Below are positions 1 to 64,000 of a stretch of 64,000 nucleotides of DNA, piece after piece. This DNA is from Onthophagus taurus (Eukaryota; Arthropoda; Insecta; Coleoptera; Scarabaeidae), in assembly GCF_036711975.1 (NCBI RefSeq), contig NC_091972.1:17241001-17305000 (forward strand), written 5' to 3'. Each line of letters starts with the position of its first letter. Position 1 is the stretch's first letter. A program made the position numbers and the translations under genes. The notes under the pieces were generated by a model, which searched no databases, was not told the origin of the DNA, and saw only the letters and a program-made list of their open reading frames with translations.

Positions 1-499
1 TGGAAAAATCACATTTTCTTTGTTGTTCTGGGTTATTCTAGTTATTGTTCTAGAAAACCAAAATTATGGGACACAGCATTACGAAGTTATAACTAAAAAT
101 AGGTTTGGCTGCCAAAATGTCTAGTTGATTGCTGTGACCATAGTTTTTCTATTTTCAATTCCATATTACAAATATATACTTATTATACCTAAAGCAATCT
201 GGAACAGCTATTATTGTCACTAGAACAAGTCTATCTCAAACTTTGCTGATTCAAATTGTTCTAGGTGTTTTACGTCTAAACTATGTAAAAAAAGGTTTTT
301 CTGGTTACACGGACATTAATTTTGCAAAATCATATCTTCTTAAAAATACAGGAAAATGCAGACCTAAAAAGAAAAATGATAAATCAACAGATGAATAATC
401 CACCTATTCGATCAGAAAACAAAAACACACTATTTATATTAAAAACTAAATATCCAGCAAAATGCAGTTATATTACATTTTTTCCCATATACAGCCCCA

Positions 500-775
500 T
501 TCAGCATACAAAGTATGGACCAATCAATTTATCACCAATTATGCCACACCAAACACTAACCGACCATGGTCGTTGATGTTCTAATTCACGCAACCATCTC
601 GGATTTTCAACGCTCCAATAGTGCATGTTATGTCTATTGACTTATCCTTTCTTTGTAAAAGTAGAGTCATGCGAGAATAGCACGTTACCAAAGAAATTGA
701 TGTCCAACCGCATTCGTTCTTGTGCCCATTGACAAAATATTAATCGATTTTCAAAATCATTCTAAGAATGAAAAA
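500..775 (-). pseudogene. Tc1/mariner transposase fragment
   Basis: The minus strand reads a decayed piece of an insect Tc1/mariner DDE transposase. Visible blocks are FCQWAQERM, HDSTFTKKG, NPRWLRELEHQRPW and SVWCGIIGDKLIGPYF, the order around the first catalytic Asp in this family. It contains in-frame stops and no second or third catalytic block. The transposase at 13284-14055 is a related family member. It cannot encode an active enzyme. Confidence 0.7.
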
Positions 776-1069
776 CTAAAGACAATGTATCGAAGCGGGT
801 AGGAAAATGTTTAAAAATCCATAAAGCTTATTTGTTCTAGCTAGATTATAAACGTTAGTTAATTGTTTCTGAAGAAGTTTCAATTTTTTTTCAAAAGACG
901 TTTTGCCGTTGTACCGGCAAAACCACACAGTAAAATTAATGAATTACTTGCCATTAAAAAAATTGGTCGTGACCTTCATACAACCTTGAAAATAAGGTCA
1001 AGATCAAAAAATGAACCGTTTTCGAGATAATCGCTTGTCTCACGTTAAATGGACCAACCTGTATATAAA

Positions 1070-1785
1070 TACAGGGGTGCGTCAAATGTCTGGAATATAG
1101 CCAACAACATCGCCATTTGTGGTTTTAAAGAGAAATGTTTCAAATAAAAAATTCTTTATTAATTATGGCGCATTTTTGACGTTACTTGTTAGTTTACATT
1201 GTTCTTTGTTTCGTTGCTATGGCAACCAACATTGTTATTTTAAATGATTAAAATAATATCTAAATAAATTTATAGAGGATAAGTCCCTCTATGCGATGAA
1301 CATATCGAACCATATGGTTGTATAAGAAAAAATGCGTTTTTTGAAAGTATTAAATCAGCTGATTACAATGAAAGTAGGCGCCGATATAACGCCGTTGACA
1401 GCTTTAAATGTCAAAAAAATTACAGTTTCAACAATTATCAATAATTAATAATGTATGGTCATTGGCAACTGTCTTCGGTCATCAACTTTTTGTTTAAACT
1501 GTCAGTTTTTTGACATTTAAAGCTGTCAACGGCGTTATTTCGACGACTTTTAAAAAACGTATTTTTTTCTCGATATTTTTCTTATACAACCATATGATTT
1601 GATATGTTTATCGCATAGAGGGACTTATCGTCTATCAAAGTATGCAAAAAAATGTATGCATCCCATTTAAAATAACAATGTTGGTTGCCATAGCAACGAA
1701 ACAAAAACAATACAAACAATCATTTAAAACCACAAATGGCGAAGTTATTGGCTATATTCCAGACATTTGACACACACTGTATATC
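1070..1785. mobile_element. Foldback MITE, long hairpin
   Basis: Two arms (about 1070-1420 and 1490-1785) are reverse complements, with a loop of roughly 70 bp. The outer ends begin TACAGGGGTGCGTCAAATG and, on the other strand, TACAGTGTGTGTCAAATG, which resembles mariner-type TA-flanked termini. No coding sequence is seen inside. It lies nested within the longer inverted-repeat element 88-2285. Each arm carries a GTTGC(T/C)AT(G/A)GCAAC palindrome (1213-1226 and 1684-1697). Confidence 0.7.
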
Positions 1786-2285
1786 TCTGTGTGGGTGGGA
1801 CACAGAGATATTTAGTTTTTAATACATAATGTATAATACAAATAGTGTATTTTTGTTTGCTGATCGATTAGTTGGATTATTCATTTGTTGATTTATTATT
1901 TTTCTTGTTAGGTCTGCATTTTGCATTTAGGTCTGAATTAATGTCCGTGTAACCAGAAAAACCTTTTTTTTTCTAGTTTAAACGTAAAACACATCTAGAA
2001 CAATTTGGATCAGTAAAGTTTATTTTAGATTGTTCTATGTGTTTTAATCCTTATTGTGTAATTTAAAACCACTGACGCAAGAATTACTGACTGAAACTTC
2101 CAACAACTTTAATTTTCAAGGAGTAAAGTGTCCTTTATAGAGTTGTTCTAGTGAAAATAGTAGCTGTCCCAGATTGCTGTAGGGTTAATAAGTATATATT
2201 AGTAATATGGAATTGAAAGTAGAAAAACTATGGTCACAGCAATCAACTAGGCATTTTGGCAGCCAAACCTATTTTTAGTTATAAC

Positions 2286-2395
2286 CAGTGGCGGCGTTAC
2301 TGGGGGGTGCAAGGGGTGCACTGCACCCGGGCGCCGCTTAAAAGGGGGCGCCGGCGTCTTTTTAATGTTTTCTCCAACAATATCTTATCTTTCTT
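2286..2395. mobile_element. Probable hAT-family terminus
   Basis: The stretch opens with CAGTGGCGGCGTTACTGG and continues into a GC-rich hairpin (GGGTGCA C TGCACCC) and a GGGCGCC motif. The confirmed hAT right end at 13275 reads, on the other strand, CAGTGGCGTAACTAG followed by GGCGC, so a related hAT terminus is likely. I could not find the partner end. Confidence 0.4.
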
Positions 2396-2860
2396 TTGCA
2401 GTATTTAGACCTGTCAGCAGTAGGTAGTTTTCAGAAAGCAGTATTTAGTCTCCACAAAGCAGTTTTAGTCTTTAGAAAGCAGTATTTAGTGTTCCAGACG
2501 CTGTCGGCAGTATCTAGTCTTCAGAAAGTAGTATTTAGTCTTCTAGAAGCAGTATCTAGTCTTCTGCCAAAGTTATGTATGTTTTCTCCAAAATATTTTA
2601 TCTTTCTTTTACAGTATTTAGACCTGTTACTAGTATCTAATCTTCAGAAAGCAGTATTTAATCTCCACAAAGCAATTTTAGTCTTTAGAAAGCAGTATTT
2701 AGTGTTCCAGACGCTGTATTTAGACCTGTCGGCAGTATCTAGTCTTCAGAAAGCAGTATTTAATCTTCCAGAGCAGTATCTAGTCTTCAGAAAGCAGTGT
2801 TTAGTTTTTTAGAAGCAGTATCTAGTCTTCTGCCAACGTTATGTATGTTTTGTTCTTGAT
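2396..2860 (+). repeat. Degenerate minisatellite (AGTATCTAGTCTTC-type units)
   Basis: Short units built on GCAGTATTTAGTCTTCAGAAA or GCAGTATCTAGTCTTCTGCC recur about every 25-45 bp. A larger internal duplication is visible: the stretch from about 2384 recurs from about 2580. The same unit recurs reversed at 18190-18500 and again forward at 20092-20395. An open frame runs through it only because the repeat lacks stops in one frame. Confidence 0.75.
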
Positions 2861-3640
2861 ACTGACAGCAACTTCTTTCTGGGTGTCTATCATCATCTTT
2901 TTGGGAGCCTCTTATTATCTATAGGGATCTTGTACCACCCGGTACCTCATTTCTGCAGCTGTTACTTTGCTTTGTGCTTATCCTGCATTGGCAAAGTTTC
3001 CGTATTGGTGATTTCCTATCCTGTGCAATAACAAGACAAGTCCATTGGTTTCTTGTTCATATTTTTCGCATTCTTTTATTGAACACATAAGTATTGCCAT
3101 GAAAAATCATGTTTGGTTTATAATCAATTTTTTGTTTTCTCTGAACAGTAATTTCAGACTTCATGTGGACTTTAAACAATGTAAATTCTGTTTTTTGCTG
3201 AAGTCTAGTTTATAACTATTACAATTTCAGACTTTTTCTTGCAAATTAACCTTCTGACCAGAGTATTCCTGACTATTCCCTATATTTTTTTTTTAATTAA
3301 TATATTCTGATATTTCCAAAAACACTCGCAATTTGCGTCTAGGTGCTAGTCCGCACTGAACTATTTCCCTAATTTGTATCTTTCTTAATTTGCTATAGTG
3401 GAGGGGATCCCATTTGTTTCTAAGAAGTAGATGCGGGATTCCCCGAATCAAGCTTATCGTGTATCAAGTAGCGCTAATGTTCCAATACTGAAAATACCGG
3501 TATTTTAAAGGTAATAATTAATACCGGCGAAAACTTGAACAGTAGCCGGTTTTTGGTATACCGGTATTGCATTCCCTAATTCAAATTAAAATTAACAAAT
3601 TAAAAAAAATTATCGTCTTTAATAATTTATCATTTTTTAG
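2861..3640. other. Intronic sequence, no gene seen
   Basis: This is the rest of the intron before the USP exon. A small inverted motif with ATACCGGTATT repeats (about 3500-3570) looks like a MITE relic. The end is a good splice acceptor, ATCATTTTTTAG at 3629-3640. No coding signal was found. Confidence 0.5.
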
Positions 3641-4909
3641 GTTTTACAACTTCCTGAGGTGCTTTGTATACATTTAAAAAGATTCCGCCACGAATTAATG
3701 TTTAGTAGTAAAATTTCCTCAACGGTTAGTTTTCCATTAAAAGGTTTAGACATGAAACCGTATCTTCACGCCGATTGTTCCTCACAAGTAACAACTTACG
3801 AATTATTTTCGGTAATTTGTCATCATGGAACAGCCGGGGGTGGTCATTATATGTGTTACGCTTTAAATAACGGCCAATGGTATGAATTTGACGATCAATA
3901 TGTAACGAGAGTTTCTTCAGAAACCGTGGGCGTGTGCGAAGCTTACGTTTTGTTTTATCGAAAAGTCCCGGTTGATGTTGAATCGGTTTTAGAAAAAATG
4001 AAAGATTTGCAAGATAATGCGGTTGGGATTCAAGAAGAAGAATGTTATTACATATCGAAACAATGGTTAAGTAGATTTTTTACGTGTGCTGAACCCGGCC
4101 CGATAGATAACCGCGACTTTTTGTGTCAACACGGGTTAATTTGCCCGGATCAAGGGATTAATTTAGATCAATTAGCGACGGCTGTTCCAAAAAAAGTGTA
4201 CACATTTTTGTTTAGAAAGTACGGTGGGCACCCGGCTTCTCCAACAACAAACGTTTGTCCGACTTGTCACGCGTTATTAACACGTTTAGTGTTAGAAATG
4301 CAAACTTTAAAACAATTAAACTTACAATCACAAGAACAAGACGTTCAAGCGACGCATTTATTACCAAAAAGTTGGTATCAAAATTGGTTGGCGTACGTAC
4401 AAAGGATTACGATAGACCCGCCGGGTCCAATTGATAATTCAAAAGCGACGGAATATTTAAATGAAATTAATTCGGATTTCGCTGAAGTTAGTGAAGATAT
4501 TTGGAACTTTTTTTATTCTATTTATGGTGGTGGGCCGGAAATAAGGATAAATAACGTTAAGGATGAGGAGGAAGAAATAATTAGCGAAGAAAATAAATCG
4601 GTTTTAATAGGAGGAAAGAGTGCTAATCATATTGATAAGAAAATGTATTGTAGAGGCGAACCAATGGAAACGGAAAGCGAAACGGATAATATTAATGTAT
4701 CAATGATAACCGATGAAGTTTGTCAGGAAAATGGTAGCGTTAAAGAAAACGGGGAAGACGTTGATGGCTTTAATGATGAGATTCAGAATCATAATATGAT
4801 GAACGGCAACGTTTCGAATACTTCCTTGACGGATGACGAAGTAACGGAGCTGGTTAATGTGAAAAAGTCAAAATCTTATAACAGGAGGAAGAAGAGAGAT
4901 AACTTTTAA
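3641..4909 (+). CDS. USP33: Ubiquitin carboxyl-terminal hydrolase 20/33-like, 3' exon
   Basis: This is the last coding exon of a USP20/USP33 deubiquitinase, a cysteine protease that removes ubiquitin. The exon opens in phase 0 after AG at 3639-3640 with VLQLPEVLCIHLKRFRHE, a typical USP block. The catalytic His box GGGHYMCY (His at exon residue 69) and WYEFDDQ follow, then AYVLFYRK. Two DUSP domains come next, each with the family motif (AEPGPIDNRDFLCQHG and DPPGPIDN), ending in a Ser/Asp/Glu-rich tail. The Cys box and the N-terminal zinc finger must lie in upstream exons outside the window. The preceding intron is loaded with transposons. I cannot separate USP20 from USP33 orthology, since insects usually have one gene. 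The exon has no stop or frameshift. Confidence 0.93.
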   Translation, partial: VLQLPEVLCIHLKRFRHELMFSSKISSTVSFPLKGLDMKPYLHADCSSQVTTYELFSVICHHGTAGGGHYMCYALNNGQWYEFDDQYVTRVSSETVGVCEAYVLFYRKVPVDVESVLEKMKDLQDNAVGIQEEECYYISKQWLSRFFTCAEPGPIDNRDFLCQHGLICPDQGINLDQLATAVPKKVYTFLFRKYGGHPASPTTNVCPTCHALLTRLVLEMQTLKQLNLQSQEQDVQATHLLPKSWYQNWLAYVQRITIDPPGPIDNSKATEYLNEINSDFAEVSEDIWNFFYSIYGGGPEIRINNVKDEEEEIISEENKSVLIGGKSANHIDKKMYCRGEPMETESETDNINVSMITDEVCQENGSVKENGEDVDGFNDEIQNHNMMNGNVSNTSLTDDEVTELVNVKKSKSYNRRKKRDNF

Positions 4910-5561
4910 TTGATTGTGAATTATTTTTCAGGTTTTTATTTGTATTTTCCAATGCATACTACACAATTTAAAGAAAGCAATATATTTTTCAAAATAATTG
5001 TATATGAATACGTGTAATTTTTCTACTTTGGGAAATGAATTGTTGCATTATTATTTCGTAGGTTACATAAAAACGATATATTCCCCAATTTATAATAATA
5101 GCAAATTTTGTTCGTGTATCAAAGTGAGATTTGTAGCTAATTTGTAAATATTTCTTGGACTTTGGTTTTTCTATATATATATTTTTTTTAAAAAGGTTGT
5201 ATGTAGCACTTTGTTTCCATTTATATACCACCTTTATAGGGATGCCAACGTTATAATTTTTTTTTATTTATTTGTACATTTTCAATATATAAATACAAAA
5301 ATACCTGTCATGTAACAAAAAAAAAGTTAACGAGTTATTATAACAGAAAAAAACTTAAATATATTTTATATCTTCTATGTGATCATTCAATTAAAATTAA
5401 CTCAATGTGACAAAAACTTGTAAATAAATCATGTCAAAACATAATGACTAATTTTATTTATTCCAAGAATATAAGTAACACATTACTGTCTGCTGGAAGA
5501 GGAACTACAATAAGCTTTATTGTCCGCTTTCAATACTGCAAATTGTTCTTATTATACAGGT
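4910..5561. other. USP 3' UTR and AT-rich intergenic sequence
   Basis: The stretch is AT-rich with several AATAAA-like hexamers, for example within TAAATAAATC near 5421. No coding signal or recognisable repeat was found before the mariner element starts near 5562. Confidence 0.4.
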
Positions 5562-5905
5562 GTCCGTAAAGTAACGGATATAGGTGATAAAATCATTATG
5601 AACGGTTTATGGAAAAAACCCTGAAACGGGTCTAAAGATTTAAATTCTTTGCAACTTTTTGGTGTAGGTTTCAAATTTTTTCCGCCATTTTTAACCGAGT
5701 TATGACGTCATCGATATTTTTTTTCAAATGGCAATCCCCCATTTTTATTACGGAATATGAAAGAGAATTTTTTTCTAAATCTAGTACAGTTAATATTAAT
5801 ATTGGTTACATAAGAAAATTTTCTAAAAAAATTACTTTAAAGTTTAATTACTTCAAATTCGTTTGACATGAAAAAATAGCAGTAGCCATGAATAACAATC
5901 GGGTT
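5562..5905 (+). repeat. Left long terminal inverted repeat of the mariner
   Basis: It pairs with about 14205-14488 on the opposite strand. Shared blocks include CAAATGGCAATCCCCCATTT and TTACTTTAAAGTTTAATTAC. The length of about 290-340 bp is far above the usual 20-30 bp of mariner ends. Confidence 0.8.
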
Positions 5906-5940
5906 AATTACAAATAAAAAATAAAATTAATAAATTAAAT

Positions 5941-6044
5941 GGAAGAAGTCCAGCGGAGTCATATCAGGTGATCTTGCAGGCCATTCAATTGGCCCTCTTC
6001 TCCCAATCCATTGATTGGGAAATAATTGATTTAAATATGCACGA
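5941..6044 (-). pseudogene. Mariner transposase, C-terminal part
   Basis: The minus strand reads RGPIEWPARSPDMTPLDFF, the third catalytic block (SPD) of the mariner transposase. It is the direct continuation of the piece that ends at 13284 and has been moved about 7.2 kb away by the hAT insertion. Confidence 0.85.
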
Positions 6045-6054
6045 ACAGGAACCA

Positions 6055-7095
6055 GTTGCAGATAGAGATAAAATAAGTAAATTCTATAAAATCAAATATA
6101 TCCCGACAATAACCAATAAAATTAAAGCTATTTTTAAGAAATATGAATTTCAAGAAATCAAATTAGCACAATATAACAATAATAAATTAACCAATATTTT
6201 GAGTAATATGAAAGACAAAATAGATAAGACGGACAGAATTAATACCATATACCAATTAGAATGTAATAACTGTAATAAGGTGTATATAGGTGAAAGTAAA
6301 CAACAATTACATAATCGTATAAAACAGCATAAATACGATACTAATCAACACAAAATTATTAATAAAACAGCCCTTTGCCAACATGCAATCAAGAATCGTC
6401 ATAAATTTAACTTTGATACGCCTAAAGTGTTGACCACTGAAGGAGATACATTCAACAGAAAGAATATTGAAGCTATCTATATCACCAAAAACATTAACAG
6501 GTCAGTTAATTTTAAATCAGATTCAGGAAATATAGGTAGTTATTATGCAGGCATAATAAACAAATTAGATATATGATTAGTTACTAATTAATTGTAATTT
6601 TAGATATTGGTAAATTTTAAATTTGTAATTTGAATTGAATTGTATTGATTTCCGTAGAACACATTGTTAAAGAAAAACTGGTTCCGTCACGATATTCCTT
6701 CTTATAGTCGCTAAGTCCATACGAACACGTTGAAATGTTTTGTAATTTGAAAAATTTATAAAATGTAAGATCATGGAAATATACACAATTTACCGATAGA
6801 ATTGATAAATTAATCAATAGGGATACTCGACAAAGGTACATTTTTGTTTTTTTTGTTTTCCTTTTTGTTTTTCTTTTTGTTTTCTGTTTTTGTAATAATC
6901 TATGCGTTGTACGTTCAATTTGTTTTAACGATTTCCATAAAGGAGATAATTTCGTCGACGTTGCTTTTTAAATTTCTTTTTTATAGTGATTTCTGATGAT
7001 GAACTATGTAAATAGTTCGAAACGTTAAATGACTTAACAAAAAAATAAATACAAAATCAAGAGGAATTTCATGTATTTGGATTTTAATCATTAAA
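6055..7095 (+). repeat. Penelope pseudo-LTR, upstream copy
   Basis: This is the 3' part of the Penelope-like element, including the end of the ORF (GIY-YIG domain, stop at 6574-6576), the 3' UTR and the hammerhead-like motif. An apparent ORF start further upstream (5968) is in mariner sequence and is a chance fusion. Confidence 0.85.
6985..7034 (+). ncRNA. Hammerhead ribozyme-like motif, copy 1
   Basis: Core CTGATGA at 6993-6999 is followed by a 7 bp stem II (GAACTAT / ATAGTTC, loop GTAA), then GAAAC at 7019-7023 and the cleavage-type triplet GTT at 7024-7026. Stem I forms between AGTGATTT (6985-6992) and AAATGACT (7027-7034) with one G-G mismatch. Stem III is only AC/GT with no loop, as in type I motifs known from Penelope-like elements that act best as dimers. 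One extra U follows the CTGATGA core. Confidence 0.65.
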
Positions 7096-7146
7096 GAATA
7101 ACCAATCCTCTTTAATCAATTAATATATTATAATTACATAATTAAT

Positions 7147-10047
7147 ATGGAATACATAAATATCCATGAATTTAGAAGAAATTGCAAACGAGAAGATGGA
7201 GATGTCAATGTCGGCGATAATTTTAAGAAAATAATTGATTGTTTTAATGTAAGTACCTTTGTTGAGCGCCTTCTTAAACCCACATTCGAAAAAGCCATAA
7301 AAGCTTATTGTAAATTGTTTTATTTGAAAAATTCCCTTAAAATGAATTTAATACCATATCATATTCTTAAAAACTTGAAAAATATAGATAACCTTTTTTA
7401 TAAAGATTATCTAATAAATTACAAACAAAAAATGCAATCTAAACACATAGCCCTTAACATTTTGAAAGATGAAATAAATCAAACTTACTGGTTAATTAAC
7501 AGGATTTTTAGATATATTGATTTTGTTATAACTAGAAATCCCATTAATGAAGGAGACAAATTTAAGGTCAATTTCAGAAGGATCATCTTGAATAAGGCTA
7601 ATCAAAGATACATCAAGTTCACACATAAAATAAGAAGAGACGAGTTACATAACTCAAATCGATTGAAAAATAGAAATCGATTGAAATTACCTTTGTTCCT
7701 AGAAAATGCACATAATAATTCTAACATAAATTTACATACTGATGATTGGTTACAAAATAATTATAACGATTTACACAAGAAAGGTAGAATACTGAATCTT
7801 ACAAAATTACAAATACCCATAAATATACTAAATCTCTTATCTTTGGGTGAAAAATTTTGCTTTACAACACATAACAATAAAAAATCTCTACACAAAGACA
7901 TTTTAAATATGATAATAGACATAGAAAAAGTTTTTATTAACTTGAAGACTTCAGAGAATCACATTAATATAACAAGAAGCAATATAATTAATGAAATTTC
8001 CAATTATCTAGATAGAAATAACAAGAATATGAAAAATAAACAATCATTGACGTTAAATAATAATAGAACATTTTCAATATTTCATAATACAGTGATAAAA
8101 GATATGATTTTCTTGAAAAGATTTTTAACACAACATAAGGACATAGTTATTATAAAGACTGATAAAACAAAACAAATAGCCTTTTTGTATAAATCAGAAT
8201 ATAACGATAAAATGAAAGAGTTACTTAACGATATAGATACTTATAAAACATCTAGATTAGATCCAGGTCCTAATCTAGTTAATCGCATTAATGATTACCT
8301 GAAAATATTAGAAAAGAAAGGATTTATAACAAAGCAACAAAAGCTTAGATTATCACCAAACCATTATGTGACACCTAGGATACATGGATTATTAAAAGCG
8401 CATAAAGATAATAACCCTTTACGTCCAATCATTAATAATATAAATGGACCTACCAATGCGTTATCTATATTTTTAAATAAATCTCTGAATAATTTAAATG
8501 ATGAAAATCATTACGACGTTAAAAATGCCTTTATGCTTAAGAAGCGTCTCGATGAATTGGAGATTGAAAACTATGAAGATATTGACATAGTAAGCTTTGA
8601 TGCGAAGTCCCTTTTTACAAATATTCCGTTAAAACTCATGCTTAAAATCATAGATGAAAATTGGAATAAAATTGAAAACTTTACTTGCATAAAAGACAAA
8701 AAAATATTTTTAGATGGAATAAAGCTTTGTACACATAACAGCTATTTTAAATTTAATAACACTTTTTATAAACAAATATATGGACTTCCTATGGGCTCCA
8801 ACTTAAGCGTAAATCTGAGTGGCATAGTGATGAACTCGTTACTTGACACACAATTAAACGACACTTTCATTAAACCTTTCTTAATTACAAAATACATAGA
8901 TGATTTGCTAATCATTCTACCTAAAAATCAATATAAACAACTTTTGGTCAAATTTAATGAATACAACCCACGCTTACAATTTACAGTCGAAACGTTACAC
9001 AATGAACAAATAGCATATTTGGATATGAATATTACAATAAATAAAGAACACAATAAGATATACACATCTTGGTATAAAAAAGACATCAGTAGCAATAGAA
9101 CTCTTCATTATTTAAGTAATCATCCAAGAACTCAGATAATAAATACTATTAATAATTTAATCCGTCGAGCTATTAATTTAACTGATGATATATACATGAA
9201 AGAAATAAAGACCAAAATATATAATATCCTTTTAGAAAATGCATACCCAAGAACATTAATTAATAATATTTGGTACAATAATTATAATAAAGTCAAACAA
9301 TCAATACCTATAAACACACAACAGAGCAATATTGATAATGTTGAACAAAGATCAAACTTAAATGGAGATCAGATTATTGCAAAAATGAGACCAAGCAAAC
9401 ATAATAATGCAAGTATTGACAACAAGAATAAGGGTGTAACCCAAACTCAAACAAAGATCACAGATTACTTACCACATACGGAAACTTTATATCAGAATGA
9501 TTCGAATGAATTAGACGTACGGAGTGTTGCAGATAGAGATAAAATAAGTAAATTCTATAAAATCAAATATATCCCGACAATAACCAATAAAATTAAAGCT
9601 ATTTTTAAGAAATATGAATTTCAAGAAATCAAATTAGCACAATATAACAATAATAAATTAACCAATATTTTGAGTAATATGAAAGACAAAATAGATAAGA
9701 CGGACAGAATTAATACCATATACCAATTAGAATGTAATAACTGTAATAAGGTGTATATAGGTGAAAGTAAACAACAATTACATAATCGTATAAAACAGCA
9801 TAAATACGATACTAATCAACACAAAATTATTAATAAAACAGCCCTTTGCCAACATGCAATCAAGAATCGTCATAAATTTAACTTTGATACGCCTAAAGTG
9901 TTGACCACTGAAGGAGATACATTCAACAGAAAGAATATTGAAGCTATCTATATCACCAAAAACATTAACAGGTCAGTTAATTTTAAATCAGATTCAGGAA
10001 ATATAGGTAGTTATTATGCAGGCATAATAAACAAATTAGATATATGA
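7147..10047 (+). CDS. Penelope-like reverse transcriptase with GIY-YIG endonuclease
   Basis: A single open frame of 966 residues copies the element RNA into the genome. The RT domain shows the Penelope-type motif A SFDAKSLFTNIP, LPMGSNLSVNLSG and the catalytic KYIDDLLII. A C-terminal GIY-YIG nuclease with CX2C (LECNNCNKVYIGES) and QLHNRIKQH follows, near residues 850-900. The start ATG at 7147 is the first Met of the frame, about 50 bp after the upstream pseudo-LTR. No stop or frameshift is present, so it could be active. Flanking pseudo-LTRs supply repeated ends. Confidence 0.92.
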   Translation: MEYINIHEFRRNCKREDGDVNVGDNFKKIIDCFNVSTFVERLLKPTFEKAIKAYCKLFYLKNSLKMNLIPYHILKNLKNIDNLFYKDYLINYKQKMQSKHIALNILKDEINQTYWLINRIFRYIDFVITRNPINEGDKFKVNFRRIILNKANQRYIKFTHKIRRDELHNSNRLKNRNRLKLPLFLENAHNNSNINLHTDDWLQNNYNDLHKKGRILNLTKLQIPINILNLLSLGEKFCFTTHNNKKSLHKDILNMIIDIEKVFINLKTSENHINITRSNIINEISNYLDRNNKNMKNKQSLTLNNNRTFSIFHNTVIKDMIFLKRFLTQHKDIVIIKTDKTKQIAFLYKSEYNDKMKELLNDIDTYKTSRLDPGPNLVNRINDYLKILEKKGFITKQQKLRLSPNHYVTPRIHGLLKAHKDNNPLRPIINNINGPTNALSIFLNKSLNNLNDENHYDVKNAFMLKKRLDELEIENYEDIDIVSFDAKSLFTNIPLKLMLKIIDENWNKIENFTCIKDKKIFLDGIKLCTHNSYFKFNNTFYKQIYGLPMGSNLSVNLSGIVMNSLLDTQLNDTFIKPFLITKYIDDLLIILPKNQYKQLLVKFNEYNPRLQFTVETLHNEQIAYLDMNITINKEHNKIYTSWYKKDISSNRTLHYLSNHPRTQIINTINNLIRRAINLTDDIYMKEIKTKIYNILLENAYPRTLINNIWYNNYNKVKQSIPINTQQSNIDNVEQRSNLNGDQIIAKMRPSKHNNASIDNKNKGVTQTQTKITDYLPHTETLYQNDSNELDVRSVADRDKISKFYKIKYIPTITNKIKAIFKKYEFQEIKLAQYNNNKLTNILSNMKDKIDKTDRINTIYQLECNNCNKVYIGESKQQLHNRIKQHKYDTNQHKIINKTALCQHAIKNRHKFNFDTPKVLTTEGDTFNRKNIEAIYITKNINRSVNFKSDSGNIGSYYAGIINKLDI

Positions 10048-10567
10048 TTAGTTACTAATTAATTGTAATTTTAGATATTGGTAAATTTTAAATTTGTAAT
10101 TTGAATTGAATTGTATTGATTTCCGTAGAACACATTGTTAAAGAAAAACTGGTTCCGTCACGATATTCCTTCTTATAGTCGCTAAGTCCATACGAACACG
10201 TTGAAATGTTTTGTAATTTGAAAAATTTATAAAATGTAAGATCATGGAAATATACACAATTTACCGATAGAATTGATAAATTAATCAATAGGGATACTCG
10301 ACAAAGGTACATTTTTGTTTTTTTTTGTTTTCCTTTTTGTTTTTCTTTTTGTTTTCTGTTTTTGTAATAATCTATGCGTTGTACGTTCAATTTGTTTTAA
10401 CGATTTCCATAAAGGAGATAATTTCGTCGACGTTGCTTTTTAAATTTCTTTTTTATAGTGATTTCTGATGATGAACTATGTAAATAGTTCGAAACGTTAA
10501 ATGACTTAACAAAAAAATAAATACAAAATCAAGAGGAATTTCATGTATTTGGATTTTAATCATTAAA
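9526..10567 (+). repeat. Penelope pseudo-LTR, downstream copy
   Basis: Near-identical to 6055-7095 (offset 3471 bp, 3472 after a T-run difference near 10311-10325). It ends in an A-run at the junction with hAT sequence. Confidence 0.88.
10457..10506 (+). ncRNA. Hammerhead ribozyme-like motif, copy 2
   Basis: Base-for-base copy of the motif at 6985-7034 in the downstream pseudo-LTR: same CTGATGA core, 7 bp stem II, GAAAC and GTT. Two copies on one transcript could cut out a unit-length RNA of about 3.47 kb. Confidence 0.65.
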
Positions 10568-10610
10568 AAAAAAAAAAAATGTATGTATTTGTTTTAGTCC
10601 ATAAAATACA

Positions 10611-13088
10611 ATGGAGAAAAAAGTTGCCAGTGGGGCACAAAAGCGAAAGATAAAAAGAGAAAAGGATGAAAAAAGAAAAAAGTTACTAAAAATAGATACA
10701 TTCCTCCAAAAATTGAAAAGAGTAGAAAGTGTGGAATCGGAGACACAGGAAAATCTTTCCACTCCAGAAGTAGAAATAAGTGCTTTTGGTTCAAGTACTG
10801 CTGGTTTAATAAATACAACACAACATCAAAAATCACAAGTGCTGCACTTCCTAAATGAAAATGAGGAAAACAACGACGAAGAAAACTCAGAATTTAGAGA
10901 TCCGGATTTGGGTTATTATGTACAAAATAACATCAATTTAACAGATAAACTTAGACGGTTTTTAGTGGGTCTAGACGATACAATAAACAAACCACAAGGA
11001 CCATTTCCCAGAGATCCGATGCAGAATAATCGTTGCTTTTCTGCAAAATTTTTCACATGCATTACTAAATATGGTCCAGTTCCTCGATCTTGGTTACACT
11101 ATTCGAAAATTCTTGATGCAGCTTACTGTAAACCATGTTGGTTATTCTCTGGGCAAAAAAATCAATGGTGTACTGGTATGCGTGATTGGCAAAGTTTTTC
11201 CAATAAGTTGAACACTCATTCTCTTACAAAGCATCATATTGAAGCGGTCTCAGTGCATAAAATTTGGCAAGAAAATAAGACAATAGACAAATGCTCAGAG
11301 GAGCTTATTCGTCAAAATGAGATCTTTTGGAGAAAGGTTCTAAAGCGTTTGTTTGATATTACTTTAAAGTTGGCAAGAAATCGTACTTCATTTCGTGGCC
11401 ATTCAGAAAATATCGGAGATGATTATAAAGGCAATTTTATAGCAGAAGTTGAATTATTGGCTAAATATGACAATATTTTAAAACAAGTAATTGACATGCC
11501 AAATGGATCAGTTAGATACTTAAGTCCCAAAATTCAAAACGAACTAATTCAATGTGCAGGGCAAAATCGTAGAGGAAATTTAATAAGTGAAATTAACAAT
11601 AGTTTATGTTATTCGCTTTTATTGGATACTACCCAAGATATAGTGAAAAAGGACCAATTAAGTGTAATGATTAGACATGTGCATATTCTAAGAAATGATC
11701 GCTTAGAATCTCAAGGGTTTCAAATTAAAGAAACTTTTTTAGGATTTTTTGATCAAACAGATCTTACTGCTGAGGGAATGAAAAATAAAATTCTCTCTAT
11801 ATTAGACGAAATGAAGATACCAATTGAAAAATGTATTGGTCAAGAATACGACGGAGCGAATGTAATGAGTGGTATATACAATGGTCTGCAACAAAAAATA
11901 AAGAACATTCAACAAAATGCAGAGTACGTTCATTGTGCAAGCCATAATTTAAATCTTGTCAATAAAGATGTGTCCGCATTTTTCGTTACACTCCAAGAAA
12001 TATATTCATTTTTTGGAAATTCTATTAATAGATGGGATTTGCTTTCAAAGTTCACAGGCGAATCAAATGTAACTTTAAAAAAATTAAATCCTACTCGATG
12101 GTCTGGAAGATTGACTTCTCTACTAGCTGTGAAACTCCGTTATTTAGATATTATAAAATCTTTAACACACTTGATGTTGACAGAGAAAAAAGAAATTCGT
12201 GATGAAGCTCAAAACATAAAAGATAGAATGGAAAAATTTGAGTTTATTTTTATGTGCGTCTTTTTGCATAAAATTCTAGCAGATATTAATTTAGCTTGAA
12301 AAGTTCTACAAAAGAAAAATGTAGATTTAGATGAAGCCAAAACTGTTTTAAACCAAGCTAATAATAAAGTTTCAGAACGTAGATCAAAATTTACTGAAAT
12401 AAAAGGTGAGGCTGCAGAAATTGCAAGAACTTGGAACGTTCCCCTTGAGTTTCAAAAGAAACGACAGCCTAAAGTGAAACACCATTTTGATGAATTGTCG
12501 AAAAATTATCACTTTTCTTCAAGAGAAGATATGTTTAGAGTTGGAATATTTAATGTTGTCATAGATACTATTTCACATCAACTACATGAAAGATTTAAAA
12601 GCATGGAAAAATTAAGAAATTATTTTAGATTTCTGGATCCACAAAGATTATCAACGTTAAAAGACAAAGATATTTTAAGAGAATGTAAAAAATTACAAAA
12701 GAAGTATTCAACTTTTTTAAGTGAACAATTTTCATTGCATTTTATTCATGTTCATTCGCTTTTAAAAGACAAGTTAAAAGAATTGCAAAGTGTAATAGAT
12801 TTTGCTAACTTAGTAATGACCAAATATAAATGCTTAGAAACTGATATATCGGATGTATTTTCTGTTTTTATATTGTTCTTCACACTCCCTGTAACAGTTG
12901 CTTCTGTAGAAAGATCATTTAGCAAGTTAAAAATAATAAAGGACTATAGAAGAAATAGTATGGGACAATCGCGGCTGAATAATCTTTCTATATTAGCAAT
13001 TGAAAGCAGTGAGGCTAAGAAAATGGATTTAAAAAATTTAATAAGTATATTTGCAGCGATGAAATCTAGAAGAAAACAACTTTTGTAA
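10611..13088 (+). pseudogene. hAT transposase, one in-frame stop
   Basis: The frame runs 826 codons and is interrupted only by TGA at 12297-12299; reading continues in the same frame without another stop to 13088. In order: a basic N-terminus, a TTF-type zinc finger region (WLHYSKILDAAYCKPCWLF), the DDE-fold blocks LLDTTQDIVKKDQLSV and EYDGANVMSG, and the C-terminal hAT dimerisation block VASVERSFSKLKIIK. This is the family that cuts and pastes the element, giving 8 bp target duplications. The single stop probably inactivates it, although readthrough cannot be excluded from sequence. Only about 45 bp separate the ATG from the Penelope element. Confidence 0.88.
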
Positions 13089-13283
13089 TAATTTAGTTCT
13101 TAGTTCTTGGTTTTTTGTTAGTAAATTTGAAAATAAATAAGTATTTTCAACTTAATTTGTGTTTTTTTTTCTGTATACCATAATATGTATACATAGTATT
13201 ACTACCTTTGCTATAAAGACAGGGGCCAATTACAAAATTTTGCGCCTGGGCCCATATTTTCTAGTTACGCCACTGACAGGAAC

Positions 13284-14055
13284 CGTATAGTGTGGCGGCG
13301 CAACATCTTGTTGGAAGAACAATTGCCGTTGAAATCGACTTGGGTCAACATCATCGGGAAATCTGGTCGTTATGGAAGGAATGAGATCTGTTCGTAGAAA
13401 ACCTAAATATCTCTCTCCAGTTAAGGTTCCCTCAAAAAAGTAAGGACACAGGATAGTATCCTGTACTATTCCGCACCACACGTTAATCTTTTGCGGATAT
13501 TGGGTATGCGATTCTCTTGCCCAATGTGGATTTTGGGTAGTCCAATACCGACAATTTTGCCTGTTAACTTGTCCACTCAATGTAAATGTTGCCTCATCGG
13601 AAAAAATTATGTTTTTAACGAAATCTTCGTCATCGTTGCACAATTGTTGCAACTGCTCACAAAATTGCGATCTTCTATCAAAATCATCTTCATTGAGCTC
13701 ATGAATGAGATTTACCTTATAGGGAATGATATATTGCGGTTTTTTAATATTTTGTGAACCGTTGTTTTACTAATGGCCAGATTCGACCCAATATCCCTTA
13801 CCGTAATATGAGGGTTTTCTTCCACAACGTTATATTCAGCCTCGTCTGAAACATTTGGTCGGCCAAACTTCGACGGATCCCATGATTTTTAAATTTAGTG
13901 ACAATGCGGCTTACCATACTTTGGCTTATGCGTTCATGGTCAGGATATGTTCCGTTAAAGAACTCTACTACTTCTTTTTAAGTTCGAGTTCAATCACCAA
14001 TTTCAATGAAACACAGAATTTCTATTCTTTCCCGCTCGGTTAAACGTACCATTTT
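13284..14055 (-). pseudogene. Mariner transposase, 5' part (broken)
   Basis: It starts MVRLTERERIEILCFIEIGD, a common start of insect Tc1/mariner transposases. The order continues with a helix-turn-helix region containing stops and frameshifts, then IIFSDEATFTLSG (first catalytic Asp), NPHWARESHTQYPQKINVWC and LFFQQDVAPPHYTVP (second catalytic Asp). Reading is cut exactly at the hAT target duplication and resumes at 6044-5941. Stops in the N-terminal part show it is dead. Confidence 0.85.
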
Positions 14056-14204
14056 AATAAATTAACAACGAAAACAAATAAAAGTAAACAAAAAACAAAA
14101 ATTAATTCAAAAGTGATGTAAGAATAGTTTAAATCAGTGCTATAAGAAACAACAAGCTTTACTAAATCAGTGTTTGACACTTATAAAACTTAGAGAATTG
14201 TTTA

Positions 14205-14488
14205 AAATGATTGGTTACCATAATTACTCATGGTTACTGCTATTTTTTCCATGTCAAGCAAATTTGAAGTAATTAAACTTTAAAGTAATTTTTCTCGAAA
14301 ATATTCTTATGTAACGAATATTAATATTGACTGTACTAGATTCAGAAAAACATCTTCTTTCATATACCGCAATAAAAATGGGGGATTGCCATTTGAAAAA
14401 AATATCGATGACGTCATAACTCAGTTAAAAATTTGTGACCTACACCAAAAAGTTGCAAAAAATTTAAATCTTTAGACCCCTCTCAGGG
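14205..14488 (-). repeat. Right long terminal inverted repeat of the mariner
   Basis: This is the reverse complement of about 5620-5905 with scattered differences. It stops at the CCCTCTCAGGG stretch, whereas the left end continues a further 60 bp, so the true terminus is lost on this side. Confidence 0.8.
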
Positions 14489-14904
14489 ATTTAAATGTAG
14501 TAACCACCTACATAACATGTTCTTATTTATTTAATATCTACAATTAAGGCCTTTTCGAAATCAACTTAAAATTTGAGCAGAAATTATCTCCGTTACCATA
14601 GTAACACACAATCCCATAATGACGCCATAATTTGGTTGTCTGTACGTCAAATCTTTTTTAATAAACGTTTCAATATCTCGAAAACTATGCAGTTTAAAGC
14701 ATTAAAAGCTTATGGCATTTTGCAACACCTTGTCAAAAGGAATCCAAAAACCTTAAAATATACAGGTGTTCCATTTGGAGGAATTTTGAAAACTAGTTTT
14801 TTTGTGAAAGTTATTTTCTTTAGCTTTAAAGTTCGTTTTTAACATTTTTTCATTATCATGTCTTCATGAAACACACGTTTGCAACATAGAACAACATTTT
14901 AACA
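14489..14904. other. Transposon-derived noncoding sequence
   Basis: No gene is seen. The motif ATATACAGGTGTTCCATTTGG near 14757 resembles the terminus of the long-TIR mariner at 21066-23016, which also contains CAGG.TGTTCCATTT, so this is probably a fragment of such an element. Confidence 0.35.
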
Positions 14905-15780
14905 TTAAGATTTTCGATTCAGAGTCGGTCGAATTTCTGAACACCCCTTTATATTCTTCAAAGCACTTTCCTCGGCATAAAGCAACTTGACAAAATTGAT
15001 AAAAAAACATGTATCTTTCCGAATCCCATTATTTTTATAAACTCTGCAACGTTTTTGAGCAAACGTCTTTTTGTCTGAGTTTTCAATTTTTCCTTTTCTA
15101 TGTTGTTTCATATTTCCAGAAAATCTACCAGGCGGATTTCTTTTATAAGGCTTCCTGCAAATTAGAGCTAACCTCGATGTGCACCAGAGAACTGTCACTT
15201 TCAATTCAGTGTTTGACAATTTGTTGCAAAAAGGAAGCAAATTTATTTCTTTTCTGGATTTAGCTTTTTATATACAATGTATAAATTTAAAAGTATACAA
15301 TCTAAGAGTTTCCGTTCGCACGGAAATGTGCTTGTACTCTGTTTTCCCTATTAGTACTACACATTCTAAATTGATTAATAGCCTTTTCTCAGCTAGTTCA
15401 ACACTATTGTAGTAGTTATGCATATTAATATGATGCCACACATTCTCAGTACTTTTCAGCAGATCAGATACGAAATCGTTTAATTTTTCACCAGTACCAC
15501 TACATAATTTAAATTTAATGATTTAACCACTTTCAGCCTCGCATAACATTCTCACAAGAGGTCCACGATAGGGTATTGTAGCTTCGTCCAAAGAAAGATT
15601 ATTAGAAAAATGTAGCGATTGTAAGATTTATCAAAAACGTTCCTTTCATAACAATTTGGAAATAATTTAATTCCCACATCTCCTAAAAATTCTTCTGGTG
15701 TGATATTATTTGTATGTTAAAATCGTTTATTTGATCTTCCACATCTGGGCTGGAAGATTTTGGCGCAGGAATGTAGTCCG
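14905..15780 (-). pseudogene. piggyBac-type transposase remnant
   Basis: The minus strand keeps recognisable piggyBac blocks in the right order: LSLDEATIPYRGP (first catalytic Asp region), VRMLCEAESG, HINMHNYYNSVELAEK (the N-Y-Y-N-S block) and a Lys/Arg-rich C-terminal stretch. Stops and frame changes break the reading. TTAA ends were not identified. The Asp normally found in the DNYYNS block is replaced by His (HNYYNS), which by itself would remove a catalytic residue. Confidence 0.7.
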
Positions 15781-16060
15781 AATGAGGCAATGGTTTTTGC
15801 CCACTTGCAACACCAACGTAATATGATTTTCTTATCGTTTTTCTCAATGCGGCTTCTTTATTCGCACATCACGTCGTCTAACCATCTTTTACGAGGTCTT
15901 TTCTCTGTTGGTTTCCATTCTGTAAGGATTTTTGCACTTCTATCGTCTTCCATTCTTCTTATGTGTCCGAGTCATCTAATTCGCCGAGATTTAACAAATC
16001 TGCTTATGTCCGCTGCACCAACCAGGGCATTGAGTTCAAAATTTGTTTCTCTCCATGTCC
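15781..16060 (-). pseudogene. LINE reverse transcriptase C-terminal tail
   Basis: The minus strand reads LGHIRRMEDDRSAKILTEWK and RPRKRWLDDV, the C-terminal tail of insect non-LTR reverse transcriptases (LGH..RM.D.R ... W.P..GRR...W). Only this tail is preserved, with stops. A tail of the same general type lies at 52545-52800. Confidence 0.65.
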
Positions 16061-16350
16061 ATCTTGTTTAGTTACTAATTGGTCCAAGGTACATTCAACG
16101 CTGTTCCAAGTTACTTCGCGTTTGTTACTAAGAATTTTATCACTTAAAGCATTGCAGAATCAAATTAAACCAAGAGATTTGAGTAATAACTGATAAATTT
16201 TAAAATATTAGCTTTAGAAAAAAATGGTCCAAAGTACACTTTACCCTATAATTAAAAGAGAAATCCATTTGTTATAGCCCATTTATTTACAAATATTAAA
16301 ATAACTAAAAATAAACTTAAAATTAATTAAAAAGTATAAAATAAAACGAA

Positions 16351-19300
16351 TTAGTTTCCTCCTAATCCTAAAAAAGAAAACATTCACATTACAAGTTAAA
16401 ATTAACACGTGTCAAATAAAAACGTACTTTTAACTCGACACACTTCAACATCAACCCCAATTTCGTGTAAAAAACTTATCCAAAGCTTCTGTTTCGTTGA
16501 TAATTGATCCCCAGGCCCTTTAACTTCGACAAATTTGCACTAAAAAAAATCAATTTTTACAATTTCAAAAAAAAATAAATCAAAAAAATCTTACTTTTAA
16601 ATCATTCCATAAAAATAAATCCGGCAACCCCGCCCTGCACTCATCATAACTCTCAACAAACCTCTCCATAATTTCCCCAATAACATTTCGACCAATCACC
16701 TCAATAAACCGAAACGTAACATCAATATCAAAAACTTTAACAACACCTTTACACGGCTCTGCCTCCTCCCACGCGTTTCGAACGTATTCGTTGAATTCAT
16801 CTTGTGACCAACCGAATTTGATTTTTTCTATCCTCTCGTCGATAAGATCTTTTCGCCTCGTGTAAAACTCGTCGTGGTTTAAATCTAATGGCACGGTTTG
16901 ATTTGGATTAATAAAAATTGGGATGGCATTGTCTTCTTTGTAAATGATGTCCCAAAATAAAATAAAAAATAACATGTTTATTATTGTGCCTTCGCAGTGA
17001 ATTCCGTTTGTAAATTCGGAGTTTGTTACGTAATGACGGATCGCGAAAATTTCGACGCGAAGATATTCTCGGTCTTCGGAAGATGTTGTATGGACAAAAT
17101 AAGGTTCATTACTAAAAAGAAAATTGTAATAAGTTTTTATTAATATGTATCGTAATGAAAGATGTTAATTAATTACACTAACAAAACTTTCTAAATATTT
17201 AGTTTCCCGATGCTTAAAGACTTAATGAGGGAGATAAATTGGATAGAAAGACGCTTTAGAGTACTCGCAATGATGAGAATAGCTACCTTACCCAAAGCAA
17301 GTCAAGATTTCTTCACTTGGGACGAAGTCATCGAGCTTTTTACTTAACACGTTGACTGCCATGTGTATCAAAATTGGTACACACTTCTGTAGTGTAGTAA
17401 TGCGCGTGATATACCCGCGGCAGTCAATGTGTTAATCACTGTTTGCGAGATGATTCACAATACGATGAATCGGTTGAGTCAGTACAATTTTGTAGTCAGC
17501 GGGTAACAGATTTTGATGCGATTGTGAAACGCTTTCAGGATCAAAAGAAGATTATAGATAAGCCGAATGCAGAAAATATGTCGCTTGCGGATGTGACTCA
17601 ACCTCAATCATGACGCTTCGTCTTCTCCATAAAGCTAGATGTCCACTTGAGAGAAACTTCTGAGACTAACTCTCGATATTTACTCTCAACTCTGTGTCCA
17701 CTTGAGACTGTTTTAGCTCTCCGAGAGCTTCTATAAAACTTCCGAGAGCTTCAATAAAACTTCCGAGAGCTTTCTCTCAGATAGTTCTTTCAGGACCGTG
17801 TCCACCAGTGAAATGTGTCCGTGCTTTGGAAAGTAAATTTTATTTTCTTTCAGTGCTTGGTGTTTGTAAACATGGATGTAAACAAAATTGCAAGTGCAAT
17901 AGTGTTGTACAAAATTTCAAAAAAAAAAAGCAAACTGAAAAAAATAAAAGGAACTGTTGGGTGAAATCATGGATTTGGCGTAGATTAGAGCTGGATGTCA
18001 ACAAATATCAACATTCGTTGTCAAATTGTTAGTTATTTGGCATACTGGATTCACAAAAAAGTGAACTCGATTGCTTTAAGGCACTTATAAATGCAAACTA
18101 TAAGTTTATTGTCGTACACGTGATAGCTTAATAGTGGCTTGGTAGTATTTTGGAAAATTATTAGAAAATATAAACTTAAACGCCTCAATTGCTGAAAGAG
18201 ACTAGATATTGCTGGTAGAAGCCTAAGTACTACTAATGAAAGACTAGATGTTGCAAATAAAGCAGATTCTTCTTACAGAAGACTGCACACTACTACGAGA
18301 AGACGAAATACTGTTGGTAGAAGACTAGATATTGCTGCAAAAGACTAGATATTGCTGGCAGAAGACTAAATATTGCTAGTGAAAAACTAGATATTGCAAA
18401 TGAAGCACATCTTTCTTACAGAAGACTACACACTACTACTAAAAATCAAATACTTTTAGCAGAAGACTTAATTTTACTGTCAGAACACCAAATTATGTTG
18501 TCAGAAGTTACTATTACTAATGGTACAAATCCCGTTTAAATTTCTGTCCAATACTTGTTAAAATTGCATCCTTCGCTTCCCGATTTCTATGTTCATTAGA
18601 TTTGATATTCCAAAGAATTGAATTTTCTTCATACACTTCAATTAATTTAAATATTTCTTCTTGGGACTATTTTCTTTTAGGTGTTATCTTTAAACGTGTT
18701 ATATTGAGAAAACTCGCAGCAAAATTCGAACCGTGTTCGTTTTTTGACAGTTACTCTCACGATAGATAAATTGTGCGTGTCCACCTGAGTACAAATCTCA
18801 ACGTGTTTACTCTCCGAGAGTTTGTGGGAACTCTCTGATAGTTACTCTCAGATGCGTGTCCACCAGAAAATATACTCTCGATAGCTTCTCTCGAGAGCAT
18901 TTCTCGCAAATGGACACTTAGCTTTATGAAAGGAAAAATAACAAATTAATGCTGAGGTTGGATTGGGTTGAGGCGCGATCTTGATTATCTTAATTACGTT
19001 GCTTTATGTTTAAACGATAACCAGGAAATTAATTTTAATTTACCTCAATCATGACACCTTGTCTTTATCCGTTAAGATAAAAAAGTAAGACGTTGATTCT
19101 AAGGTTGGATTGGGTTGAGGCTTTACCATAACTATGATGTTTTATGTTAGAACGATGACTAGAAAATGAAGCCGAGGTCGCTTGCCACTGAGGCTTAACC
19201 TCAACCATGACGCTTCGTCTTCTCCGTTATGAAAGGAAAAATAACAACTGGATGCTGAGGTTGGATTGGGTTGAGGCGCGATCTTGATCATCTTAATTAC

Positions 19301-22300
19301 GTTGCTTTATGTTTAAATGATAACCAGGAAATTAAGTCGACGTCGCTTGGGGCCGAGGCTTCACCTCAATCATGCACTTTGTCTTCATCCGTTAAGACAA
19401 AAAAAAATAAGAAGTTAATTCTGAGGTTGGATTGGGTTGAGAGTTTACCATAACTATAATGCTTTATATTTGAACGATGACTAGAAATTGAAGCTGAGGT
19501 CGCTTGCGACTGAGACTCAACCTCAACCATGACGCTTCGTCTTCTCCGTTATGAAAGGAAAAATAAGATCAACTTCTTATTTTTCCTTTCATAACGGAGA
19601 AGACGAAGCTGAGGATGGATTGGGTTGAGGCGCGATCTTGATTATCTTAATTACGTTGCTTTATGTTTAAACGATAACCAGGAAATGAAGCCGAGGTCGC
19701 TTGCGGTTGAGGATTTACCTCAATCATGACACCTTGTCTTCATCCGTTAAGACAAAAAAGTAAGAAGTTGATTCTGAGGTTGGATTGGGTTGAGGCTTTA
19801 CCATAACTATGATGTTTTATGTTAGAACGATGACTAGAAAATGAAGCCGAGGTCGCTTGCCACTGAGGCTTAACCTTAACCATGACGCTTCGTCTTCTCG
19901 GTTATGAAAGGAAAAATAAGAAGTTGATGCTGAGGTTGGATTGGTTTGAGGCGCGATCTTGATTATCTTAATTACGTTGCTTTATGTTTAAACGATAACC
20001 AGGAAATTAATAATGACACCTTGTCTTTATCCGTTAAGACAAAAAAAGTAAGAAGTTGTTTCTGAGGTTGGACTGGGTTGAGATAGTAGTTAAGCCAATA
20101 GTATTTAGACTTCCATTAGTGATGTTTAATCATTTTCCAGCGGTACATGGTCTTGTATTAGCGGTATCTGGTTTTCTGCCAGCTACATCTAGTCTTATAT
20201 TGGCAGGATGTAGTCGCTTATCAATAAACGTGTTATCTTCTGCCAGTATCTATTCTTTTATTAGCAGTATCCAGTTCTCTATCAGAAGTGTGTAGGTTTC
20301 TGCCAGCAGTATCTAGTCTTTTATGAGCACTATCTCGGCTTTAGTCAGTAATACCTAGTCTTCTAGTTGCAGCATATAGCCCTCTGCATAGCCACAGCGC
20401 AATGGATGTTCTGCTTGACCTATCTTCTTTGCATTTGCATATAGAGAAAGTGACTAGAACTACCATTTCAGGTTTAAGCAATATGCTCAATACTGCTCCG
20501 ACATGTCCTACCAATGGACTGTGGAAGATACTATAAGCACTGATATTATGCTATCAATGCCGTCAGATTTGACGGGGTCACTACCAGTGATTAATGCTCG
20601 ATATTAGATTATACTGCCTAAACGGCAGTCCTGAAAACAAAAATTCTTTGGTTCAGGCAGATATTTGCATGTTCATAGATGGATCGAAAACGCCGGAAAG
20701 GGTCGAAGCAGCAGTATACTGCCAGATATTTCGGATTAAGCAAGCTTACTGCCTGGATACGTACTGTACTGTATTCCAGACGGAAGTATTTGCTATTGAC
20801 ATGGTTGCTAGAATTCTACTTGAGAGAGGGGTGAAGAACATGACAGTAAGGTTTTCGCAGACAGTCGAGCTGCTCCACTATGGAGAATTTGAGCCGTTTG
20901 TAGAAATGTTAGATTTTACTACTAATAATTAACTTAAGGTTTATTTTTATATTACCTAATTAAGTAAAAAAAAATATCAAAGTTTATATGTCTTTGAATT
21001 AACGTATTTCGGTTAACTTTGTCATGATTTTTAAAGTGTTACCATACAATTTTAGTCTAAAACCTATACAGGGACACAGCTGTATAGGTCTCGAGAGGGT
21101 CTCGCTGTGTCTCGCTGAGACACAGCGAGACCGGTCATTAGACGTTTCTGGGGTTCTGGCCAAACCAAAAATTTGAGAATGCAGACTTAAGTATTATCAA
21201 TTACGTTCTCTTTATCTAAAATATTTTCAGATTTCTAGCACTTCCGGTTATACCGGAAGTCGCCACCTACTTTATTTTTTTAAATGGAACACCCTGTATT
21301 TTTTTACATATTTGGATTTGTCTGTTTTGAAGGTTTATAAATAACTTTCCTTTTTGCAATTTGATTCGGCCGTTCTCGAGATATTTGATTTTTTCTAGAA
21401 AAATCTGCTCCAGCGGATATTTGTTAAAAAATCATAGAATACTCAATTTTTGAAATATCAATTTAGGATTCAGAACATGCTTAAACAACATGATGGAGTA
21501 TGTTTTGGTGCCGAGAACGGCTGTCTAGATCGTTTGGTCACTTTACTATGGCACGTTAACTTTTCGAAATTTGGAAGTACCATAACTTCATTTTTTTAAA
21601 TGGCACCCCCCATATTTTATTACTTAGTCGTCTTCGGCGTCTCATTTTACATCTTTTATATTCCATATGTCCTATGCCTAACATTAATAGTTTGAGAAAT
21701 AATTAGGATTTTTTGAAAAATGCTCACATATCATATCAATATTAACCTAGTGTGCCATGGAAAACAAATGTTTAATGACTTAATGATAAACGTCAAAGTC
21801 TGATTTACGTTGGTTGATGCTTGTGAGTCTAAAGCCAGTTAAAATGGATATTAATAACGTAAATAATGTTTATACAAATGAAGAAATCCATAATTTATTT
21901 TTTGTGCACGAAAAGTGCGACAAAGTTCTTAGTAGAACTTGCAGAATGTTTAATGAAAATTATCCACATTTATCTCCGATGACAAAAGGTAAATTTAGAA
22001 GAATAGAAGCAAATTTTTGCATTTTGGACGAATTAATCACGTGTTAAACTGACCAAAAAATGTAATAGATAATGCAACGGAAGTGGTGAATACCTTGACT
22101 TATTTCGAGCCCAGTCCCAACATCTCAATTCGAGCTGCCAAAGAAGATCTGGGAATCATACTACGAACTTTGTCGCGCTTTTCATGCATAAAAAATAAAT
22201 TAAGAATTTCTTGATTTGTGTAAATATTACTTTCGTTATTGTTATCGATTTTAACTCGTTTCAGTACTAATATTAAGGGACATAACAGATAATTATTAGC

Positions 22301-24942
22301 TCACATGCATCAAGTGACGTAAACAAGTGAGTCTTTGACAAGAACTTATTGAGAAGGCTTGTTTTTCATGGCACACTAGGCTAAATATCCATATATGTGT
22401 GCATTTTTCAAAAAACCTTAATTATCTCCCAAACTATTAATATTAGGTATGGGACATATGGGATATAAAAGATGTAAAATGAACCACCGAAGACGACTAA
22501 GAAATAAAATATGGGGGGTACCATTTAAAAAAATGAAGTTATGGTACTTCCAAAATTTGAAAAGTTAACGTGCCATAGTAAAGTGACCAAACGTTTTAGA
22601 CAGCAGTTCTCGGCACCAAAACATACTCCATCATGTTGCTTAAGCATGTTCTCAATCCTAAATTGATATCCCAAAAATCGAGTGTTCTCTGATTTTTTAA
22701 ACAAATGTCTGCTGGAGCAGATTTTTCTGGAAAAATTCGAATAACTCGAGAACGGTCGAATTAAATTGCAAAAAGTAAAGTTATTTATAAACCTTGAAAA
22801 CAGACAAATCCAAATATGTAAAAATATACAGGATGTTCCATTTAAAAAAATAAAGTAGGTGGCGACTTCCGGTATAAACGAAAGTGTTAGAAATCTGAAA
22901 ATATTTTAGTTGAAGAGAACGCAATTGATAATACTTAAATTTAAATTTTCAAATTTTTATTTTGGCCAGAACCTGTATAATTCTAATGGACGGTCGTCGT
23001 GGATGACCCTGTATAATAATTATAATGTAGTTATGCAAGAAAATGTTATAAAACGATTTTTATTAACAATTAAAGAAAAAATAATGAATTGTTTTTACCT
23101 CTTTTGTTTTCCTTGAATAGTTATGGTAGAAAATAAATTTACATTTGGAGCTCTCTTTAATGATTCCAAAACATCGTCATCAAAGAATTTATTACATTCC
23201 CTTTTTTTCATAAAACTTGTCACTCGATATATTAATTCGCATTCGTCCGAAAACGACAAAGAATCATCTTTCAAACCTCTTATTAATGTCTCACAAGCTT
23301 TTTGATTATCTTTATAAAATTTTTTATAAATCGTAGCTAATTGACCATACAGAAAAGACTTCTTTCTTATTCTAAACTGATTTTGATTTAGTAATTCTTC
23401 AATCCAAACTTTAGATCTCTCCAGAAATGTGCCTGATAACTTAGTAATACCAAACACCAAGGCCGAGGCGTATTTATGACCGGAAGTAAACCGGTTTAAA
23501 AAGCCAGGTTTTGTGTTTTTATAATTCCTTTGATTCAGAATTAATTTTAATTCGGTTAAAATTTCCTCACAATGTTCTTTCATTACCAATTTATTGGGGC
23601 ATTTTTTATTTGCTTCTTTTACTAATTCTTCTTTGTATGTAAAGGCTCTTGAAAAATCATCAAATTCCTTAGCATTTTCGAATATTTTTATTTCTGATGT
23701 TTGAAATTTAGGGATGAGCGATTTATTTTGGTGTATTTCATGCATAAATTTATAAACGCCATGAGGAATCTCTAATTGTGGGTGTGTAAATGAGTACATT
23801 AAATGGATTTTATAAAAAGTGTTATGAAAATCTGCAGTGATTTTAATCATTTTTCCCAATTTTTTACAAATCATCATCTTTACTACTTCATTCATTGGTT
23901 TTGATGGGTTTAATGTGGGTTGTTTGGTAATGTGGTTTAAAATGGCGAAGATTTTATCTTCCCTAGTTCGTAAAACGCAATTTTTCACATTCAATCGCAA
24001 ATCTTGACAAATTTTTGTTAAATCTTCCCTATTTAAGAGTGTTAAAAGATTCGATAAATCATCATTTTCATAGTTAGTTTGTATAAAACCATATTTTTCT
24101 AAATCTGTAATCATTTCATGAATTTCTAAAGATATCAAATTTAACTTATTGCGACCCTTTAAACTTTTAATAAAACTCTCCGGGTTATACCACTTAATTT
24201 GATGTGTAAATAACTTGCAACAAATAAATTGGTAGAGAGTTTTTATGGAACAAAATGATAAAATTAAATTTTTTTCATTTTCAAACAATAAATCTTCAAA
24301 ACTAGGCCTTAAAGAGTGCTTAATTATCACCCAAATATTATTTAAGGCATTTTTAAAGACTTCTTTGCATTCAAAATCATCCAAATCAACACCAAATTCG
24401 CATTCATAAATTAAACCTTCTATATTCAAAGCATAACTTTTATGAGAATAATTAAGACTAGATTCTAATTGAGTTTTGGTAAGTTTAAAATCATTTTTTA
24501 TGTTTAAACAAGGTTTAGTTACTGCTATATTTATAATTTCCGAGGAAGAATCAGATGAGTTAAGTTTTATTTTGCTCCTATTATTGTTTAACTTCAATAA
24601 GGAATTCTCATCTCGCTCTAAATCAATTTTAACCTTTTTAGATGGAGATGTATCCGCATTTAATATAGGTTCATCATCAAAATAAATCTGTGGTGATAAA
24701 GGACAACAGTTTACTTCAATCATTTCTTCTTTTACAATTACTTTTTTCATTGGGTCATCATCATCACTTTCTTTATCAGGTTTCTTATTTTTTAAACGTT
24801 TTGAACGGCGACACCTTTGAGGCTTCTTTATGGTAGATTTAAACTTTGACTCTTGAAACGTAAGGGGGCCTTTACATGGCGAAAAAAAGGACTTTATCGA
24901 TGATTGTTTAAAAGAAATAACTTCTACATCATTTTCAGCCAT
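16351..24942 (-). CDS. FAN1: Fanconi-associated nuclease 1
   Basis: FAN1 is a structure-specific nuclease for interstrand crosslink repair. Exons read 24942-23099 (614 codons plus AG), 17111-16595 and 16539 onward; the phases join exactly (AG+T = Ser615). The middle matches FAN1 (TLYQFICCKLFTHQIKWY; LLTLLNREDLTKICQDLRLN, SAP-like). The VRR_NUC domain spans exons 2-3, with Glu655 (GIHCEG), Asp779 (RAGLPDL), Glu792 and Lys794 (FVEVKGPGD). Residues 13-20 (QSSIKSFF) are a PIP box; I see no UBZ zinc finger. Intron 1 is 5987 bp and full of repeats. Exon 3 either stops at 16404-16402 or splices at 16427/16368 to a last exon ending at 16351; the splice signals favour the latter. The protein is about 800-830 residues. 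Confidence 0.93.
17190..17600 (+). pseudogene. Broken ORF fragment of unknown origin
   Basis: Two protein-like stretches lie on the plus strand. The first (about 17212-17346) reads LMREINWIERRFRVLAMMRI and DFFTWDEVIELF. The second (about 17437-17610) reads DDSQYDESVESVQFCSQRV. A 92 bp TTAA-flanked MITE separates them, and removing it does not restore one frame. I do not recognise the family. It lies inside FAN1 intron 1 on the opposite strand and runs into satellite DNA. Confidence 0.35.
17344..17435. mobile_element. piggyBac-type MITE with TTAA duplication
   Basis: TTAA at 17344-17347 and 17432-17435 bounds an 84 bp sequence with terminal inverted repeats CACGTTGACTGCC and, on the other strand, CACATTGACTGCC. 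TTAA target sites and CAC-starting ends are typical of piggyBac-derived MITEs. Confidence 0.8.
17630..18925. mobile_element. Nonautonomous inverted-repeat element, possibly Harbinger-like
   Basis: The ends are inverted: AAAGCTAGATGTCCACTTGAG at the left and, on the other strand at the right, AAAGCTAAGTGTCCATTTGCG. Further inward GAGAG-rich blocks pair as well. It interrupts the satellite phrase CTTCTCC / TTATGAAAGG, which supports insertion with a duplication of about 3 bp. A short region (17870-18030) reads VNKIASAIVLYKISKKK and WVKSWIWRR, weakly like the start of Harbinger nucleases. A minisatellite occupies 18190-18500. Confidence 0.55.
18190..18500 (-). repeat. Minisatellite, reversed copy
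   Basis: Units such as AGACTAGATATTGCTGGCAG repeat. Reverse-complemented they read CTGCCAGCAATATCTAGTCT, the same family as 2396-2860 and 20092-20395. It lies inside the inverted-repeat element 17630-18925. Confidence 0.7.
20092..20395 (+). repeat. Minisatellite, third locus
   Basis: Diverged units such as TTTCTGCCAGCAGTATCTAGTC and TCTTCTGCCAGTATCTATTC follow directly after the satellite array. Same family as 2396-2860. Confidence 0.65.
20396..20935 (+). pseudogene. LINE fragment: RT/RNase H linker and RNase H
   Basis: The plus strand reads AMDVLLDLSSLHLHIEKV (the linker between RT and RNase H in I/R1-like LINEs), then after stops FIDGSKTPERVEAAVYC and YCTVFQTEVFAI, the start of the RNase H domain (first Asp in DGS, Glu in TEVFA). 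The rest of the LINE is missing. Confidence 0.7.
21066..23016 (+). mobile_element. Mariner-type element with ~590 bp inverted repeats
   Basis: The ends read TATACAGGG at 21068 and CCCTGTATA near 23016. The arms (about 21155-21775 and 22355-22975) are reverse complements over roughly 600 bp with small differences. The spacer contains an N-terminal transposase remnant (21814-22190): VYTNEEIHNLFFVHEKC (DUF4817-like) and VVNTLTYFEPSPNISIRAAK (helix-turn-helix). The catalytic domain is deleted, so the element is nonautonomous. It lies in FAN1 intron 1. Confidence 0.8.
21814..22190 (+). pseudogene. Transposase N-terminus (DUF4817-like) remnant
   Basis: It reads as the N-terminal DNA-binding part of an insect mariner-related transposase, with a stop after about 77 residues and a continuing block in another frame. 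No DDE catalytic blocks follow. Confidence 0.6.
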
Positions 24943-25411
24943 TGTTTATGGCGCGCTTTTTCTTATCTTTTTAGGTTAGGCATCTCGTTATCTATAAAAA
25001 TAATATCATTAATTAGTAATTAACGTACCAATATAACATTAATTTGTAAAATAACTTACCTTTTAAAATAATATTGAAAATTGGTTGTTATAAAATTTTT
25101 TTGATGGTGTAAACAAAAAAATAATCTTACTAAATGTCACTTCAACAAACACAAAATTCCCTAATACAAATTCCATAAAAAACGTCTTTGTAACTACTCG
25201 TTACGTATTTTATTATAATGAATCATTTTACGCAAAACTTTTTGTTATTGTAAAATAAATACACTTAAAATTGCATTTAATATTTTCTAATTTTTTTTTC
25301 TTAAGTTGGTGATATTCCAAAATGGCCACATGTTATTAAAGAGGTTATGTTTCATAGTAAACACAATTCAATTCAAAAAATCGATTTAAATTAATCTTAA
25401 AATAATTAAAA
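24943..25411. promoter_or_regulatory. Bidirectional promoter interval, FAN1 / DDX27
   Basis: The two start codons are 469 bp apart and point away from each other. The interval is AT-rich and transposon-free, unlike almost all other noncoding DNA here. A TTAGGTTAGG motif sits at 24971-24980, about 30 bp upstream of the FAN1 ATG; the same motif recurs about 100 bp upstream of pinin. No TATA box was clear. Confidence 0.6.
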
Positions 25412-28400
25412 ATGTCTAAAATATCTAAAATTCCCGACTTAATAAAGACGATACAAGACGACGAAGATGTCGAGGATTTTTCTGAAGATTCAGATGTAGA
25501 ATTGGAGGTAAAACTTAACCTCACTTTTTTTTCACTCAATCAACATTATTTATCTTTTAAAGAATCACTTTCAACCGACCAAGGAAAAGAAAAAGGAGAA
25601 AGATTTCAACACTGACTTTCAATTTGTAAGTTCTGTGGAGGAATACAATAAAGATGAATGGAACGATTTGATGAAATATGTAAAACGAAAAGCGAAAACA
25701 AAAACCGATGATAAAATTAAAAAAGTTTTAGCTGCTAAAAATCAAAGTGAAATTATAAATAATGATGAAAATGAGGCAAATGGAAACGATGATATTTGTA
25801 TATCGGATGATGAGTTGGTTCATGATAATATCAAGAATAAGGATAAAAAGAAAAAGAAGAAAAATAAATCAGGGAATGGGGAAGAAGAGTTTTTTGAAGA
25901 TGTGCATACTAAAACTGATGGGGTTACTTTTTATGAAATGAATTTATCACGTCCTCTTATGAAAGCTATTGTTGAAATGAAATATGTTCATCCAACTCCA
26001 ATTCAATCAACAACTATTCCAATTGCTTTACTTGGTAAATATTTTTATAATTTTAATTAATAATAATAATTGGAAATAATAATAAGATTACAATGTTACA
26101 AGAAATAACAACATTATCCATAACTAATCTAAATCCTACCCTTTTCCCCAGCCTCTCTATGTCTCATTGCTCCCACAACCTCCCACAAACTTACTATACT
26201 CCACCAGCAGATGGTGTAGAGACTCCCCACAGAGCTTGAACCCCCTCTCCTCATCTCTCATCCAATATTTTGGATTGTACCTACTTTCCCTTATCACCGT
26301 CCTATCTCTTGCATTTCCACATCCTTGTCCCTGCTCTCCAGTAGTTTCCACATCTCAATCCACCCTTACTTGCCTCAATCTGTCTGTAGCACTCCCCAAG
26401 ATTTTAATCGATTAACCGCCTCCATCCTCACTTTATCTACCTTCATTTCTTCCCTAACTATACAGAGTGACTGGCACATAAACGTATTTATTGAAATGCA
26501 TTATTATAGAGCTCATTTGCAATTGATTAAGCCAAATATGCCTTATACAAAGTTCAATAGTTTAGGAATTATTGCTATTATAAATATTGAAATTCAGAGT
26601 TTAATAATAGTTTCTTTGGCAACATATTGACTTCTCTGGATAAACTACACTCTAATACACATTTTAAGTTGAAAAATATTTTAAATATTTCGATTGTTTA
26701 AAAATACAGTGAAAAAATAATGTGAAAAACTAATTTTTTATGAGCGTCTATTTCAAGATTTCAATAATACATTTGGCGTATAAATCATGTTAAAAATTTC
26801 TCTGTTTTATAACCTTTCTAATGATTTATTAACCAGGGCTAAATGTGTATAATATTGACAACTTGCCCAAAATTAAAGAAATTAAAATAAAGAACTAAAA
26901 AACGTTACTTCATGAATACAATAAATGAAATTCAATTCATTAATAATTATAAACCATCAATTATACAAAGGTTTTACATTTAGCCAGTGGTAGCAGGACA
27001 TTTCGTTTTTTATTAGTAAGCCATAGAATTTTGACAGTTATTTAGTTAATATTGTTTATCCACAATCACCTTATAATTGAAGTTTTATCCACACTTATGA
27101 ACCATATAAAGTACCACTCGCTTCCAGAACGCATAGTGCCTGTCCAAGTTTTTGAAAAATCTGTGGAAACAATGCACGTTTCCTCTAGTAAGGGAACGAC
27201 TAGTACCAGTAGAACCTTGGATTTTTCTTGCGATATCAAGCTTATTACATATAGAATCCTCGATATAAGTTTCTGCTATGCCAGAGCTTCTCCACCCACC
27301 ATGTCGTTTAATTATTGTCAGGTCGCCTCATACAATGGCCGCTATAAGCTTTTGCATTTGCCAGATTCAAAAACGAAGCAACTATTGAAGGAACTTTCGA
27401 CAAAGTGTTAATCCCAACAGATTGTGAAGTATATTTTTGATAAGCGCATTTTAAAAAGAATCTCTCATTGGATAACTTCTTCGGACGTAAAGACATGTAT
27501 TTTCTATACGTCTCCACAGTATTGATAGAGAATCCTTCTTCTATAATTGTAAATTTTCGTGAAATACCTGTCTTGGTATCTGGTATCGAAACAATCAAAT
27601 ATGCGCCTCTATCTTCTACATCACTAATTTTCAAATTAGTCAGTTCACAGCATCGACAAGCACCAGACACCCCCATTATTAGTGCAACCTAATATATTTC
27701 AAAATTTATTATATATAATATCCAAAAGGTTAACAGAGATTACCTTGACATCAAATATTCTTTATCGCAAGCCCTTGTCAAAAACTCTTCGACGTGTGTT
27801 CATTCCAATACTGCAGATTTCTTCGCCTTGTATCCTCTTGACTGATTCTTCAAATAGGCCATGGAACTTACAATATTTTCCTATGTCTATGTTTTTATAG
27901 ACCTTTATAGCGGCTTTCAGCATCGAATACTTCGACCACATGCATGAAATTGCATACCTCTTCTTCAAATTTAAGAAATACGATAGCAAGACTTCCTCAT
28001 TTATTGTTATTACCCCCCGTTTTTCTTTCCCTTCATTAAACTCATAAAATACTTTTTCGTAATGTTCCCTGGACTTTACAGGCAATAATTGGACAGTTGC
28101 TTCTTCAGCTTCCGTGAGTTGTCTAAAACACTTACACAATAAATAACTATTGTTTTTATTTGAACTTAATTTTTGCGTAAAATGTCATCGTTTACCAGTG
28201 TTGAGTATGCTGACATATTATGCATTTATGGTTTCTATGACGGAAACGCGGCAGCAGCTCGTTAAGAGTACCAAAAACAGTATCCAAATAGACAGGATAC
28301 TCCCTCACTTCCTCGATTACCCTCTCCTCCCATCTCCAGTCGTCAATCTTCTTTCGACCTCCTTTACAGAACCTCATCATTTTCGTTTTGTCTACTTTCA

Positions 28401-31400
28401 CCACCATATTCTTCCGGCTAAAATACCTTACCGGCGACCCCATCATTGTCCTCATCTCACCCGTCTCCCTCGCGATCACTACCAGGTCGTTGGCATACGC
28501 CAGTACGTGCACCTTCCTCCTTCTGATTACAACCCTCATCTGTCCCCCGGCCCATCTGTCTTCTATGTCTGTGGTATACAAAGCAAAGAGGACGGAACTA
28601 AGCGGACATCCCTGCCTCAATCCCCTTGTATCCCCTTTATCCTGGCTACCATCTCCATCTCCTCCCATAATTTTTCTCTATTCTGTCAAACGCCGCTTTT
28701 AAATCTATAAATTCCTACTATTGAACATTTTAGACTTCAACAAATTATCTCGAGCGCGACTCGTGTCACTGTCTCCTCCACCACATTGATTGACTTTGTG
28801 ATTAAATGTAGATGCTCCTGTTCTTGAATCGGGTGTGACAACTATACATAACATTGCTGATCACGCACTTGTCTTTGTTACTTAGTCCTTTGATTTGCAT
28901 CAATCTACAATTAAAAGCATTACTTATAGATACTTCTGAAATTTTTCTGGATCAGCTGAGGGCACTTCCTTGACAGGAATTTTTGCACCTGTCGAATATT
29001 AACGATAAAGTTGGTTTTTAATCTTTATGTACCTATCAAGACATCGATTCTACATAAGTATTACATAAGCGCGAGAGATACGGCCTATAAGAAGTTCAAA
29101 TCCTCTAACTCACCATCTGATTTTATTTACTACAAACGACTACGTAACTTCACCAATATTGCATTTTAGCATGAAAAGAAAGCCTTTTTATCTCAGCCAT
29201 AATAATTCAAAAAAACTAGGGGGTGTCTGTAGGTCTTTTGTAAAAATAAAACTAGTGGCATTCCTAGTAATCATAATAATGTATGTATTAAATACCTGGG
29301 CCATAACAGTGGACGTGCATTGTCGAAACACAAAATAAAGTAATAATAACATTACAAAATTACAGAATATAATAAATTCACAATTAACATTTTAATGAAA
29401 TTAGATTATTGAGGCATCAAAGAGATACTTCCGCTGGCTCTAGTATGCGCCCTTTATCAGAAATAATTTAACTTTACTTTTAAAACTGTTTATTTCATTT
29501 ATTTGTTTTAGACTATTCGGGAGCTGATTATATAATTTAACAAAATTATATTGTGGACTTTTTTCATACAAAGATGTTCTGTGCGCGGGCATCTTTGCTT
29601 GGCGATGCTGATTCCATTAACAACTTTTCCTATCCTCTTAAAATAACAGCCCTGGTGATGGAGATCTTATACAATTCTATAATTGTCTCCCTCATGTCTC
29701 TAGTAAGCTGTACTTTTCGCTCGCCTCTGAATAGGAAATGAGTGTGATGGTATTAGCGCAAAAATGTTGTTGTTGATCCATATTTGTGTCATATTATCAA
29801 TTGTTGTCTGGAATTTGGGTTCTAACCTAACCATTGGAAAACTGCATTGATTTCACCAACTCCAAAAAACAAGAATCCAAATGCTTTGGTTGATTTACGG
29901 CCTATTATTATTTTAAACGTTACCTCGAAGGTTCTAGAGAAGATTGAGGCGGCGAGAATCTAGAGCCATTTTAATGAATTTAATATATTACCAGATTGGA
30001 TTTCGCCCTGGTTTCAGCTGTACCACGGCTCCTTTTGATGTTACCGACAATATCTCTTGCGTGGGATGGATGAGAGATTTTCTAAGGCTTTTGACACGAT
30101 CCATCATTTAACACTCCTATCAGTGCCCCATTATATTCACCGGCTGTTGATTTCTTTAAAATTATTATATATTATATTAAATTGTATTATATATTCTTTC
30201 TAAACCCTGCCTGAAGTGATGATATATTTATTAACATGTTAGACTTATAACTTCCAATTAATTAATAAAATTAATTTTTTTAGGAAGAGATATTTGTGGT
30301 TGCGCTGCCACAGGAACAGGAAAAACAGCCGCTTACATGCTTCCAACGTTGGAACGTCTTCTTTATCGCCCCGTAGGCACAGCAACAACACGCGTTTTAG
30401 TTTTAGTGCCAACTAGAGAACTCGGTGTTCAAGTTTATCAAGTTTCAAAGCAATTAACTCAATTCACCGATATCGATATAGCTCTATCTGTCGGCGGATT
30501 AGATTTAAAAACTCAAGAAAACATTTTAAGAAAAAATCCCGATATTGTAATCGCAACCCCCGGTCGATTAATAGACCATTTAAAAAGTACACCTGGATTT
30601 AGTTTGGAATCGATTGAAATCTTAATTCTGGATGAAGCTGATCGTATGTTAGACGAGTTTTTCGCCGAACAAATGAAAGAGATTATCAAACAGTGTTCAA
30701 GAACTCGCCAAACTTTGTTATTTTCGGCTACGATGTCAGATGAGGTTGAAGATTTAGCCGCGGTTTCTTTAACAAAGCCCGTTCGTGTATTCGTTGATAG
30801 TAATAAAGATGTGGCTTTTAATTTGCGCCAAGAATTTATTAGGATCCGAAAAGATAAAGAAAGCGATCGAGAGCCAATCTTATCCGCGTTAGTTTGCCGA
30901 ACTTTTCGTACAAAAACAATCATTTTTGTGCAAACAAAAAAACAAGCGCATCGATTACACATCTTATTAGGACTTTTAAGTGTAAAAGTTGCCGAATTAC
31001 ACGGAAATTTAACTCAACCCCAACGATTAGATGCTTTGGAGAAATTTAAGAACGAAAAAGTCGATGTTTTAATTGCAACAGATGTCGCGGCTCGCGGTTT
31101 AGATATACCAGGGGTTCAAACTGTGATTAATTTTATGATGCCGCCAACCTTAGAACATTATATTCATCGAGTTGGTCGTACTGCGAGGGCAGGAAGAGTT
31201 GGAGTTTCCGTGAGTTTAGCAGGAGAACAAGAACGAAAAGTTGTTAAAGAAGTTATTAAACGAGCAACAAGACCAGTTAAAAGTCGGATAATCCCTCTAG
31301 ACGTTTTAGAAAAATACAAAAATAAATTAGAAAAATTAGAACCGGAAATCGAACTAATTCTGAAAGAGGAAAATGAAGAAAGGATTTTAAGTAAAACTGA

Positions 31401-31911
31401 AAACCAAGTGAACAGGGCTCAAAAATTATTAAACGGGGAAAAAGACCAAGAACGACCATGGTTTCAAACGAAAAGGCAACGAAAGGATGAAAAAGAAAGA
31501 TTATCGCTAAATCAAGAAAAAAAGGTTAACTCAAAAACCAAAAGTAAAAATAAACTTAGTGAAACGGATAAAGGTGGTGATAAGAATGACAAGAAAAAGA
31601 AAACTAAAAAGGTTAAGGATACCGCGGAAGATCGCGTACAAGGGGAATTGAAAAAATTAGCGTTGTTACAAGCGAAATTGGCGAAGAAAAAGACGAAACC
31701 GAAAAAGATTAACGCAGTATATGATAATGTTGATGGAGTTAGTAAAGGAAAGAAAAGGAAAAGATCGAATTTTGCTGACGAACTTTGTGATACCTCGAGA
31801 AAAGGTGTTAAAAAGTTTAGACACCAGGGGAATTTAAAGAAAAAGGGGCAGCCTAAGAAAAATGTTGGAAAAACATTTGGCCGACCTCAATCTAAGAAGC
31901 AAAGAAATTAA
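25412..31911 (+). CDS. DDX27: ATP-dependent RNA helicase DDX27
   Basis: DDX27 (Drs1 in yeast) is a nucleolar DEAD-box helicase for large-subunit rRNA processing. Exons are 25412-25507, 25563-26034 and 30284-31911, totalling 732 codons in phase; introns are 55 bp and 4249 bp. After an acidic, Lys-rich N-terminus come the Q-motif region (VHPTPIQSTTIPIALLG), split Walker A (CAATGTGKT), PTRELGV, the DEADRMLDEFF box, SAT, ATDVAARGLDIPG and HRVGRTARAGR, then a very basic tail. The Gly codon before RDICGC is split by intron 2 and rejoins exactly. All helicase motifs are intact. Intron 2 is packed with retroelement and Crypton debris. An ATTAAA at 31982-31987 could serve as poly(A) signal. Confidence 0.96.
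26090..26480 (-). pseudogene. LINE C-terminal fragment in DDX27 intron
   Basis: The minus strand reads YNPKYWMRDEERGFKLCGES followed by LHHLLVEYSK, the C-terminal cysteine-rich region of an insect non-LTR retroelement in decayed form. No other domain is adjacent. Confidence 0.5.
26481..27164. other. AT-rich intronic sequence, no gene seen
   Basis: Lies in DDX27 intron 2. ATACAGAGTGACTGGCAC near 26461 looks like a transposon end, but I could not find its partner. Confidence 0.35.
27165..28140 (-). pseudogene. Crypton-like tyrosine recombinase
   Basis: A tyrosine recombinase of the insect Crypton type, which would cut and rejoin DNA through a Tyr nucleophile. The N-terminal part (28139-27765) reads LLPVKSREHYEKVFYEF and SCMWSKYSMLKAAIKVY, a core-binding domain. 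The catalytic part (27690-27210) reads VSGACRCCELTNLKISDV (Arg of box I), YSGHCMRR (H-x-x-R) and, after a one-base frameshift, IKRHGGW and ETYIEDS (nucleophile Tyr). A 55 bp GT-AG gap lies between the parts, but the join is out of frame by one. All four catalytic positions are visible; frameshifts make it a pseudogene. It lies inside DDX27 intron 2, antisense. Confidence 0.72.
28192..28720 (-). pseudogene. LINE reverse transcriptase fragment
   Basis: The minus strand reads TRGLRQGCPLSSVLFALYTT (RT block) and HVLAYANDLVVIAR, the catalytic box with the first Asp changed to Asn (YADD to YAND). It is followed by VDKTKMMRF. The fragment covers only the palm of the RT. Confidence 0.75.
28730..29200 (+). 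pseudogene. LINE endonuclease-end fragment
   Basis: On the plus strand a decayed stretch reads TTLIDFVIKC and, further on, TAYKKFKSSNSPSDFIYYKR and LRNFTNIAF, the end of an apurinic-like endonuclease domain and the linker to RT in jockey-type LINEs. Stops interrupt it. Confidence 0.5.
29450..29740 (-). pseudogene. LINE C-terminal fragment
   Basis: The minus strand shows PQYNFVKLYNQLPNSLKQI, the F..YN.LP..L block near the C-terminus of CR1/L2-like LINE reverse transcriptases, preceded by decayed sequence. Confidence 0.5.
29830..30130 (+). pseudogene. LINE reverse transcriptase N-terminal fragment
   Basis: The plus strand reads NHWKTALISPTPKNKNPN, LVDLRPIIILNVTSKVLEKI and FSKAFDTIHH, the first RT blocks of a jockey-type LINE, with stops. 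It may belong to the same insertion as the endonuclease-end fragment at 28730-29200, interrupted by other debris. Confidence 0.65.
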
Positions 31912-32129
31912 TTGAATGTATTTAATGTTTTTTTAATATAGCTTCGTTACCTAATTTTTCGTTTCATTCTTATTATTGTTGATTAAAGTTTATTGATTAA
32001 TTTGTTGCATTTTATTATTATTTGTTACATTTTTATTGGCAGTGCCATCTATTAGACAATATTCAAAGTTTTACGTCAACTTTCACTTTTTCATTCCTTT
32101 TTATAGATGTGTAGACTTCATTTGAAATA

Positions 32130-32628
32130 ACCATACTTGGCAAAATCGAAATGGGGGGGTGATCCTATAATATTAATTACTCTATATAGAGTAATAGTAA
32201 CATCCGGAATTGAATATGGTTTGTGGATACTAATGCCTATTTCTAAAACTATGATGAATAAACTTCAGGTAACGTGTTATGAAGCCTATAGAGCTATACT
32301 GGGTGCCCTGAGATCTTCTCTAACAAATGCGTTGATTGAAGCAGGTGAAACATCTATTGAAGTTAGTGTAAAACTGTTGTGTACTAGATTTCTGATTAGA
32401 AGTCTTAGTATAATCGATTGTTCAACAGAGTAGATAGAATTTCGCAAATCTTCATCTAACGGCCGTTGGCAAAGAATTGCCCTTTGATTGCTAACATCTA
32501 CTCAAAACTCAAACTTGGTATCCCAAATTTATGCAAAAAAAATGCATGATAACATTTGTGTCCAGATCATATAAATACTCAACATCACACAGTGGAATGA
32601 TTAGTGTGATAGGTAAGGAAATTGAGCA
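32130..32628 (+). pseudogene. LINE A, RT C-terminal part (5' of nested LINE B)
   Basis: The frame from 32137 reads AKSKWGGDPIILITLYRVIV, SGIEYGLWI and YRAILGALRSSLTNALIEAG, the thumb/linker region of an RNase H-bearing LINE. The element is interrupted at 32628 by LINE B, flanked by a 14-15 bp duplication (AAGGAAATTGAGCA), and resumes at 35870. Confidence 0.7.
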
Positions 32629-35600
32629 GGGGGAGTGCTATCACCTCTATTATGGTGCCTGGTAGTTGACGACTTGATGAACACCCTAACTAAAAACGGA
32701 TTTAAGATACAAGGGTATGCTGATGACCTGGTAATCACAATCCGAGGTAAATATGATTCAATCATAACTCAGCTAATGCAGAAAGCCCTACTACTCACCA
32801 GTACTTGGTGCAGAAGCAATGGGCTCAGCATCAATCCCAATAAAATCGAAATAGTCCCTTTCACTCGGAGAAGGAAGCTACAAATAAAAGCACCCTCCAT
32901 TGAAAGCAGAACTATTAACCTCAAAACAGAAACTAAATACCTAGGGGTAATACTTGACAGTAAACTAAACTGGAACTCACACTTAGATAAGGTGAGGAAA
33001 AATCATGGCAAACCAGATCTGCCGCGGGCTCCTAGGAAGGAACTGGGGTCTCAAACCACGAATGGCTCATTGGGCCTACGTAGCAATAATCAGACCCATG
33101 GTCGCCTACGCCTCATTGGTTTGGTGGCCAAAAACAAAACATAAGACAGCTCAACAACAGCTGGCACAAATCCAGCGGTTAGCATGTCTTAACATAACGG
33201 GTGCAATGAGATCCTGTCCGACGGCTGCTTTGGAAGCCCTACTCGGTCTCACACTGAGAACCGATGTCTAAATCACCTGATTGAAATTAAAACGGACCTC
33301 ATACCGACGGAATACAATTTCAAGCAACCGTTTAAGGTCATATTTAGTAGCAGGGATGATTGGGCGAAGGGAGGGCCTCAACTAAAAAGAGGAGCCCTAG
33401 CCTGGTACACCGATGCTTCAAAGACAGTAAGATCTGGAGTAGGCATGGGCATCAGTGGACCAAATAGCCACATCAAATTGCCCCTCAGCTCGGTGGCCAA
33501 AAACAAAACATAAGACAGCTCAACAACAGCTGGCACAAATCCAGCGGTTAGCATGTCTTAACATAACGGGTGCAATGAGATCCTGTCCGACGGCTGCTTT
33601 GGAAGCCCTACTCGGTCTCACACCGCTCCACATATATATACAAAAGGAGGCAGCCTTAAGTGCCTTATCACTGAAAACAGTTTCTTCACTCAAGTTGATG
33701 CAGGGTAACCTCAGAGGACACCTCGAGATTCTCAAGGACCCATGTCTAAATCACCTGATTGAAATTAAAACGGACCTCATACCGACGGAATACAATTTCA
33801 ACCAACCGTATAAAGTCATATTTAGTAGCAGGGATGATTGGGCGAAGGGAGGGCCTCAACTAAAAAGAGGAGCCCTAGCCTGGTACACCGATGCTTCCAA
33901 GACAGTAAGATCTGGAGTAGGCATGGGCATCAGTGGACCAAATAGCCACATCAATTGAAGTGAGGAAAAATCATGGCAAACCAGATCTGCCGCGGGCTCC
34001 TAGGAAGGAACTGGGGTCTCAAACCACGAATGGCTCATTGGGCCTACGTAGCAATAATCAGACCCATGGTCGCCTACGCCTCATTGGTTTGGTGGCCAAA
34101 AACAAAACATAAGACAGCTCAACAACAGCTGGCACAAATCCAGCGGTTAGCATGTCTTAACATAACGGGTGCAATGAGATCCTGTCCGACGGCTGCTTTG
34201 GAAGCCCTACTCGGTCTCACACTGCTCCACATATATATACAAAAGGAGGCAGCCTTAAGTGCCTTATCACTGAAAACAGTTTCTTCACTCAAGTTGATGC
34301 AGGGTAACCTCAGAGGACACCTCGAGATCCTCAAGGACCCATGTCTAAATCACCTGATTGAAATTAAAACGGACCTCATACCGACGGAATACAATTTCAA
34401 GCAACCGTTTAAGGTCATATTTAGTAGCAGGGATGATTGGGCGAAGGGAGGGCCTCAACTAAAAAGAGGAGCCCTAGCCTGGTACACCGATGCTTCAAAG
34501 ACAGTAAGATCTGGAGTAGGCATGGGCATCAGTGGACCAAATAGCCACATCAAATTGCCCCTCAGCTCGGTGGCCAAAAACAAAACATAAGACAGCTCAA
34601 CAACAGCTGGCACAAATCCAGCGGTTAGCATGTCTTAACATAACGGGTGCAATGAGATCCTGTCCGACGGCTGCTTTGGAAGCCCTACTCGGTCTCACAC
34701 CGCTCCACATATATATACAAAAGGAGGCAGCCTTAAGTGCCTTATCACTGAAAACAGTTTCTTCACTCAAGTTGATGCAGGGTAACCTCAGAGGACACCT
34801 CGAGATTCTCAAGGACCCATGTCTAAATCACCTGATTGAAATTAAAACGGACCTCATACCGACGGAATACAATTTCAACCAACCGTATAAAGTCATATTT
34901 AGTAGCAGGGATGATTGGGCGAAGGGAGGGCCTCAACTAAAAAGAGGCGCCCTAGCCTGGTACACCGATGCTTCAAAGACAGTAAGATCTGGAGTAGGCA
35001 TGGGCATCAGTGGACCAAATAGCCACATCAAATTGCTCCTCCGTTCCGACTTAACAATTTTCCAAGCAGAAGTTCTTGCTATAAACTTCTGCACCGCTTT
35101 GAACCTACAGAAAGGACAAAAAGGTGCATCCATAAACATTTTCACAGACAGTCGGGCCGCCTTAAAGGCAATTCAGGCCTACACGTGTGGCTCCGCACTG
35201 ATCAGAGAGTGTACCAACAACCTGAGAGAACTCGCTAGGGGCAATGATGTTACCCTATGGTGGGTTCCAGGTCACAGCAACATTGAGGGCAATGAGGGCC
35301 GACAAGCTGGCCAAAGAGGCAGCAAACACGCCCTTCATTGGACCTCAACCTGGATGTGGACTACAAAAAAGCCACCTAAAACAAACAATCAACAACTGGG
35401 AGGCTTCAAAGATAGCCTTACGCTGGAAAGAACTTCCAGGTCACAGACAAGCGAAGAGTATGATAACTCCGTCGCAAAACAAAACCAAAGAGGTTTTATG
35501 CCTCAGCAAAGGGGATCTAAGAACGCTCTCAGGCTACCTGTCCGGCCATGTGCCCCTAAAATACCACCTCTTCCACATTGGACAAGCTGAGGATCAAACT

Positions 35601-35869
35601 TGTCGACTATGCAACGACGAGTCAGAAACTACTGAACATATACTGTGCAATTGCGTCGCCAGAGGCCGTCTAAGGCACAACGTCTTCGGTAAAACTCCCT
35701 TGTTACCTACCGACATAAAGGTTCAAGACCTCAGGACAATACTAAGGTTCATTAAGGACCTACATTTGCCCTAAACCTTTGGAGGGCTAAAGTTACAATA
35801 GATCTTATAGGTCGCGGTAACGAGTGGGGCCGCTCTCCTCAGCCCGGCAGCAATAATAATAATAATAAT
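32629..35869 (+). mobile_element. LINE B, 5'-truncated and internally duplicated
   Basis: AAGGAAATTGAGCA at 32615-32628 and 35870-35883 is the target duplication; the 3' end is an (AAT)n tail at 35851-35870. It encodes the RT catalytic part (GGVLSPLLWCLVVDDL, GYADDLVITI, KYLGVILDSKLNW), RNase H (WYTDASKTVRSG, FTDSRAALKAI, WWVPGHSNIEGNE) and a terminal CCHC finger (TCRLCNDESETTEHILCNC). The RT-to-RNase H region is repeated: the phrase GGTGGCCAAAAACAAAACAT occurs near 33123, 33492, 34090 and 34569. Block 32995-33955 recurs as 33959-35035; the first copy has lost about 107 bp. LOA/I-type affinity is my estimate. Confidence 0.85.
32995..35035 (+). repeat. Two-level tandem duplication inside LINE B
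   Basis: The junction CATCAAATTGCCCCTCAGCT, running straight into GGTGGCC, occurs identically near 33471-33493 and 34548-34571. This shows that an older internal duplication was itself copied as part of a block of about 1 kb. Point differences are few (for example GAGATTCTC versus GAGATCCTC). Confidence 0.85.
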
Positions 35870-36430
35870 AAGGAAATTGAGCAATATATAAAGAACACAT
35901 GGCCGGATGCACATTGCATATATACGGACGGTTCGCTGGTTCAAGAGGCGAAAAGTGTTTCATGCCTCTTTATTGGAGATTGAAGAATACTACCTTGCCA
36001 GATCAATTAACTATCTTTTCTGCGGAGGTTGTCTTACGCCATCTTAAGAACAATTGCACTAACTTTGGAAAAAGAAATCCCCCAAAGTGATAAATATAAC
36101 AAGTTCCCGAAGCACACTCGAACGTATTAAAAACCCCAAACCATAAAAAGAAATTACATCCTTATATCAGTAGAGCTTTAAGTCTGTTGTATTTGGCATA
36201 TCAGAAAGATATTGATATCACATTAGTATGGGCACCGGGGTATATTGGAGTGAGTGGAAATGAAAAAGCTGACGAATTGGCGAACAGGGGACGCCAGGAG
36301 GAGGTTCACAGAATAAGAATTATTTCAGCAAGATATTGATAACATAAACCATCAATGGGGACAAGAGTGGACTAGAAGCAGCTCAACTAAAGGGATTAGA
36401 TACGCTATGTGCCAACGTGTGGTACAAAAA
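35870..36430 (+). pseudogene. LINE A, RNase H part (3' of nested LINE B)
   Basis: After the duplication the plus strand reads IYTDGSLVQEAKSVS (RNase H start) and, after frameshifts, WAPGYIGVSGNEKADELANR (RNase H end). It continues the LINE of 32130-32628. Confidence 0.7.
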
Positions 36431-37045
36431 ATTCCATGATTCAAAAAAGTTTCTTTTGTATCACGCCAGTTCTACACTATACTATATAGTTCTACAGTAT
36501 ATTATTCCAAAATGAAGGTATCGAAAGTCCATTGAGTAAAGAAAATTCGTTGGCTCTAATGGCAGATATAGGACTATCTAGGTATCAGTATAATGTATTA
36601 CAATGCTGCAACACAAGGATGTAAATTATTATCTAGCTATTAACAAGTTCAGAGCGCAAAGAAAGATTGTTACCTAGTGCCTCTATCGATAACTGTCACA
36701 CCAGTAAATTTGCGTGACCACACCACCTAGAGACCTTTTAAAACACAATGAGAAGTGTTAAAATATCTTACGGTAACTGATCTCAATGTGAGAGTGGGGA
36801 TGTGATGGGTCTTCTGGACAAAGCCAATATAAACAGATTTTGCCAGATCAAATAGCCGATTCTCATTTATTTCATCATTAGTTCCTTTGTGTATAACCGA
36901 CAAAACATCCACAACAATATTATGGGATAACCCAACTCCTTCTTCGACTCGATTCTGTAGACCCATATCTATAGAGTTTGCAAAAGAAACTGCGGAGAGG
37001 ACCAGATGTCTAGCTTCAAATATAGAATCCCAAGTGTACCAATTA
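36431..37045. other. Decayed LINE tail and unassigned sequence
   Basis: No intact gene. The first part probably continues the LINE A 3' region; nothing recognisable precedes the Stowaway-like element at 37046. Confidence 0.35.
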
Positions 37046-38555
37046 CTACCTCCGTTCCAAAATAAGTGTCCGATTTGAGATTTTTTATAGGATTATTGAA
37101 TAAACAAAAAAAAAGTTGTAATTATGAATTTATTTATGTAGAACACATATTCATTGGTCATAGTAGGTCGGGTATGTTTTTGACAGTAGAAATTTAAACC
37201 AGTGTCAATTACTAAATCTTGGTAAAAAAAAAATTAATTTTGTATATTCTCCGCCAAGTATAAAAATTGAGCAGCGACAAGGTGTCTTACAATATCTGCT
37301 GAAAACATAAGCAATGCAAAGTTGAAACATGGTGCAATTAAGCAGTGCAGCACTAAATTCTGGAAGGAAACGTAAAGACAGAGAAGGTATAAAAAAGAAA
37401 ATCTCGGAAGTTTCCATAGCACAAAGATCAACTATCCGCAGTCTTTGTAACAATATTAACGTGTCATTAGGAACAGTGCACAGAATTTTGAAGGAAGGAG
37501 TCATAAAGAGAGTTTCAAGTACATTGAAACCTGTTTTGACCGATGACAATAAGAAGCGTCGATTAGAATTTGCACTTTGTATGTTACAAGAACCTAGCCT
37601 ATATCTTCAAGAAATGTTAGAGCTTGTTCATATTGATGAAAAATGGTTTTACATAACCAAAACTAAGACAAACTGCTACTTTCTTCCCGAAGAAGAAACA
37701 CCTCATCGAACATGTAAGAGTAAAAGATTCTTAACAAAAGTCATGTTTCTAGCTGCAATGGCTCGTCCAAGATATAATTACAACAAAAAGTCTGAATTTA
37801 ATGGTAAAATAGGCTTATGGCGTATTGTAACTCAAAAACCAGCAAAACAAAATTCTAAAAATCGTGTACGTGGGACATTAGTGACAACATGTGTTGAAGT
37901 TACTCGTCAAATTTATGTGAACATGATTACCAAAAAAGTTATTCCAGCTATAAAAGAAATGTGGCCAAAGGGTAGCAAAAAGATGCCCATCAAAATTCAA
38001 CAAGATAATGCCCAACCACATTGTAGTATAGATGATGGTGAAGTAATTCGTGCCGGAACAGCTGATGGATGGAATATTAGTTTGATTTATCAGCCACCAA
38101 ACAGCCCTGACTTTAATGTTCTTGATTTAGGCTTTTTTAATGCAATTCAGTCTATACAATATAAAAGCTCGATGCATAATATAGATGAATTAATTGCTGC
38201 TGTTTTGAAGGTATGGGATGATACACCTGGATATAAATTAGGCAATGTTTTTATGACACTGCAGAAATGTATGGAGTCCTCCATGCTTCATAAAACAGGT
38301 AACAATTGCCAAATCCCTCAAATAGAAAAAGAAAAATTACGGTCTACTGGACAATTACAAAGAAATGTAATTTGTTCAAAAGAATAATAATAATAAATTA
38401 TACTATAAAAAATTTGGTTCAATTATAATTTAATACAGTTCAGTTAATAAATTAAAATATGGTAGTACTTATATTTCACTTTTTTTTAAAAGTTGACACT
38501 TATTTTGGAACAAATAAAATATACAAATCGGACACTTATTTTGGAACGGATGTAG
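37046..38555 (+). mobile_element. Mariner element with Stowaway-like termini
   Basis: The ends read CTACCTCCGTTCCAAAATAA at 37046 and, reversed, CTACATCCGTTCCAAAATAA at 38555, each flanked by TA (37044-37045 and 38556-38557). After the first end, GTGTCCGATTT continues on both sides. Ends of the form CTCCCTCCGTTCC are the hallmark of plant Stowaway MITEs and plant mariners. One transposase ORF lies inside. Confidence 0.85.
37329..38387 (+). CDS. Mariner transposase of plant-like DD39D type
   Basis: The frame gives 352 residues. Catalytic blocks are VHIDEKWFYITKTK (first Asp), PIKIQQDNAQPHC (second Asp) and PPNSPDFNVLDLGFFNAIQS (third Asp). From the second Asp there are 34 residues to the SPD Asp and 39 to the VLD Asp. 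The sequence around them (QQDNA, QPPNSPD, DLGFF.AIQ) is that of plant mariners, usually classed DD39D. A HTH-like region (SLGTVHRILKEG) lies near the N-terminus. Upstream, KLKHGAIKQ is in another frame, so the true N-terminus is probably broken by a frameshift and the enzyme may be inactive. ATG 37329 is the first Met of the surviving frame. Confidence 0.85.
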   Translation: MVQLSSAALNSGRKRKDREGIKKKISEVSIAQRSTIRSLCNNINVSLGTVHRILKEGVIKRVSSTLKPVLTDDNKKRRLEFALCMLQEPSLYLQEMLELVHIDEKWFYITKTKTNCYFLPEEETPHRTCKSKRFLTKVMFLAAMARPRYNYNKKSEFNGKIGLWRIVTQKPAKQNSKNRVRGTLVTTCVEVTRQIYVNMITKKVIPAIKEMWPKGSKKMPIKIQQDNAQPHCSIDDGEVIRAGTADGWNISLIYQPPNSPDFNVLDLGFFNAIQSIQYKSSMHNIDELIAAVLKVWDDTPGYKLGNVFMTLQKCMESSMLHKTGNNCQIPQIEKEKLRSTGQLQRNVICSKE

Positions 38556-38569
38556 TATTTTTTTGCAAT

Positions 38570-39207
38570 GATCGATGAAAAAGTATGCAGCACATTAACA
38601 GACTCCTTCTACATCTACTTGTCTGGTATGCATTGCCAAACCAAATAAAATAAATAATTTGGAGATGGTAACAGCAAGACTATCTATGGTCTTGCATGTA
38701 ACCACCGCACAAGTACTCTGCTTTTCACTCACTTCACTACACTAACTCGAAGGGTTTAGTCCTCTTCAATCTTCTTGTGAAATTGGTGGTGTCGAGAAGC
38801 TAGAGGCACTGAGGTTCATGCCATCCTACGATTTTGGGATTATTTGATTAATTGTCTCTATTTCAAGATCCTCACAGTTGCGGAAGTACCAAGGTGCATC
38901 GACCATGTCTCTCAGTTTTGTTTTGTAGTCGTTGAATGATTTGAATATTACTTTTACTAGCACAGATCCAAAGTTGTAGGCCGTATAACCGTATTGGCTT
39001 CAGTACTTACTTCTAAAGGAGCAATTTATTGTGGATGGGTAACTTGGAGTTCCTTTCAAGCAACCAGTACGTTTTTCTATATTTTAGATTAAGCTCTTCT
39101 TTTTTTCTTTTTCACGTGGACTTTCCAGCGTAGCCATGCGTCTAAGGTACTTCGCCGAGTTAGCATGTGGGATCTGGGCATCAGTTACTCTGATGGGTAT
39201 ATGCTGT
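38570..39207 (-). pseudogene. Jockey-like LINE, part downstream of the gypsy insertion
   Basis: The minus strand reads LVKVIFKSFNDYKTKLRD and VDAPWYFRNCEDLEIETIN, the RT C-terminal region of a jockey-like LINE. It is about 80-90 percent like the second copy at 61005-61400 by eye. The gypsy element interrupts it at 39207 and it resumes at 49190, with CTGT duplicated on both sides. Confidence 0.75.
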
Positions 39208-39997
39208 TGTCACAAACTAGCTCTCGAGAAGTTCTCGTTTCCCGTAGTGGGTTTCCTAGCTAGGTCCACGGAGCGGCTCGCGTACCCAACTGTCCACGCA
39301 CTACCGTTTTCTTGATAGCTAGCAATGACTGAGTTAGGGTTTGGCACACTGCATTCGTTCACTTGAAAGCGAACGGCAGTAATTTGAAATTAAGAATAAA
39401 AATAGATTGAAAGAAAACGAAATTTCACTGCTAAAGAATAAGTTTGCTTTATTTTTGAACAAGAACGTATTATATTATATATATAAAAAAAAACAACTGA
39501 CAAAGATTTTAAAAAGTAAAAATTACATGACATAAGCTATTCAACAACATCATTACGGAATTTGCCGAGGTGGTTAGCAGGTTCAATGAGAAATCGGAAG
39601 TTTAAGATTTTAATAACGCTTACCCGTTTGTTAAAGTAAAATATTCATCGAAGAAAGAGAATCCAATTCAACGAATTTTATAACTAAATTGCTATAAGTT
39701 CAAATCGCACGACTCGAATTTAAAAACACAACAAAAACTTTAATTTCCCGGTTTCGCCCGATGCTTTTCTGTTCCAATCCCGTAACCGACTCCCCGATTT
39801 TTTCTTCATTTCTCCCCTGCTCCATCTACTCTAACTGCCACCTCGGCACATTCCTGCCAGAACCGCCTACGTAGTATTTAGTCTGGACCCTCGGTTCTCA
39901 AGACGCAACTTCGTAATTAAATTACAAAGTTCTGCCTGTATTGCGTTTTATTATTTTTTTTTAATCGCTTTCGAATCCCAAAATGCGGTTTGTTACA
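39208..39997 (-). repeat. Gypsy 3' LTR
   Basis: Matches 48400-49189 in length (790 bp) and, by eye, in sequence. On the minus strand it follows the purine tract directly. Confidence 0.95.
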
Positions 39998-40014
39998 TCC
40001 CTCCCACCTTTTTA
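39998..40014 (-). other. Polypurine tract of the gypsy element
   Basis: On the minus strand AAAAAGGTGGGAGGGA abuts the 3' LTR, the expected primer for plus-strand DNA synthesis. Confidence 0.75.
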
Positions 40015-40689
40015 AAAGAAGGCTCCCCTAAGAGCCTTATTTATGATACCAAAATGAACAATACAAACCGCATTCTAGTATTTCCGATATCTACTTGAAA
40101 TCTTAAGAATCAACAATCTCAATCGTTACAAAAAGTCTACATCTAAACACTTCTCAGTAACATAGAGTCCAATTTTCACATAATTTTAATTACGAAAACA
40201 CATTTTTAATGATATTCTTTTGAAACAAAAAGTCAATTTTTTTTTTTTTTTTTTTTTCATATGCATTTTAGTCACTTTCTTAAGAGTCTTTCACCGATTT
40301 TAAACTTAATTTATTAAAAATTATTTTAAAAGTTGTAACATAGTCCTTCACACCAAAACGTTTAAGAACTACCACGCACGCACAGTCAAGTAGTCGAAGT
40401 AGAGAAGCTGTCATCACATCTCGGGGCGACCTGACGGGTGCTACTACATTTGTTCGGTGGAAAATAAACATGTTCTCAGCTGGCTCCATTTATGTGTCGA
40501 CGATAAGACATTGTTGATTTATTTAGAATGTTTTTTTTTTTTTTTTTTTTTTTATTTAATGATTATTTACAAATGATAGGAATCGTATATTTCAGGATTT
40601 TTTTGAATGAAGGACAATTTCGGAGTAAGTATTCTTGGTTTAATAGGATCTGTAACAGACGAAGTTTTCTGAATCTTGGTTACCATTTA

Positions 40690-41590
40690 TTTCCGCATCC
40701 AACTTGGAGAGGTCGGTACCTCAGAATATATATTTGAAACCATCACTTCAGGGCTTGTGGAATTGGTTGCCTCAGGAACTATGTTAGTCGGAGTTTCTGG
40801 CGAAGCAAGATCCTCACCCCTTCTCTGATTAAAAAGCCACATCGTAAAATTTTTCCACAACTGGCCAAGATGACGATACCTCATCCCAAGGTTTTAAATA
40901 TTGCGTAGCCATTCAATATCACGCTAGCGAGTCCCTTTACGAAACACAATAAAACAATCACTCGTGCGATAACGTGCTCTTAGCAAATTTACGCAACTCT
41001 TCCGCATGAAATAGTTGAATCCAGTCCTTATTTTTCTGTCTTCTTTCCCTGGATTTTTCTAATAATGACATTGTTTATAGCTGATCGTTCCAAGCCGACT
41101 TGTACTAGTTCTTGTGCTTGTCTGACGTCTTCGTTGTTATAAATTTCGGCCACTCCCAAATTCATAATGGTACTAAATTTTGACTTCTGAATCTTCATAA
41201 GGTAGAAGTCCATCAGGTGGTGTCTGGGATACCTGCAGTGGAGTTAAGGCTACCCAGGGCTTTTCAATCTGATACATTGGTGAACTAATGAGGTTGCGGT
41301 CAACCTGGTCTGCATAGTCCAGGAGTACATGTGTCATTGGCGACTCAAAATAGGACCGGTTATCCGTATCAGAGACAGGAAGTTCATGGTAACAAGTATA
41401 CGTTTTTCTTACTTGCACTCTCTTTGGTACACATTTCAATATGTACAGGACTTCTCCGATTGCACGGCCGACATAACTCGTTTCATTCTTAGCGAGCAAA
41501 CTAACGGTGGTTGGTGATAACGGGGCCAATAATAAGCGATTTTTATGTGTTTCTATATACGATTTGTCGGTGAATCCGGGCTCTTTGGAC
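40690..41590 (-). pseudogene. Env-like remnant of the gypsy element
   Basis: Downstream of pol, the minus strand keeps blocks resembling the C-terminal half of insect errantivirus-type envelope proteins: SYVGRAIGEVLYILKCVP, CYHELPVSDTDNRSYF, a conserved Leu/Tyr-rich region (about 41530-41170), then in another frame DWIQLFHAEELRKFAKS. The N-terminal half is absent, an in-frame stop lies just upstream, and frames change at least once, so it cannot make a full envelope protein. Family assignment is by recalled motif only. Confidence 0.45.
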
Positions 41591-42020
41591 TATTTGCACT
41601 TGTAACATGTTTTCTACATAATTGGACCTTATTTGTGAACAATCTCCAACTTTTTTTTTTTTTTAGCGATATGAGACTAATATTAACACTACGGGCGCTA
41701 CAATCGTATGCGATAATAAATTGTTAATCCTATATTTATGTAGGCTCCAATCGCCAATAAAGTAGTTAAGAGCGCTGAAACAAACAAAAACAAAAATCCG
41801 ATTTTCCGGTGTTTAGTAATCAACAACAAAATAGACAATAATAAAAGCTATTAATTATATATTTTTCTTATTATTTAAAAAAAAAATAAATAAATTTATT
41901 TTCTTTTTAATTTTAGTATTTAACTTATTAATTTACTTATTTTAATATTAATATTTTTATTTATTTATTAGTTATTTATTTATTTTTTTCTTTTTTTTTT
42001 TTACCTGTATACCTTATACT
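41591..42020. other. AT-rich spacer between pol and the env-like remnant
   Basis: Very AT-rich with long T and TTTA runs on the plus strand. No coding signal was found in any frame. Confidence 0.5.
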
Positions 42021-45000
42021 TTACCTATACCTAGCTGGAAGTTTTATGGCTCTCCTCTCCCGTCGTATTGCCAACGGTTCTTCAAGGGGTTCATCTATTA
42101 ATTCTGGTGCCTTAATAATAATGCTATCGTCCTCACGTTCTCTTTCTATTTCTGAAGGGTTTTCAGAAGGTTCAGCTATTGACTCCAACAACTCCTTACT
42201 CATACATTCATTTTTCCCTTCCAGATTTTCTGCTGTACTAGTATCATTACTCTCTTCTAGAATTAATCGTCTCGGACATATATTAATTTTTGGGCAGGGG
42301 GTCTCATTTAGTAAATCTGTTACTCCTGTATTTTTTCGAAAAGTCAGATCCGGTGTATGTAAACTGATTATCGGCATATGTGGCTCAACATACCGGTCTT
42401 CGTTTATTTCTTCGAGGTGTACATTCGAATCTAGGCTTTTACACTCTTTCGCAGTTGATTCTTTATTAGTTCGAAATGATTTCAATCTATTACTATGTAC
42501 AATAGATTTTAGCTTTCCGTTTACTGATGTAATTTCGTAGTTCTCTGGTCCTTTAATTTTTGTAATCATGTACGGTCCTATCCAAGGTTGGGCTAATTTT
42601 CTATTTAGACCTGGTTTTATAGATGTGTCTTTTAAGAGTACCAACTCTCCTACGTAAAAATCTCTGTGCTTACTTCTTTTATTATAATACTCAGCCTGTC
42701 TTCGAGCGGCAAGCTGCAAACTTTCAAAAACCGTCTCATACACGTGGTTCATTCGCGCTGCCAATTCCGTCACATAGTTCTCATCACAGTCGTACTTACA
42801 CCTGGAGGGTCGGAGAAAAACATCCACTGGTAATTCCATTTCCCTGCCGTATAACAAAAAGTGGGGGGTATAGCCCGTACTGCTATGCACCGTTGATCTG
42901 TACGCCAGAAGAACATAGGGTAACCATTCATCCCAGGTTCTTTGGTCCTTTTTAACATAGTGAGATAGTACGTCTTTGATCACCCGATGACTTCTCTCGA
43001 TAAGACCATTGCACTCGGGATGATACGGTGTGGTTTGTATTTTGTCGATATTTAATAGCTTACAAATTTCCTTCATGAGTGACGACACAAAATTTGTACC
43101 CTGATCGGTGAGCAACTGCAGAGGAGTACCGTGGCGACTTACTATTTGCGTTACAAAAGCTCGAGCCACAGTATCAGCCTTCTGATCAGGTAAGGCTACT
43201 GCCTCTAAATATTTGGTGAAATAGTCCTGGAACGTAAGTATATACTTGTTTCCTTTGTATGTTGTTGGTAACGGACCCACTATGTCCATTGAACTTCTTT
43301 CGAATGGCTTTCGAACAGTTGTAAATTTTTGCAAGGGTGCTCTAGACATATGGGGGGAAGTTTTACGTCTATTGCATGACTCACAATTCGAACAATACTT
43401 TTTAACATCACGTGTCATAGACGGCCAAAATACCCTATCCTTAAGTAAAGCTAATGTTTTCGCTTGACCGCCATGACCTGCAAATGGTAAATCGTGGTAA
43501 TCATGCAAAGCCTTCTGCACAAATGATTTCGGCAACACTAGTACTTCTTTTCCTAACTCATCAGTTTTAAATAAGAGCTTATCATTATCTATGAAATAAC
43601 TATCCCTAAGATCTTTGTTTGATGAAAGAGAATCCCGTATTTCAATGCAAAACTCGTCCTTATCTTGTTCTTTCAAAATAACATTTTTATCCCAAACTGG
43701 CGTTGCTATATTTTCCTGTATTTTACATAGTGTTTTGTTTTTAACAAAAGGTAATTTATATACCATTATCATGGTATTCGTTCCCTCAAAACATTCTCTT
43801 AATTCTTCTTTAACTAGGCTCCACTTTAGTTTATCGAGACCACATCCTATTCTGGGTATTGCCAAATATCTCTCCCCAGATTTATTCATTTCCTCCCGTA
43901 ACGTTTCTAGACACTGTCTCAACATGTGGTACGTTGGTTTATGGTAGTATTCGTCCTTTGTAATTAAATGGTATATTTTTCGTTTCTCCGCTATTTGCGG
44001 TACTATGTCACCAACTCCTTTCTCCTCGGATCTTAATTTTTCAACGGAGCCAAATCGCTTTTTAAATTCCTTTGCAATACCAGCTCCCATCGCAAAATCA
44101 GCCGAAACGCAATGAGCTAATACCCAACCTTGGGGAGCATCAAACAAATTTCCCTCTACTTCATTAATGCATAACTTATCTTTCTCATCCTTTCGGATTA
44201 GGGAAACTATACTGTTTCGGCTGAGAGCATCCACGTTTCCATGCTTTCGGCCCGGTCTGTGGATAATCTCGAAGTCATACTCCATTAGCATTAAAGCCCA
44301 TCGTGCTAGTCTCGAGCTCGGGTCTTTGATATTCATCAACCATTTCAATGGTCTGTGGTCTGTTATGATAGTGAAACGGCGTCCATATAAGTAGCACCGA
44401 AATTGCTTTATCCCAAATATGACAGCAAGACACTCTTTTTCGGTAGTCGAATAGTTTAGCTCAGCCTTCTTTAGTCCTCTACTAGCGAAAGCCACAGGGC
44501 GTTCATTTCCCTCTCTCACCTGGCTAAGTATAGCACCTAATCCTGTGTTACTCGCGTCTGTAGCCAAGATGAAAGGCTCATTGAAATCTGGGAAAATTAA
44601 TACCGATTCTGATGTTATCGCGGCCTTTAAGCTTTCCACCGCTTCCAATTGCTCTTTTTCGAATTTAAACGCGACATCTTTGCGCGTTAACTTCGTAATT
44701 GGGGCCGCTAATCGGGTAAAGTCCGGTATAAATTTCCTATACCATCCCACCAGCCCTAAAAATTCTCTACAATTCCTAACGTTTTTTGGAACGGGGAAAT
44801 TCTGTATCGAGTTGATTTTTCCCGGATCCGGTTGAACGCCTTGGGCAGATATTATGTGACCAAGATAAGACACCTTTGGGACCGCGATCTGGCTTTTCTC
44901 CATCTTAAGTTTTAGTCCTGCATCTCGGATTCTATCAAAAATAGTTTGTAGTTTGTTCAAATGATCGTCGACACCCGTTCCATTGAAAATTATTATATCA

Positions 45001-46967
45001 TCTAAATAGACGAGGCAATGAGTACCTAACAATCCCGAAAATGTAAAATTCATGAAGCGCTGAAACGTCGCGGGGGCATTTACTAGCCCAAACATCATTC
45101 GGTTGCTCTCATAGTGCCCGAACGGCGTGGAGAAAGCTGTTTTTTCTCGGTCATTCTTCTCCACTTCTATTTGATGGTACGCCGACGCTACATCAAACAC
45201 GCTAAACAGATTAGTCTTCCCTAACACATCTACTGTCTCTTGCAGATTCGGCAACGGGTACACATCTTTCTTAGTTACCGCGTTGAGTCCTCGGTAATCT
45301 ATACATACTCGGGGTTTTATCGATCCGTCTGACATCTGCCGGTTAACGATTACAACCGGCGCCGACCAGGGTGAATGAGATGGTTTAATAATATTTTTCT
45401 TTAACAGCTTATCTATTTCTTCCTGTAAGAACTCTCGTTGATGAACTGGTACTCTATATGGACGTTTACTAATTGGTGGTACATTCTCAGTAATAATTTG
45501 ATGTTTGACCTTGTGAGTTTTCGTAAACCTTTCGTCACCATTGTCGAAAATATCTCGATAATCCAATAACAATTTTTCAACTTTCTCTTTGTCTGTTTCT
45601 GATAGATGAGCCAATGAGATCGATTCCAAAAATGTTGATGTCTCTCCGTCTTCTCTTATCATTGCAACCATCTCGCTTTTTACTTCTGGATTAACCTTCT
45701 TATTCGGTATTATACAACTATACGCTCTAGCTATCTCTGTATGCTTTGGGATCGTTATTGATTCTTCTCCTATGTTTGCAACCAATACTCGTGGTTTTTC
45801 CCCTCTTGGAACAGCACATCTTCCTATTAATATATTTGGATGAAAGGGCGTTTTACTTGATTCAATTACAATGTCGTTCTTTTTATTATTATTACGCACG
45901 TCAACCGCTAACACCTTCTCTGTAAACGGTTCAACGATATCTTCTTCAACGGTGATAACAGGATTACATTGACAGTTTTTATCATTGTTTATTTCGTTTT
46001 CTTTCGTATCTTTCATATTAGTTTCATCCTTAATTTCTTCTTCATTTTCGCATTCCCTTAACTCATTATTTTCTGCAACAATTCGTGACTTCTGCGTCAC
46101 TAATCCACTACTTCCGCTGGGGTCTTCTTGAATTTCGCCTTCTCGGCTCTCCCTATGACTTTCTTTAGTCTTTAATTTCTCTATTTTTTTTTCTTCTTCT
46201 TCTATTCTTTTATCGTGACAATCCCTGTCCACATTTACATCGATCATTCGGCGATACCCGGTTTCATAGTCATCGTTGCTATCTGAACTTAACTCCCCAA
46301 ACTCTTCTACCAAAACATTTACCTCGAGTGGCATAAACCTCGTTCGTTGATTCGTCTCCTCGGTTACGTACTTTTCTTCGACTTCACGTTTCTTTATTAG
46401 ATACTCCGTCCTCGTTACTTGCGGTTCGATTAAATTTATTTCCGTTGATAATTCTGATACATAATCATTCGCGAGTTCCAAATTATCTACCTGACCTACA
46501 CCCAAACCTGATGTGGTGGATTCTCTACATTCAAGGGAATCTGTAGACACAATACGCTGCGACCCCAAATTGACGTTCATGATACTTGAAAATCTAACAT
46601 CAATACCTCCTACATTTAGGCTACCTTTACTAAAATCAATAATTACATTGTGAAATTCCATAAAATCGCGTCCCAATACTCCATCTGTGGTTAAAGGCAA
46701 ATTGTCCAAACATACATAGCACGAGAAATCTCCTAAATTCGATTCATTCCCCAATGAAAAATTTAACTCAGTCGTACCTAGCATGTCAATTCCGTGTCCC
46801 GTTATTCCCGAAATACTAAAATCTCCTGACATAGGTTTAATTGCTTCCGAAATTACACAAGAATGTTTAATTATCGTAACAGGAGAACCGGTGTCTACTA
46901 ACATCGTTATTGGTTTGTTTTTATTGAACAATTTAATAGAAAAAGGTGTTTCAAAAATGAGTCTCAT
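42021..46967 (-). CDS. pol: Gypsy Pol polyprotein with inserted macro domain
   Basis: The open frame gives 1648 residues from the first ATG; the frame is open further upstream into gag, so the real product is a Gag-Pol fusion made by -1 frameshifting. Order: retropepsin (MLVDTGSP, Asp25), a charged linker (about 190-345), RT (YPLPNLQETVD, catalytic VYLDD near 652), RNase H (LATDASNTGLG near 803; tether ends GNVDALSR), macro domain (about 936-1072), integrase with zinc finger (H-H-C-C, ending YCSNCESC) and DDE core (MDIVGPL near 1228, LLTDQGTNF near 1287, NGLIERSHR near 1322), then an acidic C-terminal tail. No stop or frameshift interrupts it. The macro domain is not part of the standard gypsy set. 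Confidence 0.96.
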   Translation of the reverse strand: MRLIFETPFSIKLFNKNKPITMLVDTGSPVTIIKHSCVISEAIKPMSGDFSISGITGHGIDMLGTTELNFSLGNESNLGDFSCYVCLDNLPLTTDGVLGRDFMEFHNVIIDFSKGSLNVGGIDVRFSSIMNVNLGSQRIVSTDSLECRESTTSGLGVGQVDNLELANDYVSELSTEINLIEPQVTRTEYLIKKREVEEKYVTEETNQRTRFMPLEVNVLVEEFGELSSDSNDDYETGYRRMIDVNVDRDCHDKRIEEEEKKIEKLKTKESHRESREGEIQEDPSGSSGLVTQKSRIVAENNELRECENEEEIKDETNMKDTKENEINNDKNCQCNPVITVEEDIVEPFTEKVLAVDVRNNNKKNDIVIESSKTPFHPNILIGRCAVPRGEKPRVLVANIGEESITIPKHTEIARAYSCIIPNKKVNPEVKSEMVAMIREDGETSTFLESISLAHLSETDKEKVEKLLLDYRDIFDNGDERFTKTHKVKHQIITENVPPISKRPYRVPVHQREFLQEEIDKLLKKNIIKPSHSPWSAPVVIVNRQMSDGSIKPRVCIDYRGLNAVTKKDVYPLPNLQETVDVLGKTNLFSVFDVASAYHQIEVEKNDREKTAFSTPFGHYESNRMMFGLVNAPATFQRFMNFTFSGLLGTHCLVYLDDIIIFNGTGVDDHLNKLQTIFDRIRDAGLKLKMEKSQIAVPKVSYLGHIISAQGVQPDPGKINSIQNFPVPKNVRNCREFLGLVGWYRKFIPDFTRLAAPITKLTRKDVAFKFEKEQLEAVESLKAAITSESVLIFPDFNEPFILATDASNTGLGAILSQVREGNERPVAFASRGLKKAELNYSTTEKECLAVIFGIKQFRCYLYGRRFTIITDHRPLKWLMNIKDPSSRLARWALMLMEYDFEIIHRPGRKHGNVDALSRNSIVSLIRKDEKDKLCINEVEGNLFDAPQGWVLAHCVSADFAMGAGIAKEFKKRFGSVEKLRSEEKGVGDIVPQIAEKRKIYHLITKDEYYHKPTYHMLRQCLETLREEMNKSGERYLAIPRIGCGLDKLKWSLVKEELRECFEGTNTMIMVYKLPFVKNKTLCKIQENIATPVWDKNVILKEQDKDEFCIEIRDSLSSNKDLRDSYFIDNDKLLFKTDELGKEVLVLPKSFVQKALHDYHDLPFAGHGGQAKTLALLKDRVFWPSMTRDVKKYCSNCESCNRRKTSPHMSRAPLQKFTTVRKPFERSSMDIVGPLPTTYKGNKYILTFQDYFTKYLEAVALPDQKADTVARAFVTQIVSRHGTPLQLLTDQGTNFVSSLMKEICKLLNIDKIQTTPYHPECNGLIERSHRVIKDVLSHYVKKDQRTWDEWLPYVLLAYRSTVHSSTGYTPHFLLYGREMELPVDVFLRPSRCKYDCDENYVTELAARMNHVYETVFESLQLAARRQAEYYNKRSKHRDFYVGELVLLKDTSIKPGLNRKLAQPWIGPYMITKIKGPENYEITSVNGKLKSIVHSNRLKSFRTNKESTAKECKSLDSNVHLEEINEDRYVEPHMPIISLHTPDLTFRKNTGVTDLLNETPCPKINICPRRLILEESNDTSTAENLEGKNECMSKELLESIAEPSENPSEIEREREDDSIIIKAPELIDEPLEEPLAIRRERRAIKLPARYR
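43750..44160 (-). other. TARG1/OARD1-type macro domain inside Pol
   Basis: Residues about 936-1072 of Pol read as a macro domain of the TARG1 (OARD1) class, enzymes that remove ADP-ribose from proteins. Matching blocks are GWVLAHCVSADFAMGAGIA, KIYHLITKDEYYHKPTY and AIPRIGCGLDKLKW. The two TARG1 catalytic residues correspond to Lys1004 (LITK) and Asp1045 (CGLD); their spacing of 41 equals that of human Lys84 and Asp125. The domain begins about 20 residues after the RNase H tether and ends before the integrase zinc finger. Confidence 0.9.
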
Positions 46968-47035
46968 ATGCGGTATAATCTTATTTACAGTTGGGTCATA
47001 ATTTTCGACAGGCTTTATTGACTTATCGTAACCCT

Positions 47036-48151
47036 TTAATTCGAGTCTCCTGCGGTTCGGGTATTCACCGCAGGACGATATGCGTTTAAAGAGTTCGTCT
47101 CATTGTACCTGTTATTTGCGGGAATTTGCGGTGATCTAGTAACCCGCGGGGGCGATTGTCGGCCCGTATAATTGTTATCGTTTACATTACGTCGCGGTTC
47201 GTTTTGATAATCTCGCTGTTGGTAATAAAAATTTCTTCGGTCGCGGTTGTTTACCTTATCGGATGAATGACCCTCTTGAAAACTAACACGGCGTGGGAGG
47301 TCACGCCTTTGGTCGTAGTTCGGTTGCATTTTATTTGAAGGTAACCTACATTGTTTACTAATATGACCGGGTTTTCCGCAATTATAACAATTAAACACGG
47401 TTGTCTGTGCATTACAAAATTTCGCAAAATGACCTGACTTTCCGCATCTGTAACATAATCTAGTAGTCGTATCCACCGCTCCTATATTAATTCGATTTGG
47501 ACGATTTCGGTTTGTAGCCTGATTTAATTCTTCAAATGATGCGATCTCTTCCGCTTTATCTAGAGTTAAATCCGTTTCACGCATAAGTAACGTTCCTACC
47601 ATTTGACTTAATTCACGTTTCATTCCCACTTTAAATTGACTTAGTGCTAATTCATTAATTTTTATAATAACTCCCGGTAATTCTGCTGCTGTTACTTTCG
47701 CTTTGTCCTCCTCGATAATCTCATTCGCGATAGACTTTATACTGGTTACGTAAGACGACACGGATTCATCGTGTTTTTGGAACGCGCGCATTAATTTCCC
47801 TAGTGCTTCTCCCGGTAATTTTCGCGGGGTAAACTTTTTAATTAATTTTTCCCGTAATTCTACATATGTGACCTGATTACTCTGTAAGTTTGTTTCCGCC
47901 TTATAAAATTTATAAGCCTCTCCACTCAATCGATACCTAACAATATGAAGCATTTGTGTTTCATTCCAATTATCTAAGATCGCACGTTGCTCTAACCTTT
48001 CAAAATACAGTTTAACATTTTCTCGACCTGAAAAAGATTCTACCGTTCCTGCTAACATTCCTAAAGAAATCGGTGTAACCATCATTGGTGTTGTTAGAAT
48101 AGAACCTTCAGCTTCGCCCGGAATTTCTGCTACGTTATCATCGGCGTTCAT
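47036..48151 (-). CDS. gag: Gypsy Gag protein
   Basis: A 371-residue structural protein that would form the particle. The N-terminal two thirds carry a retrotransposon gag region (FSGRENVKLYFERLEQRA, YKFYKAETNL, LREKLIKKF). Two CCHC zinc knuckles follow, CYRCGKSGHFAKFC and CYNCGKPGHISKQC (about residues 232-270), for RNA binding. The C-terminus is Arg/Asn-rich. The stop at 47038-47036 lies about 48 nt past the slippery site. The frame is intact. Confidence 0.93.
   Translation of the reverse strand: MNADDNVAEIPGEAEGSILTTPMMVTPISLGMLAGTVESFSGRENVKLYFERLEQRAILDNWNETQMLHIVRYRLSGEAYKFYKAETNLQSNQVTYVELREKLIKKFTPRKLPGEALGKLMRAFQKHDESVSSYVTSIKSIANEIIEEDKAKVTAAELPGVIIKINELALSQFKVGMKRELSQMVGTLLMRETDLTLDKAEEIASFEELNQATNRNRPNRINIGAVDTTTRLCYRCGKSGHFAKFCNAQTTVFNCYNCGKPGHISKQCRLPSNKMQPNYDQRRDLPRRVSFQEGHSSDKVNNRDRRNFYYQQRDYQNEPRRNVNDNNYTGRQSPPRVTRSPQIPANNRYNETNSLNAYRPAVNTRTAGDSN
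47048..47090 (-). promoter_or_regulatory. -1 ribosomal frameshift signal, gag-pol
   Basis: On the minus strand the gag codons TCT TTA AAC contain the heptamer T TTA AAC (47090-47084), a classic -1 slippery site. After an 8 nt spacer comes a perfect 9 bp stem, TCCTGCGGT / ACCGCAGGA (47075-47067 with 47056-47048), with a 10 nt loop. The loop ACCC could pair with GGGT at 47034-47031 to form a pseudoknot. Pol is in the -1 frame relative to gag and is open across this point. Confidence 0.85.
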
Positions 48152-48379
48152 AGTGATTAAGATTTTTATTATTTTTAATGATAGTCACAAAATATTCACC
48201 TACTAACCCCTGCACGACAAAATTTATTACTTTATACGTACAAACAAAAGAATGATTGACAAAACATTAAAGAAAATTAACTCGAAATCTTTAAATTTTG
48301 AAACAGGAAATAGTAACAAAAACAAAATAAAAAAATAACAATTAGATTTTATTTCTACTTTTACATCAAATTGTGCCAA

Positions 48380-48396
48380 CCCCACACCTGACACCA
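48380..48396 (-). other. Primer binding site candidate
   Basis: On the minus strand TGGTGTCAGGTGTGGGG starts three bases after the 5' LTR. A TGG start matches the 3' CCA of a tRNA. I do not assign the tRNA species. Confidence 0.6.
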
Positions 48397-48399
48397 GTT

Positions 48400-49189
48400 T
48401 GTCACAAACTAGCTCTCGAGAAGTTCTCGTTTCCCGTAGTGGGTTTCCTAGCTAGGTCCACGGAGCGGCTCGCGTACCCAACTGTCCACGCACTACCGTT
48501 TTCTTGATAGCTAGCAATGACTGAGTTAGGGTTTGGCACACTGCATTCGTTCACTTGAAAGCGAACGGCAGTAATTTGAAATTAAGAATAAAAATAGATT
48601 GAAAGAAAACGAAATTTCACTGCTAAAGAATAAGTTTGCTTTATTTTTGAACAAGAACGTATTATATTATATATATAAAAAAAAACAACTGACAAAGATT
48701 TTAAAAAGTAAAAATTACATGACATAAGCTATTCAACAACATCATTACGGAATTTGCCGAGGTGGTTAGCAGGTTCAATGAGAAATCGGAAGTTTAAGAT
48801 TTTAATAACGCTTACCCGTTTGTTAAAGTAAAATATTCATCGAAGAAAGAGAATCCAATTCAACGAATTTTATAACTAAATTGCTATAAGTTCAAATCGC
48901 ACGACTCGAATTTAAAAACACAACAAAAACTTTAATTTCCCGGTTTCGCCCGATGCTTTTCTGTTCCAATCCCGTAACCGACTCCCCGATTTTTTCTTCA
49001 TTTCTCCCCTGCTCCATCTACTCTAACTGCCACCTCGGCACATTCCTGCCAGAACCGCCTACGTAGTATTTAGTCTGGACCCTCGGTTCTCAAGACGCAA
49101 CTTCGTAATTAAATTACAAAGTTCTGCCTGTATTGCGTTTTATTATTTTTTTTTAATCGCTTTCGAATCCCAAAATGCGGTTTGTTACA
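48400..49189 (-). repeat. Gypsy 5' LTR
   Basis: The upstream LTR in the minus-strand sense, adjacent to the primer-binding-like site. Contains the U3/R/U5 regions; I could not place the transcription start. Confidence 0.95.
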
Positions 49190-49590
49190 CTGTTTTAATT
49201 TATTGGTGAAGTTTACATGTACAGACTTGATACGCTAAGTTCTGGTCTAAGTATTTATTTTGTCCATAGAGGATTATTTTTCAGCAGCAATTTATGAAGT
49301 AAGCCTTCGTGCCCGACTTTATCAAAAGGCTGGGCTACATCTAGGAATATTGCAGAGCAGATTTCGTTTCCTTCTAAAGACTTTTCAATAATATTTATAA
49401 TTCTGCGTATCTGGTCTATTGTAGAGTGGCTTTCCCAGAACCCGAACTGGTGCGAAGGGATTAGGTTCTTTTCTTCTATTATCGGTTCTAATCTTTTAAA
49501 AAATAACTTAAAATCATTTCAAAATTACTGGTAACAAGGAAATAAGCTTGTATGACGACGTTTCCTCAGGTAGTTTTCCTGGAGCATGAT
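49190..49590 (-). pseudogene. Jockey-like LINE, part upstream of the gypsy insertion
   Basis: Continues the LINE of 38570-39207. The plus strand from CTGTTTTAATTTATTGGTGAAG closely follows 61409-62000 of the second copy, covering the central RT region in antisense (ISAIFLDVAQPFDKVG, with DVAQPFDK as RT block A). It decays near 49590. Confidence 0.7.
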
Positions 49591-50031
49591 ATGAATAAAG
49601 AGTTCGAACTCTAAAACCCAACTGGATGTTAATCAATCAATCAATAATCCTACAAATTTTAAACCCTTTTAATAACGAACAAAAATGAAGACAAACCTGC
49701 ACACTTCCTAAGTTTCCAGGTTTCTCACGTCGTCTATGAATAAGTCAAGCTTACTCAGAAGACTATGATGAAGGTCTTCTCACATAATTATGCTAAACGC
49801 ACAAATGAAACGACTACTACCATATAACAGATACCAAAACGTGCTCAAACATGATGCTTGAATTAAATGATTGTATTATACAGTTGGTATAACTTTTATT
49901 ATTAATAACTAATATACGTATTTACATCTATTTATTATAAGAAAATTACCCATTAATAAGAAAATTTAACACCAATAAAAGAAAATAAATATTTTGTTTA
50001 AATTTTATGTGACAAAAATCTGATACAAACC
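49591..50031. other. Intergenic sequence, nothing recognised
   Basis: Short AATC repeats near 49632 and AT-rich DNA; no coding signal. The end overlaps the 3' side of the gene at 50032-50553. Confidence 0.35.
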
Positions 50032-50553
50032 TTAAATATAATCGTAATCTGAATTATTTAAATCTGACTCATTTAACCATAAAGTTAAATCAATATTTTT
50101 CCAAGAATTTAACACTTTCGCTTTATTCCTTGTTTCATAACAACTGAATCTTATAGTGCTAACAGATTTTTCTTTATAACCATTTTCATCGGCATTTTTA
50201 TTATTAATTTTCTTGTTTATAACATTTTTTTTATTTTTCTTGTTAGCACTATTTCTTCTCTTAATATTTTTTTTAGATTTTAGACCATTTTTACTGTCGT
50301 CTACAATATTATCTTGATAGCATATGATTAATTCTTCTTCGGGAGTTTCATCTATCGTATCTAACACTGGTATATACTTTTTAAAACGTTTTTTTAAAAA
50401 TCTCTTTTTATAAATATTTTTATTGACCATTAACGAACACTTTTTACTACTTCCATTATTGTTTAATGCTTTGAAATTCAATGTAAATTCGTACATGTTC
50501 TGTACCAGATTTTCGAACAACCCAATGGTATATGTGAAATTAAACGTTTCCAT
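50032..50553 (-). CDS. Uncharacterised Lys/Asn-rich protein
   Basis: A 173-residue open frame that I do not recognise. The N-terminus (about 1-45) is mixed and partly hydrophobic (FTYTIGLFENLVQNMYEF). The middle is strongly basic with runs of Lys and Asn (NKNIYKKRFLKKRFKKY, NKKNKKNVINKK), like a nuclear or nucleolar protein. The C-terminus is acidic and contains a Trp pair (NSWKNIDLTLWLNESD). Its start lies 486 bp from the OPA3 start, pointing the other way, in transposon-free DNA; this argues for a real gene over a chance frame. The low-complexity core means homology would be hard to detect. Confidence 0.55.
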   Translation of the reverse strand: METFNFTYTIGLFENLVQNMYEFTLNFKALNNNGSSKKCSLMVNKNIYKKRFLKKRFKKYIPVLDTIDETPEEELIICYQDNIVDDSKNGLKSKKNIKRRNSANKKNKKNVINKKINNKNADENGYKEKSVSTIRFSCYETRNKAKVLNSWKNIDLTLWLNESDLNNSDYDYI

Positions 50554-51039
50554 TATTAAACAAGTAAAAAATAATAATTAAATAAAATCTTCTTGGAGTA
50601 ATAACACGTTACGAAAATCTCGTTTTCTTTAAGAGTTTTTGAGATATAAAAACTTGTCTCAACGCTTTTCTGTAGTTTAAGATGAAATTTGAAAATAATT
50701 TATCAAAATAATTAAAGTTTATGTCAAAGTCAAATTTGACGTTTATTATTAAATAATTAAACGTCAATTATGACGATTAAAAATTATTTTTTTTTTAATT
50801 ATTTAATATTAATAACATAATTAATCGTGATTTAAATAAATTTAACAATTAATTATTAAAATTAAAGTTTATATTTAATTTTTTTTAAATCTAGGAATGA
50901 TGTTAAAATCAAAATTATTCAAAGTAAGCAACATATATGTATATCGATATCATTGGTCAACTGTCAAAAAAAATTCATTTTAAAATTAAATGTCAACCAG
51001 AGTCGTAAAGAGGTTACTTCGTAAGAAATCGAAACGAAA
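50554..51039. promoter_or_regulatory. Divergent promoter interval upstream of OPA3
   Basis: The 486 bp between the starts of the unknown gene (minus) and OPA3 (plus) are very AT-rich and free of recognisable transposons. A TTTGACGTTTAT/AAACGTCAATTATGACG inverted pair lies near 50735-50775. No TATA box was assigned. Confidence 0.45.
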
Positions 51040-52128
51040 ATGGTTGTAGGAGCGTTTCCCGCCGCGAAATTGGGTGCTCTTTTACTGAAACAAATCAGTA
51101 AACCGATTGCGAACGCTGCGAAAGCCCAAGCGAAAAATTCGCCGTTTTTTCGCAAATATATTTGTATGCCTCCAGCTCAATGTAAGTGAGGTTATATATA
51201 TATCACCTTGTTAAGTGAAACTAAAAGTTATTTGTTATTAGTTTATAATTGGTGCGAGGTCAAGGCGAAAATGTGGATTTTAAATTTAGGAAAACCTGTA
51301 AATATACCAGTATTAAATGAAGCTATGGCTATTGAATTAGGGGCAAATCTTTTGGGCGAAGGAATTATTTTTATAATAGCTGCCGGATTACTTATTAATG
51401 AATACGCCAGGTATTAAAAAGCTGAATTTTGAATCGTTTTGACTAGAACAATGTTTTAGATCTAGTCGAAAAGAATATGCGAAGGAAGTTAAAAAGAAGC
51501 AAGAAATGGAACTCGTTCAACAAACTTTACAAGAATTATTTTTTACTATCGAAACTCAGGGAACTCAAATTAGAGAATTAACAAGAACTATTCACGATTT
51601 AGGTAATCTAATTTTTGACATTTACATAACCTAAATTTTTAATCTGTCATTTTAATTTTTTTAGAAAGTAGAACTGTTCACAAACCTTGGGCAGCTAAAA
51701 AAGATAAACCAAAAGATGATGTCCCACCACCCCCACCATCAGGAAATTTAGCACCGATAATAACCTTACAAGAAGTCGAAATTTTTGATTGCGAACCCAA
51801 CGAAAAAGTATCTCATATGGAAACCCCTGCTTTTAGTTTAAAATCCCTTCAAAAATCGGTGTCTGAAGCTTCCGGTACATTAGCCCCAATTATAACAATT
51901 GAAGAAGTTGATGTTGGGGAACGAAAACATGACGCACCCAAAAACATCATTCCGGAAGTTATGAGGAATAAAAAATCGGAAATTTCAACTAATTTATTGT
52001 TAAAAGCAGTTGATGAAATCAATGAAGAATTTTTTAGTAATGAAAAATCAGTACGGGAGGATGGCATTGTTACAAAAGCGATTAACTTTTTTTATAGTGA
52101 TGTTTATAGGGTGAAGTTTAACGCGTAA
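51040..52128 (+). CDS. OPA3: Optic atrophy 3 protein homolog
   Basis: OPA3 is a mitochondrial membrane protein linked in humans to optic atrophy; its molecular role is not settled. Four exons, 51040-51181, 51242-51410, 51460-51602 and 51665-52128, join in phase to 306 codons including the stop. The start [18 protein letters not shown] and [14 protein letters not shown] are near-diagnostic. Exon 2 reads [18 protein letters not shown] and [20 protein letters not shown], the likely membrane segment. Exon 3 is a coiled-coil-like, Lys/Glu/Gln-rich stretch. Exon 4 adds a long tail with PPPPPSG, absent from the shorter human protein (179 residues). Introns are 49-62 bp. Nothing is broken. Confidence 0.96.
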
Positions 52129-52258
52129 TAGTGATGATTAAGGATCGTTTAGATCGCTTTAATTGAGAGTGAGTAGTTGTTTTTTATCGTTTACTCTGTA
52201 TACTTCCTTTTTAAGTTTTAAATAAGCATGTAATATGTGGTTTTTATTTTGTATTCAA

Positions 52259-52264
52259 AATAAA
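52259..52264 (+). terminator. Poly(A) signal of OPA3
   Basis: AATAAA lies 131 nt after the OPA3 stop codon, in GTATTCAAAATAAAGTTGG. Confidence 0.6.
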
Positions 52265-52544
52265 GTTGGTATTTGTTTTAAATTAATTTAAATATGTATA
52301 ATTTCGGTTTGTAGCGTTTCCCGCCTTCCAATTGCAAATCTCCAGCCTTTACAGTCCTCTCTAATTCTTCTTCCTGTTGGATTTCATTGCATCACTTTCT
52401 TCATCACTTTTATCTTGGATCCATTCTTTGAACGTGGCCATACCATTGGAGCTGTCTTCTTTTGCCTTCCTCGATTATCGTTGTTTGTGCCCCCATCAAC
52501 TCTCGTATGTCGGTGTTTCACACTCGATCTAGTTTAAGTTAAGT

Positions 52545-53350
52545 TTCTACATGCACGGATTACTGGCGCCAGTACGAAGGCAGTTTAGTGGCGCCAGAAG
52601 TAGTTTCCACATAAATGTGATAATTGGCACATTAATAAAAATGGCGTCAAGTGATGTACTTCGTCGTCGTCTAATTAACGGTTTAGGCCTTGTTCTAAAT
52701 CTCTGGAGTCCCACTGATCGTCTTCCTCTTGGTTTATATTGCAGTGCCAATTTTGCTATTCTGTCGTCCTGTATTCTCTGCACGTGGTCCATCCATTTTT
52801 CTTTGTATTCCTTGGTTTTATCGTTAACTGCGAAAATTTCCAGTTCCTCTCTAGAATAACTTCGTTTCTGATATGATCCAATCTGTTACAGCCCTTGGTC
52901 GTTCATTCTTCGGTGCCATACCCCAGGGTCGGTATTGCCATTGTCTTATAAAATTTCATTTGACTATCCTTCCTGCATTTACCAATAGTTCGTCTAATAG
53001 TTCCACACATTCATGTGAAGATTGTCAATTTGTGATGTATGTCCTGCTCATGTTCATCCTAGGTATTTAAAGTGGCTGGTCTATTCTAAGCTAGCGTTAT
53101 CAATGTATATCTTAGTTCTTATTGGTTCATTTCCTATGAATGTCATTGTTTTTGGCTTGGAGATTTCGCAGTTGTAACATCTATTTATGCTATTGAGCAA
53201 ATATATTGGGCTTTTTGAAGGTTATGTTCTGACGTAGCAAAAATTATTTGATCGTCTGCGAAGAGTAGTGTTTTCGGGGCGTTGTACTTCGTGTTGACAT
53301 CAATGTGGTAATGCAAATGTGTTCCTTGGAACTCCACTTGTTATTAACAA
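52545..53350 (-). pseudogene. LINE reverse transcriptase fragment (catalytic box to tail)
   Basis: The minus strand reads TLLFADDQIIFATSEHNLQK (catalytic FADD box, near 53250), then MCGTIRRTIGKCRKD, and ends WMDHVQRIQDDRIAKLALQY with a GRR tail. This is a decayed endonuclease/RT-type LINE with frameshifts. A short GGCGCC-rich repeat (52545-52660) is attached at its end. Confidence 0.65.
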
Positions 53351-53849
53351 ACTAACGAAAACATAGCTGCTGGGTTTGATCGTGGATTGCACGTAGAAAT
53401 TACCTAAGTGCTCAAGTACTTTAATTAGAGAACTATGTCATGAATATACATAATTATACACATTATTATGTCATAATTATACACATCATCAGCTGATTCT
53501 CCACTTCTGCACGAATTTTAAAACAACCTTGTTGGTTGGTACGAACTTGTATACGAATTACGTATATTTCGTATTTTTACCTTTACCGAGTTTTCGTCAA
53601 AATTGAGAACTGTTTTCGACATAACCTCAACTATCTTTCTTAAATTGGCAATTGTATCCTTCTTAAGGTTTCTTTTTTTGCAGTTCGATCCTATATTCTG
53701 GAATTTTATGATTCCACAAACACGGGTATTCTTCATATGTTTCCAAAAACTGCATTATTTGTTATAATATCCATTTTTTGGACGGTTTATTACAAGATTT
53801 TCGCAATATCGTTTGTTGGCGCCAAAAACGATAGACTTTCGATCAACTT

Positions 53850-53975
53850 TATTGGCGCAATGATTACTGGCGCCAGTTTATTGACGCCATTGGATTTTTA
53901 CTATTTCCACATGCAACTAAAGTGGTGCCAGCTAAATGACGCCAGTAATCCATGCATGTGGAAAGTCACCTTTAG
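53850..53975. repeat. Short GGCGCCAG-rich repeat, inverted relative to 52545-52660
   Basis: TTTCCACATGCATGGATTACTGGCG (read on the minus strand) parallels CTACATGCACGGATTACTGGCG at 52545. Both carry repeated TGGCGCCA or TGGCGTCA steps and a CCACATNNANTG block. Possibly a small MITE. Confidence 0.45.
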
Positions 53976-54109
53976 TCTTGCCAGTCGGTTTTTTCCAGAA
54001 ATCCATTTCAAGTACCAACAGCCGGTTGTCTATTTGTTTCTTTAATTGCCAGGTTTCGCATCCATACAGCGCCACCTGGATGAAAATAGTGAAATGTAAT
54101 TTCCTTTTT

Positions 54110-54530
54110 TTTTTGAGATATTTTATGACCAAAGGAGGGAGTTTATGACTTTTATTATGTTTTTGCCCCGTTGTAGTCGGCTTCGTATTTCTGCTTCACA
54201 TCTTTCACTGTGGTCCATCTTAGTTCCAAGGTAAGTGCACTCTTCGCATCCTTTGATTAAGGTGTTATCATTTAACACCAGACCTGTTGCTTCTCCGCCG
54301 ACGCAAGATACTGGGTTTTTGCTACATTCGTAGTCAAGCTCCACCGGTAGTATACTTCTATTAAATTTCTTGCCATATATTCAAGGTCTTCTTCGTCCTG
54401 GGCTACTACCACCTGGTCGTCAGCAAAATATAGACTGTACAGCATTGTTTATTCATCAAGTTCTACGCCCATCCCTCTACATGTCGTTCTCCATTCTTCA
54501 AGAGCAATTTGCACATATATGTTGAATACT
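54110..54530 (-). pseudogene. LINE reverse transcriptase fragment
   Basis: The minus strand reads LYFADDQVVVAQDEEDLEYM (catalytic box), then in another frame CTYLGTKMDHSERCEAEIRS and RLQRGKNIIKVINSLLWS, the region after the palm. A mariner fragment at 54541-55000 separates it from 55190-55640. Confidence 0.7.
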
Positions 54531-54540
54531 ATGTTGTACT

Positions 54541-55000
54541 ATAAATAAATGTACTCAAACTTCGATTAACGAGAAAAACATTATTTATGAACATAGAGTG
54601 AAATGGAATGGCTTCGAAAACAGAAGACAAATGTAATTGAAATATCATGTTGCAAATGTTCAAATTGATGACCATTATCGTCCAGACAATGCTGATAACG
54701 CACACCAAGGGATTCGCAAACGTTACGAAACAGGTCATTAGGAACATCGCGACATTTTCCAATTTCAATGCATCGATTGTTCTTGGTTTGGTGCGATAAA
54801 TTTTGTCTTTGAGAAGAAGTCCATGGGCGTAAGGTCTGGGGAACGCGCATGGTATTCTTCAATGGTACCTCTTCGTCCAATCCATGTGTCTGGAAAAGCA
54901 AGCAGCTGAGCTCGTACATCGCGAAACATCACCACACAGTGATAATCTGGGGGTGACGGTAGACAGGGAACATATTAGAGGGTCTATTCGAATTATCCAG
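54541..55000 (-). pseudogene. Mariner transposase C-terminal fragment
   Basis: The minus strand reads RDVRAQLLAFPDTWIGRRG and EEYHARSPDLTPMDFF (third catalytic block), then after a frame change RDVPNDLFRNVCESLGVRYQ and HGHQFEHL-type residues. It is the C-terminal third of an insect mariner-type transposase, related to 13284-14055, and inserted in or next to LINE debris. Confidence 0.75.
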
Positions 55001-55189
55001 GGTAGTCGCAGATTGCTACAACTTCTGTAGTTTCAGAAAACGATTTTTCAATTGATATGTTCAATACTTATCTGGTCAACTGTAATTTTATGAATCTCAA
55101 TCTGGTACAGATTCGAATATGAATCTAACTTCAGCCACATCTTTGATTAACGTAACATTTATTGACGTTGCGATAACGCTTGCCACAAT

Positions 55190-55640
55190 TTTTGTTGAGG
55201 AATGTCATACGTCTTAGTGAGGTCTATGAGAGAAGTGTTATTCTTCCTATAGCTACTTTCTTCACTGTGATTTGGTTTAGACTAAATATATTATTCATAC
55301 TCGCTCTGAATCCCGCCAGTTCTTCCAATTCACATGATGCCCATTCGTTTTGTATAAAATTTTTCACTATTCGACCGTATAGTCTGTTTAAGGAATTTAT
55401 GACCCTTAGACATCGGTAGTTTAGCTACACTTCTTTCTATCTCCTTTTTTATAGATTGGTGTTATCCACCTCTTCTTCCAAACCTCTGGAATTTTTTCTC
55501 CATTCGCAAAGTCTTGAAAGATACCTGCTAATATTTCTAGCAATGAGTCCACTGCGTTTTTTATTAACTCAATTTGCTTTCAGGGCTTTTTTTACCTGAT
55601 CTGCTTTTATTTCTACCGCAGGACCTTCTACTCTATGTTT
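55190..55640 (-). pseudogene. LINE reverse transcriptase N-terminal fragment
   Basis: The minus strand keeps GPAVEIKADQVKKALKANE, RVINSLNRLYGRIVKNF and ELAGFRASMNNIFSLNQI, the first RT blocks of an insect LINE, with stops. Together with 54110-54530 it probably represents one element. Confidence 0.6.
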
Positions 55641-55751
55641 CTGATGTTTCTGTTATGAACCGAGATCTTTGTTCTTTTAATTAGTTTCCATAATGTTCTT
55701 TCAAAACTGATACAAGTATGAGTGTTTTAAATTTAAATAAACAATTATTGG

Positions 55752-56170
55752 GCTGCTCAAAGTCTCATCTTTTAACAACCACGTTTGTGCTAAAGTTGTC
55801 AGAGGCGAGGCGATGTTGCCTTTCTGACGAACTTTCTTAGCTGAAGAGACCAATCGAAGTCGAAACGAGCGAAATAAAAATATAATCTGTTCTATTTGTC
55901 GAACGATGCTCTCTGAGACACAAAGTCTTTTGCTTGCCAAATTTTTCCAAAGTGCGAAGTTTGCACAAATCTGGAAAAGGCTTTGTTTTTGACGAAGTTT
56001 GACTGTTTGCAAAAAGTTTGACAAAATGGGATTCATTCAAAGTAGTTCTGTGAATGTGCAGTTATATTTTTGTTTTGACATTGATTGGTCTCTTTAGCTA
56101 AGGAAGTTCTTAGGACACCTTAGGACAAACATGTTTGTTAAAAGATGAAAGCTTACTTTGAGCAAAATTC
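55752..56170. mobile_element. MITE with ~35 bp inverted ends
   Basis: The left end TGCTCAAAGTCTCATCTTTT and, reversed, the right end TGCTCAAAGTAAGCTTTCAT pair, followed on both sides by CTTTTAACAA. It is about 415 bp and carries no coding capacity. I do not assign the superfamily. Confidence 0.7.
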
Positions 56171-56411
56171 ATAACTCCTCAAAACTCAGATCTCTTTTGA
56201 CTTTGAATTTTAGTTCATTGAGAACATTAATTTTAATAATATAATTAATGTCATCATTAAGATAGTTTTTATCATGTTAACAAAATTGATGAATTTAAAA
56301 AGAACTTACACTATTTTATTATTATTTTCAGAAAAACAATATCCACATTATTTTATAAAATACAGATTAAATTCCTTTTCTTATTTAATAAAAAAACACA
56401 AATTATTTTTA

Positions 56412-57798
56412 TTAATTTTCCAATTGTACTTCCATCGATTCATTCACATCATCTTTTTCAATAATTTCCTTTACACAAGCATCATCAATGTTCTGGGAAA
56501 TTTCAACTTTTTGATGTCCTTTATCTTCCATCACATTTTCTACATTCGCCTCTTTCGATTCGTCATTTACATCAACCGTTTCTTCTTTTCCATTAGTTTT
56601 TTCCTCATCTTTATTCTCATCTTCATTGTTAATGATATTAACCTCGCTACTTAATACATCATTTATTTCTTCATCATATAAATCTTCGTGATGTTTATCA
56701 TCATCTCCTTCTAATTCATCTTGAGTTTCGGATTGTTTAACATCTTTTCCTTTCTTTTCGAAATTTTTCTTCATCCGTTCCTCGATTTGTTGAAGATCAT
56801 CAAAAACATCTTGACGTTTTTTATCAATCATTTCTAAAAAGAAAATTATATATTTTAATAAATTAAAAAAAATTAAATATTTTAAAATAAATTTGACATT
56901 TATCATAACCTAAATAGGTCAAAAAAATTCTAACCTAAATATGTCAAAAAATCCTAACCTAAAATTCTTAAATTATAGTATATTAAGTTAAAAATAACTC
57001 ACTTTCAATTTCATTTTTACATTCTTCCAAAGCTGTTTTATTCACCTCATTTAATTTTCTTGGTAAATAACAAATTTGTGGTTTAGCTTTGGTTTGAATA
57101 AAATGCATCCTTGGTTTTTGTCGTTCCTCCCATAATGAATACTCTTTCATTCTGGTCATTTTTAATTCAATCATTCTAATCTCGGCTTGTTTCTTTTTCC
57201 GGTTAAAAAACAATTCTTGCCTTTCTTTTTTAATTTCCGCTTTCTCCCTAATTTCATGTTCTTCGATTTTCTTTTCTAATTGAGCTCGCTTATCCTCCTT
57301 CGATTTCAATTTAGTCTCTTCCTGTTGGAACTTTTGCAGCGTACCTAACAGCGCTCCAAACATCCTTCGATTTCTCGCCTTTGATTTTTCATCTTTATTT
57401 TGGGCTGCTAAAGCTTCCTGTCGACTCGGAATTTCTTTTGGAGTAACTATAATCTTACTTATCATCTGTTTTTGAGGTTGTTTAAGCTCTTCCTCGTCAT
57501 ATTGATTATTTGGTTTATCTGAGAGACGCTTAAAAACCGAACTTCTCCGTTTATTAATCGGCTCATCGTTTTCATGATTAAAAGGTCTTCGTATTGTGGT
57601 TGTTGAACCTCTTTGTCTCACTCCGCGTATATCGTCTGGTTGTGATGATCTTTTTATAGCTAACGCTCTGGGTGTTACATCTGATGGGTCTCTACCAATT
57701 AATCGTTTTATACTTTCATCTACACCTTTTAAACTTGATCTTGCCTGTTCTAATTCGGATTGCAAAGTTCCGAATGATTTTAATATCTCTGTAGCCAT
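56412..57798 (-). CDS. PNN: Pinin
   Basis: Pinin is a nuclear protein of splicing speckles and the exon-junction-associated machinery. Exons 57798-57003 and 56833-56412 join in phase across a 169 bp intron (405 residues). The N-terminus (SFGTLQSELEQARSSLKGVD, LIGRDPSDV) and the core (DEKSKARNRRMFGALLGTLQ, then KKERQELFFNRKKKQAEIRM) are pinin hallmarks, the latter forming a long helix. KPQICYLPRKLNEVNKTALE matches the end of the core. The C-terminus is Asp/Glu-rich and lacks the Ser/Arg tail of the human protein (717 residues). The ORF start used for exon 2 in a naive reading is intronic. Confidence 0.95.
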
Positions 57799-58659
57799 AC
57801 TCTTCTTTGCCTTCTATAAACTTAATTATTATGATTTATTTCTCGTTTTTTCTGATATTAAGGGAATCGATTTACATTTTTGTGTCATATGCGTCTCTTT
57901 AGGTTAGGGATATTTTATTTTTATTGGCATGTAAAGAAAATTAGTTGACAGATAAATTTTTGGTTGGTTATAGTTTTTGCGGCATATTTAAAATTGTTTA
58001 AAAAATAAGTTTCTTTTTATAATATTTGCGTCATTTCTTAATAATTTTTATTGATTGTTTAAAGGAATTTAAATTATTTTTTTTGTAGATTGATTATTTA
58101 TTACGTTTTTTGATGAAAAAGTTTTAAGTTGGCAACACTATTGTATCTTTAAACTGCCGAAAATACTATTCTTCTATCTTTAATTTTCTTTTTTATTATA
58201 AACATTATAATCTGATCACAAATGATCAATGAATAATAATTTGATTCTATCCTAAAGTACTACGGGTTCAAATCCAGCTCCAGGGATTTTACGATTAGAT
58301 AGCAGAACTTGGGACTGATTGTATGTCGAAATCCCACCGTAAGATGGCATTAGCGTCTATACTGAAATAATTTAATTAAACTAACAGTTTTATTATTAAT
58401 AGTGGGAATGATGAGAGACAGCAATAACAATTATTACCAGTATCATTCTTTTAATTTAAAAAGTATAGATTCCAATTCGTGTTATATTTTTAAATTTGTC
58501 GCTAACTTCAACTTTTAAAAAGTTGAAGTTTGTTCAGAATGACAGATGAAAACGTCATTTTAAAGTGATTTTTTGGTAAGAGTATAATAAAGTAATAATG
58601 GTATGATTAAATAATTAGATTATTATTGACATTATAGCTTTGTTTCAGCTATCGTTATA
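57799..58659. other. Pinin upstream region and intergenic DNA
   Basis: TTAGGTTAGG at 57899-57908 lies about 100 bp upstream of the pinin start, as in the FAN1 promoter. A GTTGAAGTTTG / CTTCAACTTTT inverted pair is near 58508-58531. No gene seen. Confidence 0.4.
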
Positions 58660-58795
58660 ACTGGTTGGAAGCTCGTCAGATGCAATCTCACATGTCATAT
58701 AATGCCCTGATATTCAAATGTGGCGGCATTATTTGACAGGTGTAATTGCCTTAGCTAATTGCATCTGAGGAATTCCCAACCAGTCCGAACGTTAA
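58660..58795. mobile_element. Small MITE with ~26 bp inverted ends
   Basis: CTGGTTGGAAGCTCGTCAGA at the left pairs with ATTGCATCTGAGGAATTCCC AACCAG at the right. About 130 bp in total, no coding capacity. Confidence 0.6.
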
Positions 58796-59064
58796 TAGGA
58801 GCTACGTAGTGGCTCCAAACAGTTATTCTATGGTTGAAGCTTTTATATATAAACCCGATCCAACCTGTATTCTAGTGGTTCGGTTCTTAGCTGAATAATT
58901 CCAAAATATCCCCAACAGATGGCGCCACATACGTTCAATTTTTCTATGGTTCAAATTCAATTAAGGTTCTGATCAATAAGTCACCTCAGGTTCTGATAAC
59001 ACTAGACAACAAATTTATATTTTTACTTTCTCTTACAGTCGTAATAATAACAATAAAAACAAAT
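58796..59064. other. Intergenic sequence, nothing recognised
   Basis: No coding or repeat signal that I can support. Confidence 0.3.
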
Positions 59065-59645
59065 TTATTCTGGCCCGTATTCTTCTTTCTGGAACTGTAT
59101 GCTATCGTGCTGCTCTTCGGTACTTTCTGATATCAATGTCCAACAATAATCAACCAACATTTCACTGTTCCAGTTGCCCTGAAAATGTTTTTCAATAACA
59201 GAAATGTCTTGATTAAATCTCCCACAGTGTTCATCACTGACGTCGCCGAGATTCGTGGGAATGAAATCCAGATGCGAGTATAAAAGATGCCTCATGTTAC
59301 GTCCCAGTTCATGATAACTTCTAAGAAATTCATTATCAATTGCTATGTAGTTGTTAGATTTTGTGTTTCCTAGAAAGTTTTCGATCACATTGTTAAAAGC
59401 ATTTCAAGCACCACGTTCCAAGTCATTTAAAATCTCTTCAAATTGTGCATCTTGTTGTAGACGTTTAATTTTAATCCTACAAAAATTCCCTATTTGCGTT
59501 TTGCATTTGAAATATTGGGATATTTTCGTTGAAGGTATTGGAATCTTCGACCATTCTTATCCATTGCTTTGACGAAATTCTTCATCAAACCTAATTTTAT
59601 GTACAATGGCGATAGAAATATTTTATTAGGTCCAGGAATATACTG
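59065..59645 (-). pseudogene. Repeated insect gene family, C-terminal part
   Basis: The minus strand reads KLGLMKNFVKAMDKNG, then after stops NFLGNTKSNNYIAID, TNLGDVSDEHCGRFNQDIS and GNWNSEMLVDYCWTLISES. I recall these motifs from a large unnamed family found in many copies in arthropod genomes, thought to be transposon-associated, without a named domain. Reading is broken in the first half. It is separated from its N-terminal part (60290-60640) by a LINE fragment. Confidence 0.6.
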
Positions 59646-59649
59646 AGCC

Positions 59650-60190
59650 TTGACTGGCGCTCAGTAAATTCAGGGCCGATCTCCCCTGAACCGTTTGTAC
59701 CACTAGCTGTTAATACAGCTTCAAAGCTGATAAACTCCATCTCCCATCGAGCTTTCTGCGACAGATGGGATGGGACAGCAGCAGGTGTCTTTGCTAAGAA
59801 AACTCTGCTCTACCCTGACCGGAAGAGATCTACTCAGTTTCTAGGAAAATCAAAAAGTGACTTGAGGCTTCTCACCCACTTTCTGACCGGACACTGCAGG
59901 TTATATGCAGTGTTCTACATAAGCATATGTTCTATATGAAGCTGGCAAGTAGAGTGTCCCAACCTCGCGTACTTAAGGGAATACATTTTCGAAGTACCAT
60001 GGCTCCAAATTTCGGATATAAGGAACATATGTTTCTGTTCTATATTAACGTTCATGAAAGGATTGGGCTGGTTTTCTGACCATTGAATGAACAGTAATTG
60101 TGGGGACGTACAAAGGGCCCGCTGGAGCCTAAGTGCTGTGAAGAAACTCACCCCCACGTGAAACTACATACATGGACTGCGTGGCCAGAG
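59650..60190 (+). pseudogene. LINE RNase H C-terminal fragment
   Basis: The plus strand reads ISHRAFCDRWDGTAAGVF, KKTLLYPDRKRSTQFLGKSK and LRLLTHFLTGHCRLYAV, the C-terminal end of an RNase H-bearing LINE (the LTGH block). It interrupts the repeated gene family on the other strand. Confidence 0.6.
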
Positions 60191-60289
60191 CCTTTTTGAG
60201 CTTTCAAACTCAATTTCGAAGCATAGATAAAAAGACGCCATTCTTCTGGTTTATGTTGATGACCTTATGTCAGCATCAAGTCATCGACA

Positions 60290-60645
60290 TTATTGCAGAA
60301 TGAAAGACCTTCTTTAGTTGAATAGTATAGTTGAAATACTGTGACAGTTCTTTTGGTGATTAGGATACACAGAAATATGTGTGCCTGGAGCTTACAGCTT
60401 CCATCCTTGAAGTCTAGATCCTAGTATTTCTGCTTGAGATTTTGACAAATTCAGATTTCGAATAAGGTCATTTAATTCTGACCGATTTACTAAGTGAGGT
60501 TCGTCCTCTTGGTATGGCAAATATGCATCATCGCTGGTCGATAACTATTTGTTCTTCTGCTTCTGTAATAGCATATTCTTCACTCGAAACACCTATAAGT
60601 CTTGGTACTGGTAAGCTTTCAGCTGTCACAAACAGAGTTAATTGA
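60290..60645 (-). pseudogene. Repeated insect gene family, N-terminal part
   Basis: The minus strand reads PRLIGVSSEEYAITEAEE and, in another frame, EDEPHLVNRSELNDLIR and LSKSQAEILGSRLQGWKL, typical of the N-terminus of the same unnamed multicopy family as 59065-59645. Both frame and continuity are broken. Confidence 0.55.
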
Positions 60646-61004
60646 ATCTAACGAGCCGTGCGTAACTCCCTATATACCCACATAGCCAGAAATCGACAAC
60701 TGCCTAATTTGATTGACTCCAGAGGCCCCAACCAAATGAACGTGGTTTGAATGTTGTGACGTAGGAAACAGGCAAGGACATGGTCAGACATTCAATGTTA
60801 GGCAGTACAATATATCTTGCTTATATAAAAATCGCTTTAAAATTCTGTAAAATTTAATATACTTTTGAAAAAGCCATTTAAAAACATTTCTCAAAATCCT
60901 GACGCGATGGAATAAATTTAAAATTAGTTTCAGAATCAGCATGAAAAACGACATAAACTACACGTAATGGTGTATGAGAAAAGAAATTGTGTTTGGCAGT
61001 TCAA
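60646..61004. other. Intergenic sequence, nothing recognised
   Basis: No coding signal or repeat that I can support. Confidence 0.3.
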
Positions 61005-62450
61005 TTATGATTGAACTACACTAATTTTATATAGTTTAGTCCTCTCTAATCTTCTTGTCAAATTGGTGTTGTCGAGGAGTTGGAATGCTTCAGAATTTAC
61101 GTGTTGGAGAAGTCGTTGTTCATGACATCCTGCGATTTTGGGAATTATTTGAATAAGTATCTCTATTTCATGGTGCTTGTGGAGATCACAGCTGCGGAAG
61201 TACCAAGGTGCATCGACCATATGTCACAGTGCTTTGTTTTGTAGTCGTTGAATGATTTGAATATCACTTTTACTAGCGCAGCCCCAAAGATGTATAACCA
61301 TACTGGCTTTAGTACTTGCTTATAAAGAAGCAGTTTATTGTGGATGGGTAACTTGGAGTTCGTTCCAAGCAATCAGTAAATTTTTAGTTAGCATGTTTTT
61401 TTAGTTATGCTGTTTTCATTTATTGGTGAAGTCTACTTGTACAGACTTGATACGCCAAGTTCTGGTCCAAGTATTTATTTTGTCCATAGAGGATTGCAAT
61501 TTTTCAGCAGCTTCTTCATGATTTTTTCATATTACCATGATAGCGGTATCATCTGCAAACGTTGTCAACTGCAATGGTGTTCTGTTCAAGATAAGGAATA
61601 TCACTTAGATAACAAGTAGAATACTGGGCCGAAGAAACTACCTTATGGCTCTCCAGCCTAGATCTTTCTTAAGTTAGAATAGGAATTCTCTTGCTTTATG
61701 CTAAAATATCTTCCTGTAAGATATGACTTTATCAAAAGCCTGACCTACATCTAGGAATATTGCAGAGCAGACTTCCTTTCCATCTAAAGATTTTTTAATA
61801 ATTTTTGTAATCCTGTGTATCTGATCTATTATAGAGTGGCTTTCTCTGATCCCGAATTGGTGCGAAAGGATTAGGTTCTTTTCCTCTCTTATCGGTTTTA
61901 ATCTTTTAGGAAATAGTTTTTGAAATAATTTCGAAATTACTGGCATCAAGAAAATAGGCCTGTATGACAACACTTCCTCAGATGACTTTCCTATTTTAGG
62001 AGTCATTATTACTTCCGCTATTTTTCACATCATAGGAACATATCTTAATCTAAATGTAGTGTTAATATGATAAGTCACTTTTACTATTGCTTTCTTTGGG
62101 AGCTGTTTAAGAATTTCTCTTGTGATTTGATCGAATCCAGGTGCTTTTTTTGGATTAATATTCGTTTTGACTTTTTTCCAAAACTTCTTTTGAGGTGGTG
62201 AGTAAAATCTCGCCATCCTCTTGTCTTGGTTCATTCCAGTCTTGTGGTACTTTGGTTGGAAGATCAATTCCAGATGTTCTGCAAATCTGGTTGCTTTTTA
62301 TAGGTCATTCCGAGCCCAACTTCCATCAACCTTTCTGATTGGCGGGTTTTGGAGGGTAGGTCGTTTTAGACTTTTGGTGGCTTTCCACAAAGAGTAGTCA
62401 GTTTTAGCCAGTTTAGTCAGTCAAGCCAATCCATAATGAGATTTAAACTC
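61005..62450 (-). pseudogene. Jockey-like LINE, second copy (RT region)
   Basis: Minus-strand blocks in order: NPKKAPGFDQITREILKQL, LSYRPIFLMPVISKLFQKL, HQFGIRESHSIIDQIHRI, SAIFLDVGQAFDKV (RT block A), and further down LLGTNSKLPIHNKLLLYKQ and VDAPWYFRSCDLHKHHE. Frames change and the catalytic YADD is missing or decayed. Same family as the LINE hit by the gypsy element (38570-39207 with 49190-49590). Confidence 0.75.
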
Positions 62451-63734
62451 GAGAATCTTTATTATACTCGACAAATTCTTCTGTAGAAGATTGTACTTCA
62501 CCCAAACGTGTATATATAGTTGCCTACCTACTCATTTTGATGAATATAGTACAATAAAGTTGTATTCAATGATAATTAATTATTAATAAATATAAAACCG
62601 CATAAACCACATAAAAGTTTACAACAAAACGCATAAATGAAAGTGTTGCATTCATATTTTTAACCGCATTTGGATTATAAAAGGAAATAATCTTACAAAA
62701 GATACAAATATTAAGGTTACAAATTAATGATTAAATTTTTATCAATGATCATTTTTATAATAAGTTTTTTTAGATAATATATATAGTTTTGAATTCAACC
62801 TCGTCTATTTATAAGTTTGCCAAATCATTGGGGATTTCTCTTCGATGAATTCACTCATTTTCGTCTTTCTCCAAAGCAAGTTTACAGACGATGACGTATT
62901 GGAATGAAACCATTTTCGAAGAATATGACGCATAAATCTTTCACGTTACGTGAATAAGACCACGGTTTTCATCAATGTTGTGACGTCAACAAGTGTGTAA
63001 TTTAATAAATCCCCTAAATTAATATAAATAATTTATTATTATAAGATTATGAGATGGTTACGAAATAGGAAAGAAAAGTTGGATATTCCAAAACCGTATT
63101 GCGGAATGTCCACATGAAGTAAAAGAAAATATTATTAGTCATTTATAAGCGAAGACTAAGAGAGAGGTTTGAAAATAGATAACCAAGCAGGAGTTTTTCC
63201 AATCGGTTTGGAGTTTTGTCTTGGTCTGTGCGTAATAGTCACCTCTTTTTAGCCCAACATAAAATGCGCGCGTTTTATAAGAAGTGGAGTCAAATGATTC
63301 GCAAAGATAATCGTGAGCAGAACGATTCCCCATCAAAAAAATTAATTGGAAAGAATTTATTTAACGTTAAGTGCTTTAAAAGAAAGTTTTGAGGTGAATA
63401 ATTTTTATTTTAAATAAGGTGAGTGTATATTATGAAATTAATAGTGATTTTGCGAAAAGCCGGAAATATCTATCTGGCCATTATGGTTATAATTTTTGGT
63501 ACATTTCTGAAGTGGGCACCCCACATTGCTACATTATTGCGATATTTGAATAAAAATGAAATTAATAAGAAAGCTGATAAGATATGTCAACTTTTTGGAT
63601 CCAAGATACAAAATGAACTTTTTTGATGCTGACTTAACTCACGAAACAATTCTAAAAAGAGGATACTTTAATTAATAATTGGCGATATTTCCACAAGGAT
63701 CCTTCAAGAAATAAATTTATCATAGAAAGTTATC
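62451..63734. other. Unassigned sequence near the window end
   Basis: No recognised gene. A strong donor-like AAG|GTGAGT lies at 63416-63424, and a 67-residue hydrophobic frame (from 63423) follows, but neither is enough to call an exon. A first noncoding exon of a gene extending right is possible. Confidence 0.3.
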
Positions 63735-64000
63735 GATAAAAATTGCAACATCGAAAATTTTATCAAAACATCAAATATTGTTTTCTCAAAAACTAAAAGT
63801 TATTTTTCAAAACGTGTTGGTTCGTTGGAAAGAGGACACTCTTATTAACATTTTGGAAAATTTTCATACTCATATTTCAAGAAATGGATTTTATATGAAT
63901 TTTTAAAACTTAATCGGCCAAAAATTGCAAAATTCGAAAAAATTGTCGTTTATTTCAAAAATTTATTTCTCAAGAACTAAAAGTGTTTTTTCAAAACGGC
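63735..64000. repeat. Candidate tandem repeat, period ~182 bp, cut by window end
   Basis: AAATTGCAACATCGAAAATT near 63742 recurs as AAATTGCAAAATTCGAAAAA near 63924, and TCTCAAAAACTAAAAGTTAT at 63783 recurs as TCTCAAGAACTAAAAGTGTT at 63971. Two diverged units are visible. Confidence 0.5.

What the first reader, a model, noticed from the sequence alone, without database searches (positions are those of the whole stretch)
43750..44160. TARG1-type ADP-ribose hydrolase domain embedded in a gypsy Pol polyprotein
Seen: between the RNase H tether (GNVDALSR) and the integrase zinc finger, Pol residues ~936-1072 contain HLITKDEYYHKPTY and PRIGCGLDKLKW. Known: in human TARG1/OARD1, Lys84 and Asp125 perform catalysis on ADP-ribosylated Glu/Asp. 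Here the equivalent Lys1004 and Asp1045 are kept with the identical spacing of 41 residues, inside an unbroken 1648-codon frame. Inference: the element has captured a host enzyme and may use it to reverse PARP-type ADP-ribosylation at integration or against host defence. Macro domains are known in some RNA viruses, but I know of no standard gypsy architecture with one.
Basis: partly seen in the sequence, partly recalled or inferred. Interest (0 to 1): 0.92.

Follow-up and report, generated by a model that had tools for sequence, protein, structure and literature searches.

The report
ADP-ribose eraser inside gypsy Pol
A young jumping element carries, inside its polymerase-integrase protein, an intact-looking copy of a cellular enzyme that erases ADP-ribose marks, and related domains, intact or decayed, sit in many other such elements, so this seems to be an old and overlooked part of their machinery.

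Summary

It is not a unique capture. The RNase H-macro-integrase order recurs in other Pol families of this genome and in 16 of 21 unnamed public proteins found. A second slot, before RT, exists. Several gypsy families without an obvious insert carry a decayed macro domain in the same gap, shown by profile comparison and by a model, built from decayed sequences only, whose best PDB matches are TARG1.

Best reading: an old, selected Pol module, probably an active ADP-ribosylhydrolase acting at the integration complex; activity and role are untested. One capture versus several is unresolved (AU p 0.068, 0.111). Ten searches of an open-access library found no macro domain reported in gypsy Pol; macro ORFs in fish retroviruses are known.

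The parts
39208..39997 (-). 3' LTR (TGTCACA...GTTACA), identical to the 5' LTR
48400..49189 (-). 5' LTR, 790 bp, 100% identical to the other; young insertion
39204..39207 (.). target-site duplication CTGT (left copy); right copy at 49190-49193
   Evidence: read from the flanks
39998..40013 (-). purine tract next to the 3' LTR (AAAAAGGTGGGAGGGA)
   Evidence: by eye
47036..48184 (-). Gag frame (382 aa, stop to stop) with two zinc knuckles at 47345-47458; overlaps Pol by 64 bases, Pol in the -1 frame
   Evidence: frame relation worked out from the coordinates
42021..47099 (-). Pol frame, 1692 aa stop to stop, first Met codon at 46965-46967
46656..46922 (-). aspartic protease (Pfam RVP)
44850..45317 (-). 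reverse transcriptase (RVT_1)
44277..44588 (-). RNase H (RT_RNaseH)
43752..44171 (-). TARG1/OARD1-type macro domain
43956..43958 (-). codon of Lys1004 (Lys84 of human TARG1)
43833..43835 (-). codon of Asp1045 (Asp125 of human TARG1)
43356..43532 (-). integrase zinc-binding domain (Integrase_H2C2)
43017..43310 (-). integrase core (rve)
42480..42578 (-). integrase C-terminal domain (Integrase_p58_C)
41176..41589 (-). open remnant (138 aa) of a Monjiviricetes-type fusion glycoprotein (env); the same 138-aa frame in all 22 near-identical matches

Best explanation
The Pol of this Ty3/gypsy element contains a complete TARG1-type ADP-ribosylhydrolase domain as a long-established module between RNase H and integrase. 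Shown: the domain, its fold by prediction, its catalytic Lys/Asp pair, its place in an intact multi-copy Pol, and related domains in the same place in other Pol families. Inferred: it is an active hydrolase. Inferred, less sure: it travels with RT and integrase in the particle or intasome and removes ADP-ribose that host PARPs put on Glu/Asp side chains of integration-complex or chromatin proteins, or on terminal phosphates of the cDNA or of the nicked target, so that integration and gap repair can finish. In other lineages the pocket decayed while the fold stayed, so the domain probably also has a structural or binding role.
Against: No activity, expression, processing or localisation was measured. 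Several families keep only a decayed version, and one lineage has the domain before RT and nothing between RNase H and integrase, so neither catalysis nor this position is needed by all gypsy elements. L027 has Asn for the catalytic Asp. The domain changes about twice as fast as RNase H or integrase, which would also fit a conflict role.
Confidence: 0.6

Rival explanations
1. It is a counter-defence enzyme: it strips ADP-ribose placed by host antiviral PARPs on element RNA, Gag or host factors in the cytoplasm, as macrodomains of RNA viruses are thought to do, and being in Pol is only a means of delivery.
For: The domain evolves about twice as fast as its Pol neighbours; it changes place in Pol between lineages; BFVD matches include macro domains of several arthropod RNA viruses; the catalytic pair is kept in 25 of 27 rows.
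Against: No sign of positive selection was tested for at codon level; no defence PARP of the host was looked for; the commonest place is beside integrase; relatives fused to DNA ligase III and to Tpt1 point to nucleic-acid ends.
Confidence: 0.25
2. It is mainly a structural spacer or ADP-ribose reader between RT/RNase H and integrase; hydrolysis is dispensable and is being lost.
Against: In the window's element and in 25 of 27 rows the Lys/Asp pair is kept, as are pocket residues such as H32, C33, S35, D37, G43, I44 and A45 in most of 21 aligned rows.
Confidence: 0.2
3. The macro domains in gypsy Pol stem from several separate captures of cellular TARG1 genes rather than one old acquisition.
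For: Two main slots plus N- and C-terminal ones; in the macro trees Pol domains do not form one clade, and the class-B domain sits beside the host gene at weak support 85/57 in one tree.
Against: The AU test does not reject one clade of 20 Pol domains (p 0.068) or of the 18 at the RNase H-integrase slot (p 0.111); deep forks are unresolved on 150 columns; 33-row RNase H+integrase tree shows macro-bearing elements grouped apart from three without it.
Confidence: 0.4
4. Chance insertion of a host gene into one copy, or an assembly join.
For: None found.
Against: 22 near-identical copies on seven contigs, 16 with the whole Pol frame open; the same order in unrelated public contigs.
Confidence: 0.01

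Closest known systems
Human TARG1/OARD1/C6orf130 (ALC1-like macrodomain class)
   Different: TARG1 is a small free-standing protein; here the domain is embedded in a 1692-aa Pol. Activity not tested.
Ty3/gypsy (Metaviridae) LTR retrotransposons
   Same: LTRs, 4-bp target duplication, Gag with zinc knuckles, protease-RT-RNase H-integrase.
   Different: Extra macro domain between RNase H and integrase; two reviews of LTR elements seen in passages describe Pol as protease, RT, RNase H, integrase, and the word macro does not occur in them (PMC5408687; PMC5408684).
Teleost endogenous retroviruses with a macro-domain ORF (Basta et al. 2009)
   Same: A retroelement that carries a macro domain.
   Different: Epsilon-like retroviruses of fish with additional open reading frames, not a domain inside a gypsy Pol. 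Known to me only through one sentence of the review PMC4977317 (passage); the paper itself is not held.
Macrodomains of RNA viruses (alphavirus nsP3, coronavirus nsp3)
   Same: Macro domain inside a replication polyprotein; thought to counter host ADP-ribosylation (search listing and abstracts only).

Membership tests
Ty3/gypsy LTR retrotransposon | two near-identical LTRs and a short target duplication | tested here: met
   790-bp LTRs, 100% identical; CTGT on both sides
Ty3/gypsy LTR retrotransposon | Pol order protease-RT-RNase H-integrase, integrase after RNase H | tested here: met
   RVP, RVT_1, RT_RNaseH, H2C2, rve in that order, with the macro domain in between
Ty3/gypsy LTR retrotransposon | place within the named gypsy clades (412/mdg1, errantivirus and others) | not tested
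   no named reference elements were at hand
TARG1/OARD1 (ALC1-like) macrodomain hydrolases | macro fold | tested here: met
TARG1/OARD1 (ALC1-like) macrodomain hydrolases | closest to TARG1 among solved macrodomains | tested here: met
   five TARG1 sequences at E 1.5e-34 to 3e-34, next best 1.3e-7; six TARG1 entries lead the structural list
TARG1/OARD1 (ALC1-like) macrodomain hydrolases | catalytic Lys84 and Asp125 | tested here: met
   K1004 and D1045, 41 apart. The review's passages print Glu125; the human chain has Asp there
TARG1/OARD1 (ALC1-like) macrodomain hydrolases | hydrolysis of ADP-ribose esters | not testable with these tools
   needs purified protein
Envelope-bearing insect retrovirus (errantivirus-like) | intact env gene | tested here: inconclusive
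   138-aa open remnant matching Monjiviricetes_fusion, E 8.9e-27, the same frame in 22 of 22 near-identical matches; splicing not examined

The most novel reading that the evidence does not exclude
A TARG1-type ADP-ribosylhydrolase was part of Pol in the ancestor of a large group of animal Ty3/gypsy elements. The unannotated stretch between RNase H and integrase in many ordinary gypsy families is its decayed remnant, and families such as the one in this window still use the enzyme, linking ADP-ribose signalling to retroelement integration.
Probability: 0.5. Interest if true: 0.9.

Novelty: new variant of a known kind. Interest (0 to 1): 0.8.

Why it matters
It adds an enzyme, and an unrecognised fold, to the Pol of one of the best-studied groups of eukaryotic mobile elements. 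If active, it would tie host PARP responses at DNA ends to retroelement integration and give a small, soluble domain on which this can be tested. The decayed versions offer a natural comparison between families that kept and families that lost the pocket.

Tried and rejected
Assembly join or single chance insertion: rejected by 22 near-identical copies on seven contigs.

Recent capture from this host: I looked for the host gene with a hemichordate OARD1 and found an OARD1-like gene with a 50-bp GT..AG intron inside the domain (L032) and a decayed 97% duplicate (L092). The window's domain is not specially close to it.

Results against or weaker than my reading. Of 20 RNase H-integrase intervals fetched, seven (L061-L066, L075) matched the macro profile as groups D2 and D3, nine (L067-L072, L074, L076, L079; groups D4 and D5, L070 left out as a repeat of L068) gave nothing, and four (L073, L077, L078, L080) have no insert. 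Against 114 standalone proteins D3 reached only 57.8, L062 alone 23.4 and L063/L065 alone 0.5; against five named OARD1 sequences only, D2 fell to 69.5 and D3 to 30.1, while D1 stayed at 99.0 and the before-RT group at 96.2. Most of the 114 standalone proteins are unnamed, so a few could be element fragments. L071 and L075 were not trimmed at the integrase end. The word decayed covers different states: L044 and L046 still have letters K and D at the catalytic columns, but not the rest of the pocket.

Trees: the 59-row macro tree had long branches; 14 rows (long or near-duplicate) were dropped for the 45-row tree. L025 fills 47% of the columns of the RNase H+integrase tree. Deep forks of the macro trees are unresolved.

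IMG/VR scan with the RNase H-macro-integrase piece: no relative. Position B: the protease upstream of the macro domain is a weak Pfam hit in L034 (E 0.01, below cut-off) and a 30% BLAST hit in L094 and L095.

Literature: ten searches in the open-access library; one search showed 15 of 1,040 papers and 25 of 8,041. The one relevant precedent was the fish retrovirus sentence. Basta et al. 2009 is not held; one search was a DOI that I guessed wrongly and brought up an unrelated paper.

Full report

It is a multi-copy, recently spread family. The window's genome holds 22 matches of 99-100% identity over all 173 residues, on contigs C1, C3, C6, C7, C10, C11 and C15; in 16 of the 22 the whole 1692-aa frame is open, one of the others has a stop inside the domain, and one further copy is truncated. 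An env remnant of the Monjiviricetes fusion-glycoprotein type lies at 41176-41589 (E 8.9e-27). The same 138-aa frame is seen in all 22 near-identical matches, so env was probably already interrupted when the family spread; related families in this genome have longer open frames there, up to 659 aa.

The order is not unique. In the same genome I fetched pieces around 40 of the 74 matches. In 25 of 40 RNase H, macro and integrase follow each other on one strand; five more show two of the three in order; two show macro upstream of RNase H by about 1 kb; eight show macro alone in the piece fetched. Of these eight, L020-L023 belong with the two: in L020, L021 and L023 the macro domain is followed by RVT_1 in the same frame, and in that family the RNase H-integrase gap is only about 57 aa (worked out). 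This is a second slot, before RT. Of the other four, L035 belongs with that family by sequence, L032 is the host's own OARD1-like gene with a 50-bp intron, and L019 and L030 are broken and unassigned.

In public data, a Pol piece searched by its macro region gave 21 proteins, of which 16 have RNase H, macro and integrase in that order. The other five are P0006 (macro before the protease), P0017 (macro after integrase), P0010 (a DNA ligase III) and P0014 and P0018 (no Pfam match). The proteins are unnamed, so the range of hosts is not known.

Catalytic residues. Of 27 Pol rows not set apart as decayed, 23 show Lys and Asp 41 residues apart by pattern and two more (L025, P0020) by alignment; L027 has Asn for Asp and P0021 has Arg for Lys. 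The setting apart was made on overall similarity but is not independent of the pocket. Among 21 intact-looking rows (18 Pol, human, host gene, ligase III) 21 columns are at least 90% conserved, among them H32, C33, S35, D37, G43, I44, A45, K84, G123 and D125. Counting by NG86, window against L011 gives dN 0.21 at saturated synonymous change for the macro domain and 0.10 for integrase; L012 against L013 gives dS 1.56 and dN 0.31. So the domain is under purifying selection but looser than its neighbours.

History. In a tree of RNase H and integrase (33 rows) the window's family, L013, L027, P0001, P0002 and the before-RT family L020 form one group (98/96), and 17 rows with intact and decayed domains mixed form another (100/99); three elements without insert lie outside both, beside P0006. 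Intact against decayed needs at least four changes on this tree over 30 labelled rows, and the place of the domain at least four. The domain's own tree does not resolve whether there was one capture: the best trees split the Pol domains, but one clade is not rejected (20 rows, p 0.068; 18 rows at the main slot, p 0.111).

How it most likely works. TARG1 releases ADP-ribose from Glu/Asp of proteins and from phosphate ends of nucleic acids, and interacts with PARP1 (passages of PMC7050489). PARP1-type enzymes respond to nicks and breaks, which integration makes (general knowledge). A hydrolase next to integrase could clear such marks from the complex or the DNA ends. Two fusions point the same way: a DNA ligase III with a TARG1-type domain (P0010) and a gypsy-type Pol with a TARG1-type domain and a Tpt1/KptA domain (P0017); that Tpt1 enzymes can use NAD to put ADP-ribose on nucleic acid ends is recalled, not looked up. 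The review also suggests that RNA ADP-ribosylation may mark transposon-derived or viral RNA (passage), which would fit the counter-defence rival. I put hydrolase activity at about 0.8 and the integration role at about 0.45.

Novelty. Ten searches of the open-access library showed no paper on a macro domain in gypsy Pol; two of the listings were long and only partly shown, and most subscription papers are not in the library. Macro-domain ORFs in fish endogenous retroviruses are in print (sentence in PMC4977317). I rate the element a new variant of a known kind.

Noticed in passing
P0010: A 1073-aa public protein is a DNA ligase III (PARP-type zinc finger, ligase, BRCT) with a TARG1-type macro domain between ligase and BRCT.
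   Followed up: partly
P0017: A gypsy-type Pol ends in a TARG1-type macro domain followed by a Tpt1/KptA RNA 2'-phosphotransferase domain (PF01885, E 3.1e-6).
   Followed up: partly
P0014 and P0018: Two proteins of about 1670 aa with a TARG1-type segment near residue 1290 and no Pfam match at E 0.001.
   Followed up: no
L032, own genome C1:43968377-43969.5k; L092 at C3:27700400-27702400: Host OARD1-like gene with a 50-bp intron inside the macro domain and a long N-terminal extension; a decayed 97% duplicate lies on C3.
   Followed up: partly
window 41176-41589: Monjiviricetes-type glycoprotein remnant in the env position; related macro-bearing families in this genome have open frames there of up to 659 aa.
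   Followed up: partly
L019, own genome C8:9706408-9706835: A TARG1-type segment with one stop lies next to a Mutator-like transposase frame.
   Followed up: no
window 6055-7095 and 9526-10567: 1042-bp direct repeat, 99.9% identical, overlapping a 981-aa open frame (7102-10047) with no Pfam match.
   Followed up: no
window 38736-39076, 49181-49569 and 61015-61981: The element sits inside a copy of a repeat of which another copy lies at 61015-61981.
   Followed up: no
window 32992-35041: Repeat array with a 478-bp period at 98% match, overlapping a frame with an RNase H domain (34520-35590).
   Followed up: no
window 37326-38387: Tc/mariner-type transposase frame (HTH_Tnp_Tc3_2).
   Followed up: no
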